This document shows, in pieces, positions 1-51,942 of a stretch of DNA of 51,942 bases. The notes below the pieces were generated by a model. It was not told the origin of the DNA, ran no database searches, and saw only the letters and a list, made by a program, of their open reading frames with translations. Source of the DNA: Frankiales bacterium (lineage in GTDB: Bacteria; Actinomycetota; Actinomycetes; Mycobacteriales; Geodermatophilaceae); NCBI GenBank assembly GCA_025465155.1, contig JAODNJ010000321.1:1-51942 (forward strand), read 5' to 3'. How positions within the stretch are numbered: the first letter of the stretch is position 1; every line of letters starts with the position of its first letter. Position numbers and translations under genes: made by a program.

Positions 1-21
1 GACCACCGCGGCGCCCGATGA
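1..21 (+). CDS. 3' end of an upstream gene (partial)
   Basis: The first 21 bases read as the last six codons of a gene (D-H-R-G-A-R) ending in TGA at 19-21, which overlaps the ATG of the next gene as ATGA. Such 4-nt overlaps are very common in this window, so an upstream co-transcribed gene is likely. Too little is present to say anything about its product. Confidence 0.35.
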   Translation, partial: DHRGAR

Positions 22-1244
22 GCGCGCCGCTCGAGGGCCTGCGCATCCTCGATCTGACCACCGTGGTGATGGGCCCGTACGCCACGCAGGTGCTGGCCGA
101 CTACGGGGCCGACGTGGTCAAGGTCGAATCGCCCACCGGCGACACGACCCGCCAGATCCCGCCCATGCGGCACCCGGACATGGGCTGCCAGTTCCTCCAC
201 CTCAACCGCAACAAGCGCAGCCTGCGGCTCGACCTGAAGGACCCGGAGGCGGTGACCGCGCTCGTGGAGGTGGCCGTCACCTGCGACGTGTTCATCACCA
301 ACGTCCGGCCGGCCGCGCTGGCCCGCCTCGGCGTGACCTACGAGACGCTGGCCGCCCGCCGCCCGGACCTGATCTGGATCAGCCTGGTGGGCTTCGGCAG
401 CAACGGCCCGTACGCCGGCCAGCCGGCCTACGACGACCTCATCCAGAGCCTCACCGCCATCCCCGCGATGCTCGTGCAGGCCGGCTCGGGCCATCCGCAC
501 TACGTGCCGCTGTCGTTCAACGACCGGGCGGTCGGCCTGCACGCGGCGATCGCGCTGCTCGCCGCCGTCCGCCACCGCGACCGCACCGGCGAGGGGCAGT
601 TCGTCGAGGTGCCGATGCTCGAGACGATGGCGCAGTTCACGCTGGGCGACCACGTCGGTGGCCACACCTTCGACCCGCCTCTCGGGCCGCCCGGCTACAA
701 GCGGACGCTCACGCCGGAGCGGCATCCCTACGCCACCCTCGACGGGTACGTCAGCGCGATCATCTACACCGACCGGCACTGGCGCAGCTTCTTCGACCTG
801 GTGGGCCAGCCCGACCGGTTCACCACCGACCCGCAGGTGGGCAGCCTCCTCGCGCGGACCGAGCACGCCGACGTCCTGTACCGGGAGGTGGGCGAGCTGC
901 TCCGGAGGCAGCCGACCGCCCACTGGCTGGCCGCGTTCGCCGCGGCCGACATCCCTGCGGTCCCGCTGCACGACCTGGAGTCGGCCCTCTACGACCCCCA
1001 CCTCGTCGCGGCGGGCTTCTTCCAGGTCAGCGAGCACCCCACGGAAGGCTCGATCCGTGAGCTCGGCGTGCCCACCGCCTGGTCGGTGTCCGACATCCCG
1101 AAACCGGCGCCGGCCCCGAGCCTCGGCCAGCACACCGCGGAGATCCTGCGCGAGGCCGGGCTCGACGAGGACGCGATCGAGCGGCTGGACTCCACGAGGG
1201 CCGCCGCCGGTCCGGGCGCGTCGCCGCAGGCGGAGGGCGCGTGA
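18..1244 (+). CDS. CaiB/BaiF family (class III) CoA-transferase
   Basis: This 408-residue protein has the usual length for family III CoA-transferases, which move CoA between an acyl-CoA and a free acid through an aspartyl-CoA anhydride. The N-terminal LEGLRILDLTTVVMGPYATQ stretch and the GADVVKVE motif are typical. D169, in the FNDRAVG segment before the HRDRTGEGQ motif, sits where formyl-CoA transferase has its catalytic Asp. It overlaps the next gene by 4 nt (GTGA), so CoA activation is coupled to a fumarylacetoacetase-family hydrolase. The substrate is unknown; an aryl or dicarboxylic acid from this catabolic island is plausible. The last ~20 residues are low-complexity. Confidence 0.9.
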   Translation: MSAPLEGLRILDLTTVVMGPYATQVLADYGADVVKVESPTGDTTRQIPPMRHPDMGCQFLHLNRNKRSLRLDLKDPEAVTALVEVAVTCDVFITNVRPAALARLGVTYETLAARRPDLIWISLVGFGSNGPYAGQPAYDDLIQSLTAIPAMLVQAGSGHPHYVPLSFNDRAVGLHAAIALLAAVRHRDRTGEGQFVEVPMLETMAQFTLGDHVGGHTFDPPLGPPGYKRTLTPERHPYATLDGYVSAIIYTDRHWRSFFDLVGQPDRFTTDPQVGSLLARTEHADVLYREVGELLRRQPTAHWLAAFAAADIPAVPLHDLESALYDPHLVAAGFFQVSEHPTEGSIRELGVPTAWSVSDIPKPAPAPSLGQHTAEILREAGLDEDAIERLDSTRAAAGPGASPQAEGA

Positions 1245-2224
1245 GGCTCACGACGATCCGCAGCGGCGGGCGCGACGGCACCCTGGCACTGGTGGACAGA
1301 AGCTTCTCCCGGATGCTCGCCGTTGCCGAGATCGCGCCCACCCTGCAGGCCGCGCTGGACGATTGGGCGACGGTGGAGGGCCCCCTCCGGACCGCCGACG
1401 AGCGACTGCACGCCGATCCGTCGGTAGGCACCCCGTACGACGGCGCGCGGCTGGCCGCACCGCTGCCGCGGACCTACCAGTTCCTGGATGCCGGCATCTA
1501 CCTCCGCCACATGTGGGCGATCAGGGCCGCGCGCGGGGACGACCTGCCGGCGGACGCCTACCAGACCCCGCTCATGTACCAGGGGCCCGGCGATCCGCTG
1601 CTGGCCGCGACCGACCCCATCCGGTTGCCGGCGGGGGAGGACTGGGGGGTGGACATCGAGGCCGAGGTCGGCGTGCTCACCGGCGACGTCCCGATGGGTA
1701 CCTCCGCGGCGCGGGCCGGCCGGCACATCCGGCTGCTCGTCCTGCTCAACGACGTCTCGCTGCGCGCCGTGGCCCCGAAGGAGGTCGCCCGCGGGTTCGG
1801 CTTCCTGCACGGCAAGCCGGCCAGCAGCCTCTCGCCCGTCGCCGTCACACCGGACGAGTTCGGGGCGGCCTGGGACGGGTCGCTGCTGCACGGCCGCTAC
1901 GTGGTCTCCGTTCGCGGAGCGCGTCTCGGCGACCTCGACCCGGGAGAGGACACCTCGTTCACCTTCGCCGACCTCCTGGCGCACGCGGCGCGCACCCGCG
2001 ACCTGCGCGCCGGCACCCTGGTGGGTGCCGGCGCGCTCGCCTCCGTCGATCCCGGAACCCGCGGGTACGGCTGCATCGCGGAGGCCCGGGCGTACGAGCA
2101 GCTGGAGACCGGGAGCCCCCGGACGCCGTTCCTGCAGGCGGGGGAGTCCTGCCGGCTGGAGATGCTCGACGCCTCGGGGGCCTCGCTGTTCGGGGCCATC
2201 CAGCAGACCGTCGAGGCGGTCTGA
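1241..2224 (+). CDS. Fumarylacetoacetate hydrolase (FAH) family protein
   Basis: 327 residues, GTG start inside a GTGA overlap, with GGAGG at 1232-1236 as ribosome binding site. The protein has the short FAH-N-like N-terminal part followed by the FAH catalytic domain. The acidic metal ligands are seen in DIEAEVGVLTGDVP, followed by LLNDVSLR and the GFGFLHGKPASS segment. This layout matches the ~330-residue FAH-like enzymes that hydrolyse fumarylacetoacetate or related acylpyruvates in aromatic degradation. It might instead act as an isomerase, decarboxylase or hydratase on a ring-cleavage product, because the fold is shared. It converges on the minus-strand dioxygenase operon 23 nt away. Confidence 0.88.
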   Translation: MRLTTIRSGGRDGTLALVDRSFSRMLAVAEIAPTLQAALDDWATVEGPLRTADERLHADPSVGTPYDGARLAAPLPRTYQFLDAGIYLRHMWAIRAARGDDLPADAYQTPLMYQGPGDPLLAATDPIRLPAGEDWGVDIEAEVGVLTGDVPMGTSAARAGRHIRLLVLLNDVSLRAVAPKEVARGFGFLHGKPASSLSPVAVTPDEFGAAWDGSLLHGRYVVSVRGARLGDLDPGEDTSFTFADLLAHAARTRDLRAGTLVGAGALASVDPGTRGYGCIAEARAYEQLETGSPRTPFLQAGESCRLEMLDASGASLFGAIQQTVEAV

Positions 2225-2228
2225 CGCC

Positions 2229-2249
2229 GACCCTCAGCGGGCGGGGGTC
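2229..2249. terminator. Weak hairpin between convergent genes
   Basis: A 5-bp dyad, GACCC (2229-2233) and GGGTC (2245-2249), lies in the 23-nt gap between two convergent genes and touches the stop codon of the minus-strand gene. There is no T-tract on either side, so it is at best a weak or Rho-assisted bidirectional stop. Confidence 0.25.
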
Positions 2250-3138
2250 AGGATGCCGACGCGGCGAGCTCCGCCCGGCGGGTGGTGACGACGCCCATCC
2301 CGGTGATCCATTCGGGCACCGGCTCGTAGGCGACCTGCTCCATCTCGGTGCGGCCGGCCGCGATCGCCGCGATCCAGGTGCGGACCTCGTGGGCGCCGAC
2401 GCCGGCCCGCTCGATCTCGGCGGAGGTCAGCGATCCGAGCGTGTCCGGCTCCTCGACGATGCGGCGGAGGAACGCGGTGTCCCAGCCGGGGTCGATCTTC
2501 TTCTTCGCGTCCTCCCGGCCGGCCTCGTTCATTGCCAGCCGCTCCGCGTCGCTCAGACCCGCGGCCGCGGCGACGAGGCTGGGCGGCGAGTGGGAGAGCC
2601 CGCCGGAGCCGATGAACAGCACCCGCTGGTCGAGGCCGGACAGCAGTTCGCCGACGGCCCGGCCGACGGCGTGCGCACGGCTGGGCCGGCCGAGCGGCGG
2701 GGTGGCGCAGTTCAGGTAGATCGGGAGCACGGGGGTGGTCGGCAGGTCGCCGATGAGCTGCGCGTACGTCTGGCCGAACCCGTGGTCGAGCGCGACCTTC
2801 CGGACGAGGGTGATGTCGAAGTCGCGGTCGAGCAGGCCCTCGGCGAGCTCCTCGGCCAGTTCGACGGGGACGTCGTACCTGCCGGTCGCCGAGCCGAGAT
2901 CGCCGAGCCCGTCGGCCGCGGCCATGACCGCGACGGCCGGAATGGCGTCGACGAAGGCGCGGCGGTGGTCGCTGCCGAAGAACACGACGAGGTCGGGGGC
3001 GAACTCGGCGACGCGCTCGGCGGCGCGGGCGACGCCCGCCCGGAAGGCGTGGCCGAACTGCGCCTCGCCGTCCCGCAGCATGCCGGGACTGTGCGACGCG
3101 CAGACCACCATCCGGCTCGGTTCGGGGCGGACGGGCAT
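2248..3138 (-). CDS. mhpB: Class III extradiol ring-cleavage dioxygenase, MhpB-like
   Basis: 296 residues, ATG start with AGGAGG five bases upstream. The protein resembles 2,3-dihydroxyphenylpropionate 1,2-dioxygenase (MhpB), a class III (LigB-type) Fe(II) enzyme that cleaves catechols next to the diol. H16 (ASHSPGM), H58 (GSDHR), H119 (ALDHGFGQ) and H183 (GGLSHSPP) are present. The last two correspond, with a shift of four, to the catalytic His115 and His179 of E. coli MhpB. It is the last gene of a minus-strand operon with an SDR and a Rieske dioxygenase, which fits making and then cleaving a catechol. An MhpC-like hydrolase for its product lies far away at 34455. The exact catechol is unknown. 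Confidence 0.9.
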   Translation of the reverse strand: MPVRPEPSRMVVCASHSPGMLRDGEAQFGHAFRAGVARAAERVAEFAPDLVVFFGSDHRRAFVDAIPAVAVMAAADGLGDLGSATGRYDVPVELAEELAEGLLDRDFDITLVRKVALDHGFGQTYAQLIGDLPTTPVLPIYLNCATPPLGRPSRAHAVGRAVGELLSGLDQRVLFIGSGGLSHSPPSLVAAAAGLSDAERLAMNEAGREDAKKKIDPGWDTAFLRRIVEEPDTLGSLTSAEIERAGVGAHEVRTWIAAIAAGRTEMEQVAYEPVPEWITGMGVVTTRRAELAASAS

Positions 3139-3183
3139 CGGGACCTCCTGACCGTCGCGGCGTTCGGTGCCGCGGACAGCGAA

Positions 3184-3211
3184 ATCGGGGACAGCGGATC
3201 GGGGACAGCGG
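3184..3211. repeat. Perfect tandem repeat, 2 x 14 bp
   Basis: ATCGGGGACAGCGG occurs twice head to tail (3184-3197 and 3198-3211) in the 114-nt gap between the dioxygenase beta-subunit gene and the ring-cleavage gene. It looks like a recent small duplication in non-coding DNA. A role as binding site or RNA spacer cannot be judged. Confidence 0.8.
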
Positions 3212-3252
3212 GGGTGGAGGGACAGAGGGGTGCGGGCCGGCGTCGGCCCCGG

Positions 3253-3801
3253 TCAGAGGAACGTCGTGATGCTGCCCACCGGCAGCGTCGTCTGGTCGAG
3301 GAACACCGTGCGCCGGGCCAGCCGAAGCCGTCCGTCGATCCGTTCCAGCACGTCGGAGCGCGCACCGGAGAGCGATTCGGTCCGTGACTCGTCGAAGCGG
3401 CTGCGGGTGAGCAACAGGTTGGAGGAGACCTTCAGCGCCCCTGTCGCGGAGACCGCGGTGACCAGGACGTTGGTGACCATGTGCCGGTTCCGGCTCGGCG
3501 GGTCCTCCGCCCAGGCGAACCGGGTCGCCAGCCGCTTCACCCGCATCGTCAGGCTGAACAGGTCCTCGTCGAAGTGGAAGGAGGTCGCGCTGAACTCCTC
3601 GTCCGCCCGCCCGTATCGCGTGCTGCGGACGGGCACCTGGTACTGGATGTCAGGCGCCAGCATCGCCAGCCAGGCATCGAAGTTCCCGGAGTCCAGCGCT
3701 GCGGCCTCCCGGTAGAGGAAGCGGGTCGCCTCCGTCTCCAACCCGGGGGCCACCTCGAGGTCCACCTCGGCGGGCAGCTCGGCGCGCGCCGTTCCGGTCA
3801 T
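3253..3801 (-). CDS. Aromatic-ring-hydroxylating dioxygenase, beta subunit
   Basis: 182 residues, the normal size for the small NTF2/SnoaL-fold subunit of Rieske dioxygenases. The LDSGNFDAWLAMLAPDIQYQVPVRST start and the later SRNRHMVTNV motif are characteristic. The beta subunit is mainly structural and packs with the alpha subunit as a trimer of heterodimers. The ATG at 3801 overlaps the alpha-subunit stop (ATGA), so the two are translationally coupled. The reading frame stays open upstream to about 4296, but that extension lies inside the alpha gene and is Arg/Gly-rich out-of-frame sequence, so it was left out. Confidence 0.93.
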   Translation of the reverse strand: MTGTARAELPAEVDLEVAPGLETEATRFLYREAAALDSGNFDAWLAMLAPDIQYQVPVRSTRYGRADEEFSATSFHFDEDLFSLTMRVKRLATRFAWAEDPPSRNRHMVTNVLVTAVSATGALKVSSNLLLTRSRFDESRTESLSGARSDVLERIDGRLRLARRTVFLDQTTLPVGSITTFL

Positions 3802-5171
3802 GCCGGCACCCCCGCATCGTCGGGCCGGGCGACGGCCGCCGCCGACGGCGGCGCGGCCATCGCGCGTTCCCACAGCTGGTGGAACCGGCGCAGGCCGGCG
3901 TCGGTGTACGTGGTCGCGACCGCGGTACCCGGGCCGCCGAAGGAGGGCATCGCCAGCTCCTCCTCGCGGAGCCCCCGGCCCATGATCAGCTGCTGTGGGA
4001 CGTCCTTGGCGCGCACCCCGGCGAGCCCCCGCTGCATCTGGGTGAAGTTCTCCACGTCGTCCTGCTCCTCGGTCCCGGTCGTGCCGAAGGTGAGCACGTA
4101 GGAGCGCATGGAGTCGCGCCGGAACGACGGCGACGCGCTCTTCTCCACCAGCACCCAGGACCACGTCTCGATGGTCTCGGCGTCCAGCGGGCGCCACAGC
4201 CGCACGTTGAGGAAGGGCACCAGCCGTCTCTCCGCGACGAAGGCTCCCGCGTTGAGGAAGCTCAGGTTGGGGAACAGGTGGCCGCCGGTCGGCCACCGGG
4301 GCTCGTCCCCGAACAGCAGGTCGCGCTGGGGCGCGGGCAACGTGCTCCGGAACAGGTCGACCATGTCCGGGGGGTAGCCCCGCTCGGCGGCGGACTGCCG
4401 GGCCAGCCGCATCACGCCGGGGCCGGCCAGCACGTTGATGCCGTCGCGCTTGCCGCGGCCCTGGAAATCCTTGGGACTGTTCGGATGCAGGCCGATCTCC
4501 AGCACGCTGCGGTGGGTGTACTGCGCGTGGTAGCTGTCCCCGGCGAAGTTCTCCGCCCCGATCTTCCAGTTGTTGCGCACGATCCAGCGCTGCGGGGGTC
4601 CGAGCACCTCGAGCCCCTGCGGATCCCGGCGGGTATGGATGGCGAGGTACCAGGCGAAGTCGCCCAGGTACTCCTCGAGCGGCTCGCCCTCGCTCGCCAG
4701 GCTGCCGAAGACGAATCCCTCCGTGACGCCGAGCCGCGGCAAGGGGCGCAGCGACAGTTCCTCGCGGTCGACACCCGACGTGGAGAAGTACGGCCGCTCG
4801 AGGGGGAGGCTGCTCAAGCGTCCGTCCATGTCATAGGACCAGCCGTGGTAGGGGCAGACGAACTTCCTGGCGCTTCCACCCTCTGCTCGGCACAGCAGCA
4901 TCGACCGGTGCCGGCAGACGTTCAGGAAGGCCCGGATCGTCCCGTCCCGTCCCCGGGAGACGATGATCGAGTCCTCGAGGATGTAGCGGACGACGAAGTC
5001 GCCCGGCTCGGGGATCTCGGACTCGTGCGCCAGGAAGTTCCATCCCGGCTCGAAGATCCGCTCACGCTCCCGGCTCCAGATGCCGGGGTCGCTGTAGATC
5101 TCGCTGCGCACGGTGTCGCGGCCGGCCGGCAGGCCGTCCCGCACGTCGGCGATGTCCTCCACTGCTGTCAT
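3798..5171 (-). CDS. Aromatic-ring-hydroxylating dioxygenase, alpha subunit (Rieske)
   Basis: 457 residues. The Rieske [2Fe-2S] ligands are C86-x-H88 and C106-x2-H109 (CRHRS and CPYHGW). The mononuclear iron site shows NFAGDSYHAQYTH with D212, H215 and H220, so all key residues are present. Family members add O2 to an aromatic ring to give a cis-dihydrodiol and need a ferredoxin and reductase, neither of which sits beside this gene. It is translated with the beta subunit (4-nt overlap). An SDR gene lies upstream and an MhpB-like ring-cleavage gene downstream, so the operon covers dihydroxylation, rearomatisation and ring cleavage. The substrate cannot be read from the sequence. Confidence 0.95.
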   Translation of the reverse strand: MTAVEDIADVRDGLPAGRDTVRSEIYSDPGIWSRERERIFEPGWNFLAHESEIPEPGDFVVRYILEDSIIVSRGRDGTIRAFLNVCRHRSMLLCRAEGGSARKFVCPYHGWSYDMDGRLSSLPLERPYFSTSGVDREELSLRPLPRLGVTEGFVFGSLASEGEPLEEYLGDFAWYLAIHTRRDPQGLEVLGPPQRWIVRNNWKIGAENFAGDSYHAQYTHRSVLEIGLHPNSPKDFQGRGKRDGINVLAGPGVMRLARQSAAERGYPPDMVDLFRSTLPAPQRDLLFGDEPRWPTGGHLFPNLSFLNAGAFVAERRLVPFLNVRLWRPLDAETIETWSWVLVEKSASPSFRRDSMRSYVLTFGTTGTEEQDDVENFTQMQRGLAGVRAKDVPQQLIMGRGLREEELAMPSFGGPGTAVATTYTDAGLRRFHQLWERAMAAPPSAAAVARPDDAGVPA

Positions 5172-5238
5172 GCGGGTCTGCCTTCCCTCTCCTGCTGATC
5201 GATGCCGGTCGTCCGGGTGCCGGTCGCGCCGGTGCCGG

Positions 5239-6051
5239 TCATGCGGAATACGCGTCGGGGCTCTCCCCGACCGCGCTGGCGAGCGGCCCGAACCGGGCGG
5301 GGATGCCGGCGGCCGTGCCCACGTGCAGGACGGCTCCGGACACGGTCGCCGCCTCCTCGCCCGCCAGCCACGCGATCGCCGCCGCGACGTCCTCGGGCTC
5401 GTTCACCCGGCCTCCGACCCCCCGCCGCGCGGCCGCGGCCAGGCGCTCGGGCGACATGCCCCTCGTCATCCCGGTGCGGGTGAAGCCCGGGACGACGACG
5501 TTCACCCGGACGCCGGTGTCCACCGCGGCGGCGGCCAGCGACCGCGCCAGGCCGATCACGGCGGCCTTGGACGCCCCGTACAGCGGGTTCTCGTGGTCGC
5601 CGTGTGCCGAGGCCGACCCGAGCAGGACGACCGAACCGCCGGTCGCGGACAGGTGGGGAAGCGCGCCCTGGACCGCGAAGAAGGCGCCGCGGACGTTGAC
5701 GTCGAAGACGACGTCCCAGCCGGCCTCGTCGAGGGTGGCGATGTCCACGGGCGGCTTGATCCCGGCACAGGCGCAGAGCAGGTGCGGGCGTGTCATCCCG
5801 CTCATGGCCTCGTCGACGACGGCGCGCACCCGCCGGGAGTCCCGGACGTCGACCTCGCGGAACGAGACGGTGCCCGGGGCCGCGGAGTCCTCCGGTGGAC
5901 CGCCGCTCGCGGCGGCGATCGCGTCGGTGTCGGCGTCCAGCACCAGGACCTCGTGCCCGGTTGCGGCGAGCCGGCGGGCGACGGCCAGCCCGATCCCACT
6001 CGCGCCGCCGGTGACCACGGCGCCCGGCCGAACACTGTCGTCCGAGCGCAT
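5239..6051 (-). CDS. SDR oxidoreductase, probable cis-dihydrodiol dehydrogenase
   Basis: 270 residues from the ATG at 6051, which has GAGG eight bases upstream; a TTG at 6069 is possible but less likely. Classical SDR features are TGGASGIG at 14-21, D40 after the second strand (probable NAD preference), CACAG (93-97) in place of NNAG, and S146, Y158, K162. It is first in the minus-strand operon with the Rieske dioxygenase, the usual place for the NAD-dependent enzyme that turns the cis-dihydrodiol into a catechol. That role rests on context. The GSASAHG serine region is slightly atypical in spacing to the Tyr. Confidence 0.85.
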   Translation of the reverse strand: MRSDDSVRPGAVVTGGASGIGLAVARRLAATGHEVLVLDADTDAIAAASGGPPEDSAAPGTVSFREVDVRDSRRVRAVVDEAMSGMTRPHLLCACAGIKPPVDIATLDEAGWDVVFDVNVRGAFFAVQGALPHLSATGGSVVLLGSASAHGDHENPLYGASKAAVIGLARSLAAAAVDTGVRVNVVVPGFTRTGMTRGMSPERLAAAARRGVGGRVNEPEDVAAAIAWLAGEEAATVSGAVLHVGTAAGIPARFGPLASAVGESPDAYSA

Positions 6052-6114
6052 GCAGAACACCTCGACCAACTGGACCGCCGTCCGGCCGGACTCGACAGAC
6101 CGCGGACGGTGTCC

Positions 6115-6127
6115 CTATAGGATATAG
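6115..6127. promoter_or_regulatory. Divergent promoter/operator, TATAGGATAT motif
   Basis: CTATAGGATATAG stands out as A+T-rich in a very G+C-rich divergent intergenic region (6052-6228). On the plus strand it contains TAGGAT (6118-6123) and on the minus strand TATCCT, both good actinobacterial -10 hexamers, so it may serve both directions. The same 10-mer TATAGGATAT recurs at 18749-18758 in another divergent region. A further CCTATA lies at 6141-6146. A regulator binding site is an alternative reading. Confidence 0.5.
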
Positions 6128-6228
6128 CGACGTGGCGGACCCTATACCGCCCGGATCGGGGTGCTCAACCTCCGGGGGTGGCGGCCCCGAAGGTGTGGGC
6201 CGGGACTGCACGGGCAGGGGGCTGGGCG

Positions 6229-6990
6229 ATGGACGGGGTTCCGAGCGGGCAGTCGTTCGACGCCCGGGTCGTCCTCGTGACCGGCGGAGCGTCCGGGATC
6301 GGCGCCGCCTGCGTCCGCGTCCTGCTGGCGCGCGGCGCGCGGGTGGTCGTCGCCGACCTCTCGGCCGAGGGTGCCCACGACCTGGCGCGGACGGCGGGCG
6401 ACCGGGCGGCGGCGGTGGCGGTGGACGTCGCGGACGCTGCGTCCGCCCAGCGGATGGTCGACGAGACGCTGCACCGGTTCGGCCGCCTGGACGCGGCCGT
6501 GAACTGCGCCGGGATCAGCAGCGGCCTCGCACTGCCGCTGGCCGAGGTCCCGCTCGACACCTGGCGCCGGGTGCTGTCGGTCAACCTCGACGGCGTCTTC
6601 CACTCGCTGCGTGCCGAACTGCCGGCGATCGTCGACGCCGGCGGCGGTTCGGTCGTCAACATCGCGTCGGTCATGGGGGTTGTCGGCAGCGAACGTTCGG
6701 CGGCCTACACGGCGGCCAAGCACGGCGTGGTGGGGCTGACCCGCGCGGCCGCCCTGGAGTACGCCGACCGCGGGGTGCGGATCAACGTGGTCGGGCCCGG
6801 CTACGTCGACACCCCGATGCTGTCGCCGGCCACCCGTGAGCGGGCAGCGCAGATCGCGGCGCGGCACCCGCTGAACCGACTGGCCAGGCCCGAGGAGATC
6901 GCCGAGGTGGTCGCCTTCCTGCTCTCCGACGCCGCATCGTTCGTGACGGGTGCGTTCTACGCCGCGGACGGCGGCTACACCGCCCGGTGA
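6229..6990 (+). CDS. SDR family oxidoreductase
   Basis: 253 residues from the ATG at 6229, with a G-rich stretch just upstream; an in-frame GTG at 6178 would add 17 residues lacking SDR character. The cofactor motif TGGASGIG is at 18-25, an acidic D43 follows the second strand (NAD likely), NCAG is at 92-95, and the catalytic S147, Y160, K164 have the normal spacing. The C-terminal PEEIAEVVAFLLSD and GAFYAADGGYT segments are typical of FabG-like enzymes. It is divergent from the dioxygenase operon and directly upstream of a P450. It may oxidise a hydroxyl group made by the P450 or act as a second diol dehydrogenase. Confidence 0.88.
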   Translation: MDGVPSGQSFDARVVLVTGGASGIGAACVRVLLARGARVVVADLSAEGAHDLARTAGDRAAAVAVDVADAASAQRMVDETLHRFGRLDAAVNCAGISSGLALPLAEVPLDTWRRVLSVNLDGVFHSLRAELPAIVDAGGGSVVNIASVMGVVGSERSAAYTAAKHGVVGLTRAAALEYADRGVRINVVGPGYVDTPMLSPATRERAAQIAARHPLNRLARPEEIAEVVAFLLSDAASFVTGAFYAADGGYTAR

Positions 6991-7043
6991 GCCGGTGCTC
7001 GACCGGGGAGGAAACCTCCAGCATTCTATATCGGCAGGACAGA

Positions 7044-7087
7044 CGCACGGCCACGGAGCGCACGACAGGGCGCACGGCCACGGAGCG
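7044..7087. repeat. 17-bp direct repeat, 27-bp period
   Basis: CGCACGGCCACGGAGCG occurs at 7044-7060 and again at 7071-7087, between the SDR and the start chosen for the P450. The period is a multiple of three. If translation began at the GTG at 6987, which overlaps the SDR stop as GTGA, the repeat would encode two copies of RTATER. This is the main argument for a longer N-terminus of the P450. Confidence 0.75.
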
Positions 7088-7091
7088 GGAG

Positions 7092-8342
7092 ATGGACGCG
7101 ATGCAGACGACCTCAGCGGGACAGGCGGCCGAGCCCGGTCTCGTCTCGGCGGCCCGGCTGACCGACCCGGGTTTCTTCGCGGGCGACCCGTACCCCGTCT
7201 ACGCCCGCCTGCGGGCCGAGGCGCCGGTCTTCTGGTGCGAGGAGGGCTCGTTCTGGGCGGTCTCGACGTACGAGGACGTCCGCCGGGTCGGACATGACAC
7301 GGCGGTCTTCTCCTCCCGGCGGGGCACCCTGCTCACCGAAGGCCGCGCGCGCGATGCGGGCGGCCCGCACGCGCCCGGCGCCCGGCATCTGATGCGGACC
7401 GATCCGCCCGAGCACTCGGCGATGCGCAAGCTGTCCACCCGGTCCTTCACCCCCCGGATGGTCACCTCGCTCGAGGGGCGCGTCCGGACCATCGCCCGCG
7501 ACCTGATCGCCGACATCGAGGCGGGGACGCCGGTCGACGTCGTCGGTGTCCTCTCGGCGCCCTTCACGACGTTCGTGATCGCCGAGCTCATGGGCGTGCC
7601 CCGGGACCGGTGGTCGGAGTTCTGGGCGTGGACCGACAGCGCCATCCTCCAGGTCGACGCGGGGCGGCAGGACGCGCGCCTGGCCGCCGACGTCGCCGCG
7701 CTGATGCAGTTCTTCGGGGAGCTGATCGAGGAGCGCCGGGGTTCTCCCGGGGACGACGTGGTCAGCGACCTCGTCGCCGGGGAGATCGAGGGGCAGCCGC
7801 TCACCGAGCTGGACCTGCTCACCTATTGCAAGTTCCTCCTGGTCGCGGGCACCGAGACGACCCGCAACCTGATCAGCAGCGGGGTCGCGCTGCTCAGCGA
7901 GCACCCAGGTCAGCGGCGCCTGCTGGCTGGGGACCGGGACCTCGTCCCGGCAGCTGTGGAGGAGATGCTGCGCTTCTCGAGCCCGGTGCTCGCGTTCTGC
8001 CGCACGGCGACCGTGGACACCGAGATCCGCGGTCAGGTGATCGCGGCCGGGGACTACGTCGCGATGCTGTACGCCAGTGCCAACCGCGACGAGGAGATCT
8101 GGCCGGACCCGGAACGGTTCGACGTCACCCGCCGCCAGGCCCGGCCGCACGTCGCGTTCGGCTTCGGTCCGCACGTCTGCCTCGGCGCGTCCCTGGCCCG
8201 GCTGGAAGCCCGTGTCCTGTTCGAGGAGTTGCTCTCCGCGTATCCGGACTTCTCCCTCGCGGGTCCCGTGGAACGGGGGTTGTCCACCCTCGTCGCCATG
8301 GTGTCGCGACTGCCCACCGTGTTCGGCGCGCCGGCCCCCTAG
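7092..8342 (+). CDS. Cytochrome P450 (bacterial class I type)
   Basis: 416 residues from the ATG at 7092. The I-helix AGTETT is at 252-257 (the T pair for O2 activation), ExxR is E291/R294, and the heme loop FGFGPHVCLG carries the thiolate C363. It is soluble, without a membrane anchor, so it needs a ferredoxin and reductase; a ferredoxin gene is found only at 17318. It follows an SDR on the same strand, suggesting hydroxylation followed by alcohol oxidation. An ATG at 7101 or a GTG at 6987 (GTGA overlap with the SDR, 35 extra residues) are alternative starts. Substrate unknown. Confidence 0.93.
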   Translation: MDAMQTTSAGQAAEPGLVSAARLTDPGFFAGDPYPVYARLRAEAPVFWCEEGSFWAVSTYEDVRRVGHDTAVFSSRRGTLLTEGRARDAGGPHAPGARHLMRTDPPEHSAMRKLSTRSFTPRMVTSLEGRVRTIARDLIADIEAGTPVDVVGVLSAPFTTFVIAELMGVPRDRWSEFWAWTDSAILQVDAGRQDARLAADVAALMQFFGELIEERRGSPGDDVVSDLVAGEIEGQPLTELDLLTYCKFLLVAGTETTRNLISSGVALLSEHPGQRRLLAGDRDLVPAAVEEMLRFSSPVLAFCRTATVDTEIRGQVIAAGDYVAMLYASANRDEEIWPDPERFDVTRRQARPHVAFGFGPHVCLGASLARLEARVLFEELLSAYPDFSLAGPVERGLSTLVAMVSRLPTVFGAPAP

Positions 8343-8377
8343 CCACGGGGCCGGGTCGTCGCGAGGATCACCACATC

Positions 8378-8391
8378 GGGTTTCCGAACCC
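8378..8391. terminator. Small hairpin after the P450 gene
   Basis: GGGTT-TCCG-AACCC forms a perfect 5-bp stem 36 nt after the P450 stop, with flanking TCG and CCGA that could extend it imperfectly. There is no T-tract. It could weakly end P450 transcripts or be an operator for the GntR gene just downstream. Confidence 0.3.
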
Positions 8392-8411
8392 CCGACAACG
8401 CCGTCCGTTCC

Positions 8412-8419
8412 TATATTCT
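8412..8419 (+). promoter_or_regulatory. Candidate -10 region for the GntR gene
   Basis: TATATTCT is an A+T island containing two overlapping TAnnnT hexamers (TATATT, TATTCT) about 125 nt before the GntR start. No convincing -35 is seen. The leader after it contains a 6-bp hairpin, CCACCG/CGGTGG (8454-8470). The site resembles the other TATA-like islands of the window and could be autoregulated. Confidence 0.35.
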
Positions 8420-8543
8420 GTTCGGGACCGGTGTCGGACGACCCGGCGGAGGCCCACCGTCCGGCGGTGGTGACGTCCTGACCGGCCGCACGGCCGCACG
8501 CGTACCGGGTCGCCGGGAGCGCACACCTGGGAAAGGAAAGCCG

Positions 8544-9236
8544 ATGAGCGAGGCCAGGGCGGAGCGGGGCAACCCGTTCCCACGGCGCCAGCTGAGCGAC
8601 GAGGTCGCCGGCCATGTGCGCGAGCTCATCATGAGCGGCCACCTGCGCCCCGGTGAGTTCATCCGGCAGGAGCGCATCGCCGAGGAGCTCGACCTCTCCG
8701 CCACCCCTGTCCGGGAGGGGCTGCTGGCCCTGCGCGGCGAGGGCTTCGTGACGCTCAAGCCGCGTCGCGGGTTCGTGGTCGCCCCGCTTTCGGCCTCCGA
8801 CGTCAAGGACCTGTTCACCGCCCAGGCGCTGATCGCCGGCGAGCTGGTCGCCCGGGCCGCGGCGAAGATCGACGCCACCGATCTGCGCGAGCTGGAGTCG
8901 GTGCACAAGACCCTGCGCACGGCGGCGTCGGCCGGCGACGGCGACCTCGTCGAGAAGCTCAACCACGAGTTCCACCGCAAGATCAACCTCGTGGCGGACT
9001 CCCCGAGGCTGGCCTGGATGCTCTCGATCTCCACCAAGTTCGCCCCCCGGCGCTTCTTCGCCACGATCCCGGGATGGTCGAAGGCGTCCGCCCAGGACCA
9101 TGCGGCGATCATCAAGGCGCTCGTGGCGCGCGACGGCGACGAGGCGCGCGAGGCCATGACGCGGCACATGCAGAACGCCGGCGAACTGCTCGCGGCCAAC
9201 TTCGACGCCGCGCAGCTCGCCGCCGGCCAGCACTAG
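8544..9236 (+). CDS. GntR family regulator, FCD (FadR-type) subfamily
   Basis: 230 residues with GGAAAG upstream of the ATG. A winged helix-turn-helix covers about residues 15-80 (LSATPVREGLLALRGEGFV is the recognition region). The all-helical FCD ligand domain follows from about 85 to 220, with the LNHEFHR and later RHMQNAGELL segments that supply metal and ligand contacts. FCD regulators sense organic acids or pathway intermediates and often repress neighbouring catabolic operons. It lies amid P450, esterase and dioxygenase genes, so it is the likely local regulator. Its operator is unknown, but the recurring TATA-type islands in this part of the window are candidates. Confidence 0.92.
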   Translation: MSEARAERGNPFPRRQLSDEVAGHVRELIMSGHLRPGEFIRQERIAEELDLSATPVREGLLALRGEGFVTLKPRRGFVVAPLSASDVKDLFTAQALIAGELVARAAAKIDATDLRELESVHKTLRTAASAGDGDLVEKLNHEFHRKINLVADSPRLAWMLSISTKFAPRRFFATIPGWSKASAQDHAAIIKALVARDGDEAREAMTRHMQNAGELLAANFDAAQLAAGQH

Positions 9237-9239
9237 GCC

Positions 9240-10196
9240 GTGGGTAGCCGCGACGCCTTCGACCCGGAGCTCGCCACCGCCGCCGGTCGGTTCGCCGCCC
9301 GTGACCTCACCGACCTCGACGGTGCCCGCGTGCCGCGGGCGACGTCCCCGCCGGCGACCCCTGACGACGTGGAGGTCCGCGACGTCCTCCTGCCGCGGCC
9401 CGACGGGGACGCCCCGCTGCTGCTGCGGCTCTTCCGTCCGCGCGGCGCAGGGACCGGCCTGCCGGCCCTCGTCCAGCTGCACGCGGGCGGGTTCGTCCTC
9501 GGCGACATCGCCCAGGACCATCAGCGCAACGTCCGGCTGTGCCGGTCGTTGCCCGCCGTCGTCGTGTCCGTCGAGTACCGGCTGGCCCCCGAACACCCCT
9601 ATCCGGCGGCGTTCCAGGACTCCTGGACGGCGCTGAACTGGGTGCACGAGAACGCCGGGGAGACCGGCGTCGATGTCTCCCGCGTGGCCCTGCACGGGCG
9701 CAGTGCCGGGGGCGGGCTCGCCGCGGCCACCGCGCTGATGGCCCGCGACCGCGGTGGGCCCGCCGTCCGGTTCCTCTACCTCGGCATGCCGCAACTGGAC
9801 GACCGGATGGCCTCGCCGAGCATGCGGGAGTTCGCCGACACTCCCGTCTGGACCCGGGCCTCGGCCGAACGCAGCTGGGAGCTCTACCTCGGTGCCGGCG
9901 TGGCCGGTTCCGCGGACGTCGACCCGTACGCCGCGCCGGCGCGGGCGCGGGATCTCTCCGGGCTGCCGCCCACGTATGTCTCGGCCATGGCGCGCGACCC
10001 GCTGCGCGACGAGGCAGTCGCCTTCGGCGCCGCTCTCCTGTCGGCGGGAGTGCCGACGGAGCTGCACGTCTTCCCCGGCACCTTCCACGGCTCCTCGGCG
10101 CTCGTGCCCGGGGCCCAGATCTCCCACCGCGAACTCGCCGAGGAGATCTCGGTTCTGCGGCGGGCGCTGCACGGCGTCGTTGACACCTGCCCGTAG
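9240..10196 (+). CDS. Alpha/beta hydrolase, hormone-sensitive lipase (HSL) family
   Basis: 318 residues, GTG start three bases after the GntR stop. The HSL oxyanion motif appears as HAGG (81-84) in place of HGGG, the nucleophile is S155 in GRSAGG, and the DPLRDE (D253) and FHGSS (H283) segments complete the triad. These intracellular esterases act on short-chain or aryl esters. A Baeyer-Villiger monooxygenase is encoded in the next operon, so hydrolysis of the ester it makes is an attractive role, though the smaller hydrolase at 15439 is a competitor. Co-transcription with the GntR gene is likely from the spacing. Confidence 0.9.
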   Translation: MGSRDAFDPELATAAGRFAARDLTDLDGARVPRATSPPATPDDVEVRDVLLPRPDGDAPLLLRLFRPRGAGTGLPALVQLHAGGFVLGDIAQDHQRNVRLCRSLPAVVVSVEYRLAPEHPYPAAFQDSWTALNWVHENAGETGVDVSRVALHGRSAGGGLAAATALMARDRGGPAVRFLYLGMPQLDDRMASPSMREFADTPVWTRASAERSWELYLGAGVAGSADVDPYAAPARARDLSGLPPTYVSAMARDPLRDEAVAFGAALLSAGVPTELHVFPGTFHGSSALVPGAQISHRELAEEISVLRRALHGVVDTCP

Positions 10197-10208
10197 CTTG
10201 TATTTTAT
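10180..10208 (+). promoter_or_regulatory. Promoter with consensus -35 (TTGACA)
   Basis: TTGACA at 10180-10185 is a perfect -35, lying inside the end of the esterase gene. It is followed by an A+T island, TATTTTATAGAG (10201-10212). TTTTAT (10203-10208) has a 17-nt spacer and TATTTT a 15-nt spacer. It would give a leader of about 55 nt to the 69-residue protein and so drive the dioxygenase/monooxygenase operon. Confidence 0.6.
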
Positions 10209-10267
10209 AGAGAATCACGCGGCGGGACGGCTGGTCGCAGCGCAGCGACGACGGGACGGGCGATCTG

Positions 10268-10477
10268 ATGGACGAGACGGTGGTCGCCAACGAGTTCGCC
10301 GCCGTGGTCGTGGAGGTCGTTGCGCAGGGCCACGGTCAGCGGCTGCGGCTCCGGGACCTCGACAGCGGCGCCTGCGTGACGCTCGACGCCCTGGACCTGC
10401 GGACGTTCTGCCTGGCCGACGAGGACGAGCAGCAGGCCTGGCTGCGCATCGGGGAGTACCGCGAGGCCACGGAATGA
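10268..10477 (+). CDS. Uncharacterised 69-residue protein
   Basis: I do not recognise the family with certainty. The chain MDETVVANEFAAVVVEVVAQ is followed by a hydrophilic beta-rich stretch (GQRLRLRDLDSGACVTLDAL) and an acidic tail with DEDEQQAW. There is no signal peptide, membrane segment or cysteine cluster (only two Cys). It is first in the operon behind a consensus promoter, and its TGA overlaps the ATG of the zinc alcohol dehydrogenase (ATGA), so it is translationally coupled to a catabolic enzyme. Small proteins of this kind beside dioxygenase genes could be assembly factors or accessory subunits, but that is only inference. Confidence 0.75.
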   Translation: MDETVVANEFAAVVVEVVAQGHGQRLRLRDLDSGACVTLDALDLRTFCLADEDEQQAWLRIGEYREATE

Positions 10478-11550
10478 CGTCAGTACGTGCTGCCGTGCTG
10501 AGCGCGCCGCGCACCATCGACGTCGTCGCACTGCCGGTCACCGAGGTGCCCGCCGCGGGCGCGTGGCTCGACGTCGAATCGTGCGGCGTGTGCGGCAGCG
10601 ACTGGAGCTGGTACCGCGACCGCCCGATCCCGTCCCCGTTCGTCCCCGGTCACGAGATGGTCGGGCGGATCGGCGAGGTCTGGGGCGACCACGGCAACCC
10701 GGGCCTGCGCGTCGGCGCGCGCGTCGCCGTCGAGGAGGCGCTGCCCTGCGGATCGTGCGCCGTCTGCCGCAGCGGCCGGCACCGGTTGTGCCCCCTGTCG
10801 ACCCGCTACGGCGGGACCGGGCTCGACGTGGCGCCGGGGTTGTGGGGCGGCTTCGCCGAGCGGGTCTACCTGGCGCCGCGCAGCAACGTGCACGAGGTGC
10901 CCGACGACCTCGACGCCGAGCTGGCCACCCTGTTCATCCCGGTCTCGAACGGGCTGTCGTGGCTGTCCTCGACCGCGGCCCTGCATCCCGGCGAGTCGGT
11001 TCTCGTCCTCGGCGTCGGTCAGCACGGGCTCGCCTCGATCGCGGCGGCACGCCGCAGCGGCGCGGGTGCCGTCGTGGCGGTCGGGCGAGCCGGTGACGAG
11101 GCGCGGCTGGCGGCGGCCCGCGAGCTCGGTGCCGACGTCGTGGTCGACGCCGACCGGATGGACTGGACCGACGCCGTCCTGTCGGTGACCGCCGGAGTCG
11201 GCGTCGACGTCACCGTGGACACGACCCCCGCTGCCACAGACAGCCTCGGCCGGGCCGTCTCGGTCGCCGCGATCGGCGGCCGGATCGTGATGGCCGGACT
11301 GAAGTCCGGTCGCCCGAGCCCGGTGCCGACCGACCTGCTGGTCCGCCGGGAGATCAGCGTCCGCGGGGTCGCGGCCCGGGAGAGCTGGGCCGTCGACAGC
11401 GCCCTGGCCTGGCTCACCCGCGAGCCGCAGGCGTTCGAGGCGTTCAGCTCGGTGACCGTCGGCCTCGACGACGTCGAGCGGGCCCTGCTCGCACTGGGCG
11501 GGGAGCAACCAGGGGAGCGGCCGGTGCACGCGGTCGTCCGCTGCCAGTGA
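10474..11550 (+). CDS. Zinc-dependent medium-chain alcohol dehydrogenase
   Basis: 358 residues, ATG overlapping the preceding stop (ATGA). The catalytic zinc motif CGVCGSD contains C40, and GHE follows at 59-61. Four cysteines around CGSCAVCRSGRHRLC form the structural zinc site. The Rossmann motif is LVLGVGQHG. It resembles threonine or sorbitol dehydrogenase-like MDR enzymes rather than class III ADH. It sits between the 69-residue protein and a Rieske dioxygenase, so it may oxidise a side-chain alcohol or act as a non-SDR dihydrodiol dehydrogenase. The substrate cannot be decided from sequence. Confidence 0.9.
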   Translation: MTSVRAAVLSAPRTIDVVALPVTEVPAAGAWLDVESCGVCGSDWSWYRDRPIPSPFVPGHEMVGRIGEVWGDHGNPGLRVGARVAVEEALPCGSCAVCRSGRHRLCPLSTRYGGTGLDVAPGLWGGFAERVYLAPRSNVHEVPDDLDAELATLFIPVSNGLSWLSSTAALHPGESVLVLGVGQHGLASIAAARRSGAGAVVAVGRAGDEARLAAARELGADVVVDADRMDWTDAVLSVTAGVGVDVTVDTTPAATDSLGRAVSVAAIGGRIVMAGLKSGRPSPVPTDLLVRREISVRGVAARESWAVDSALAWLTREPQAFEAFSSVTVGLDDVERALLALGGEQPGERPVHAVVRCQ

Positions 11551-11600
11551 CGGGACCAGACGTCTCCGTCCGCCCGGGATTCGCACAGGAAGAAGGACGT

Positions 11601-12890
11601 ATGAGTCAGGCAGTGGTCGCCGAACCGCAGCGACTGGTCCGCGCGAACGGCGTGCACCGCGACATCTACCGGGATCCCGACGTGTTCGCCGCCGAGATGG
11701 ACCGCATCTTCACGCGGACCTGGGTCTATCTGGCCCACGAGAGCGAGGTTCCGGAGAACGGCGACTACCTCACCCTGCGGATCGGGCTCGAGCCGGTGGT
11801 GCTCGTCCGCGGTGAGGACGGCCGGCTGCGCGCGCTGGTCAACCGGTGCCGGCACCGCGCCGCCGTGGTGTGCGAGCAGCCGGTCGGGAACGCGAAGTCC
11901 TTCCGCTGCCAGTACCACGGGTGGACCTACCGCAACACCGGCGAACTGGTCGGCGTCCCGTATCCCGAGCGGCACAGCGCCGACGTCCGGGAGCGGCTGG
12001 GGCTGATCTCGCTGCCGCGGGTGGAGTCCTACCGGGGCCTCATCTTCGCCTCCTTCGCCGAGGACGTGCCGCCGCTGGCCGAGCACCTCGGCCCCGGCGT
12101 CACCGGGTACATCGATCGGTTCATGGACCAGTGCCTCGGCCTGCCGCTGGTCGCGCACCGGCAGGCGCACCGCATCGCCATGAACGCCAACTGGAAGCTG
12201 CAGGTGGAGAACGGCCTCGACGGCTACCACGCCGGGTTCACCCACCGGTCGTTCTTCGACGTCATGCAGCGCCGGACCGGCTCCAGCGTGCGCTACGCCA
12301 GCAGCCTCCCGACGGCGACCTCGCGTGCCTTCCGCAACGGCCACTGCGCCATCGACCCGGAGACCTCGTCGCGCAAGCCGCTGATCGCGCGGGTGCGGAC
12401 CCTGCCCGAGGCCACCCAGCGGCTCGACCAGTTGCTGGCCGAGGTCGGGGAGGAGCGGTTCGAGGACTACCTCGCCGGGCTGCCGGGGGCCGGCATCAAC
12501 ATCGGCGTCTTCCCGAACCTGCAGCTCATCGGCATCCATATCCGCCGCATCGAGCCGGTGGCCGTCAACAAGACCGTGGTCTCGGTGCGCCCGCTGCTCG
12601 TCGAGGGTGCACCGGAGAGCCTGAACTGGCTCCGGTTGCGTTACCACGAGCTGTTCTACGGGCCGGCCGGCTTCGGGCAACCCGACGACTTCGAGATGTT
12701 CGACCGGGTCGAGACGGGCCTGGACGCTGCACACGACGGCTGGCTGCGCTTCGAGCGGGGCCTCGGGGAGGAGACGCCGGCCGGGGACGGGGACGCGGAC
12801 ACCGTCGTCGGGAACGTCACCGACGAGACGCCGCAGCGCGGGCAGTACCGCCAGTGGGTCGCCCTCATGGCGGGGCAGGTGCGGCCGTGA
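11601..12890 (+). CDS. Aromatic-ring-hydroxylating dioxygenase, alpha subunit (second set)
   Basis: 429 residues from the ATG at 11601, preceded by AAGGA; an in-frame GTG at 11547 would add 18 unlikely residues. Rieske ligands are C83-x-H85 and C103-x2-H106 (CRHRA, CQYHGW). The iron site ENGLDGYHAGFTH supplies D207, H210 and H215. It is clearly divergent from the alpha subunit at 3798-5171 although both share a W-x(2-3)-LAHESE(I/V)PE-GD(F/Y) core. It is coupled to its beta subunit and followed by a Baeyer-Villiger monooxygenase. No reductase or Rieske ferredoxin gene is near. Confidence 0.95.
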   Translation: MSQAVVAEPQRLVRANGVHRDIYRDPDVFAAEMDRIFTRTWVYLAHESEVPENGDYLTLRIGLEPVVLVRGEDGRLRALVNRCRHRAAVVCEQPVGNAKSFRCQYHGWTYRNTGELVGVPYPERHSADVRERLGLISLPRVESYRGLIFASFAEDVPPLAEHLGPGVTGYIDRFMDQCLGLPLVAHRQAHRIAMNANWKLQVENGLDGYHAGFTHRSFFDVMQRRTGSSVRYASSLPTATSRAFRNGHCAIDPETSSRKPLIARVRTLPEATQRLDQLLAEVGEERFEDYLAGLPGAGINIGVFPNLQLIGIHIRRIEPVAVNKTVVSVRPLLVEGAPESLNWLRLRYHELFYGPAGFGQPDDFEMFDRVETGLDAAHDGWLRFERGLGEETPAGDGDADTVVGNVTDETPQRGQYRQWVALMAGQVRP

Positions 12891-13423
12891 CCGGGGCGCC
12901 TGCGCTGGACGCCACGATCCGCTTAACCCACCGCTGCGAGCGGTTCCTGCTCGAGGAGGCGGACCTGCTCGACCGGCGCGCGCTCACGGAGTGGTTGTCG
13001 CTGTTCGCCGACGACGCTCTGTACTGGCTGCCGATGGACCCGGCACAGACCGATCCCGGCGACGGCCTCAACATCGTCTACGACGACACCGCCCGACTGT
13101 CGGACCGGGTGGCCCGCCTGCAGAGCGGCCTGGCCTTCTCCGACGAGCCGCACAGCATCACCAGCCGGGTGCTGTCCGGCGTGCGGGTCCTCGCGGGGGA
13201 GGAGGCCTCGTCGTCCGCGGCCGGCCGCATCCCCGGCGCCGGCGAGCACCTGGTCGTCGCGCGCTGCCTGATCGGCCGGAGCCGGCAGGGGGTCACCGAC
13301 ACCCTGCACGGCCGGGTCACCTGGATCCTCCGGGAGGACGGCGACAGCTTCCGCATCGTCGTGAAGCGGATCGACCTCCTCAACGCCCACGAGCCCCTCC
13401 CGGTGCTCGCCTTCCTGCTGTAG
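12887..13423 (+). CDS. Aromatic-ring-hydroxylating dioxygenase, beta subunit (second set)
   Basis: 178 residues, GTG start in a GTGA overlap with the alpha gene. The LEEADLLDRRALTEWLSLF start, DDALYWLPMD and the SITSRVLSGVRV segment follow the small-subunit pattern, with a C-terminal FRIVVKRIDLLN strand typical of these NTF2-like proteins. It has a short Ser/Gly-rich insertion (about residues 104-115) that the other beta subunit lacks. Its role is structural, shaping the hexamer and sometimes substrate range. Confidence 0.92.
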   Translation: MTGAPALDATIRLTHRCERFLLEEADLLDRRALTEWLSLFADDALYWLPMDPAQTDPGDGLNIVYDDTARLSDRVARLQSGLAFSDEPHSITSRVLSGVRVLAGEEASSSAAGRIPGAGEHLVVARCLIGRSRQGVTDTLHGRVTWILREDGDSFRIVVKRIDLLNAHEPLPVLAFLL

Positions 13424-13447
13424 CGCCCATCGATCGGAGCACGACCT

Positions 13448-15376
13448 GTGACCGAGCAGCCCTCCTCGTTGGGGACCGCGAGCGACGAGTTCCTCGAGGC
13501 GATGCTGAGGGACGCCGAACTCCCGTCGCTCATGCCGGCGCTGGCCTACCTGACCGGCGACCTGGAACTGGTCGCCGACGACGTCCGGCCGGTGAGCAAC
13601 GGGCCGACCGTCGTGCTCGCCCCACAGGGCGGGTTGACGCCGGACCAGCAGCACCTGGCGCGGCGCCGGGCCCTCGCGGCCCTGGCCCGCTTCCGCGACG
13701 GCGGCTGCCTGGCCGCCGCGCCGCCGACCTCGCTGGAGGCCCAGCGGGCACTGCTGAGCTTCATGACCGGCCCGGTGGACGACCGGTACCTGCCGATGCT
13801 CGGTTTCGAGCTGGGCCTGCCCGACGACGTCGACGCACCGGACTGGCAGGCATCAGCGCTCGGACCGGGCCGGTCGTTCCGCGTGGCGATCATCGGTGCC
13901 GGCATGTCGGGGCTGGCGATGGCCTTCCGCCTCCAGCAGGCCGGCGTCGACTTCGTCGTCTTCGAGCGCAACGACGACGTGGGCGGGGTCTGGCTGGAGA
14001 ACCGCTATCCCGGCTGCCGGCTGGACACGAGCAACTTCTGCTACAGCTACTCCTTCCTGCAGCGCGACGACTGGCCGCACCAGTACTCCCTGGGGTCGGA
14101 GATCCGGGAGTACTTCCAGGAGGCGAGCGACAAGCTGGGGCTCCGGGAGCGCGTCCGGTTCCGGACGGAGGTGACCGCGGCCCGTTTCGACGAGACCGCG
14201 GGGGAGTGGGAGGTCACCGTCACGTCCGCTGACGGCGGTGCGGAGAGCCTCCGGTTCGGCGCCGTCATCAGCGCCGTCGGCCAGCTCAACACGCCCAGCT
14301 TTCCCGACATCCCCGGGCGCGAGCAGTTCGCCGGCCGCAGCTTCCACAGTGCCCGCTGGGACGAGTCGGTCGACCTCTCCGGCCTGCGGGTGGGCGTCAT
14401 CGGCTCCGGTGCCAGCGCGTACCAGGTGGTGCCGTCGATCGGGGGCAGTGTCGGCTCGCTGCACCTGTTCCAGCGGACGCCGCCCTGGACGGTGCCGACA
14501 CCGAACTACCACGCCGGGCTCGCACCCGGCCTGGAATGGCTGTTCGCGCACGTGCCCTACTACCACCGCTGGTTCCGCTTCTACCAGTTCTGGACGTCGG
14601 TCGAGGGACGGCGCGACTTCGCGGCGGTGGACCCGGAGTGGACGAAGCCCGGTTCCGTCTCGGCAAAGAACGAGGCGCTGCGGCAGACCCTGACCGCGCA
14701 TCTGCTCGCCGAGTACGAGGGCCGGCCGGACCTACAGGAGAAGATGATCCCGCCGTATCCGCCCTACGGAAAGCGGATGCTGCGGGACAACGGGGCCTGG
14801 GCGCGCACGCTCACGCAGGACAACACCGAGCTCGTCACCGAGCGGATCGAGCGGATCACGCCGTCGGGAGTGCTGACCGCAGACGGTGTCGAGCACGAGC
14901 TGGACGTCCTGATCTACTGCACGGGGTTCCGGGCCTTCGACTTCCTCGCCGGCGTCGAGGTCACCGGCCGCGGCGGGGCGGACCTGCACGAGCAGTGGGG
15001 CAGCGAGCCGTGTGCGTACCTCGGCATCACCGTGCCGAACTTCCCCAACTTGTTCTGCCTCTACGGCCCCAATACCAACCTGGTGGTCAACGGCAGCATC
15101 GTCATGTTCAGCGAGTGCGCCGTCCACTACGTCCTGGAGTCCGTCCGGCTGCTGCTGGCCACCGGGCACCGCGCGATGGAGCTGCTGCCCGAGGTGCTCG
15201 CGTCCTACCAGTTCCGGGTGGACGAGGCGAACGCGCTCATGGCCTGGGGCGTGGCCGGGGTCGACAACTGGTACAAGGGCCCGTCCGGGCGGGTGACGCA
15301 GAACTGGCCGTTGTCCACGCTGGAGTACTGGGAGCTGACCCGTCGGCCCGACGAGGAGCACTACGAGTTCCTCTGA
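13448..15376 (+). CDS. Baeyer-Villiger flavin monooxygenase, 4-hydroxyacetophenone monooxygenase-like
   Basis: 642 residues, GTG start. An N-terminal domain of about 140 residues precedes the first Rossmann motif GAGMSG (150-155), as in 4-hydroxyacetophenone monooxygenase, which is also about 640 residues. The type I BVMO fingerprint appears as F294-A-G-R-S-F-H-S-A-R-W-D305, with D instead of the classical P, and the NADPH motif VIGSGASA follows. Such FAD/NADPH enzymes insert oxygen next to a ketone; aryl ketones become aryl esters. Two esterase-type hydrolases nearby could open the ester. The conclusion to BVMO is firm, the substrate is not. Confidence 0.88.
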   Translation: MTEQPSSLGTASDEFLEAMLRDAELPSLMPALAYLTGDLELVADDVRPVSNGPTVVLAPQGGLTPDQQHLARRRALAALARFRDGGCLAAAPPTSLEAQRALLSFMTGPVDDRYLPMLGFELGLPDDVDAPDWQASALGPGRSFRVAIIGAGMSGLAMAFRLQQAGVDFVVFERNDDVGGVWLENRYPGCRLDTSNFCYSYSFLQRDDWPHQYSLGSEIREYFQEASDKLGLRERVRFRTEVTAARFDETAGEWEVTVTSADGGAESLRFGAVISAVGQLNTPSFPDIPGREQFAGRSFHSARWDESVDLSGLRVGVIGSGASAYQVVPSIGGSVGSLHLFQRTPPWTVPTPNYHAGLAPGLEWLFAHVPYYHRWFRFYQFWTSVEGRRDFAAVDPEWTKPGSVSAKNEALRQTLTAHLLAEYEGRPDLQEKMIPPYPPYGKRMLRDNGAWARTLTQDNTELVTERIERITPSGVLTADGVEHELDVLIYCTGFRAFDFLAGVEVTGRGGADLHEQWGSEPCAYLGITVPNFPNLFCLYGPNTNLVVNGSIVMFSECAVHYVLESVRLLLATGHRAMELLPEVLASYQFRVDEANALMAWGVAGVDNWYKGPSGRVTQNWPLSTLEYWELTRRPDEEHYEFL

Positions 15377-15438
15377 CGTCCAGAGGCGAGGCGGGGAGCG
15401 GTCGTTCCGCTGCCCACGACCGAAGGACGGGTGAGCTG

Positions 15439-16140
15439 GTGACGACGCTCGGCCTGGTCCACGGCGCGTACCACGGCACATGGCAGTGGGGCCCGCTGGT
15501 GGCGGAACTGGAGCGGCGTGGGCAGCGCTGCGTCTGCGTGGACCTACCCGTCGATGACCCGAACTGTGGCGTGCTGGACTACGCGGCAGCGGCAGCACGG
15601 GCATGGGCGGGTATCGACGATCTCGTCGTCGTCGGTCATTCGCTCGGCGGGCGCGTGATCCCGTTCATCGCCGAACTGCGCGCGGTTCGCGAGCTGGTCT
15701 TCCTCGCCGGCGCTGTACAGGACGGGGTCTTCGGGCCGGTTCCCGACGGCCCGGCCCTGCTGATCTCGGCGACCGACCGCACGGTGGGCGACGACGGTCT
15801 GGTCCGGATATCCGAGCGGGCCGTGGAGCGGTACTTCTACCACGACGTTCCGCCGAGCCTCCGTGCCTGGGCCGGCAGCCAGCTCCGGCCCCAGTCCGAG
15901 CGCGCCGTGGCGCCCGTACGGATCCCCCGCCTCGATCCGGTGCCGGCCGTGTCCTACATCGTCTGCACCGACGACCGCGCCATGTCGCCGGCGTGGCAGC
16001 GGGCGGTCGCGAGCCGGACGCTGCGGGTGCGCCCCTACGAGATCGCCGGCGGCCACTCGCCGTTCCTGGCCAGGCCGGCGGAACTGGCCGACCTCCTCGT
16101 GCACATCGCGACCGGGGCGGACAGAGCCGGCTCCGGGTGA
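15439..16140 (+). CDS. Small alpha/beta hydrolase
   Basis: 233 residues from the GTG at 15439, with GAAGGA upstream. The LVHGAYHGTWQWGPL oxyanion region, nucleophile VGHSLGG, and a late GGHSPF histidine give the complete triad pattern of the methylesterase/hydroxynitrile-lyase-like group. It comes 62 nt after the Baeyer-Villiger monooxygenase on the same strand, so hydrolysis of the ester or lactone that enzyme makes is likely. Frames open farther upstream on the same frame lie within the monooxygenase gene and were discarded. Confidence 0.85.
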   Translation: MTTLGLVHGAYHGTWQWGPLVAELERRGQRCVCVDLPVDDPNCGVLDYAAAAARAWAGIDDLVVVGHSLGGRVIPFIAELRAVRELVFLAGAVQDGVFGPVPDGPALLISATDRTVGDDGLVRISERAVERYFYHDVPPSLRAWAGSQLRPQSERAVAPVRIPRLDPVPAVSYIVCTDDRAMSPAWQRAVASRTLRVRPYEIAGGHSPFLARPAELADLLVHIATGADRAGSG

Positions 16141-16171
16141 GTCCTCCCGCGTCGACCTCGTGCAGATCCCG

Positions 16172-17305
16172 TCAGGCTGGGCCGAACCGCACCACCGGCT
16201 TGACCGCGGTGCCGTCCACCATCGCGGACAGGGCGTCGTTGATGTCCTCCGCTGGCCACACGCTCAGCAGCGCGTCGACCGGGAACCGGCCGTCGCGCCA
16301 CAGCTCGAGCAGGCGCGGAATGAAGACCTGCGGCACGGCGTCGCCCTCGACCAGCCCGCAGACCCGGCGGCCGACGATCAGGTCGCGCAGCGGTACGGCG
16401 AGTTCGGCGCCGGTCTGCCCCGCGGCGACCAGGCCCACCGTGCCGGTGCTGTGCAGCGCCTCGACGGCGCTGCGGACGACCTCGGGGCGCCCGGACGTGT
16501 CGAGGGCCCAGTCGAAGCCGTCGGCCAGGATCGCGCGGAGGGCGCCGGAGGCCACCTCGGCGGGGGTGAGTGCATGGGTGGCCCCGAGCTGCAGGGCCAG
16601 CTCGCGACGCCGCTCGACCGGGTCGACGGCCACGACGGTGCCGCCGCCGGCCACCGCCGCGGCCATCACGGCGCTCATCCCCACGGCACCCGCGCCGAAC
16701 ACCACCAGCGACTGGCCGGGCCGCATCCCGAACGTGGTGAGGACGGCACCGGCGCCGGTCTGCACCCCGCAGCCGAACGGCGCGGCGACCGACGTCGGCG
16801 CCCAGTCCGGCAGCCGCACCAGGTTGCGCGGCGTGGTCAGCGCATGGTCGGCGAACGACGACTGACCGAAGAAGCCGGCGGTGACGTGTTCGCCCGACGC
16901 GCGCCTGACCCGTGGCTCCTGCTCGCGGCCCCCGCCGAAGCCGCTGTTGAGAGTGCGGAAGGAGTGGCAGTAGGCCGGCCGGCCGGTCAGGCAGGGCCGG
17001 CACGAGCCGCACGACGCGAAGGACATGACGACGCGGTCCCCGACGTCGAACCCGGCGACGCCCTCGCCGGTCGCGGCGACGACACCGGCGCCCTCGTGGC
17101 CGGCGATCAGCGGGAACGGAGAGGGCCGGCTGCCGTTCACCCAGGCGATGTCGGTGTGACACACGCCCACGGCCTCCACGCGCACGAGCACCTCGCCGGA
17201 GCGCAGCCCGTCCAGGGTCAGGGTCTCCCGCACCAGCGGCGGGCCGCCCACGTCGGCCACCCAGGCGTCGATCAGCGCGGGCCCTCCCGCGGGCGGAGGG
17301 GTCAC
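16172..17305 (-). CDS. Zinc-dependent alcohol dehydrogenase, aryl/benzyl alcohol type
   Basis: 377 residues, GTG start (no good ribosome site, 12 nt after the ferredoxin gene). Catalytic zinc ligands C49 (VCHTD) and H70/E71 (GHEG), and structural zinc cysteines 99, 102, 105 and 113 are present; the Rossmann motif is VFGAGAVG. The layout and the FGCGVQTGAG segment match class III-like and aryl-alcohol dehydrogenases such as XylB. As the last gene of a P450-ferredoxin-ADH operon, it probably oxidises the alcohol produced by the P450. Confidence 0.9.
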   Translation of the reverse strand: MTPPPAGGPALIDAWVADVGGPPLVRETLTLDGLRSGEVLVRVEAVGVCHTDIAWVNGSRPSPFPLIAGHEGAGVVAATGEGVAGFDVGDRVVMSFASCGSCRPCLTGRPAYCHSFRTLNSGFGGGREQEPRVRRASGEHVTAGFFGQSSFADHALTTPRNLVRLPDWAPTSVAAPFGCGVQTGAGAVLTTFGMRPGQSLVVFGAGAVGMSAVMAAAVAGGGTVVAVDPVERRRELALQLGATHALTPAEVASGALRAILADGFDWALDTSGRPEVVRSAVEALHSTGTVGLVAAGQTGAELAVPLRDLIVGRRVCGLVEGDAVPQVFIPRLLELWRDGRFPVDALLSVWPAEDINDALSAMVDGTAVKPVVRFGPA

Positions 17306-17317
17306 GTGGGCGACCGG

Positions 17318-17527
17318 TCAGGCATCGGCGCCGTCGGACAGCACCAGGATGGCCTGGGTCGGGCAGTGGTCCGCGGCGTCCCGGAGGGCGTCCAGCAGGT
17401 CGGGAGGCACGTCGCCGACCAACGGGGTCGAGATGCCGTCGTCATCGAGCTCGAAGAGCTCGGGCGCCAGCGCGTTGCACTGGGAGTAGCCCTCGCACCG
17501 TTCCCGGTCCACCCGTGCCCGGATCAC
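17318..17527 (-). CDS. [3Fe-4S] ferredoxin of P450 type
   Basis: 69 residues, GTG start overlapping the P450 stop (GTGA). Cluster ligands are C11, C17 and C55-P56, spaced C-x5-C-x37-CP, with Y14 at the place where a fourth Cys would sit. This pattern is typical of single-cluster [3Fe-4S] ferredoxins that feed actinobacterial P450s. It is the only ferredoxin gene in the window, and no reductase gene is present. It may therefore serve several P450s and depend on a distant reductase. Confidence 0.9.
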   Translation of the reverse strand: MIRARVDRERCEGYSQCNALAPELFELDDDGISTPLVGDVPPDLLDALRDAADHCPTQAILVLSDGADA

Positions 17528-18738
17528 GGGACGTCCCAGACGACGGGCAGGGCCCGGGGGCCCCGGACCAGTGCGGTGCGCATCTCGATCGTCGCCCCCG
17601 GAGCCAGCCGGTAGTCCGGCACCCGGGCGAGCAGCTCCTCGGCGACGATGCGCATCTCCAGCCGCGCGAGGTGCTCACCGATGCACCGGTGCCGGCCGAA
17701 CCCGAAGGCGATGTGCGGTGGCCGGTCGGTGCGGTCGGCGTCGAAGACCTCCGGATCGGGGAACCGGCGGGGGTCGTGGTTCGCCGACCCGTACATCAGC
17801 AGCACCTTGTCGCCGGGCTGCAGCTCGGTGCCGGAGACCTCGACGTCCTCGGTCACCGTGCGGGCCAGCCCGAAGACGGGGGACTCGAAGCGCAACGACT
17901 CCTCGATCGCCCGGCCGAGCAGCTCCGGGTCGGAGCGCACGCGGGTACGGAGGTCCGGGTTCTCCATCAGGTGGCGGAGCATGCTGCCGATGCCCGCGAC
18001 CGTGGTGTCGTGGCCGGCCACCAGGATCAGCTGCGCCATGCCGTACCGGATGACGTCGGAGAACTCCGCCTCCTCGGAGGTGGCCTGCGCGATCGTCGTC
18101 AGCAGGTCGTCGCGCGGCTCGGACTTGCGCTGCTCGACCTCCGCGACCAGGAAGTCGTAGAGCTTTGCCGCATAGTGCGCGCGGGTCTCGGTGTCACCGA
18201 CGTGGGACGCGGACTCCATGCCGTCGACCCACTCCATGAAGTCGGTCCACTTGTCGCGGTCGAGCCCGAGCAGGAGCGCGATGACGATGCACGGGACCGG
18301 CCCGGCGATCTCCTCGATGAGGTCGGCCTGCCCGCGGCCGGCGAAGGCCTCGACCCGGTCGATGACGACCTCGCGGATCGCCGGCCCGAGCGCGGCGACG
18401 GCCGTCGGGGTGAAGAACGGCTGCAGCGCGCGGCGGTAATGCTTGTGCTCCGGCGGGTCGGTGGTCAACGGGACGGACCCGACGGGAAGTCCCAGGGCCG
18501 GCACCGTGACGCCCTGCCGGGTGGTGAAGTGCTCGTGGTCGTTGGCGGCACGGGTCACGTCAGCGAACCGCGACAGCGCCCAGAAACCGCCGTGACCTGA
18601 CCCGTGCAGCACCGGGCAGCGTTCTCGCTCGGTCGACAGCAGTCCGTAGATGTCCTGCGCGGCGAGCGGATCGGTGTGGTCGAAGTCGAGCGGACACGAA
18701 TCGACAGGGACATCCGTGGCCGTTGTGGGATCCGCCAT
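17524..18738 (-). CDS. Cytochrome P450
   Basis: 404 residues. The I-helix motif AGHDTT is at 241-246, ExxR is E280/R283, and the heme loop FGFGRHRCIG has thiolate C352. It resembles soluble actinobacterial P450s that hydroxylate terpenes, steroids or aromatics. It leads a three-gene operon with its ferredoxin and a zinc alcohol dehydrogenase. The ATG at 18738 has no Shine-Dalgarno sequence, and a -10-like element ends less than 15 nt upstream, suggesting a leaderless mRNA. Confidence 0.94.
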   Translation of the reverse strand: MADPTTATDVPVDSCPLDFDHTDPLAAQDIYGLLSTERERCPVLHGSGHGGFWALSRFADVTRAANDHEHFTTRQGVTVPALGLPVGSVPLTTDPPEHKHYRRALQPFFTPTAVAALGPAIREVVIDRVEAFAGRGQADLIEEIAGPVPCIVIALLLGLDRDKWTDFMEWVDGMESASHVGDTETRAHYAAKLYDFLVAEVEQRKSEPRDDLLTTIAQATSEEAEFSDVIRYGMAQLILVAGHDTTVAGIGSMLRHLMENPDLRTRVRSDPELLGRAIEESLRFESPVFGLARTVTEDVEVSGTELQPGDKVLLMYGSANHDPRRFPDPEVFDADRTDRPPHIAFGFGRHRCIGEHLARLEMRIVAEELLARVPDYRLAPGATIEMRTALVRGPRALPVVWDVP

Positions 18739-18747
18739 GCGCGCACT

Positions 18748-18762
18748 TTATAGGATATGTCA
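18748..18762. promoter_or_regulatory. Divergent promoter/operator with TATAGGATAT
   Basis: TTTATAGGATATGTCA contains the 10-mer TATAGGATAT (18749-18758), identical to that at 6116-6125. Plus strand: TAGGAT (18751-18756) as -10 for the SDR, about 63 nt before its start. Minus strand: TATCCT or TATAAA as -10 for the P450, with the ATG 8-14 nt downstream. It may also be the site of a shared regulator. Confidence 0.55.
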
Positions 18763-18818
18763 CGCTGCGAGTGGTCGCCGGGCCGTCTGCCGGCGCGGAT
18801 CCCAGTGACAGGAGAGTC

Positions 18819-19520
18819 ATGACGCGTCGGGCAGTGGTGGCGGGGGGCGCCGGGGACGTCGGGCGGCTGGTGGCGGCCGGGCTGTCGGCCGAGGGGTACG
18901 AGGTGCACCTGCTGGACCGGGCGGACAGCCTCCAGGACGTCGCCGACGAGATCGGCGCCGTGGCGCACCGGTGCGACGCGACGGACTACGAGTCGCTGGT
19001 GGCGGCGACCGCCGATCTGGACTCCGTGGACGTGCTGGTGAACGCGGTAGGTGCCTGGCCCAGGGCGACCATCGACGAGCTGCGCCCGGAGGAGTGGGAG
19101 CAGGTGCTGCGGGTGAACCTCGGCGCCCCGATGCTCACCACGAAGGCGCTGCTGTCAGCGTTGCGCCGGGCCGGGGGAGCGGTCGTGAACGTCTCCTCCA
19201 CGACGGCGCTCCGGGGCGCTCCCGGCATGGTCGCCTACTCCTCGGCGAAAGCGGGCCTGATCGGCCTGACCCGTTCGCTGGCCGCGGCGCTGGGCCCCGA
19301 CGGCGTGCGCGTCAACCTGGTGTTCCCAGGTGTCCTGGTCACCGACAGCAATGGCGATCTGCCGGCGCAGCCCTTCGAGCGCGCCCGCGCGGAACGGGCG
19401 CTGCGCCGCGACGGCTACGCCTCGGACATCGTCGGTGCGGTGCTGTTCTTCGCCTCCGACGCGGCCGGCTTCGTGACCGGGCAGTCGCTGGTGGTCGACG
19501 GCGGCCAGCTGTTCGCCTGA
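18819..19520 (+). CDS. SDR family oxidoreductase
   Basis: 233 residues from the ATG at 18819, with GGAGAG just upstream. It is a short classical SDR with an altered cofactor loop, AGGAGDVG instead of TGxxxGxG. An aspartate follows the second strand (LLDRAD), NAVG replaces NNAG, and the catalytic set is in VSSTTALRG and YSSAKAG. The C-terminal FFASDAAGFVTGQSLVVDGG segment is intact. It lies divergent to the P450 operon and just upstream of a ketosteroid-dehydrogenase-like flavoprotein, which suggests oxidation of a ring hydroxyl before desaturation. Substrate unknown. Confidence 0.88.
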   Translation: MTRRAVVAGGAGDVGRLVAAGLSAEGYEVHLLDRADSLQDVADEIGAVAHRCDATDYESLVAATADLDSVDVLVNAVGAWPRATIDELRPEEWEQVLRVNLGAPMLTTKALLSALRRAGGAVVNVSSTTALRGAPGMVAYSSAKAGLIGLTRSLAAALGPDGVRVNLVFPGVLVTDSNGDLPAQPFERARAERALRRDGYASDIVGAVLFFASDAAGFVTGQSLVVDGGQLFA

Positions 19521-19551
19521 TGGCGGCGGAGCAGATCGGCGGCGCCCGGGC

Positions 19552-21165
19552 ATGAGGCACCTCGGGGCGGATCCGGTCACGGATGCGTACGACGTCGTCG
19601 TCGTCGGTTCCGGGGCCGCGGCGCTGATGGCGGCGGCAACGGCCGCGCACCGGGGCCAGGCCGTCCTGGTGCTCGAGAAATCCGCCCTGGTCGGCGGGAC
19701 GTCGTCGATCTCCGCGGGCACCGTCTGGGTGCCCTGCAACCCCTACCAGGCCGAGCTCGGTCTGGCCGACGACGCGCACGACGCCCTCCGGTACCTCGTC
19801 GCCGTCGCACACGGCCGCGGGGACCCCGACGTGCTGACCGCGCTCGTGAGCTCCGGCGGCGAGATGCTGCACTTCGCCCGCGACCACTGCGGCCTGGTCT
19901 TCGACGCGGTGGCCGACTACCCCGACTACCGGCCCGGGCTGCCGGGCGCCGCGACCGGAGGGCGGTCGCTGCAGCCGCGCCTGTTCGACGTCGGTGCGCT
20001 GGGCGACGTCGCGCCGTTCCTGCGCCGTGATCCGGTCCCGCCATACACGATGGCCGAGTTCAAGGCGTGGGGGTCGTGGAACGAGTTCCCGTGGGCAGAG
20101 CCGGAGCGGCGCGCGGAGCAGGGCTGGGTGGCCCGCGGGGGAGCGCTGGTCGCTCCGCTGCTGGCCGCCTGCCTCGACCGCGGGGTGCAGCTGGCGGTGC
20201 AGGCCCCGGTCGAGGGGCTCGTCGTCTCCGGCCCGGCGGTGGCCGGCGTGCGGGTCGGGGGCCGCACGATCGCTGCGCGCTCCGGAGTCGTCCTGGCCTG
20301 CGGCGGCTTCGAGTGGGACGCGGACATGGTGGAGCGGCACCTCGCCGGCCGGCTGCGCTGGCGCTGCAGCCCTCCGGCCAACACCGGGGACGGTCACCGG
20401 ATGGCCCGTGCGGCCGGGGCCGAGCTCCGGAATCTGGACCAGGCGTGGTGGGCGCCCATGGCGGTGATCGGCGACCGGCGGGACGGCCGTCCCGTCGGTC
20501 GGCTGATCCGGACCGAGCGGCAGGGGCCCGGCTCGATCATGGTCGATCCCACCGGGCGGCGGTTCGCCGACGAGTCCCAGAACTACAACTCGCTGGTCCG
20601 CGCGTACCACGCCACGGCCGAGGCCGACCCCGCGCGCTGCCGGGCCATGTTCGTCGTCTTCGACCAGCGGTTTCTCGATCGGTTCGGCTTCCTCAGCCAC
20701 CGCTCCGGACGTGACCTGCCGCCGTGGCTGACCCGCGCGGCATCGCCCGGCGAGCTCGCCGAAGCGCTCGGGATCGACCCGGCCGGGCTGGCCGCGACGC
20801 TGGACCGGTTCAACCGGTTCGCCCGGGACGGCGCGGATCGGGACTTCGGCCGCGGTGACGACGTCTACGACAGGTACGGCGGCGATCCGGCCAACCCGTA
20901 TCCGAACCCCTGTCTGGCCCCGGTGGACACCGGCCCGTACTACGGCATGCCCCTGCAACCCGGGGCCTTCGGAACGAGCGGCGGCGTGGTCACGGACGGC
21001 CGGGGCCGGGCGCTCGACGCCGACGGCGAGGTCGTGCCGGGGCTGTTCGCCGCCGGCAATACGTCCTCGCATCCCGTCGCCGCGGGTTACCCGGGGGCCG
21101 GCGGCACGCTGGGGCCGGCCCTCACCATGGCCTATCTGGCCGGCCGGACGGTGACGGCCCGATGA
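19552..21165 (+). CDS. FAD-dependent dehydrogenase, 3-ketosteroid delta1-dehydrogenase-like
   Basis: 537 residues, a normal length for KstD-type enzymes. It has an N-terminal FAD-binding motif GSGAAA (19-24), E43 at the end of the second strand, and GGTSSISAGTVW as in fumarate-reductase/KstD flavoproteins. The C-terminal AGNTSSHPVAAGYPGAGGTLGPALT block keeps Y513 and G517, equivalent to the Tyr/Gly that bind the 3-keto group and protonate in KstD1, and YPDY is also conserved. Delta1-dehydrogenation of a 3-keto ring is therefore plausible, on a steroid or another alicyclic ketone. It is linked to the upstream SDR by a tiny overlapping frame. Confidence 0.85.
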   Translation: MRHLGADPVTDAYDVVVVGSGAAALMAAATAAHRGQAVLVLEKSALVGGTSSISAGTVWVPCNPYQAELGLADDAHDALRYLVAVAHGRGDPDVLTALVSSGGEMLHFARDHCGLVFDAVADYPDYRPGLPGAATGGRSLQPRLFDVGALGDVAPFLRRDPVPPYTMAEFKAWGSWNEFPWAEPERRAEQGWVARGGALVAPLLAACLDRGVQLAVQAPVEGLVVSGPAVAGVRVGGRTIAARSGVVLACGGFEWDADMVERHLAGRLRWRCSPPANTGDGHRMARAAGAELRNLDQAWWAPMAVIGDRRDGRPVGRLIRTERQGPGSIMVDPTGRRFADESQNYNSLVRAYHATAEADPARCRAMFVVFDQRFLDRFGFLSHRSGRDLPPWLTRAASPGELAEALGIDPAGLAATLDRFNRFARDGADRDFGRGDDVYDRYGGDPANPYPNPCLAPVDTGPYYGMPLQPGAFGTSGGVVTDGRGRALDADGEVVPGLFAAGNTSSHPVAAGYPGAGGTLGPALTMAYLAGRTVTAR

Positions 21166-21237
21166 CCGTCGGAACCGGGCGGGCGAATCGATACCCAACG
21201 GTCCGCGGCGACACGGGGACGGTGTCCTAGTCGTTAC

Positions 21238-21268
21238 TTGACGACGAGCAGCCTGTAACACATATTCT
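21238..21268 (+). promoter_or_regulatory. Promoter of the transporter operon
   Basis: TTGACG (21238-21243) is one base off the -35 consensus. Downstream lies CATATT (spacer 17) or TATTCT (21263-21268, spacer 19) in an A+T island. A dyad, GTTAC (21233-21237)/GTAAC (21255-21259), spans the spacer and may be an operator. The predicted transcript has a leader of about 155 nt before the lipoprotein gene. The rest of 21166-21432 holds no gene. Confidence 0.55.
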
Positions 21269-21283
21269 ACATTCCCGAGAAGC

Positions 21284-21348
21284 CAGCACAGTGCCGTGTA
21301 GGCCTGCCCGCTGTGCTGCTCGAGCCCCGATCGGGGTCTCCCCACAGC
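21284..21348 (+). promoter_or_regulatory. Structured leader with competing hairpins
   Basis: CAGCACAG (21284-21291) can pair with CTGTGCTG (21311-21318). The overlapping GCTGTG (21310-21315) can instead pair with CACAGC (21343-21348), enclosing the perfect palindrome CCCCGATCGGGG (21325-21336). The two main stems exclude each other. It may be an attenuator or ligand-sensing leader; no known riboswitch class was recognised. Confidence 0.4.
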
Positions 21349-21432
21349 AGTCCAGCAGCAGGTCGCCAGTCGCTCGGTTCCGATCGGGCCGGCTTCCCGC
21401 GGTGGACGTCCGTACGACGGAGGTAGTCCAGG

Positions 21433-22689
21433 ATGAAACGGCTCATCGCTGCAGGGAGCGCGCTGGCGCTGGCGCTGCTGGTCAGCGCCTGCAACAGCGG
21501 ATCGACGAGCAGTGCCTCGTCGAGCAGCAGTTCGTCGAGCGGTTCCGGCTCGGTGCTGGGCACGCCCGCGAAGGCGGCCAGCGGCTCGCCGATCAACGTC
21601 TTCTTCTTCAACGAGGAGGGGGCGTCGGCGGCGGCGAGCTCGCCGGAGAGCTTCCAGGCGGCGGAGGCGGCCACCGACTACGTCAACAAGAACCTCGGCG
21701 GCGTGAACGGCCGGCCGCTGGCGCTCACCCACTGCGCCACGCTCGGCACCCCCGACAGCGTCACCAACTGCGCCAACAAGGCCGTCGACGCCAAGCCCGA
21801 CGTCGTGGTGAAGGGCGTGGAGGTCCAGAGCGCGAACGCCGTCCCGATCATCACCGGCGCCGGCATCCCCTACGTGACCCTGAACGCCGGGGCGCCCGCG
21901 GAGCTGAAGACCCCCACGTCCTACGTCCTGTCGGCCGGCTTCGCCTCGCAGTTCGCGCCCGTCGTGCCCTACATGAAGTCGAAGCAGTACAAGAGCCTCG
22001 GCGTCATCTACACCAACGTCACGTCGCTGAGCACGGCCCTGGACGGCACCGTCTCCAAGGCGATCAAGGCCGCCGGCCTGTCCTACACCTCCGCGCCGGT
22101 CGACATCACGACCGGTGACCTCACCCCCGCCTACAGCGCGCTGGTGGCGAAGAAGGTCGACGCGATCATGGTGGTGACCAGCGCCGGGCAGTGCGCCGCC
22201 GCGCTGAAGGCCCGCTCGTCGCTCAGCGACACCACGCCGCTGCTCATGTCGAGCAGTTGCAACGTGGCCAGCGTGCTGAACACCGTCCCGGCGACGGTGA
22301 CCAACGGCGCGGTCTTCGCCTTCCTCGACACCTCGGCCGTGCCGAGTGACGCCGACACCAAGATCTACCTGGCGGCCATGAAGCAGTACCAGCCGTCGGC
22401 CAACGTCGGGTCGTTCGCGCCCACGTCGTTCGAGGCGATCGTGGACCTCCAGCGAGCACTGCTGACAGTGAAGGACCCCAAGACGCTGAACGCCCAGTCC
22501 ATCTCCGACACGGTGGGGGCCACGAAGAGCGTCAAGCTCTTCATGGGCGGCGGCCAGACGTTCTCCTGCGGGGAAACGCTCTTCGCGGCCTCGCCGTCGG
22601 TGTGCACGGGCGCGGCCTTCCTGGTCTCGTACAACGCGGGCACCTACAAGCTGATCAAGGGCTACGACGCCTCGACCATCCTCAACTGA
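21433..22689 (+). CDS. ABC transporter substrate-binding lipoprotein (Liv type)
   Basis: 418 residues with GGAGG nine bases upstream of the ATG. A lipoprotein signal peptide ends in LVSAC with C20 as the lipid-anchored residue. A flexible linker of about 25 Ser/Gly residues follows, and then a type I periplasmic-binding domain (peripla_BP_6) similar to LivJ/LivK. Despite the branched-chain amino acid name, such proteins often bind aromatic acids, amides or other small acids. It leads an operon with permease and ATPases and is followed by aromatic catabolic genes, so it probably captures the pathway substrate at the cell surface. Confidence 0.92.
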   Translation: MKRLIAAGSALALALLVSACNSGSTSSASSSSSSSSGSGSVLGTPAKAASGSPINVFFFNEEGASAAASSPESFQAAEAATDYVNKNLGGVNGRPLALTHCATLGTPDSVTNCANKAVDAKPDVVVKGVEVQSANAVPIITGAGIPYVTLNAGAPAELKTPTSYVLSAGFASQFAPVVPYMKSKQYKSLGVIYTNVTSLSTALDGTVSKAIKAAGLSYTSAPVDITTGDLTPAYSALVAKKVDAIMVVTSAGQCAAALKARSSLSDTTPLLMSSSCNVASVLNTVPATVTNGAVFAFLDTSAVPSDADTKIYLAAMKQYQPSANVGSFAPTSFEAIVDLQRALLTVKDPKTLNAQSISDTVGATKSVKLFMGGGQTFSCGETLFAASPSVCTGAAFLVSYNAGTYKLIKGYDASTILN

Positions 22690-22763
22690 GGACGGGCGAC
22701 GGGGTCGAGTAGCAAGGTGGCGTACGTGCCGACCGCAACGGTGCAACACGGAAGTGAGTTGTC

Positions 22764-24800
22764 GTGACCCAGAACCTGACCTTTCTGATTCTCGGGCTCG
22801 GCAACGGGGCCATCCTCGCCGCCTTCGGGCTGAGCCTCGCGGTGTTCCACCGCAGCTCCGGGGTGGTCAACTTCGCCACCGGCGCGATCGGCATGTACGC
22901 CGCGTACACCTTCAACGGACTCCGGTCGGCCGGCACGCTGTTCAACCCGATCTTCGGGCTTCCGTCCGAGGTCTCGGTGTACAGCGGGCCGATGCCGACC
23001 TGGCTGGCGCTGGTGGTCACCACGATCATCAGCGTCCTGCTCGGTCTGCTGTGCTACGTCCTGGTCTTCCGGCCGCTGCGGCACGCGCGGGCACTGGCCA
23101 AGGCGGTCGCCTCGGTCGGCGTGCTGCTGGTGCTCGAGGGCCTGGTCAGCCTGCGGGTCGGCACCGACCCGGTCGGGGTCCAGCCGCTGTTCCCGGCCGG
23201 GAGGATCTCCCTCGGCGGCGTCCGGATCCCGACCGACCGGTTGTGGGCCGCCGGGTTCGCCGTCGTCCTGCTGCTCGTCGCGGTCGCGATCTACAACTTC
23301 ACGCGGTTCGGGACCGTCACGCGGGCCGTGGTCGAGTCGGAGAAGGGCAGCGTGATCGTCGGCGTCTCGCCGGAGCGGATCGCGCTGGCCAACTGGGGGC
23401 TCGGTGCGGGCATCGCCGGGCTGGCGGGCGCGGTCGTCTCTCCGCTGGTCCCCCTCACCCCCTCGGGTTTCACCCTGCTGGTGATCCCCGCCCTCGCCGT
23501 GGCCCTGGTCGGCGGGTTCAGCTCCCTGGTCGTCATCGTCATCGCCGGGCTGGCCCTGGGTGCGGGGCAATCGCTGCTGAGCTTCCAGACGACGCAGTCG
23601 TGGTATCCGCACTGGCTCGGGACCGGCGCCCAGGACCTGTTGCCGCTGGTCGTGGTCCTCGTCGTCCTCATGCTCCGGGGCACGTCGCTGCCCACCCGCG
23701 GACTGCTCACGGTGCACGACATGCCCGAGGCCCGGGCGCCCCGCCACGTCGGGGTCACCACGGTCGTCTCGTTCGTCGTCGGGCTGGTGCTGCTGTTCGT
23801 GCTCAGTGGTGGCTACCGCGCCGCGCTGATCACCACGCTCGTGCTGGCCGTCCTCGCCCTCTCCTTCGTGGTGGTGACCGGTTACGTCGGGCAGATCTCC
23901 TTCGCTCAGTACAGCCTGGCCGGGGTGTCGGCGCTGCTGCTGTCGCAGATGACGACGAACTGGGGCGTCCCGTTCCCCGTCGCCCCGATCCTGGCCGCCC
24001 TGTGCGCCGGGGTGGTGGGCATCGTGGTCGGCCTCCCCGCGGTGCGGGTCCGCGGCGTCAACCTGGCGGTGGTCACGATCGCCACGGCCATCGCGATCGA
24101 GTCGATCTACTTCCACAACAACTCGCTCAACGGCGGCACCGGCGGCGCCCACGTGACGGGACCCTTCCTGTTCGGCCTGGACCTGCGTATCGGCAACGGG
24201 CACGGCTACCCACGCGTGCAGTTCGGCATCCTGTGCCTGATCGTCCTCACGCTGGTCGCGCTGGGCGTGGCCAACCTGCGCCGCAGTCGGCTCGGCGCGC
24301 AGATGCTCGCCGTCCGGGCCAACGAGCGGTCCGCGGCGGCCAACGGCATCAATGTCGCGCGCACCAAGCTCGTTGGCTTCGCGATCGCCGCGTCGATCGC
24401 CGGCCTGGGTGGGGCGATGCTCGGTTACGAGCAGACCGCCGTGTCCGGTGACTCGTTCGACGCCCTCACGTCGATCCTGCTGTTCGCGGTCTGCTACATC
24501 GCCGGCATCACCACGATCGCCGGTGCCGTCATCGCCGGCCTCGTGGGCAGCAACGGGCTGGTCTTCGTGATCATCGATCGGCAGATCAGCTTCGGCAACT
24601 ACTACCTGCTGGTCACCGGACTGCTGCTCGTCGTCGCGATCATCCGGCACCCGGAGGGCGCCGGCGGTGCCATCCAGGAGCCGCTCGGCCGCCTGGCCAC
24701 ACGGCTCCGGCGGCCGCCCGGCTCACCCCCCGGCGGCTCCGCCGACCCCATTCGCGAGCCGGTCGCGACCCAGGTGCCGGCCGCGGAGAAGGTGCACTGA
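22764..24800 (+). CDS. Fused LivH-LivM branched-chain-type ABC permease
   Basis: 678 residues, GTG start. The first half (about 1-310) is a LivH-type permease with HRSSGVVNFATGAIGMYAAY, and the second half (about 325-640) is a LivM-type permease with VVTGYVGQISFAQYSLAGVSA and VRGVNLAVVTIATAI. Both have the many hydrophobic segments expected. One chain therefore supplies both membrane subunits of the importer. A hydrophilic Pro/Arg-rich tail of about 40 residues follows. The TGATG overlap couples it to the first ATPase. Confidence 0.93.
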   Translation: MTQNLTFLILGLGNGAILAAFGLSLAVFHRSSGVVNFATGAIGMYAAYTFNGLRSAGTLFNPIFGLPSEVSVYSGPMPTWLALVVTTIISVLLGLLCYVLVFRPLRHARALAKAVASVGVLLVLEGLVSLRVGTDPVGVQPLFPAGRISLGGVRIPTDRLWAAGFAVVLLLVAVAIYNFTRFGTVTRAVVESEKGSVIVGVSPERIALANWGLGAGIAGLAGAVVSPLVPLTPSGFTLLVIPALAVALVGGFSSLVVIVIAGLALGAGQSLLSFQTTQSWYPHWLGTGAQDLLPLVVVLVVLMLRGTSLPTRGLLTVHDMPEARAPRHVGVTTVVSFVVGLVLLFVLSGGYRAALITTLVLAVLALSFVVVTGYVGQISFAQYSLAGVSALLLSQMTTNWGVPFPVAPILAALCAGVVGIVVGLPAVRVRGVNLAVVTIATAIAIESIYFHNNSLNGGTGGAHVTGPFLFGLDLRIGNGHGYPRVQFGILCLIVLTLVALGVANLRRSRLGAQMLAVRANERSAAANGINVARTKLVGFAIAASIAGLGGAMLGYEQTAVSGDSFDALTSILLFAVCYIAGITTIAGAVIAGLVGSNGLVFVIIDRQISFGNYYLLVTGLLLVVAIIRHPEGAGGAIQEPLGRLATRLRRPPGSPPGGSADPIREPVATQVPAAEKVH

Positions 24801-25588
24801 TGGCGCAGACGACCCCCGAGCGGCCCCTCCTGCAGGTCACCGACCTCACCGTCCGATACGGCGGCGTGGTGGCTCTCGACAAGGTGTCGCTGTCGGTGCC
24901 CCGCGGCTCCATCGTCGGGCTCATCGGACCCAACGGTGCCGGGAAGACGACCTTGGTCGACGCGCTGACCGGCTTCGCCCGCAGCACCGGGGAGGTCCGC
25001 TTCGGCGACGCCCGCCTCGACCGCGAACGGCCGCACACCCGGGCCCGGCGCGGGCTGGCCCGCACCTTCCAGGCCGGCAACATCTTCGACGACCTCACCG
25101 TGGAGGAGAACATCCTGATCGGCGAGCGCCGCCGCTCGGCGTGGCTGTCCACGGCGTGGGCCATCCTCAGCGGCCGCCCCGAGCGGCCGCGCCCCGAGAC
25201 GGCACGGCTGGTCGAGTCGCTGAACCTGGGCGAGGTCCTCCAGGCCCAGGTCGCCGAGCTCAGCGAGGGTCGCCGCAAGCTGGTGTCCGTCGCGCAGGCG
25301 CTGGCCAGCGGACCCGAGCTGGTCCTCCTGGACGAGCCCGCCGCCGGGCTGGACTCCAGCGAGAGCGCGTGGCTGGGCACCCAGCTGCGCGCGGTCCGCG
25401 ACTCCGGTGTGACGATCCTGCTGGTCGACCACGACATGGACCTGGTCATGAGCGTCTGCGACCACGTCGTGGTGCTGGACTTCGGCAAGGTCATCGCCAA
25501 CGGCGACCCGCGCACCGTGCTCGAGGACCCCAAGGTGGTCGCCGCCTACCTCGGCAGCGTGATCCCGACCGTGGAGGAACTGGCATGA
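24800..25588 (+). CDS. livG: ABC transporter ATPase, LivG type
   Basis: 262 residues, ATG overlapping the permease stop. Walker A is GPNGAGKTT, the signature is the variant LSEGRRKLV, Walker B is LVLLDEPAAGLD, and the H-loop is VDHDMDLVMSVCDHVVVLDFG, which is characteristic of LivG. It energises uptake together with the LivF-like ATPase. The long insert around RRRSAWLSTAWAILSGRPERP is typical of the family. Confidence 0.93.
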   Translation: MAQTTPERPLLQVTDLTVRYGGVVALDKVSLSVPRGSIVGLIGPNGAGKTTLVDALTGFARSTGEVRFGDARLDRERPHTRARRGLARTFQAGNIFDDLTVEENILIGERRRSAWLSTAWAILSGRPERPRPETARLVESLNLGEVLQAQVAELSEGRRKLVSVAQALASGPELVLLDEPAAGLDSSESAWLGTQLRAVRDSGVTILLVDHDMDLVMSVCDHVVVLDFGKVIANGDPRTVLEDPKVVAAYLGSVIPTVEELA

Positions 25589-26289
25589 CGGCGATCCTCA
25601 GCTGCGCGGCACTGGATGCCGGGTACCACCGCAGGCCGGTGGTGCGCAATCTCAACCTCGACGTGAACCCGGGTGAGATCGTCGCGATCCTCGGCTCCAA
25701 CGGCGCCGGGAAGACGACGAGCCTGCTGACGATGGCCGGCCTGCTGGCCCCCCTGGGCGGCTCGGTCCTGCTCGACGGCAAGCCGGTGAACCACAAGCGA
25801 CCGTTCCTGTCGGCCCGCTCGGGGGTCCAGCTGGTCCCCGACGACAAGTGCCTGTTCACCACGCTCTCGGTCGCCGACAACATCTCGTTCGGGCGCCGCG
25901 GCAAGGCGGCGGTGGACGAGGCGCTGTCCTACTTCCCGGCCCTGGAGAAGCGGATCAAGCTGCCGGCGGGCGTGCTCTCCGGCGGCGAACAGCAGATGCT
26001 CGTGCTGGCCCGCGCACTGGTCGCGGAACCCAAGGTCATGCTCATCGACGAGCTGAGCATGGGGCTGGCCCCCGTCATCGTGCAGGAGATCCTGCGCGTG
26101 GTCCGTCGTATCGCCGACGAGAAGAGGACCGCCGTCGTCCTCGTGGAACAGCACGTGCACATGGCTCTGCAGATCGCCGACCGCGCCACCGTCCTCGCTC
26201 ACGGCGACGTCGTCCTCGAGGAGAGCGCGGAGGTCCTGCGGGCCGACCCCGACCTCCTCCGGGCCAGCTACCTCGGGCGGGCGGCATGA
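25585..26289 (+). CDS. livF: ABC transporter ATPase, LivF type
   Basis: 234 residues from the ATG at 25585 (ATGA overlap with livG). Walker A is GSNGAGKTT, the signature is LSGGEQQML, Walker B is VMLIDELSMGLAP (the ELSMGLAP form marks LivF), and the H-loop is VEQHVHMALQIAD. It pairs with the LivG-like subunit. The same frame is open far upstream, but that part overlaps livG and has no homology-like features. Confidence 0.93.
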   Translation: MTAILSCAALDAGYHRRPVVRNLNLDVNPGEIVAILGSNGAGKTTSLLTMAGLLAPLGGSVLLDGKPVNHKRPFLSARSGVQLVPDDKCLFTTLSVADNISFGRRGKAAVDEALSYFPALEKRIKLPAGVLSGGEQQMLVLARALVAEPKVMLIDELSMGLAPVIVQEILRVVRRIADEKRTAVVLVEQHVHMALQIADRATVLAHGDVVLEESAEVLRADPDLLRASYLGRAA

Positions 26290-26332
26290 CGGCGCAGGGC
26301 CGGCCGGCCCGGGTTCGTCCGGGCGGCCGCGC

Positions 26333-27985
26333 ATGAGCGCGCAGGAGTCGACCGACGTCCTGGTCGTGGGTGCCGGTCCGTGCGGGATCACGCTGGCCAA
26401 CCTGCTGTCGTCGTGGGGCGTGCGCGCCCTCGTCGTCGACGGCGACGAGGACATCTACCCGTACCCGCGGGCCGTCGGCATCGACGACGAGTCACTGCGC
26501 ACCTACCAGCTCATCGGCGTGGTCGACCGGCTGCTCGAGGACATCGTCCAGAACACCCCCATCCGGTACTACGCGTCGTGGGGCCGGCTGATGGCCCACG
26601 TCGAACCGAGCGTCCGACCGTTCGGCTGGCCGCGGCGCAACAACTTCCTGCAGCCCCTGTTCGAGGCGGCCCTGCGCGAGCGCGTCGCCGCCAGCGACTC
26701 CGTGACGCTCCGGACGGGGGTGCGGCTCACCGGCTACGAGCAGGACGCCGACGGGGTGACCGCACAGCTCGAGCAGGACGGCGGCCCGGTGCAGGTCCGG
26801 GCGAGGTACCTGATCGGCGCCGACGGCGGTCGCAGCGTCGTCCGCCGCATCGCGGGCATCGAGATGCAGGGGAGCACCGCGCCGCAGAAGTGGCTCGTCG
26901 TCGACGTGGACGAGGACGAGCTGGACGCCCCCTACTCGGCGGTCTACTGCGACCCGGAGCGCCCGGTCCTGATGGTGCCGTTGCCCTACGGGCACCGGCG
27001 GTTCGAGTTCAAGATCACCGACACGGACGACGAGGCGGCGCTCACCGAGCCCGACCGCGTCCTGAAGGAACTCATCGCCCCTCGCTACCCGGAGGGCGGT
27101 CGCCTTCCACGGGTCCTGCGCAGCACCGTGTACATGCACCACTCGCGCACTGCGGAGCGGTTCCGGGACGGCCGCGTGTTCCTGGCCGGCGACGCCGCCC
27201 ACATGCAGCCCCCGTTCTTCGGCCAGGGCATGAACTCGGGCATCCGCGACGCGACGAACCTCGCCTGGAAGCTGGCGCTGGTGCTCCGGGGTGGTGCCGG
27301 TGACCGGCTGCTGGACACCTACGACAGCGAGCGGCGTGAGCACGCCCGCACGATGGTCAACTTCGCGACGCGCATCGGGCAGATGTACAGCCCGCGCAAC
27401 CATCTGACCGAACGGGTGCGCGAGGTCGCGTTCCGGGGCATCCAGCGCGTGCCCGGGGCCCGCGACTACATCCTCCAGATGAAGTACAAGCCGCTGCCGC
27501 GCTACGTGGACGGCGCCGTCGTGCCCTACCGGGGCCCGGGGGAGGACACATCGGTGGGCCGGATGTTCCTCCAGCCCGACGTGGAGAACGCCGCCGGTGA
27601 GCGCGTACGGCTGGACGACACCCTGGGGACGTCGTTCGCGGTGCTGGGGCTGCACGTGGATCCGACGTCGGTGCTCGACGAGCAGACCGTCGCCTGGTGG
27701 CGGGCGCTCGGAACCCGGTTCGTGCAGGTCGTCGCGCCCCGTGGTGCTCCCGGACCCGATCCCGGCGGCCGGCGCAAGCGCCCGAGCGGGCAGGGCAGCG
27801 GGGAGGACACGGTCGTCGAGGACGTCGATGGCGCGTTCCGCGACCGGCTGCTCCGCCGGCCCGGCGACCAGGTCATCGTGCTGCGGCCCGACCGCTACGT
27901 CGCAGCGGTCTGCTCGCTCGAGGAGCTCCCCGAGACGACGGCGCGGCTGCGCGCGATCCTGGGTGAGCCGGGCTCCGGCCAGTGA
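26333..27985 (+). CDS. mhpA: FAD-dependent aromatic hydroxylase, MhpA-like
   Basis: 550 residues, the size of 3-(3-hydroxyphenyl)propionate hydroxylase. The FAD motif GAGPCG is at 13-18, the DG motif GADGGRS at 162-168, and the GD motif FLAGDAAHMQPPFFGQGMNSG begins at 283. PYPRAVGIDDESLR is strongly MhpA-like. These NADH-dependent group A monooxygenases add a hydroxyl ortho to a phenol, making the catechol that MhpB-type enzymes cleave. It follows the importer genes after 43 nt. The C-terminal thioredoxin-like part has a Pro/Gly/Arg-rich insertion (about 475-495) not expected in the family. Confidence 0.88.
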   Translation: MSAQESTDVLVVGAGPCGITLANLLSSWGVRALVVDGDEDIYPYPRAVGIDDESLRTYQLIGVVDRLLEDIVQNTPIRYYASWGRLMAHVEPSVRPFGWPRRNNFLQPLFEAALRERVAASDSVTLRTGVRLTGYEQDADGVTAQLEQDGGPVQVRARYLIGADGGRSVVRRIAGIEMQGSTAPQKWLVVDVDEDELDAPYSAVYCDPERPVLMVPLPYGHRRFEFKITDTDDEAALTEPDRVLKELIAPRYPEGGRLPRVLRSTVYMHHSRTAERFRDGRVFLAGDAAHMQPPFFGQGMNSGIRDATNLAWKLALVLRGGAGDRLLDTYDSERREHARTMVNFATRIGQMYSPRNHLTERVREVAFRGIQRVPGARDYILQMKYKPLPRYVDGAVVPYRGPGEDTSVGRMFLQPDVENAAGERVRLDDTLGTSFAVLGLHVDPTSVLDEQTVAWWRALGTRFVQVVAPRGAPGPDPGGRRKRPSGQGSGEDTVVEDVDGAFRDRLLRRPGDQVIVLRPDRYVAAVCSLEELPETTARLRAILGEPGSGQ

Positions 27986-27992
27986 GGCCCTG

Positions 27993-29612
27993 ATGCTGAC
28001 GCTCGTCGAGGCGGCGGCGCTGCTCCGCCGCCGGGACGTCACGAGCGTGGAGCTGCTGGACGCCGCGCTGGCGCGTGCCGACGCGGCCGACGCGACCCTG
28101 GGCGCCTACGTCCACCGGACCGACGAGTCGGCGCTGGCCGCGGCGGTCCGCGCCGACCGGGATTTCGCGGCCGGCATCGACCGGGGTCCGCTCCAGGGCA
28201 TCCCCGTCGCGGTCAAGGACAACCTGTGCACGGCGGATGCACCGACCACCGCGCAGAGCGCCGTCCACGACCCGGCGTGGGACCGTGCCGGAGACGCCAC
28301 GGTGGTCGCACGGCTGCGTGCCGCGGGCGCCGTCCTCACCGGCAAGCTGACCCTGTCGGAGTTCGCGATCGGGCCTCCCGGCCCCGACTCGGCCTTCCCC
28401 TGCCCGCGCAATCCCTGGGATCTCCGGTGCTGGCCCGGCGGGTCGAGCTCCGGCACCGGTACGGCCGTCGCCGCCGGCCTGGTCTTCGCCGGGCTGGGCA
28501 CAGACACGGCCGGCAGCATCCGGATCCCGTCGGCCATGTGCGGGCTGACCGGCCTCAAGCCGACTTTCGGCCGCGTACCGGTGTCGGGATCGATCGCGCT
28601 CGCGCCGTCCCTGGACCACGTCGGACCGATGACCCGCTCGGTGGCCGACTGCGCGGCCGTGCTCCAGGTCATCGCCGGCCATGACCCCGCGGACCCCTCC
28701 TCCTCGCGGGCCGACGTCCCCGACTACGCCGCCGCGTTGGCCCGGCCGCTGCGGGAGCTGCGGGTCGGGGTCACCATGCCCTTCGACGACGACGTCGACG
28801 CGGAGGTCGCGGTCGCCTTCGACGAGGCGGTCGCCGCGCTGCGCTCCGCCGGGGTAGCGGTGCGCGACGTCGTCCTGCCGGACTTCGCCCCGACGGCGGC
28901 TGCCGCCAAGGTGATCCTGGAGGCGGAGTCCTTCGCCCTGCACGAGCCGATGCTGCGCACGCGCTGGGCCGACTACTCGCCGGCGACGCGGCGTCGGCTG
29001 GCCACCGGCGCCTTCGCCGGTGCGGCCGACCTCCTACGCGCGTACGAGCGGCGGGCCGCGACGTCCCGGCTGCTCGGGCGGCTGTTCGCCGAGGTCGATC
29101 TCGTCGTCGCACCGGCCATGCCGATGCCGGCCCCCGTCCTGGCCGCCGACGGCAGCCTCGACCGCGACACGGTGAGCCGGTCGACCCGTTCGATGCGCTA
29201 CTGGAACTGCGCGGGCCTTCCCGCGCTGGTGCTGCCCATGGGTCGCTCGGCCACCGGCCTGCCGCTCTCGCTGCAGATCGTCGGAGACGTCCTCCGCGAG
29301 ACCGATGTCCTGGCCCTCGGCTCGGTGCTCCAGACCGTCACGGACTGGCACCGCGCCGTGCCGGTGCAGGGCGGGGGAGTGGCGGACCGCCGGCCGGCCG
29401 GAGACCGGACGCCGCCCGTGTCCGCGCCCGCGGTCGAGCCGGCGGATGCCGCGGCAGCGGCGGCGGAGCTGGGCCGCCGTGGCATCCACGTGGGCGAGGA
29501 CCGGGACGAACTCGGGCGGGCGTACGCGCTGCACCGGTCCGACGTGGTGACCATGGGCTCGCCCGGGGGGCACGGGCTCCTCGCGCCGGCACCGTGGACG
29601 GCGGCACGGTGA
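27993..29612 (+). CDS. Amidase signature family hydrolase
   Basis: 539 residues from the ATG at 27993. The Ser-cisSer-Lys triad is visible: K75 (AVKDNL), cis-S151 (GGSSSGTG) and nucleophile S175 (DTAGSIRIP). The family hydrolyses amides or the biuret/hydrazide class of bonds. The enzyme body ends near residue 455; an extra tail of about 80 residues, rich in Ala/Pro with LGRRGIHVGEDRDELG, is unusual. Its place among uptake and hydroxylase genes suggests it removes an amine or amino acid from a conjugated substrate, or acts on an aryl amide. Confidence 0.88.
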   Translation: MLTLVEAAALLRRRDVTSVELLDAALARADAADATLGAYVHRTDESALAAAVRADRDFAAGIDRGPLQGIPVAVKDNLCTADAPTTAQSAVHDPAWDRAGDATVVARLRAAGAVLTGKLTLSEFAIGPPGPDSAFPCPRNPWDLRCWPGGSSSGTGTAVAAGLVFAGLGTDTAGSIRIPSAMCGLTGLKPTFGRVPVSGSIALAPSLDHVGPMTRSVADCAAVLQVIAGHDPADPSSSRADVPDYAAALARPLRELRVGVTMPFDDDVDAEVAVAFDEAVAALRSAGVAVRDVVLPDFAPTAAAAKVILEAESFALHEPMLRTRWADYSPATRRRLATGAFAGAADLLRAYERRAATSRLLGRLFAEVDLVVAPAMPMPAPVLAADGSLDRDTVSRSTRSMRYWNCAGLPALVLPMGRSATGLPLSLQIVGDVLRETDVLALGSVLQTVTDWHRAVPVQGGGVADRRPAGDRTPPVSAPAVEPADAAAAAAELGRRGIHVGEDRDELGRAYALHRSDVVTMGSPGGHGLLAPAPWTAAR

Positions 29613-30664
29613 GCCCGGCACTCACCCGGTCCGTGCTCGGCGCCTACGTGCTGCCCGGAGCGGCGCACGATCCGCGCGAAGGCGTGGAGCAGGCCCGGGC
29701 CTGCGAGGCCGCCGGGCTCGGCGCCGTCTGGATCGGCGAGCGCTACGACTCCAAGGACCTGCCGGCGCTGGCCGGCGCGCTGAGCCAGGTGACCGAACGG
29801 GTCCGCATCGCCGCGGGGGTGACCCACCCCTACCTGCGCCATCCCATGGTGCTCGCCTCGATGGGCCAGACGCTCCAGTCGCTGACCGGCGGCCGGTTCG
29901 AGCTCGGGTTCGGCCGGTCGGCGATGTGGCGGTGGCGCGCCTACGGCGTCCCGAGCCCCGGCCTGCGCGCCCTGGCCGACCTGACCGACGTGCTGCGCCG
30001 GCTGTGGGACGGCCGGACGGTCGCCTACGACGGACCGCTCGGCTCGTTCCCGAGCCTGCGCCTGCCGGTCGTCCTCGACGGCGCGCCGCCTCCGCTGCTG
30101 TTGGCAGCGGTCGGCCCGAGGACCATCGCCCTCGCGGGCAGCCACTACGACGGCGTGATCCTGCATCCGGTGCTCACCCCCGAGGCGGTCGGCCGGTCGG
30201 CGCGCACGCTTCGCGAGGCGGCCGAACGCAGCGGGCGCGACCCCGGCGCGGTGCGCTGCATCGCGACGGTCATCACCGCGCCGGACGTCGACGAGGAGCA
30301 GCGGCGGCTGGCGATCGAGTCCCGGGCCGCCGGCTACCTGTCGGTGGAGGGGCTCGGCGACGCCATCGCGGCCGCGAACGGGTGGAGCGACGAGGACCTG
30401 CGGCGTTACCGGGCTCAGCCGCGGCTGGTCGACCTGGGCGGCCTCCCGGCCGACAAGCACCTGTCCCGGCAGGACCTCATCGAGCTGTGCGCGGGAATGC
30501 CCCCGAGCTGGCTGCCCTCGAGCACCGCCGCCGGGACCCTCGCCGAGTGCGCCGACCGGCTCGGCGACTACCTCGAGGCCGGTGCCGACGAGATCATCCT
30601 GCACGGGGCGGTGGGCGCGGCCCTCAGACCGCTGGCCGACCACGTCGCCGGTCGCGAGGGCTGA
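29609..30664 (+). CDS. LLM class flavin-dependent oxidoreductase
   Basis: 351 residues from the GTG at 29609 (GTGA overlap); a GTG five codons upstream is possible. It has a luciferase-like TIM-barrel pattern: ACEAAGLGAVWIGERY at the N-terminus, VRIAAGVTHPYLRHPMVLA, and LTGGRFELGFGRS, the usual flavin-binding turn. Actinobacterial proteins of this type mostly use F420, some use FMN. Its reaction is unknown; reduction of a ring double bond or oxidation of an alcohol would fit. It sits between amidase and phosphotransferase genes in one transcript. Confidence 0.88.
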   Translation: MSPALTRSVLGAYVLPGAAHDPREGVEQARACEAAGLGAVWIGERYDSKDLPALAGALSQVTERVRIAAGVTHPYLRHPMVLASMGQTLQSLTGGRFELGFGRSAMWRWRAYGVPSPGLRALADLTDVLRRLWDGRTVAYDGPLGSFPSLRLPVVLDGAPPPLLLAAVGPRTIALAGSHYDGVILHPVLTPEAVGRSARTLREAAERSGRDPGAVRCIATVITAPDVDEEQRRLAIESRAAGYLSVEGLGDAIAAANGWSDEDLRRYRAQPRLVDLGGLPADKHLSRQDLIELCAGMPPSWLPSSTAAGTLAECADRLGDYLEAGADEIILHGAVGAALRPLADHVAGREG

Positions 30665-30668
30665 GCGG

Positions 30669-31826
30669 ATGGATGCGCTCGATCCCGCGTCGGTCGACCG
30701 GCTGACCCGATGGCTGCTCGGACGGCTGACCGGCGAGTCGGCCGAAGCGGTGCGCGACGTCGGCGTGAGCGACCTGCGCGGAGCGGGCGTCGGCCAGTCG
30801 AGCGGGACGCTGCTGTTCGAGGCGACCTGGTCGTGCGGCGGCCGGCGCGACAGCGGTCGGTTCGTCCTGCGCCGTCAGCCGGCCGCCGGCGGGATCTTCC
30901 TGCGGCCAGACGTGGTCCGGGAGTTCCGGATCCTCGAGGGGCTGGCCCGGGCCTCCGCCGTCCCGGTTCCGCCGGTGCGCTGGGTCGAGCCCGATCCGGC
31001 CGTCCTCGGCACCCCGTTCCTCGTGATGGACGCCGTCGACGGCGTCGTGCCCTCCGGCAAGCCCTCCATCCACGCCGTCGGTTGGTTGCCCACCCTCTCG
31101 CCGGGGGAGCGGCACACCGCCTGGCAGTCGGGGATCGATGCGGTCGCCGCGCTGCACGCCGTCGACTGGCGGGCCGCCCACGCCTTTCTCGCTCCGGGGG
31201 ACGGGGATCGGCCCGGCCTGGATGCCCACCTGCGGGAGACGGTGCGCTGGTACGGCTGGGCCACCGGCCGGCGGAGCTACCCCGTCACGGACGCCGCGCT
31301 CGCCCACCTGCTGCAGCGGCGCGGCACCGTGCGGCACTCGGAGACGGTGCTGGTCTGGGGCGATGCCCGCCTCGGCAACACCATGTTCGACCCGCGCACC
31401 GGCACGGTCGTCGCCCTCCTGGACTGGGAGAACGCCACCCTGGCACCCGCCGAGCTCGACGTGGCCCATTGGCTGGTCTTCGACGAGTTCGCCACCGTGG
31501 CGTCCGGCGTCCAGCCGTTGCCCGGGTACGCCTCGCGGGCGGAGATCATCGACCGGTACGAGATGCGGTCGGGCCGCCGCCTGGGCGACCTGGACTACTT
31601 CGAGATCCTGCAGTGCCTGTTCCTGGCCACCACGCTGATCCGCCAGGCTGACGCCCACGTGCGCGCCGGGCGGCTTCCGGAGGGGACCCGGATGGGGCAC
31701 GACAACGCCGTCACCCAGATGCTGGCCCGCCGCCTGGGCCTGCCCGTCCCGCCGTTGTCGGCCGACTACCTCCAGCACCGCGGCGCGCCGGCCGGATCGG
31801 CCGGCATCCCCGCACCGACGACATGA
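30669..31826 (+). CDS. APH-like phosphotransferase (ACAD10/11-kinase type)
   Basis: 385 residues from the ATG at 30669. An aminoglycoside-phosphotransferase fold is shown by the N-lobe GVGQSSGTLLFEA and FVLRRQPA, the Brenner-like loop VLVWGDARLGNTMF (D232, N237; W replaces the usual H before GD), and LLDWENA (D252) as metal site. The family includes kinases acting on hydroxyacyl-CoAs, such as human ACAD10/11 and bacterial LvaA, as well as antibiotic kinases. Surrounded by catabolic genes and coupled by ATGA to an aldehyde dehydrogenase, it is more likely a metabolic kinase than a resistance gene. Confidence 0.85.
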   Translation: MDALDPASVDRLTRWLLGRLTGESAEAVRDVGVSDLRGAGVGQSSGTLLFEATWSCGGRRDSGRFVLRRQPAAGGIFLRPDVVREFRILEGLARASAVPVPPVRWVEPDPAVLGTPFLVMDAVDGVVPSGKPSIHAVGWLPTLSPGERHTAWQSGIDAVAALHAVDWRAAHAFLAPGDGDRPGLDAHLRETVRWYGWATGRRSYPVTDAALAHLLQRRGTVRHSETVLVWGDARLGNTMFDPRTGTVVALLDWENATLAPAELDVAHWLVFDEFATVASGVQPLPGYASRAEIIDRYEMRSGRRLGDLDYFEILQCLFLATTLIRQADAHVRAGRLPEGTRMGHDNAVTQMLARRLGLPVPPLSADYLQHRGAPAGSAGIPAPTT

Positions 31827-33292
31827 CCGCACCGTTCGAGGAAGCAGGGCCCGTCATGTGGACGTACGACACGCTGTTCATCGGCGGCGCCTTCGGAACG
31901 CCCGCCGGCGAGGAGACGATCGAGGTCGTCTCACCCGCGACCGAGGAGGTGATCGGGTACGCACCCGCCGCCTCGGCGGACGACGTGGACCGGGCGGTGT
32001 CCGCCGCCCGCTCGGCGTTCGCCGGCGAGTGGCCCCGGATGAGCGCTGCCGAGCGCGGCGAACGGATCGCCGCGCTGGCGGCGGCGATCGACGCCCGGTC
32101 CGATGAGTTCGCCGACGTGCTCTGCGCCGAGCAGGGGCTGCCCCGGCACAGCCTGCCCCGCGGTCAGGTGGCGAAGGCCGTCGGGACACTGCGGGCGTTC
32201 ACCGAGATCGGCGCAGGCTTCGCCTGGGAGGACACCCGTCCGGGAGCGGGTGGGCGCACCCTCCGCGTCCGTCGGGTACCGGTCGGCGTCGTGGCGGCGA
32301 TCGTGCCGTGGAACGCGCCCCTCTTCGTGGCGGCCATGAAGCTGGCCCCGGCGCTGCTGGCGGGCAATCCGGTCGTCCTCAAGCCGCCGGTCGAGACCCC
32401 GCTGCACACCTACGTCCTCGCCGAGGCCGCGCGGGAGGCGGGCCTCCCCGACGGTGTGCTGAACATCCTGCCGGCCGGCCCGGAGGTCAGCGAGCTGCTG
32501 GTCCGGCACCCGGGAGTCGACAAGGTCAGCTTCACCGGGTCGACGGCGGTCGGCCGCCGGATCGGTGCCCTGTGCGGCGAGGCCCTCCGGCGGTGCACCC
32601 TGGAGCTGGGCGGCAAGTCCGCCGCCGTCGTCCTCGACGACTTCGAGCTGTCCGCGCCCAACGTCCGGTCGCTGGTCGCCGGCGTGATGACCAACGCCGG
32701 GCAGGTGTGCGCCGCCCAGACCCGGGTGCTCGTGCCGCGCCGGCGCTACCGCGAGGTCGTCGACGCGATGGTCGAGACCACCCGCGCGCTCGTCGTCGGA
32801 GACCCGTCGTCCCCCTCCACCGACATCGGGCCGCTCATCTCGCGCGCCCACCGCGACCGCGTCGAGCGCTACGTCGCCACCGGCGTGGCGGAGGGCGCCA
32901 CGCTGCTGACCGGCGGCGGTCGCCCCGACATCGACCGCGGCTTCTACGTGCAGCCCACTGTCTTCGCCGACGTCGACAACCGGATGACGATCGCGCGCGA
33001 GGAGATCTTCGGACCGGTCGCCGCGGTCATCCCCTACGAGGACGACCGGGACGCCGTGGAGATCGCCAACGACTCCGACTACGGCCTGGCCGGAGCGGTG
33101 TGGACGGCGGACCTCCAGCGCGGCGAACAGGTCGCCGCTGCGCTGCGGACGGGGTCCGTGGCACTGAACTCGCCGGGCGCGCTCGACGCGTACGGGCCGT
33201 TCGGCGGCTTCAAGAACTCCGGGATCGGCCGCGAGGGCGGTCCCGAGGCCCTGGCCGACTACACCGAGTACCAGACCATCCTGCTGCCCTGA
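31823..33292 (+). CDS. Aldehyde dehydrogenase (NAD(P)-dependent)
   Basis: 489 residues, ATG overlapping the preceding stop. The conserved N164 (VPWNAP), general base E261 (LELGGKS) and nucleophile C296 (NAGQVC) are present, as are the EEIFGPV and PFGGFKNSGIGREGG motifs. It belongs to the broad betaine/aryl-aldehyde superfamily. Possible jobs are oxidation of acetaldehyde or succinic semialdehyde released by the HpaI-type aldolase, or of an aromatic aldehyde. Confidence 0.94.
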   Translation: MTAPFEEAGPVMWTYDTLFIGGAFGTPAGEETIEVVSPATEEVIGYAPAASADDVDRAVSAARSAFAGEWPRMSAAERGERIAALAAAIDARSDEFADVLCAEQGLPRHSLPRGQVAKAVGTLRAFTEIGAGFAWEDTRPGAGGRTLRVRRVPVGVVAAIVPWNAPLFVAAMKLAPALLAGNPVVLKPPVETPLHTYVLAEAAREAGLPDGVLNILPAGPEVSELLVRHPGVDKVSFTGSTAVGRRIGALCGEALRRCTLELGGKSAAVVLDDFELSAPNVRSLVAGVMTNAGQVCAAQTRVLVPRRRYREVVDAMVETTRALVVGDPSSPSTDIGPLISRAHRDRVERYVATGVAEGATLLTGGGRPDIDRGFYVQPTVFADVDNRMTIAREEIFGPVAAVIPYEDDRDAVEIANDSDYGLAGAVWTADLQRGEQVAAALRTGSVALNSPGALDAYGPFGGFKNSGIGREGGPEALADYTEYQTILLP

Positions 33293-33320
33293 GCCGGCAG
33301 CCAACGAAGGGAGCTCTGTC

Positions 33321-34262
33321 ATGAGCGTTCTCGTCCTGGGCAGCTCCGGCCTCGTGGGCCGGAGACTGGTCGCCCGGCTGGCCGCCGACGGGCATCCGGT
33401 GGTCGCCTCCGACGTCGTCCCTCCGGTCGGCGGCGAGCTGCCGGGTGTCGTGTACTCCCGCGCGGACGTCACCCGGCTCGACCGGCTGATCTCCGTCGCC
33501 CAGGAGCACGACGTCACCTCGATCGCCCTGCTGTCCTACATCATGGGGCCGTTGATGTCGCCGGATCACTCCGACATCCCGCTGGCGTGCGACGTCAACG
33601 TCACCGGCGTCACCAACGTGCTGGAGGCGGCGCGACTGGCCGGTGTGGGCCGGGTCGTCTTCCTCAGCACGGTGGGGACCTACGGGCCGCAGCGGATCTA
33701 CGGCGACCGGCCCGTCGCCGAGGACGAGATCCTGGCCCCGGCCAGCATGTACGGCCGGATGAAGGCCCTGAACGAGTCGATCTGCGACCGCTACGCCGCG
33801 CTGTACGGGCTGGAGGTCGTCAAGGTGCGGCCGTCGTCGATCCTGGGCCCGGGGAGCACCATCTGGCCGTCCCGCTTCCTGGAGCGCATCGCCGTGGGGG
33901 ACGTCGGCCTGGTCCCGTACGCGCCCGAGGCCGGTGACAACGTGATCGGCGTCGCTGACCTGGCGACCCTGCTGACGCGGTTGCTGACCGGGGAGCGACC
34001 GCGCTCCTCGACGTACCTGGCGTCGGGGCACAACGTCACGATGGCCGAGCTCGCGGGGGCGGTGCGGCAGATCGTTCCCGACGCCCGGATCGAGTTCCCC
34101 GATCCCGACCGGCGGCCTTCCTACCCCTCGACCTTCGACAACTCCCGGGCGGTCACCGAGTTCGGCTGGAAGGTGGCCGACCTGCTCGAGACCGTGCGCG
34201 CGCACCTGGACGACGTCCGCGCCGAAGTGGGCCTGCCGGCTCTCGGCGGGGTGGCGGGGTAG
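33321..34262 (+). CDS. NAD-dependent epimerase/dehydratase (extended SDR)
   Basis: 313 residues with AAGGGAG upstream of the ATG. GSSGLVG (7-13) is the NAD motif, with D31 after the second strand and S116, Y144, K148 as the catalytic set (YGRMK). The VRPSSILGPG segment is typical of UDP-sugar epimerase-like proteins. In a catabolic setting the family also contains hydroxyacid or 3-beta-hydroxysteroid dehydrogenase-like enzymes. It is the last gene of the transporter transcript; no terminator is evident after it. Confidence 0.87.
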   Translation: MSVLVLGSSGLVGRRLVARLAADGHPVVASDVVPPVGGELPGVVYSRADVTRLDRLISVAQEHDVTSIALLSYIMGPLMSPDHSDIPLACDVNVTGVTNVLEAARLAGVGRVVFLSTVGTYGPQRIYGDRPVAEDEILAPASMYGRMKALNESICDRYAALYGLEVVKVRPSSILGPGSTIWPSRFLERIAVGDVGLVPYAPEAGDNVIGVADLATLLTRLLTGERPRSSTYLASGHNVTMAELAGAVRQIVPDARIEFPDPDRRPSYPSTFDNSRAVTEFGWKVADLLETVRAHLDDVRAEVGLPALGGVAG

Positions 34263-34297
34263 CGGCCCGGCGGCGGTGAGCACGGGGGTGCCTGTCA

Positions 34298-34303
34298 TAT
34301 ACT
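34298..34303 (+). promoter_or_regulatory. Candidate -10 for the mhpC/hpaHI operon
   Basis: TATACT at 34298-34303 is a good -10 within CTGTCATATACTGC, the only A+T island in the 192-nt gap 34263-34454. No clear -35 is visible. CTGTCA (34292-34297) and TGTCAG (34307-34312) form an imperfect dyad across it, so an activator or repressor site is possible. The leader would be about 145 nt. Nothing else was seen in the gap. Confidence 0.4.
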
Positions 34304-34454
34304 GCGTGTCAGAAACCGCCACGACGCCGCCGCCGGAAGACCGGCTGGGATCGACGAACGCGCTGCTCAGCCGCGCATCGCCCGGGCGATGGAACATGTA
34401 CACACTGGTCAGCGCAGGGATCGTCAGCAGCACGATGGTGAGCGAGGAGAGTTC

Positions 34455-35345
34455 GTGACCGCGGAAGTGAACGCCGAGGAGCCGTACCGCAGCATCTGGG
34501 GTTTCCTGCGGGAGCTCGAGTTCCGGCAGGGATACCTGGAGGCCGACGGCGTCCGCACCCGGTTCGCCGAGGCCGGCAGCCCTGACGCACCCGCACTTCT
34601 GCTCCTGCACGGCACCGGGGGCCACTGGGAGACCTTCGCCCCGAACCTGACCGCACTGTCGGAGCACTTCCGCTGCATCGCCGTCGACATGGTCGGAAAC
34701 GGGTTCTCGGAGAAGCCCGACCACGACTACGAGATCCCGGTGTACGTGCGGCAGGTGCTCGCCGTCCTCGACGCCTTCGGGGTGCAGCGCGCGCACGTGG
34801 CCGGCATGTCGCTGGGCGCCTGGGTGACCGCCCGGCTGGCGATCGACGCCCCCGAGCGGGTGGACCGGCTGATCCTGATGTCGCCGGCCGGGATGATCGC
34901 GACGGCGTCCAACATGGCTCGCATCCGGGCCGAGCGCACCCGCGCGGTCCAGGAGGCCGACTGGGCATCGATCAAGGCGATGTTCGACCACCTCATGGCC
35001 GACGAGCGCAACCGGCTGGACGACCTCGTGGCGCTGCGCCAGGCGGTCTACCAGCGGCAGGACACCCGCGAGACGATCGACCACCTGTTGATCCTGCAGG
35101 ACGCCGAGGCGCGCGAGCGCAACCTCATCCCCGAGAAGGAGTGGCGGTCGATCGCCGCCCCGACGCTCGTGGTGGCCTCGGGCAAGGACGTCTCGGAGTA
35201 CCAGAGCACCGCGCGGCAGGTGGCCGAGCTCATCCCTGACAGCGAGGTGCTCGAGATGCCCGGCGTCAAGCACTGGCCGCACTTCGAGGACCCGGAGACC
35301 TTCAACCCGGCGGCCGTCCGGTTCCTCCTCGGCGCGGAGAAGTGA
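34455..35345 (+). CDS. Alpha/beta hydrolase, probable meta-cleavage product C-C hydrolase
   Basis: 296 residues from the GTG at 34455, which has GAGGAGA upstream. HGTGG (52-56) is the oxyanion region, S119 in GMSLG the nucleophile, D245 in ASGKD and H273 in VKHW complete the triad; the HW pair matches MhpC/BphD. These enzymes split the carbon chain opened by an extradiol dioxygenase into a 2-hydroxydienoate and an acid. It heads the operon with HpaH and HpaI homologues that would use the dienoate, which supports the role. The matching MhpB-like enzyme is encoded 31 kb away. Confidence 0.87.
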
Positions 35346-36160
35346 CGCTCGACGAGACCGCCGTGGCCGACGCCGCGGCCCGCCTCGACGACGCCGAGCG
35401 CATGCGGACACCGATCCGCCAGCTGTCGCTGCAGTACCCCGACATGACCGTCGAGGAGGCCTACGCGGTGCAGCACGCCTGGGTGCGGTCGAAGGTGGCC
35501 GAGGGCCGGACCGTGCTCGGCCGCAAGATCGGGCTCACCTCGAAGGTCATGCAGCAGGCGCTGTCCATCTCCGAGCCCGACTACGGCGCCCTCTACGACG
35601 ACATGTTCTTCGACGACGGCGCCACCGTGCCGCACGACCGGTTCATCTATCCCCGGGTCGAGGTGGAGCTGGCCTTCGTACTGGGCCGTCCGCTCACCGG
35701 CCCGGGCGTGACGCTCTTCGACGTCCTGGGCGCGGTCGACTACGTGACGCCGGCGCTGGAGATCCTCGACGCGCGGGTGCAGATGAGCGATCCGGAGACC
35801 GGCCACCTGCGGACCATCGTCGACACCATCGCCGACAACGCGGCCGACGCCGGCCTGGTGCTCGGCGGCCGTCCGGTCCGCCCGTTCGACGTCGACCTGC
35901 GCTGGGTGTCGGCCCTGCTGTACCGCAACGGGCAGATCGAGGAGTCGGGAGTGGCGGCGGCCGTGCTCAACCACCCGGCCAACGGCGTGGCCTGGCTGGC
36001 CAACCGGCTGGGCGCACACGGCGTGACCCTCGAGGCGGGACAGGTGATCCTGGCGGGCTCGTTCACGCGCGCGGTGCCGGCCGCCGACGGCGACCTGTTC
36101 CACGCCGACTTCGGTCCCCTGGGCGCTGTCGGGTGCCGCTTCGCCCGGAGCGGGTCGTGA
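35342..36160 (+). CDS. hpaH: 2-oxohept-4-ene-1,7-dioate / 2-hydroxydienoate hydratase (HpaH-like)
   Basis: 272 residues, GTG in a GTGA overlap. The protein is very like HpaH over its whole length: [10 protein letters not shown]-type [16 protein letters not shown], the acidic metal site [26 protein letters not shown], and [16 protein letters not shown]. HpaH hydrates 2-oxohept-4-ene-1,7-dioate in homoprotocatechuate breakdown; the fold also hydrates 2-hydroxypentadienoate (MhpD). Here it follows an MhpC-like hydrolase, so the shorter dienoate is likely the true substrate. Confidence 0.92.
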
Positions 36161-36912
36161 CCGAGTTGCGGGAGCGCCTGGCGGGTCCGGGCCGGCTGAT
36201 CGGCATGTGGGTGGTGTCGGGCAGCGCCTACGTCGCGGAGATCTGCGCCGGGGCCGGCCTGGACTGGCTGCTGGTCGACTGCGAGCACGCGCCGAACGAC
36301 CTGGCCACCGTGCTGCCGCAGCTGCAGGCCGCCGCCGCGTATCCGACGCCGGTCGTCGTCCGGCCTCCGTCCGACGACCGGGTCGGGATCAAGCAGCTGC
36401 TCGACATCGGGGTCCGGAACCTGATGGTGCCCATGGTCGAGTCGGCGGAGCAGGCCCGCGCGATCGTCGCCGCGACGCGGTACCCGCCGGAGGGCGTCCG
36501 GGGCGTGGGCAGCGCGTTCGCCCGCGCGTCGCGCTGGAACCGTACCGAGGGCTACCTGCACACCGCCGCCGGGCAGCTCACACTCACCGTGCAGGTGGAG
36601 TCCCGGGCCGGGCTGGACGCCCTCGCGGAGATCGCTGCCGTCGACGGCGTCGACGCGGTGTTCCTGGGGCCGGCCGACCTGGCTGCGTCGTTCGGTCACC
36701 TCGGGCAGGCCGACCACCCCGACGTCCTCGCGGCCGTCGAGGCGGGGATCGGCACCGTCGTCGCGAGCGGGAAGGTCGCGGGCGTCAACGCCTTCGCCGA
36801 GCCGCTCGCCCGCCGCTACCTCGACCTCGGGGCCCGCCTCGTCCTGGTCGGCGCCGACGTCACTCTTCTGGCGCGCGGGAGCGACGAGCTCGCCGCCCGG
36901 TATCGCTCCTGA
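36157..36912 (+). CDS. hpaI: Class II pyruvate aldolase, HpaI family
   Basis: 251 residues from the GTG at 36157 (GTGA overlap, GGAG six bases upstream); a GTG at 36133 is less likely. The active-site residues match E. coli HpaI with an offset of one: H44 (CEHAP), R69 (VVRP), E148 (VQVES) and D174 (LGPADLA). HpaI cleaves 4-hydroxy-2-oxoheptanedioate to pyruvate and succinic semialdehyde and also accepts 4-hydroxy-2-oxopentanoate. It completes the lower meta-cleavage route together with the upstream hydrolase and hydratase. Confidence 0.92.
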
Positions 36913-36925
36913 CCCTGGAGGACCC

Positions 36926-38101
36926 GTGGATCTCGATTTCTCGCCGGAACAGGTGCAGTTCCGGGAGGAGGTGCGCACCTGGCTGACCGAGCACGTCCCG
37001 CGGGAGCAGCGCCCGGAGGAACCGGCCGGCATGCGCGAGTTCGACCTGGGCTGGCAGCGCACCCAGTGGGAAGGCGGGTGGGCGGGGATCGCCTGGCCGG
37101 AGCAGTACGGGGGCCGTGGGCTCACCCTGGTCCAGCAGCTCATCTGGTACGAGGAGTACGCCCGCACGGGCCTGCCGGGGATCGACGCGAACTTCGTCGG
37201 GCTCAGCCATGCCGGGCCGACGCTGATGACCCGGGCCACCGAGGAGCAGAAGGCCTTTCACCTCCCGCGGATCCTGCGCGGCGACGTCGTCTGGTGCCAG
37301 GGCTTCTCCGAGCCGGGCGCGGGCTCGGACCTGGCCGCCCTGTCCACCCGTGCCGTCATCGACGGAGACGAGCTCGTCGTCACGGGGCAGAAGATCTGGA
37401 CCAGCTTCGCCAACATCGCCGACCACCAGGAGCTCCTGGTCCGCACGACCCGCGGCGACTCCAAGCACCACGGCATCACCTGGGTCATCTGCGACATGAA
37501 CTCCCCGGGCATCGACGTGCGGCCGATCGAGACCATCGAGGGCGGCGCCGAGTTCTGCGAGGTGTTCTACGACGAGGTGCGCATTCCGCTGGAGAACGTC
37601 GTCGGCGGGGTGGACGACGGCTGGCGGGTCGCGATGTCGACGCTCTCCTTCGAGCGGGGCACCGCGTTCACCGCCAACCAGGTGCGGCTGGCCGACACGG
37701 TGGAGAAGCTGATCGACACCGCGCGGGAGCACCCCGGGCCCGACGGCCGGCGACCGGCGATCGAGGACGACGAGATCGCCCGTCGGCTGGCGACCGCACG
37801 GGCCGAGGTCGCCGCCCTGCGCGCGATGACCTACGCCGGCGTCTGCCGCAACCTGCGCACCGACACGCCAGGCCCCGAGGGCTCGATGCTGAAGCTCTAC
37901 TACGCCGAGGTGGCCAAGGAGGTCGGCCGCCTGGCCATGGACGTGATCGGCCCGGATGCGCTGCGGCTGGTCTCCCGGTGGGCGCCCGGCGGCGGGTGGA
38001 CCGGCAACTACTTCTACTCGTTCTCGCAGTCGATCGGCGGCGGTACCTCCGAGATCCAGCGCAACATCATCGGTGACCGCGTCCTCGGCCTGCCCCGCTG
38101 A
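36926..38101 (+). CDS. Acyl-CoA dehydrogenase, catalytic-type subunit of a hetero pair
   Basis: 391 residues, GTG start with GGAGGA upstream. It carries the FAD/acyl-CoA motifs QGFSEPGAGSDLAAL and TGQKIWTSFA, and ends with GGGTSEIQRNIIGDRVLGLPR. The glutamate of the MCAD-type YEGT motif is Gly here. E243 in SFERGT is a candidate base, as reported for steroid side-chain enzymes such as ChsE4. Next to a smaller homologue, this suggests an alpha2beta2 heterotetramer that desaturates a bulky acyl-CoA. Confidence 0.92.
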   Translation: MDLDFSPEQVQFREEVRTWLTEHVPREQRPEEPAGMREFDLGWQRTQWEGGWAGIAWPEQYGGRGLTLVQQLIWYEEYARTGLPGIDANFVGLSHAGPTLMTRATEEQKAFHLPRILRGDVVWCQGFSEPGAGSDLAALSTRAVIDGDELVVTGQKIWTSFANIADHQELLVRTTRGDSKHHGITWVICDMNSPGIDVRPIETIEGGAEFCEVFYDEVRIPLENVVGGVDDGWRVAMSTLSFERGTAFTANQVRLADTVEKLIDTAREHPGPDGRRPAIEDDEIARRLATARAEVAALRAMTYAGVCRNLRTDTPGPEGSMLKLYYAEVAKEVGRLAMDVIGPDALRLVSRWAPGGGWTGNYFYSFSQSIGGGTSEIQRNIIGDRVLGLPR

Positions 38102-38121
38102 CCTCCGGATTGGACTGAACC

Positions 38122-39147
38122 GTGGATCTGCTTCCTTCCCGCGACCAATTGGAGCTGACGGCCGCGGCCGCGGAGTTCTTCAGCGAGCAGGTGCCCATCG
38201 CCGGCATCCGCGCCCGGCGGGACGAGCCGGCGTCGCTGGACACCAAGACGTGGCTGGCCGGCGCCGAGCTGGGCCTGCTCGGGCTCTCGGCCCCCGAGGA
38301 GGTGGGTGGCTCCGGCCTGGGCCTCGACGACGAGGCGCTGGTGTTCCGCGAGATCGGCCGGGCGCTGGCCCCCGGACCGTTCCTCGGCACGGTGCTGGGT
38401 GCTCGTCTGGCCGTCCTGGCCGGCCGGCCGGATCTCGCGGCGTCGATGGTGGACGGGCGCACCGCGGTGGCGCTGGCCGAGCTCCGGGACGGCTCGGTCG
38501 GCCCGGAGGGGCTCGGCGGGCGGCTGGACGTCCTGGATCCGGAGGGCAGCACCTACGTGCTGGTCCTCGGCGAGGACGGCGCCGCGCTGGTCGAGACCGC
38601 CGCGCTGGGCGACCTCGAGCCGCTGGCCGGCATCGACCCGGGCACCCGGCTGGCCTCGGCGACCGTCGGTGCTGCCTCCGCCGCCTGCTGGCTGCCGGCC
38701 GACCAGGAGCCGCTGCGGCTGCGGGCCCTCGTCCTGGCCTCGGCCATGCTCGTCGGCATCGCCGAGGCCGTGCGGGACCAGGCCAGCGACCACGCCAAGA
38801 ACCGGGTGCAGTTCGGCCGGCCGATCGGGGTCAACCAGGCGATCAAGCACCGGTGCGCGGACATGGCGGTCGCGGCCGAGGCCGCGCTGTCGCAGACGAT
38901 GTTCGGTGCCGTGGCTCTGCAGTCGGGCCGCGCGGACCGGGAGTTCCAGGTCCTGGCCGCCAGGATCGTCAGCAGCCGCGCCGCTCTGGACGGCGCGAGC
39001 GCGAACATCCAGATCCACGGGGGGATGGGCTACACCTACGAGCACGACGCCCACCTGTACCTCAAACGGGCGCAGGTGCTCGACCACCTGTTCCTCCAGC
39101 GGACCGACGCCCTCGGCGGACTGCTCGCGCAGGCGGCGGCCCAGTGA
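38122..39147 (+). CDS. Acyl-CoA dehydrogenase-like, smaller subunit of a hetero pair
   Basis: 341 residues, GTG start 20 nt after the larger subunit. It keeps the ACAD fold (EVGGSGLGLDDEALVFREIGRAL, KNRVQFGRPIGVNQAIKH, IHGGMGYTYEHDAHLYLKRA), but the central substrate-binding part is shortened and no obvious catalytic Glu is seen at either usual place. That is what is found in the non-catalytic partners of FadE/ChsE heteromers in actinobacteria, where the partner contributes FAD binding. Confidence 0.9.
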   Translation: MDLLPSRDQLELTAAAAEFFSEQVPIAGIRARRDEPASLDTKTWLAGAELGLLGLSAPEEVGGSGLGLDDEALVFREIGRALAPGPFLGTVLGARLAVLAGRPDLAASMVDGRTAVALAELRDGSVGPEGLGGRLDVLDPEGSTYVLVLGEDGAALVETAALGDLEPLAGIDPGTRLASATVGAASAACWLPADQEPLRLRALVLASAMLVGIAEAVRDQASDHAKNRVQFGRPIGVNQAIKHRCADMAVAAEAALSQTMFGAVALQSGRADREFQVLAARIVSSRAALDGASANIQIHGGMGYTYEHDAHLYLKRAQVLDHLFLQRTDALGGLLAQAAAQ

Positions 39148-40325
39148 CCGCCCTCACGGGCCGGGTCGCGGTGCCGAAGGGCCGGGGCGCCGTCATCGCC
39201 GGGGTGGCGCTGGCCGACCCCGGCGCGGTCGCCACCAACCCCTACGGGCTCATCGCCCAGGCCTCGCTGCGGGCGCTGGCCGACGCAGGGATCTCGCCGG
39301 GCGAGGTGGACGGGCTGGGCTCCACCGGCCTGGGCACGCTGCCGCCGATAGACGTCGCGGAGTACCTCGGTCTGCGCCCCCGCTGGATCGACTCGACGTC
39401 GGTGGGCGGGGCCTCGTGGGAGGTCATGGTCGCCCACGCGGCGGACGCGATCGCCGCCGGGCACGCCGACGTCGTCCTGCTCACCTACGGGTCGACGGCG
39501 AAGTCGGACCTGCGCCGCGGCCTGCGGACGGCGAACCTCAACTGGGGCAGCCGCGGCCCGCTGCAGTGGGAGGCGCCGTACGGGCACACCCTGATCGCCA
39601 AGTACGCCATGGCCGCCCGCCGGCACATGTACGAGTACGGCACCACCATCGAGCAGCTCGCCGAGGTGGCGGTCTCCGCCCGCTACAACGCCGCGGACAA
39701 CCCCGAGGCGGCCTACCGGGACCCGATCACCGTCGAGGACGTCCAGTCCGGCCGGATGATCGCCGACCCCTTCACCAAACTGCACTGCTGCATCCGTTCC
39801 GACGGCGGAGCGGCGGCCGTCCTCGTCTCCGAGGAGCGGGCGAGGGATCTGGCGGGCACGCCCGTGCACGTCCTCGGCGCCGCTGAGAACGTCTCGCACG
39901 TCTCGACCAGCCAGTGGCCCGACCTCACCACCGGTCCGGCGTCGATCACCGGGCCGCTGGCCTTCCAGCGCGCGGGCGTGCGCCCGGAGGACATCGACGT
40001 CTGCGAGGTCTACGACGCCTTCACCTACATGCTGCTCATGACGATGGAGGACCTCGGGTTCTGCAAGAAGGGGGAAGGCGGCCCGTTCGTCGCCGACGGC
40101 CGGCTCCGGCTCGGCGGCGCGCTGCCGACCAACACCGACGGCGGCGGCCTCTCGGCCATCCATCCGGGGCAACGTGGCCTGTTCCTGGTCGTCGAGGCGG
40201 TGCGGCAGCTGCGCGGGGAGTGCGGCCCGCGCCAGGTGCCGGACGCCGAACTGGCCTGCGTGAGCGGTACCGGCGGCTGGTTCTGCTCCAGCGGCACCCT
40301 GATCCTCGGAACGGAGCGGCGATGA
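39144..40325 (+). CDS. Thiolase-fold protein without nucleophilic Cys (Ltp2/SCP-x-like)
   Basis: 393 residues, GTG in a GTGA overlap. The fold resembles SCP-x thiolases and lipid-transfer proteins: SVGGASWEVMVAHAADAI (86-103) replaces the usual Cys-Ala-Ser-Gly nucleophile loop with Gly-Gly, while the C-terminal NTDGGGLSAIHPGQRG and GGWFCSSGTLIL segments remain. Cys-less relatives such as Ltp2 act as retro-aldolases on beta-hydroxyacyl-CoAs and need a DUF35 partner. A DUF35 gene is present at 45197-45622 on the other strand. Tyr-rich segments (YGHTLIAKYAMAARRHMYEYG) could supply the base. Confidence 0.85.
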   Translation: MTALTGRVAVPKGRGAVIAGVALADPGAVATNPYGLIAQASLRALADAGISPGEVDGLGSTGLGTLPPIDVAEYLGLRPRWIDSTSVGGASWEVMVAHAADAIAAGHADVVLLTYGSTAKSDLRRGLRTANLNWGSRGPLQWEAPYGHTLIAKYAMAARRHMYEYGTTIEQLAEVAVSARYNAADNPEAAYRDPITVEDVQSGRMIADPFTKLHCCIRSDGGAAAVLVSEERARDLAGTPVHVLGAAENVSHVSTSQWPDLTTGPASITGPLAFQRAGVRPEDIDVCEVYDAFTYMLLMTMEDLGFCKKGEGGPFVADGRLRLGGALPTNTDGGGLSAIHPGQRGLFLVVEAVRQLRGECGPRQVPDAELACVSGTGGWFCSSGTLILGTERR

Positions 40326-41842
40326 GCACCCCGCCCCTGGGCGACGACTGCGCCTCGTTCGACGAGCTGCTCCGGGCCGCGGCCGGCGCCTACGGGGACC
40401 GTGAGGCCTACGTCGAGTCCGGCGGCGGCCGGCTCAGCTTCGCCGAGTGGGACCGGGCGTCCGACGGCCTGGCCGGGGCGCTCGCCGAGCGGGGTGTCCG
40501 CGCGGGCGACGTCGTCGCGCTGATGCTGCCGTCCTCGATCGACTACGCCGTCTGCTACGCCGCGCTCGCGCGGCTCGGCGCGGTCACCTCCGGACTGAAC
40601 ACCCGACTGGGCCCGCGCGAGGTGGCGGCCGTCCTGGAGCGGGCGGCGCCCGCGCTGGTCGTCCGCGACCCGGCCGCTCGGCTGCCGGAGGTGCCCCCGA
40701 CCTTGCCCGTGCTGGACCGGACCGACCTGCCGGGCCTCTACGCGCACCCCGGCCTGGGGGAGCAGCGGCCCGCGCCGGCACCGGAGGACCCGGTCGTCAT
40801 CATCTGGACCAGCGGGACGACCGGGCTGCCGAAGGGCGCCTGGTTCGACGTGCACAACCTCAAGGCCGCCGCCCACTCGGCGGGGGTGATGAGCACGCCG
40901 GGCGACCGGCGCCTGGTCGCCACGCCCTTTGCGCACGCCGGCTACATGTTCAAGCTGTGGGACCAGCTCGCCTGGGGAGTCACCGCGGTGATCCCTCCGT
41001 CGCCGTGGTCGGCCGCGGAGATGGCCCGCGTCATGCGCGACGAGCGCATCTCGGTGGTCGGTGGCGTGCCGACCCAGTGGGCGAAGCTGCTGGAGCAGCC
41101 CGACGCCGAGCGGCTGCCCCACCTGCGGATCGGCATCGCCGCGACCGCGCCCGCGCCGCCCGATCTCGTCGAGGCGGTCGCCGAGCGCATCGGGGTGCCG
41201 CTCGTCGTCCGCTACGCCATGACCGAGTCCCCGACGATCGCCGGCACCGAACCCGACGATCCGCCGGAGGTCCAGTTCCGCACCGTCGGCCGCCCCCAGG
41301 AGGGGATGGAGGTCGTCGTCACCGACGGCGCCGGCACGCCGCTGCCCCCCGGCGAGGTGGGCCGGGTGCGGGTACGCGGTGGCTGCGTCATGCGGGGGTA
41401 CTGGAACGACCCCGAGCGGACCGCCGAGGTGCTCACCGACGACGGGTGGCTCATCAGCGGGGACCTCGGGCGGTTCACCCCCGAAGGGAACCTCGTGCTG
41501 GTGGGCCGCGCCGGCGACCTCTACATCAGGGGCGGCTACAACGTGCACCCGCTCGAGGTGGAGAACGTGCTGGCCGAGCACCCGGCCGTCCGCAGGGCGG
41601 CCGTGGTCGGCTCGCCGGCGCCGGTCATCGGGGAGATCGGGGTCGCCTTCGTGGTGGCCGCCGACCCCGACAGCCCGCCCGAGCTGATCGAGCTCCGGGA
41701 GTGGGTGCGCGAGCGGCTGGCCGACTACAAGGCGCCGGACCGCCTCGTCCTCGTCGACGACCTGCCGGTGACCGGCATGCTCAAGGTCGACCGCGACGCG
41801 CTGCGCCGCGACGCCGAGGCCCTGGAGCCGATGCGACGCTGA
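40322..41842 (+). CDS. AMP-forming acyl-CoA synthetase
   Basis: 506 residues, ATG in an ATGA overlap with the thiolase-like gene. The ANL-superfamily P-loop TSGTTGLPKG is at 163-172, followed by YAMTES, GWLISGDLGRF, the hinge GRAGDLYIRGGYNVHPLEVE, and the C-terminal catalytic lysine in VTGMLKVDR. The enzyme activates a carboxylic acid to its CoA ester with ATP. As the last gene in a side-chain beta-oxidation set, it most likely activates the side-chain acid of the pathway substrate or the acid left after ring cleavage. Confidence 0.93.
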   Translation: MSTPPLGDDCASFDELLRAAAGAYGDREAYVESGGGRLSFAEWDRASDGLAGALAERGVRAGDVVALMLPSSIDYAVCYAALARLGAVTSGLNTRLGPREVAAVLERAAPALVVRDPAARLPEVPPTLPVLDRTDLPGLYAHPGLGEQRPAPAPEDPVVIIWTSGTTGLPKGAWFDVHNLKAAAHSAGVMSTPGDRRLVATPFAHAGYMFKLWDQLAWGVTAVIPPSPWSAAEMARVMRDERISVVGGVPTQWAKLLEQPDAERLPHLRIGIAATAPAPPDLVEAVAERIGVPLVVRYAMTESPTIAGTEPDDPPEVQFRTVGRPQEGMEVVVTDGAGTPLPPGEVGRVRVRGGCVMRGYWNDPERTAEVLTDDGWLISGDLGRFTPEGNLVLVGRAGDLYIRGGYNVHPLEVENVLAEHPAVRRAAVVGSPAPVIGEIGVAFVVAADPDSPPELIELREWVRERLADYKAPDRLVLVDDLPVTGMLKVDRDALRRDAEALEPMRR

Positions 41843-41845
41843 GCG

Positions 41846-42760
41846 TCAACGGCCGAGGGCGACCGCGACCTCGTGCATGAACAGCCGCAGGGTCTCCGGC
41901 GACCCGTGGTCGGAGAAGCGCAGCACGAACATCTCCACGCCCCGCGCTCGCTCGGCCTGCAGCGCAGCTGCCAGCTCGTCCGGCGTCCCGACCAGCGGGT
42001 CGCCCCAGGCGGCCGGCGGCATGCGGCGGGCCACCTCGGCCGCGACGCTGTCGCGCTGCGCCGACGTGGCGGCCAGGCCGATGGCGTACTGCGCGGAGAT
42101 CCGGGCCCGTCCGCGCAGCGGCGCCAGCTCGTCCAGCCGGTGCCGCGCAGAACCCAGGCAGTTCCACCAGTCGGCATGCCGGGCCACCAGCGGCATGGTG
42201 AGCGTGACGCCGGCGCCGCCGATGTGGACCGGCACGCGGGCCTGCACCGGTCGCGGGAGGCCGCACGCGCCGCGCAGCCGGAAATGGCGGCCGTCGTGGT
42301 CGAACGGCTCGCCGCTGAACATCAGCTCGACGATCTGCAGCGTCTCGTCCAGAGCCTCGGCCCGTGCCCGCCGGGTGGCGCCGCCGAACCCGAACGCCTC
42401 GAGCTCCTCGTCCACCGAGCCCCAGCCGAGCCCCAGGTCCAGCCGGCCGCCGCTGATCACATCGACCGTCGCCGCCATCTTGGCCAGGAGGGCGGGGTGC
42501 CGGAACGGGTTGCAGCCCACGAGGTGACCGAGGCGAATGCGGGAGGTCGCCCCCGCCAGCGCCGTGAGCAGGGTCCAGCTCTCCAGGGTGTCGACGTGCG
42601 GCGCACCGGGTGTGGCCAGGTGGTCCATCAGCCAGAAGCCGTCGAAGCCGGCGTCCTCGGCGGCCCGAGCCCGCTCGACCATCGTGGCGACGTCGGTGCG
42701 GAACTGGGGAACGTGCACGCCGAAGAGGGGACTGCCGGGTGGCGCGACTGTCAGACTCAC
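41846..42760 (-). CDS. LLM class F420-dependent oxidoreductase
   Basis: 304 residues, GTG start without a clear ribosome site. It shows the luciferase-like pattern FGVHVPQFRTDVATMVERARAAEDAGFDGFWLMDHL, RIRLGHLVGCNPFRHPALLAKMAATVDVISGGRLDLGLGWG and an HIGGAG phosphate-binding turn, which are usual for actinobacterial F420 enzymes (TIGR03619-like). It converges on the acyl-CoA synthetase gene with a 3-nt gap and is divergent from the first tandem-TetR regulator, so it may be that regulator's target. Reaction unknown. Confidence 0.88.
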   Translation of the reverse strand: MSLTVAPPGSPLFGVHVPQFRTDVATMVERARAAEDAGFDGFWLMDHLATPGAPHVDTLESWTLLTALAGATSRIRLGHLVGCNPFRHPALLAKMAATVDVISGGRLDLGLGWGSVDEELEAFGFGGATRRARAEALDETLQIVELMFSGEPFDHDGRHFRLRGACGLPRPVQARVPVHIGGAGVTLTMPLVARHADWWNCLGSARHRLDELAPLRGRARISAQYAIGLAATSAQRDSVAAEVARRMPPAAWGDPLVGTPDELAAALQAERARGVEMFVLRFSDHGSPETLRLFMHEVAVALGR

Positions 42761-42773
42761 TCGGGAAACGGTA

Positions 42774-42793
42774 GTTCAGTCAACGCATTGAAC
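42774..42793. promoter_or_regulatory. Dyad GTTCA-N10-TGAAC
   Basis: A 20-bp element with 5-bp inverted arms (GTTCA 42774-42778, TGAAC 42789-42793) lies just upstream of the LLM gene in the 125-nt divergent region before the tandem-TetR gene. The position fits a repressor operator. Confidence 0.4.
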
Positions 42794-42799
42794 CAAGAA

Positions 42800-42819
42800 G
42801 GACCGCGATATGCGGGTCC
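42800..42819. promoter_or_regulatory. Quasi-palindrome with ATAT centre
   Basis: GGACCGCGATATGCGGGTCC is a near-perfect inverted repeat (one base shift in the arms) of the size TetR dimers bind. It lies 67 nt before the tandem-TetR start, 7 nt beyond the GTTCA dyad. A TACCAT -10-like hexamer at 42874-42879 ends 6 nt before the GTG, so the regulator mRNA may be leaderless. Confidence 0.4.
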
Positions 42820-42885
42820 TCCCACCGGGGGAACGGGTCGGGCAGGAAGTGACCGCGGTGTCAGAGTCGCCGGTACCATCGACCG

Positions 42886-44232
42886 GTGAGCAGCGAGGAG
42901 ATCCTGCGTCGCCCCAGCTACGGGTCGAACAGCCGGGTGGTCGGTGCCCGCGGCGCCCAGACCCGCCGGCACATCCTCGCCGTGGCGCTGCAGCTGTTCG
43001 GTGAGCGTGGCTTCCACGACGTCGCCGTCGACGACCTCGCCCGCGCGGCGGGGGTGTCCCGGGCGACGCTGTACCAGTACTTCGAGAGCAAGGACGAGAT
43101 CTTCGCCGAGCTCCTGGAGGAGTGCGGCGGCACGCTGATGCGGCTGATCCGCCGGCTGGGCCCGCTCGGCCCCACGCTGCAGGGCTTCGACAACCTGCAC
43201 TGGTGGCTGGGGGAGTGGGCCTGGGTCTACGACCGCTACGCCACCATGTTCGCCCAGTGGGACCACATCGAGACCTCCGACACCGCCTTCCGGCCGATGG
43301 TCACCGGATTCGTCGACGCCTATGCCGGGCGGATAGCCGAGCGGCTCACGGCGGCCGGGTTCGCCGGGATCGAGGGGGTCGACACCGCGGCCGCGCTGCT
43401 GCTCGTCGTCCACCGGTTCAACTACCTGCGGCACAGCGGCCGATCCTCGGCCCTGACGGTCGACGAGATGGTCGACGGGATGGCCGTCGTGCTGCAGCTG
43501 GTGCTCTTCCCGGACACCCCGCCGGAGGTGCTCGCCAGCCAGGGATCGCGGTCGGCCGGGCTGCCCGCGTCCTGGACCGCGGACGTCCCGTCGCCGCGGC
43601 CGGGTCCCGACCGCTTCGCCGGGCTGCGCGACCGGGCTCGGGCCACGGTCCGCCAGCTGCTGGACTCCGCCGCGCGGACCTTCGCCGCCCGCGGGTTCGC
43701 CGGCTCCAACCTCGACGCGGTGGCCGCCGGCGCGGGCGTGGCCCGGGCGACGCTCTACAAGTACTTCACCGACAAGCACGACGTCCTGGCGGCGCTCGCC
43801 GAGGAGGCGCGCGACGACGTCGTGTCGGCGGCGCAGCGCTTCGGCGCGATCGCCCGCAGCCCGCACGCGGGCACCGAGCTGCGCCGGTGGCTGGACGACC
43901 TGGTGGCGCTGTCCGCGCGGCACGCCGGCGTGCTGCGCGTCTGGGTGGAGCGTCAGCCCGATGACCCGCGCGTGCAGGAGCTCGGGGAGGAGGTCACCCG
44001 GGCCACGCGCGCGGCGGTCGCCGGGGCACTCACCAGCGTGCAGCGGCCCTATCCGCTCGACCTGCACGTGGCGGGGCTCGTGCTGATCGCCGTGCTGGAG
44101 CGCATCCCCACGGGGCTGGTCCAGCAGAGCCGGGAGGTGCCCCGGGCGGAGGTCGTGGAGACCATGGCGACGTTCATCGAGCGGGGCCTGCTCGCCGGCA
44201 CTCCCGCCTCCGAGGCCGCCGCCGCGAGCTGA
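42886..44232 (+). CDS. Tandem double TetR-family regulator (first copy)
   Basis: 448 residues, GTG start, no Shine-Dalgarno. The chain holds two TetR units. The first DNA-binding domain is at about 25-74 (VDDLARAAGVSRATLYQYFESKDEIF) with its ligand domain to about 215. A Pro-rich linker follows (about 216-245), then a second DNA-binding domain at 250-303 (LDAVAAGAGVARATLYKYFTDKHDVLAAL) with its own helical domain to the end. Both helix-turn-helices look intact. One chain could thus act like a built-in dimer. It stands between a divergent LLM gene and a convergent SDR gene. A paralogue begins at 50654. Confidence 0.92.
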   Translation: MSSEEILRRPSYGSNSRVVGARGAQTRRHILAVALQLFGERGFHDVAVDDLARAAGVSRATLYQYFESKDEIFAELLEECGGTLMRLIRRLGPLGPTLQGFDNLHWWLGEWAWVYDRYATMFAQWDHIETSDTAFRPMVTGFVDAYAGRIAERLTAAGFAGIEGVDTAAALLLVVHRFNYLRHSGRSSALTVDEMVDGMAVVLQLVLFPDTPPEVLASQGSRSAGLPASWTADVPSPRPGPDRFAGLRDRARATVRQLLDSAARTFAARGFAGSNLDAVAAGAGVARATLYKYFTDKHDVLAALAEEARDDVVSAAQRFGAIARSPHAGTELRRWLDDLVALSARHAGVLRVWVERQPDDPRVQELGEEVTRATRAAVAGALTSVQRPYPLDLHVAGLVLIAVLERIPTGLVQQSREVPRAEVVETMATFIERGLLAGTPASEAAAAS

Positions 44233-44273
44233 GGGCCCGCGGCGGCGACGTCGTGGCTCGTCGGTGCGAGAGC

Positions 44274-45200
44274 TCAGCCGCCCATGCGCAGGCCGGGCGC
44301 CCGCGTGCGGAAGACGTCCTTGGCCAACAGGTCGCCGAGGGTCGCGGCGTCCCAGCGCTTGCCGCCGTTGGAGATCGACGGGCCCTTCCGCCAGCCCTCG
44401 GCCAGCTCGACGAGCTCGCCCATCGCACGGACCACCTGACCGCTGACGTGCCCGGCCTCCGGGCTGGCCAGCCAGGCCACGACCGGGCTGGCCAGCGAGG
44501 GGTCCTTCGGGTCGAACTCGTCCTCGGGCCGCTCGTCGGGCTCGGGCACCGCCGCGGTCCCGCCCATCGTGGCCGACAGGCGGGTGATGCCACCGGGGCT
44601 GATCGCGTTGACGGTGACGCCCAGCCGCGCCAGCTCCAGGCTCAGCGTCTGGGTCAGCCCGACGATCGCCGCCTTCGCCGTCGCGTAGTTGGTCTGGCCG
44701 AAGTTGCCCCAGAGGCCCGCGCCGGAGGTGGTGTTGATGATCCGGCCGTACACCCGGCCGTCCTCGGCGGCCTTGGCCGCCGCGCGCCAGCGGATCGCCG
44801 TCGCGCGGCTGGTCAGCCAGGTGCCGCGCACGTGCACGCGCATGACCAGGTCGAAGTCGCCGGCGCTCATGTTCCAGATCGCCTTGTCGCGGACGATGCC
44901 GGCGTTGTTGACCAGGATGTCGAGGCGGCCGAAGTCGTCGAAGGCGCGGCCGATCATCTCCTCGACCTGGGCCTCGTCGCCCACGTCGGCGTAGTCGGCC
45001 ACGGCCTTGCCCCCGCGGCCGCCGATGATGTCGACGACGCGATCGGCGTCGCGGCCGGAGCCCTCCCCGGACACCGACGTCCCCAGGTCGTTCACGACGA
45101 CGGTGGCGCCGTGCTTGGCCAGTTCCAGCGCGTGGCCGCGGCCGATGCCGTGGCCGGCGCCCGTGACCAGCGCGATCTTGCCTTCGAGCAGGCGGGTCAT
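44274..45200 (-). CDS. SDR oxidoreductase, 3-hydroxyacyl-CoA dehydrogenase-like
   Basis: 308 residues from the ATG at 45200 (ATGA overlap with the DUF35 gene). TGAGHGIG (13-20), D38, NNAG (98-101), S159, Y172 and K176 are present. The long NAD-binding region and the GQTNYATAKAAIVGLTQTLSLELARLGVTVNAISPG block resemble the dehydrogenase part of multifunctional enzyme 2 and actinobacterial beta-oxidation SDRs. It also has a C-terminal tail of about 50 residues. Together with the enoyl-CoA hydratase of the same operon it would perform the hydration and second oxidation of a side-chain acyl-CoA. Confidence 0.9.
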   Translation of the reverse strand: MTRLLEGKIALVTGAGHGIGRGHALELAKHGATVVVNDLGTSVSGEGSGRDADRVVDIIGGRGGKAVADYADVGDEAQVEEMIGRAFDDFGRLDILVNNAGIVRDKAIWNMSAGDFDLVMRVHVRGTWLTSRATAIRWRAAAKAAEDGRVYGRIINTTSGAGLWGNFGQTNYATAKAAIVGLTQTLSLELARLGVTVNAISPGGITRLSATMGGTAAVPEPDERPEDEFDPKDPSLASPVVAWLASPEAGHVSGQVVRAMGELVELAEGWRKGPSISNGGKRWDAATLGDLLAKDVFRTRAPGLRMGG

Positions 45201-45622
45201 TGCTTCTCCTCCGGGACGGCCGGGCGGAACACCGGCGCCGTGATGTCGTCGTCGAGTTCGCGGAAGGCCACCCGCAGCGGCATGCCGATCCGCAGGTCCT
45301 CGGTGGCGCAGTCCACGATGGTGGTCATGATGCGGGGGCCCTCCGCCAGCTCCACGAGGGCGGCTACGTAGGGCAGCCGGTCGCGGAACGGCACGAGATC
45401 GTTCATGTACACCGTCGAGTGGGTGTAGAGGGTGGCCCACCCGCTGGCCTGCTCCCAGGTGACCTGGTCGCTCCAGCAGAACGGGCAGAACGGGCGGGGG
45501 TAGTGGTGCGCGCGGCCGCAGCTGCCGCACCGGGCCACGAGGAAGCGGTCCTCCTTCGCCGCGTCCCAGAAGGGCCGGCTGTCGTCGTCGATCGTGGGCA
45601 GGTCGCCCCGGGGAGCGGTCAT
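45197..45622 (-). CDS. Zn-ribbon/OB-fold protein (DUF35)
   Basis: 141 residues from the ATG at 45622, with AAAGGAG upstream. A rubredoxin-like zinc ribbon is formed by C32, C35, C46 and C49 (CGSCGRAHHYPRPFCPFC), followed by an OB-fold (WATLYTHSTVYMNDLVPF, IGMPLRVAFREL). DUF35 proteins bind acyl-CoA and partner thiolase-fold enzymes, for example the ChsH2/Ltp2 retro-aldolase or acetoacetyl-CoA synthases. The only thiolase-fold protein in the window (39144-40325) lacks its Cys, so the two may form one enzyme although their genes are 5 kb apart on opposite strands. Confidence 0.9.
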   Translation of the reverse strand: MTAPRGDLPTIDDDSRPFWDAAKEDRFLVARCGSCGRAHHYPRPFCPFCWSDQVTWEQASGWATLYTHSTVYMNDLVPFRDRLPYVAALVELAEGPRIMTTIVDCATEDLRIGMPLRVAFRELDDDITAPVFRPAVPEEKQ

Positions 45623-45644
45623 GGCTGCCGTCGGCTCCTTTCGC

Positions 45645-46457
45645 TCAGTAGCCGCGGTACTCGGGCGGGCGGCGCTCGACGAACGAGCGGATCCCCTCGC
45701 CGGAGTCGTGGGCGCCGGACTGGATCTCCTGTGCCATCCCCTCGGCGAGGTAGGCCCCGGCACGGTCGGTGTCGGGGGAGTCGTTGAGCAGCCGCTTGGT
45801 CAGCGCGATGGCGCTCGTCGCGGCCGAGGCCAGGCGGACGGCCAGCTCGTCGGCGGTCGCCGTCAGCCGGTCGGCCGGCACGACCCGGTTGACCAGGCCG
45901 AGGGCGTAGGCCTCGTCGGCGGCCAGCGGATCGCCGAAGAAGACCAGCTCCTTGGCCTTCTGCATGCCGATCCGCCGGGGAAGCAGGTAGGCGCCGCCGC
46001 CGTCGACGACCAGGCCGCGGCGGACGAAGGACTCCACGAACGTAGCGTCCTCGCTGGCGACGACGAGGTCGGCGGCGTAGGCCAGGTGCGCGCCGATGCC
46101 GGCGGCCGGGCCCTGCACGACGGCGATGACCGGCTTGCCGCAGTCGAGGACGGCCGCGATGAGCCGCTGGGCGCCGCCCATGATCTTGCGCATCGTGTCG
46201 CCGACGCGCTTGCCCTCGCCGGCCGACCGGCTGCCGGCCATCGCGCGGACGTCGGCGCCTGCGCAGAAGTGCCGCCCGTTCGCGGCGATGACGACCACCC
46301 GCACCGACGGGTCGGCGTCGGCGTCGGTCAGCAGGTCGATCAGCGCGTTGCGGTCGTCCGGCCGCAACGCGTTGGCCGCCTCCGGCCGGTTCAGGGTGAT
46401 CCGCCGGACGCCGTCGCGGTCCTCGGACAGGACCGCCTGCTCCTCCCCGGCGCTCAC
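45645..46457 (-). CDS. Enoyl-CoA hydratase/isomerase family protein
   Basis: 270 residues, GTG in a GTGA overlap with the P450 gene. Oxyanion-hole motifs are FCAGADVRAM (64-73) and GPAAGIG (116-122). The active-site segment is VESFVRRGLVVDGGGAYLLPRRIG, with D152 where many isomerase or hydratase relatives have an acid, while the place of the first hydratase Glu appears to be Phe144. It may therefore be an isomerase or an atypical hydratase. It belongs to the ALDH-ADH-P450-hydratase-DUF35-SDR operon. Confidence 0.88.
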   Translation of the reverse strand: MSAGEEQAVLSEDRDGVRRITLNRPEAANALRPDDRNALIDLLTDADADPSVRVVVIAANGRHFCAGADVRAMAGSRSAGEGKRVGDTMRKIMGGAQRLIAAVLDCGKPVIAVVQGPAAGIGAHLAYAADLVVASEDATFVESFVRRGLVVDGGGAYLLPRRIGMQKAKELVFFGDPLAADEAYALGLVNRVVPADRLTATADELAVRLASAATSAIALTKRLLNDSPDTDRAGAYLAEGMAQEIQSGAHDSGEGIRSFVERRPPEYRGY

Positions 46458-47728
46458 GAGGCGGCCACCGTCGTCGGCGTGAACCGGGCCTGGAGGTGCT
46501 TGATGCCGTGCAGCAGGTTGGAGCGCAGCAGCTGCGGTTCGCCGACCGCCTCGATGTCGGGCAGGAGCTCCAGGAGCATGGGGAAGACCACCGAGAGCTC
46601 GAGCCGGGCCAGGTTGGCACCGAGGCAGAAGTGCGGCCCCGGGGCGCCGAAGCCCAGGTGCGCGTTGGGCCGGCGGCGGATGTCGAACCGCGTGGCGTCG
46701 GGGAAGACGTCCTCGTCCTGGTTGGCCGAGCGGTACCAGAGGACCACCTTGTCGCCCTGGTTGAACTCCTGCTCGCCGAGGCGGACGCCGTCGTTGGTCA
46801 CGGTGCGCCGGAAGTGCAGCACCGGCGACGCCCAGCGGACCATCTCCTCGACGGCCGGCCCGGTGTACGTCGCCGGGTCGCTGCGCCACAGTTCGCGCTG
46901 GTCGGGGAACCGGGTCAGCGCGAGCAGGCCGTGGGAGATCGCGTTGCGCGTCGTCTCGTTGCCCGCGCCCACGAGCAGGATGAAGAAGCGGGCCATCTCC
47001 GCCGGGGTCAGCACCTCCTCGCCGCGGGCGGCGACGAGCTTGGTGATCAGGTCGTCCCGGGGCTCGGCGATGCGCGCCTCGGCGAGCTCGGACAGCAGGG
47101 CGGCCAGACCCTCGCCGGCGGCCTCGACGGCGGCGGCGACTGCGCGCGGGCTCTGGTCGGGCACGTACTCGGGGTCGCTGGCCCCCATGATGATGTTGGT
47201 CTGCTCGAAGATGTACTGCTCGTGCTCGGCCGGGATGCCCAGCATGTTGTTCACGATCCGCAGCGGCAGCGGCGCGGCGACCGCCGTCGTGAAGTCGATC
47301 TCGCCCTGCTCGGCGACCGAGGCGATGAGTGCCCGGGTGGTGCGGGCGACGTCCTCGCGCAACACCTCCAGCGACCGGGGGGTGAAGCCGCGGTTCACGA
47401 TCTTGCGCAGCCGGGCGTGCTCCGGGTTGTCCATGTCGATGATCGAGCCGCGGTACTCCCGCAGCCGCGGGGGCTGGTCGAAGATCTGGGTCCCCTCCCC
47501 GGAGCAGAAGTCCTCCTCCCGGCGGCTGACCTCCTTGACGTCCTCGTACCGGGTCAGCGCCCAGAAGCCGTCGTGTCGTGGGCTGCCGGGCTCGTGGCGG
47601 GCCGGGACGAACGGGCGGGGGTCCTCGGCCCGGAGCCGCGCGAAGAACGCGTCGCGCTCCTCGACCGGGTGGGTCCACCAGGACAGGTCGTCCAGTTCGC
47701 GGACGGGCCGCTGCTCGGTGCTGGTCAT
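46454..47728 (-). CDS. Cytochrome P450, CYP125/CYP124-like
   Basis: 424 residues, ATG overlapping the ADH stop. The I-helix is GAGNETT (254-260), ExxR is E295/R298, and the heme loop GFGAPGPHFCLGANLARLEL carries C368. WWTHPVEERDAFFARLR, DMDNPEHARLRKIVNRGFTPRSL and the RSANQDEDVFPDATRFDIRRRPNAHLGFG block recall P450s that oxidise the terminal carbon of sterol or branched-lipid side chains. The adjacent NDMA-type ADH and ALDH would carry the alcohol to the acid. The exact CYP family is not certain. Confidence 0.92.
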   Translation of the reverse strand: MTSTEQRPVRELDDLSWWTHPVEERDAFFARLRAEDPRPFVPARHEPGSPRHDGFWALTRYEDVKEVSRREEDFCSGEGTQIFDQPPRLREYRGSIIDMDNPEHARLRKIVNRGFTPRSLEVLREDVARTTRALIASVAEQGEIDFTTAVAAPLPLRIVNNMLGIPAEHEQYIFEQTNIIMGASDPEYVPDQSPRAVAAAVEAAGEGLAALLSELAEARIAEPRDDLITKLVAARGEEVLTPAEMARFFILLVGAGNETTRNAISHGLLALTRFPDQRELWRSDPATYTGPAVEEMVRWASPVLHFRRTVTNDGVRLGEQEFNQGDKVVLWYRSANQDEDVFPDATRFDIRRRPNAHLGFGAPGPHFCLGANLARLELSVVFPMLLELLPDIEAVGEPQLLRSNLLHGIKHLQARFTPTTVAAS

Positions 47729-48864
47729 TCGCTCGCCTCCCGGCCGAGGGCGGGGTAGGTGAGCACCCCGCGGAGGAAGTTGCCGTTGCGCATGTCCGCG
47801 AAGCCGTCGTTGATGCCTTCGAGCGGGTAGGTGTTGGACACCACCGCGTCCAGGTCCACCAGCCCCGAGGACCACAGCTCCAGCAGTTTGGGGATGTCGG
47901 CACGGGGGTTCGCCGAGCCGTAGAGCGTCCCGACGATCTGCTTCTCGTTGAGCGTCAGGTCCATCATGCTGATGCTGATCGAGCGCTCGGCCAGGGGATG
48001 GATGTTCGTGACCACCACCCGGCCGCGCTTGGCGGTCATCGCCAGCGCCTTGTGCATCAGCGCGCCGTCGCCGCGGCCCATGGTGCAGATGAAGCGGTCG
48101 GCGCCCCGGTGCCAGGTGGCGTCGGCAACCACGGCCGGCGCCTCGTCCCACGAGCCGGCCACATGGGTGGCCCCCATGGCCAGCACCTGCTCCTTCTTCG
48201 ATGCCGCCGGTTCGATCGCCACGATCACGCGGGCGCCGGCCAGCTTCGCGCCCTGGATGGCCGCCGCCCCGATTCCGCCGACCCCGGCGACCACGACGGT
48301 GTCGCCCGGTGCCACGTCGGCGGCGTAGACGGCGGAGCCCCAGCCGGTGACGAAGCCGCAGCCCAGCAGGCATGCGCGGTCCAGGGGGACGGCCGGGTCG
48401 ATCCGGACGCAGCTGGCCTCGTGCACCACCGTGTGGTGGGCGTAGGACCCGATCAGGCAGGAGGTGGCGAGGTCCTGGCCGCGGCCGTGGTGGCGCGCGG
48501 TGCCGTCGGCGATCTGCCGGCCGGTGTAGAGCCGGGCGCCGAGGTCGCACAGGCTCTGGTGGCCCGTCGAGCAGGACGGGCAGCGCCCGCACGAGGGCAT
48601 GAAGCTGAAGACGACGTGGTCGCCGGGGGCCACCGAGGTGACCTTGTCACCCACCGCCTGCACGACACCGGCGCCCTCGTGGCCGCCGATGCACGGCAGA
48701 TGGAAGGGCATGTCGCCGGTGATCAGGTGCTCGTCGGAGTGGCACATCCCGGAGGCGTGCAGCTCCACGAGCACCTCCTCCGGCCCCGGTGGGTCGAGCT
48801 CGATCGGCTCCACCGACCACTCCGGGTCGTCGCGGTTCCACAGCACCGCTGCCAGCGTCTGCAC
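47725..48864 (-). CDS. NDMA-dependent-type zinc alcohol dehydrogenase
   Basis: 379 residues, GTG start with a strong AGGAGG eight bases upstream. Catalytic zinc ligands C41 (GMCHSDEH) and H62/E63 (GGHEG), structural cysteines 92, 95, 98 and 106, and Rossmann motif VAGVGGIG are present. LPCIGGHEGAGVV and the LYTGRQIADGTARHH insert are typical of actinobacterial NDMA-dependent MDR enzymes, which keep a tightly bound NAD and often need mycofactocin as acceptor. No mycofactocin genes are in the window. It probably oxidises the P450-made alcohol. Confidence 0.9.
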   Translation of the reverse strand: MQTLAAVLWNRDDPEWSVEPIELDPPGPEEVLVELHASGMCHSDEHLITGDMPFHLPCIGGHEGAGVVQAVGDKVTSVAPGDHVVFSFMPSCGRCPSCSTGHQSLCDLGARLYTGRQIADGTARHHGRGQDLATSCLIGSYAHHTVVHEASCVRIDPAVPLDRACLLGCGFVTGWGSAVYAADVAPGDTVVVAGVGGIGAAAIQGAKLAGARVIVAIEPAASKKEQVLAMGATHVAGSWDEAPAVVADATWHRGADRFICTMGRGDGALMHKALAMTAKRGRVVVTNIHPLAERSISISMMDLTLNEKQIVGTLYGSANPRADIPKLLELWSSGLVDLDAVVSNTYPLEGINDGFADMRNGNFLRGVLTYPALGREASE

Positions 48865-48895
48865 GAAGAAAACCTCCTGGGAACGAGGACGGGGG

Positions 48896-50356
48896 TCAGG
48901 CGGCCGGCAGGACGACGGACTGCGGCTCGAGGAACCCCGCCAGTCCCTCGGGGCCGCCCTCGCGGCCGATGCCGGACCGGCGCATGCCGCCGAAGGGACT
49001 GAGCAGGTCCACCGGTGCGGCGGAGTTCACGGCGACCGAGCCGGCGACGAACCGTGCGGCGACGGCGGCCCCGCGGGCAGGGTCGGCCGTCCAGACGCTT
49101 CCGGACAGGCCGTACTCCGTGCTGTTGGCGATGGCGACGCCCTCGTCCAGCGAGTCGTAGGGCAGCACGACCGCCACCGGCCCGAAGACCTCCTGCTGCG
49201 CGATCGGCGCGTCGGGGGCGACGTCGGCGAGCACGGTGGGCTCGAGGAACCACCCGCTGGGCTGGTCGGCGGGCCGCCGTCCGCCGGTGACCAGCCGGGC
49301 GCCCCCGGCCAGCGCGCCCTCGACGGCAGCCTCCACGCCGGTGCGTGCCGCCGCCGAGATCAGCGGGCCGATGTCGGTCGCCTCGTCGGCGGGGTCGCCC
49401 ACGCGCAGACCGGCCGCGGCGGCGCCGAGCGCGTCGACGACCTCCGCGTAGCGGGCCCGCGGGACGAGGATGCGGGACTGCGCCATGCAGATCTGCCCGG
49501 TGCCGGCCATGGCGCCGTCGACCAGTTGCCGGACGAGGGACTCGTCGAGGACGACGTCGTCGAGCAGGAGGGCGGCGGCCTTGCCGCCCAGCTCGAGCGT
49601 GCAGCGGCGCACGTCCCGGCCGCACACCTCGCCGATCCGCCGGCCGACCGAGGTCGAGCCGGTGAAGCTCACCTTGTCCACCCCGGGATGCGACACGAGG
49701 TGCTCGCTGGCCTGCGCGCCGGCCGGCACGATGTTGAGGACGCCGGGCGGCAGGCCGGCCTCGACCGCCGCCTCGGCGAAGGCGAGCACGGCCAGCGGGG
49801 CGTCGGGGGAGGGCTTGAGCACGACGGTGCAGCCGGCGGTCAGCGCAGGTGCGAGCTTGAGCGCGGCGGTGAACAGCGGGGCATTCCACGGGACGACCGC
49901 GGCGACGACCCCGACCGGGACCTGCCGCACCCGCACCTCGTTGCCCAGCAGCCCGGTTCGCGTCTGTTCCCAGGGGAAGTCGCCGCCGATCGAGCGATAG
50001 GCCCGGAGCACACCCAGCGCCGTGGCGACCTGCGCGCCGCGCGCCCAGCGGAGGGGCGAGCCGACCTCGGCGCTCACCGTGGCGGCCAGTTCGTCGCTAC
50101 GGGCCCGCAGCGACGTGGCCAGCCGGGCGACCGCCTCGATCCGTTCCGCGGGCGGCAGGTCGGGCCACGGCCCGGTGTCGAAGGCCGTCCGGGCGGCCGC
50201 GACGGCCGCGTCGACGTCGGCGGGGGAGGCGTCGGGCACAGTCCCGACGGGCAGCTCCGACGCCGGGGAGTGCACCTCGATGACGCCGGTCCCGGCCGGC
50301 CGCTGCCAGCGCCCGGCGATGAACAGCCCGTCGTAGTCCGGCAACGCCTCGCTCAT
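48896..50356 (-). CDS. Aldehyde dehydrogenase
   Basis: 486 residues from the ATG at 50356; an in-frame ATG at 50428 lies at or before the probable transcription start and encodes an Arg-rich extension. N158 (VPWNAP), E255 (LELGGKA) and C290 (TGQIC) form the active site, with QEVFGPV and LSPFGGMRRSGIGREGG further on. It is close to the aldehyde dehydrogenase at 31823-33292 in its middle segments (ETR/QTR-T, VRVRQVPVGVVAAVVPWNAPLF), so the two may be paralogues. It is first in the P450/ADH operon and likely finishes oxidation of the side-chain end to an acid. Confidence 0.94.
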   Translation of the reverse strand: MSEALPDYDGLFIAGRWQRPAGTGVIEVHSPASELPVGTVPDASPADVDAAVAAARTAFDTGPWPDLPPAERIEAVARLATSLRARSDELAATVSAEVGSPLRWARGAQVATALGVLRAYRSIGGDFPWEQTRTGLLGNEVRVRQVPVGVVAAVVPWNAPLFTAALKLAPALTAGCTVVLKPSPDAPLAVLAFAEAAVEAGLPPGVLNIVPAGAQASEHLVSHPGVDKVSFTGSTSVGRRIGEVCGRDVRRCTLELGGKAAALLLDDVVLDESLVRQLVDGAMAGTGQICMAQSRILVPRARYAEVVDALGAAAAGLRVGDPADEATDIGPLISAAARTGVEAAVEGALAGGARLVTGGRRPADQPSGWFLEPTVLADVAPDAPIAQQEVFGPVAVVLPYDSLDEGVAIANSTEYGLSGSVWTADPARGAAVAARFVAGSVAVNSAAPVDLLSPFGGMRRSGIGREGGPEGLAGFLEPQSVVLPAA

Positions 50357-50432
50357 TTCCCGTTCGTGGTCCGCGCCGCGTCGCGCGTGCGCCCGGGGGT
50401 CGGTGCGCCGGGCCCCAGCCGTGGACATCCTG

Positions 50433-50461
50433 ATTCTGACAATCCGTGCACTTTATTGCAA
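50433..50461 (-). promoter_or_regulatory. Promoter of the aldehyde dehydrogenase operon
   Basis: On the minus strand TTGCAA (50461-50456) and CAGAAT (50438-50433) are separated by 17 nt, giving a fair -35/-10 pair in an A+T-richer patch. Transcription would start near 50425, leaving about 70 nt of leader before the ATG at 50356. The remaining divergent region to 50653 has no gene. Confidence 0.45.
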
Positions 50462-50507
50462 CCGCCCCGGTCCGCCCGCGTGCCCCGCCCGGAGCGTCGA
50501 TGCCTGT

Positions 50508-50536
50508 GGCATTCGGACCTGGGCCCGGGCATTCCG
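50508..50536. repeat. Direct repeat GGCATTCGG / GGCATTCCG
   Basis: Two 9-bp copies with one mismatch start 20 bp apart (50508 and 50528), about two helical turns, in the divergent region upstream of the second tandem-TetR gene. A direct repeat on the same DNA face is the kind of site a regulator with two DNA-binding units in one chain might use. Confidence 0.45.
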
Positions 50537-50653
50537 ATGGTAGGTTCTGACGTTCCGTCCGCGTAGCGGCCGCGGGGCCCGAGCCGGAGGACGCGACCGT
50601 GCAGAGGTCGTCGTGGGCGCGGGGGCCCGCGCCCGAGAGGAATGAGCACCCGG

Positions 50654-51942
50654 GTGACCGACGGCGAGATCGTGCGGCGGCAGGGGTACTGGCCGTCCAG
50701 CCCCGTCGTGGGCAGCCGCGGAGCGCGCACGCGGGAGCGGATCGTGACCGAGGCGCTGCTGCTGTTCGAGCGGCAGGGTTTCCGGGCGGTCTCGGTGGAC
50801 AGCATCGCGCGGGCGGCCGGCACGTCGCGCGCCACGCTGTACCAGTATTTCGAGAGCAAGGAACGGATCTTCCTGGAGCTGATCGAGGAGTGCGGCTCGG
50901 CGCTGCGGCGGGTCGCCCGCCGGATCGGTGCCCTCGGCCCCACCGAGGCCGGGTTCCAGAACCTGCACTGGTGGCTCGGCGAATGGGCGTGGGTCTACGA
51001 CAAGTACGCCACCGTGTTCGGGCAGTGGGCCGACCTGGAGTCCTCGGGCACGGGCATACGCCGCCTGGTGGGCGGGTTCGTCCAGTCCTACAACGCCGGG
51101 ATCGCGGCCCGGCTGGAGGAGAGCGGGCTGTCCGGCCTCGGCCCGGACGAGGCGGCGATGGTTCTCACGAGCACGGTGCACCGATTCAACTACTTCCGGC
51201 ACCGCCGGGCCGGCCTGCCGCCGGTGGAGGAGTGCGTCGACGGCCTCGCCGTCGTCCTGCAGCTGGTCCTGTTCCCCGGGACGCCGGCCGCGGCCTTCGC
51301 CGGCCTGCCGGCGGTCTCGGGGTCCGCGGCGGGCCGGCGGACCCCGATCGCGCGGCGCCCCCCACCGGTGGTCCCGGTGGTCCCTGTGGCCCAGCTGAGC
51401 CCACGCGCGGCGGCGACCGTGCGGGAGCTGGTCGAAGCCGGCGCCCGCCTGTTCGCCGACCGCGGCTACCACGGAACGAGCGTCGACGACGTCGTCGCCG
51501 CGGCCGGCTTCGCCCGCACGACCTTCTACAAGTACTTCGACGAGAAGTCCGACCTGCTGCTGCGGCTCACCGAAGAGAGCCGCCAGGGGGCGGAGCAGCT
51601 CAGCCGCGACCTGACCGCCCTGGCTCCCGGCCCCGGGCTGAGCGAGCAGCTGCGCGAGTGGCTGGGCCGCTACCTGCCGTTCTACCGCAGATACCTCGGC
51701 GTCTTCCGCGCCTGGGTCGAGGGCGGCACGAACGATCTCCGGGTGACCGCACTGGCCGAGCAGGCCGACGACGGCATGGCCGCGGCGGTACACGCCGTCC
51801 TCGCCCGGGTCCGTCGTTCCTATCCGCTGGACCTCGACGTCGCCGCGGTCGTGTGCATGGCCGTCCTCGACCGGCTGCCGGAGTACGTGGAGGTCGCCGG
51901 AATCCCCGCGAGCGACGAGCGGATCGTGGAACTCATGGCCGC
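50654..51942 (+). CDS. Tandem double TetR-family regulator (second copy, cut by window end)
   Basis: At least 429 residues; the frame is still open at the window end. The GTG at 50654 aligns exactly with the start of the first copy (DGEIVRR against SEEILRR) and has GAGAGGA 12 nt upstream, while the ATG at 50642 touches that site directly. Both TetR units are present: first DNA-binding domain at about 25-74 (IARAAGTSRATLYQYFESKERIF), Pro/Arg-rich linker, second DNA-binding domain from about 258 (VDDVVAAAGFARTTFYKYFDEKSDLL). NLHWWLGEWAWVYD(K/R)YAT and VVLQLVLFP are shared with the first copy. It is divergent from the ALDH/ADH/P450 operon, its likely target. Confidence 0.9.
   Translation, partial: MTDGEIVRRQGYWPSSPVVGSRGARTRERIVTEALLLFERQGFRAVSVDSIARAAGTSRATLYQYFESKERIFLELIEECGSALRRVARRIGALGPTEAGFQNLHWWLGEWAWVYDKYATVFGQWADLESSGTGIRRLVGGFVQSYNAGIAARLEESGLSGLGPDEAAMVLTSTVHRFNYFRHRRAGLPPVEECVDGLAVVLQLVLFPGTPAAAFAGLPAVSGSAAGRRTPIARRPPPVVPVVPVAQLSPRAAATVRELVEAGARLFADRGYHGTSVDDVVAAAGFARTTFYKYFDEKSDLLLRLTEESRQGAEQLSRDLTALAPGPGLSEQLREWLGRYLPFYRRYLGVFRAWVEGGTNDLRVTALAEQADDGMAAAVHAVLARVRRSYPLDLDVAAVVCMAVLDRLPEYVEVAGIPASDERIVELMA

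Follow-up and report, generated by a model that had tools for sequence, protein, structure and literature searches.

TetR units normally homodimerise, and the usual gene switch of this kind needs two identical copies. The stretch of DNA analyzed here, 51,942 nt in length and referred to as the window, carries a gene, P1, whose product appears to hold two such units in one chain. This raises the question of whether both units are genuine, where such a protein may come from, and which operator it would be expected to read.

Architecture of the P1 protein

P1 is a member of the TetR family featuring two complete units in one chain (double-TFR architecture), as a previous sequence-only reading had maintained for the region 42886-44232. 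The gene is a single open frame, with no internal stop, and the TetR_N model (PF00440) matches its product twice, both times above cut-off (105.3 bits for the whole protein, with a cut-off of 24). The TLYxYFxxK hallmark, which the same reading had pointed out in both units, is indeed found twice, as TLYQYFESK at residues 61-69 of the N-unit and as TLYKYFTDK at residues 289-297 of the C-unit. The two units can be aligned to each other without gaps over 191 residues, with 26% identity and an E value of 2e-11, and are therefore homologous along their whole length. Prediction of the structure of the full chain, suggested at the time as a check, returned nine TetR-type helices for each unit (pLDDT 88.2, pTM 0.87). 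No NCBIfam model reached its cut-off for P1 among the 25 matches listed of 26: the best one, MftR (TIGR03968), scored 94.9 bits versus an equivalog cut-off of 224.9, and assignment of P1 to a named NCBIfam regulator was rejected. The features of the locus are collected in Table 1.

Table 1. Position of P1, its domains, the predicted operators and neighboring genes in the window
Feature	Coordinates	Strand	Remarks
P1, double-TetR regulator	42886..44232	+	448 aa; GTG start, TGA stop at 44232
P1 N-unit, DNA-binding domain	42973..43113	+	residues 30-76; TetR_N 70.9 bits; recognition helix SRATLYQYF
P1 N-unit, ligand/dimer domain	43114..43530	+	conserved block G100..LHWWLGEWAW..D116.Y118
P1 inter-unit linker, variable	43531..43629	+	residues ~216-248
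P1 C-unit, DNA-binding domain	43657..43797	+	residues ~258-304; TetR_N 50.2 bits; recognition helix ARATLYKYF
P1 C-unit, ligand/dimer domain	43798..44205	+	poorly conserved
P2, second double-TetR regulator	50642..51942	+	49% identical to P1; open at contig end
Predicted operator GAAGTGACCGCGGTGTCAGAGT	42846..42867	+	P1/LLM-oxidoreductase divergent region, 18 bases before P1 start codon
Second TCTGACA core, weaker candidate	42749..42755	-	P1/LLM-oxidoreductase divergent region; one half-site only
Predicted operator AAAGTGCACGGATTGTCAGAAT	50433..50454	-	between aldehyde dehydrogenase and P2
Second predicted operator	50544..50565	-	between aldehyde dehydrogenase and P2; pattern match
Predicted operator GTCATATACTGCGTGTCAGAAA	34294..34315	+	upstream of alpha/beta hydrolase gene at 34455; left half poor
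Acyl-CoA dehydrogenase, thiolase, acyl-CoA synthetase	38122..41842	+	neighboring catabolic genes
Luciferase-like (F420 LLM class) oxidoreductase	41846..42760	-	divergent from P1
SDR, ChsH2-type OB-fold protein, enoyl-CoA hydratase, P450, NDMA-dependent alcohol dehydrogenase, aldehyde dehydrogenase	44274..50356	-	conserved block

The P1/P2 family

In the host genome, where 41 TetR_N matches were detected (E up to 0.001), only two open reading frames contain a double match, P1 and its paralogue P2. The latter is completed to its stop codon by another contig of the same genome, C342 (L070), which overlaps the end of the window exactly over 127 bases; as to its start, relatives favour GTG at 50654 over 50642.

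A scan of genome contigs detected 45 loci: 30 match both units, with an open linker, and 15 are partial. Of these 30, L027 and L040 are truncated where their contigs end, and L033 begins 13 bases from such an end. Hosts of the 30 loci include Pseudonocardia, Frankia/Parafrankia, Streptomyces, Streptosporangiaceae, Acidiferrimicrobium, Mycobacterium and other Actinomycetes. Members of the same type are also present, with 97-98% coverage, in 7 plasmid records, 5 of which from Rhodococcus. Within the host's order, 6 of the 200 genomes sampled contain a match; no such double TetR was found in the 25 other genomes of the host's genus. The double-TetR family is real, and not an artefact.

Recognition helices were compared in 25 proteins, i.e. 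P1, P2 and those from 23 of the 30 loci, near-duplicates and cut ones being omitted. In the N-unit S58, R59, Y63, Q64, Y65, F66 and K69 are kept in all of them, and the same is true for R287, T289, Y291, F294 and K297 in the C-unit: the key DNA-contact residues, whose loss in one unit had been considered in the sequence-only reading, are retained in both. At position 286 of the C-unit A is found in 21 proteins, S in 3 and G in 1, at position 292 K in 21 and R in 4. The two units therefore present consistently different residues to DNA.

Ligand domains are unequally conserved: over 32 aligned rows, positions at least 90% conserved account for 31% of the N-unit domain versus 7% of the C-unit one. 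P1 also has an N-terminal arm of the RRxSYGPxSPxVGxRG type and the LHWWLGEWAW block, both found in most members of its family. Four remoter double TetRs (L060, L061, L076 and L081), 23-31% identical where measured, feature units which fall within the same N and C clades described below; an N-terminal RRxPY...G arm is retained in L060 and L081.

Comparison with Mce3R and other TetR proteins

The sequence-only reading knew of no well-characterised protein of this kind, but one is available: the structure of Mce3R from M. tuberculosis (Rv1963c), a single-chain double TetR, has been solved together with its operator (PDB 9b7y; PMC11667970). The authors conclude for a single-chain, dimer-like fold, and describe an asymmetric, non-palindromic operator of 25-27 bp, a complex in which two single chains pair, each holding its own duplex, and a single ligand-binding domain; a prediction of 204 putative double TetR proteins in Actinomycetes is also cited (PMC11667970).

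Mce3R is the top match of P1 in a PDB sequence search (E 3.2e-14, and 5.7e-21 with a profile); in the profile search both Mce3R units find their best alignment in the C-unit. The same entry, 9b7y, is the first Foldseek match, extending over the whole chain, for the models of both P1 (TM 0.57/0.64, 441 columns) and P2 (TM 0.62/0.69, 417 columns; model pLDDT 88.9, pTM 0.86). The other 49 matches listed for each model cover 173-217 columns, about one unit, and EthR and FasR are among the next ones for P1. For P1 and P2 alike the rmsd to Mce3R is 8.7 A: the placement of parts in the two models therefore differs from that of DNA-bound Mce3R.

P1 resembles Mce3R in having two TetR units per chain, with differing recognition helices; the non-palindromic operator, lipid-type targets and autoregulation of Mce3R (PMC11667970) are predicted for P1 as well. 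Differences are found as well. The sequence match is mainly within the DNA-binding domains, the N-terminal arm and the LHWWLGEWAW block being features of P1's own family; Mce3R-like units do not group with P1-family ones (AU p 0.014 and 6e-6), and loci found by Mce3R similarity are without the P1-family motif (1 match in six loci). Ordinary TetR/AcrR proteins, such as EthR, FasR, RutR and MftR, share with each P1 unit the TetR fold and its helix-turn-helix, but are single units of about 200 residues, where P1 has two per chain.

Two-unit, Mce3R-like proteins of 377-422 aa are encoded by Rhodococcus plasmids (L101, L102, L104, L105 and L106), and 20 of the 26 matching records are from this genus. 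In these five stretches they lie mostly near acyl-CoA, CoA-ligase or lipid-transfer genes. A literature search found no paper on the P1/P2 lineage or its operator, the matches being mostly unrelated word matches.

Ancestry of the two units

Two trees were built from separate units. The first one used the 32 distinct ORFs among 62 with a double unit and all but 4 of 33 single ORFs, and Mce3R was represented by partial sequences only: a placement of Mce3R-type units apart from the P1 family was favoured, with joining not rejected (AU p 0.28, 0.26 and 0.14). The second tree, from which eleven rows were removed as redundant and to which the L100 pair was added, contains 28 each of N-units, C-units and single TetRs, plus five full-length Mce3R-like plasmid double TetRs, 40-50% identical to the N-unit of Mce3R, which stand in for Mce3R itself. 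L103, also Mce3R-like, was left out, its gene being unannotated.

In this second tree, all P1-family N-units fall in one clade (99/91) and all C-units in another (99/90), Mce3R-like N and C units being placed elsewhere. Joining with the Mce3R type is rejected by the AU test for N-units (p 0.0139), for C-units (p 6.2e-6) and for all doubles (p 8.2e-5). As far as these trees indicate, P1-family N- and C-units do not form clades with their Mce3R-type counterparts, and the rejection of the joining trees makes an independent origin of the two lineages probable: the single-chain double-TetR architecture probably arose at least twice, in this family apart from the Mce3R type.

A tree holding P1-family N- and C-units as one clade is not rejected (AU p 0.30), and internal duplication in the P1 lineage would be compatible with it. 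Since the single TetRs L011 and L097 fall inside the larger clade containing both N and C units (96/84), duplication is only one option, and a fusion of two related TetR genes seems equally possible.

A lopsided DNA motif

The DNA motif associated with the P1 family is lopsided, not palindromic, and may be written approximately as GTGAC-N6-GTCAGAA or, alternatively, as GTRnAC-N5-GTCAGAA. In the promoters, orthologous to each other, of aldehyde dehydrogenase and P2-type regulator genes the common elements are TCTGACA or TCTGACR-N4-GT. This four-base form was derived from orthologous promoters and upstream regions: counts in L019, L023-L026, L028 and L034, from which it was drawn, are therefore not independent, while L098-L100 and L107 are motif loci independent of its derivation. 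A first form, with five free bases, had a single match in the window, no better than chance, and was discarded.

Unconstrained EM on 138 intergenic regions found the motif in about 45 of them, with a log-likelihood of 301.6, versus 199.7 for a forced palindrome. The free model gains from its additional parameters and from the choice of strand in any case, and sets with a palindromic truth were therefore simulated: gaps in the 12 simulations ranged from 15.7 to 34.1, versus 101.9 observed, and a palindromic operator was rejected as the better model. In a reduced set of 86 regions the gap was 65.7. Of the two half-sites, the left one is weak, with about 4 bits versus 13, and varies in register by one base, but it still carries signal in the EM model. 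The 6+6 core of one site, at 5899 in L039, is a palindrome, and a few sites in L098, L099 and L107 score on both strands.

The core pattern TCTGACRNNNNGT was counted in 21 of the 30 double-TetR loci, leaving out near-duplicate, overlapping or cut ones, and yielded 32 matches versus 3.5 expected from shuffles; in the 15 other loci 1 match was found versus 1.9 expected. An exact match to the core is absent from 6 of the 21 loci (L035-L039 and L041): weaker sites were called by EM in five of them, L037 being outside the EM input. According to our own gene caller, each of the 39 motif sites listed for the window and 18 loci either is intergenic or straddles a start codon. In plasmid loci, outside the derivation of the matrix, 32 of 34 matches above 11 bits lie outside listed genes (8 of 8 in L098, 11 of 11 in L099, 8 of 9 in L100 and 5 of 6 in L107), counts for which the gene table is incomplete, L098-L100 are orthologous and some matches are the two strands of one site. 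The single match in the six loci found by Mce3R similarity refers to 38 kb, versus 83 kb for the L098-L100 and L107 stretches.

Throughout the 5.2 Mb host genome TTCTGACR-N4-GT has 13 matches, versus 3 for a reversed control pattern. Five of the 13 are in C177 and C342, corresponding to 1.1% of the genome (p 1.8e-7, for a pattern partly drawn from this locus); C342 carries two further motif sites, at about 254 and 1580. Within the window, TCTGACR has 7 occurrences, below the 13.6 that shuffles would predict, and only its position is unusual: two occurrences are at gene ends and five are intergenic, one in 34262-34455, two in 42718-42886 and two in 50356-50654. The full core pattern has 3 matches versus 0.74 expected, a number reached by 4 of 100 shuffles.

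Sites are at times paired in the same orientation, 67 bp apart in four Pseudonocardia loci (4946/5013 in L024, 4879/4946 in L025, 1037/1104 in L026 and 4355/4422 in L028); in the window the spacing is 111 bp (50435/50546). Such pairs could allow looping by pairs of chains.

Catabolic surroundings

The window is a large cluster of aromatic/hydrocarbon catabolic genes. It encodes two Rieske dioxygenases, a LigB dioxygenase, a FAD-binding monooxygenase-type protein, an HpcH/HpaI aldolase and acyl-CoA enzymes, along with P450s at 46454 and, as recognized by eye, at 7092 and 17524; an NDMA-dependent alcohol dehydrogenase scores above its cut-off. The conserved block at 44274..50356 is the probable regulon.

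The part of this block running from enoyl-CoA hydratase through P450 and alcohol dehydrogenase to aldehyde dehydrogenase adjoins P2-type regulators in seven loci (L023-L026, L028, L029 and L034), either complete or truncated where the stretch ends, L026 showing aldehyde dehydrogenase alone. It also adjoins P1-type regulators in L030 and L033 and, in part, in L032. Neighbors of double TetRs on Rhodococcus and Streptomyces plasmids are alcohol and aldehyde dehydrogenases, F420 oxidoreductases and CoA enzymes. At 29594-31826, 11 kb from P1, the window carries a luciferase-like oxidoreductase and an APH-type phosphotransferase; the same pair lies close to a double TetR in L030, L032, L040, L098-L100 and L107.

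The lack of double TetRs in 25 same-genus genomes, together with the tetranucleotide profile, faintly suggests that the cluster may have been acquired, or misbinned. Correlations of the window are 0.82 and 0.87 with Pseudonocardia loci, versus 0.79 and 0.83 with 14 loci of its own genome, and those with Frankia loci (0.82 and 0.90) are as good or better.

Proposed mode of action

We propose, with a probability of about 0.7, that P1 represses both its own gene and a hydrocarbon/aromatic catabolic cluster, working as a single-chain pseudo-dimer. This reading is supported by the intact units, their conservation in the family, the fold match to Mce3R, the motif and the catabolic neighbors, from which we infer binding of the motif by P1 and P2, repression, pseudo-dimer packing, duplication and the class of ligand. 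The N and C units, perhaps products of an old internal duplication, would pack together as subunits do in a conventional TetR dimer, one chain presenting two non-identical recognition helices, with S58 and Q64 in the N-unit and A286 and K292 in the C-unit. Both helices would read one lopsided operator of about 20 bp, in either form of the motif. Candidate operators are located in the promoters of P1 and of the 34455 operon, and in that serving P2 and, divergently, the aldehyde dehydrogenase block; a pathway compound, or a CoA ester, may release P1 from them.

The sequence-only reading had envisaged a pseudo-dimer with either two different half-sites or two ligands. The former is supported, by inference, by the Mce3R fold match, the differing recognition residues and the non-palindromic motif; two ligands are not favoured, because of the unequal conservation of the ligand domains (31% versus 7%) and of the single ligand-binding domain described for Mce3R (PMC11667970).

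Two chains might, in principle, assemble symmetrically, N with N and C with C, as two TetR dimers on separate palindromic sites. Each unit has a full TetR helix set, TetR units normally homodimerise, and sites are often paired, at 67 bp (L024, L025, L026 and L028) or, in the window, at 111 bp. However, the associated motif is non-palindromic, and the pairs are two copies of one lopsided element; the whole-chain match to Mce3R, for which the authors conclude for a single-chain fold (PMC11667970), also makes this arrangement rather unlikely.

It is unlikely, too, that the motif belongs to another regulator of the cluster, the double TetR binding something else. Further regulators do occur in such clusters, such as a GntR-like gene recognized by eye at 8544-9236, but the motif recurs next to double TetRs of Pseudonocardia, Frankia, Mycobacterium, Streptomyces and Rhodococcus whose neighboring genes vary, and in several loci it falls within the regulator's own upstream region or start codon.

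The poorly conserved C ligand domain and the weak left half-site could also be read as signs of a C-unit which is a decaying duplicate, serving as a dimerisation or ligand domain and leaving DNA recognition to one unit only. This seems quite unlikely, as R287, T289, Y291, F294 and K297 are kept in 25 of 25 proteins and the left half-site contributes to the EM model.

Finally, the joining of two TetR genes by an assembly or sequencing error, for which the sequence-only reading had indicated the region 43510-43610, is refuted by the same two-unit protein, with an open linker, in 30 further loci, by 7 plasmid records and by P2, which has the same layout, and deserves practically no credit.

Around the proposal of P1 as a single-chain pseudo-dimer, a broader scenario may be drawn only tentatively, at slightly less than even odds. 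Pseudo-dimers would have evolved at least twice in Actinomycetota, in the P1 lineage by internal duplication and not by joining of distant TetR genes; recognition helices and operator would have drifted apart together, resulting in a family-wide lopsided GTGAC-N6-GTCAGAA which controls mobile catabolic clusters and is sometimes shared by two paralogues.

Significance

Mce3R had already made known proteins of this kind: what is new here is an apparently separate lineage, along with its predicted lopsided operator. The P1 family, including dozens of homologues, adds to Mce3R another case, to all appearances independent, in which a homodimeric repressor has become a single chain, and the breaking of operator symmetry, once the two halves evolve separately, becomes directly testable with it. 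For actinobacterial catabolic clusters of a type that recurs, part of the regulon can also be predicted, and the family offers a natural single-chain scaffold for what are predicted to be two different half-sites.
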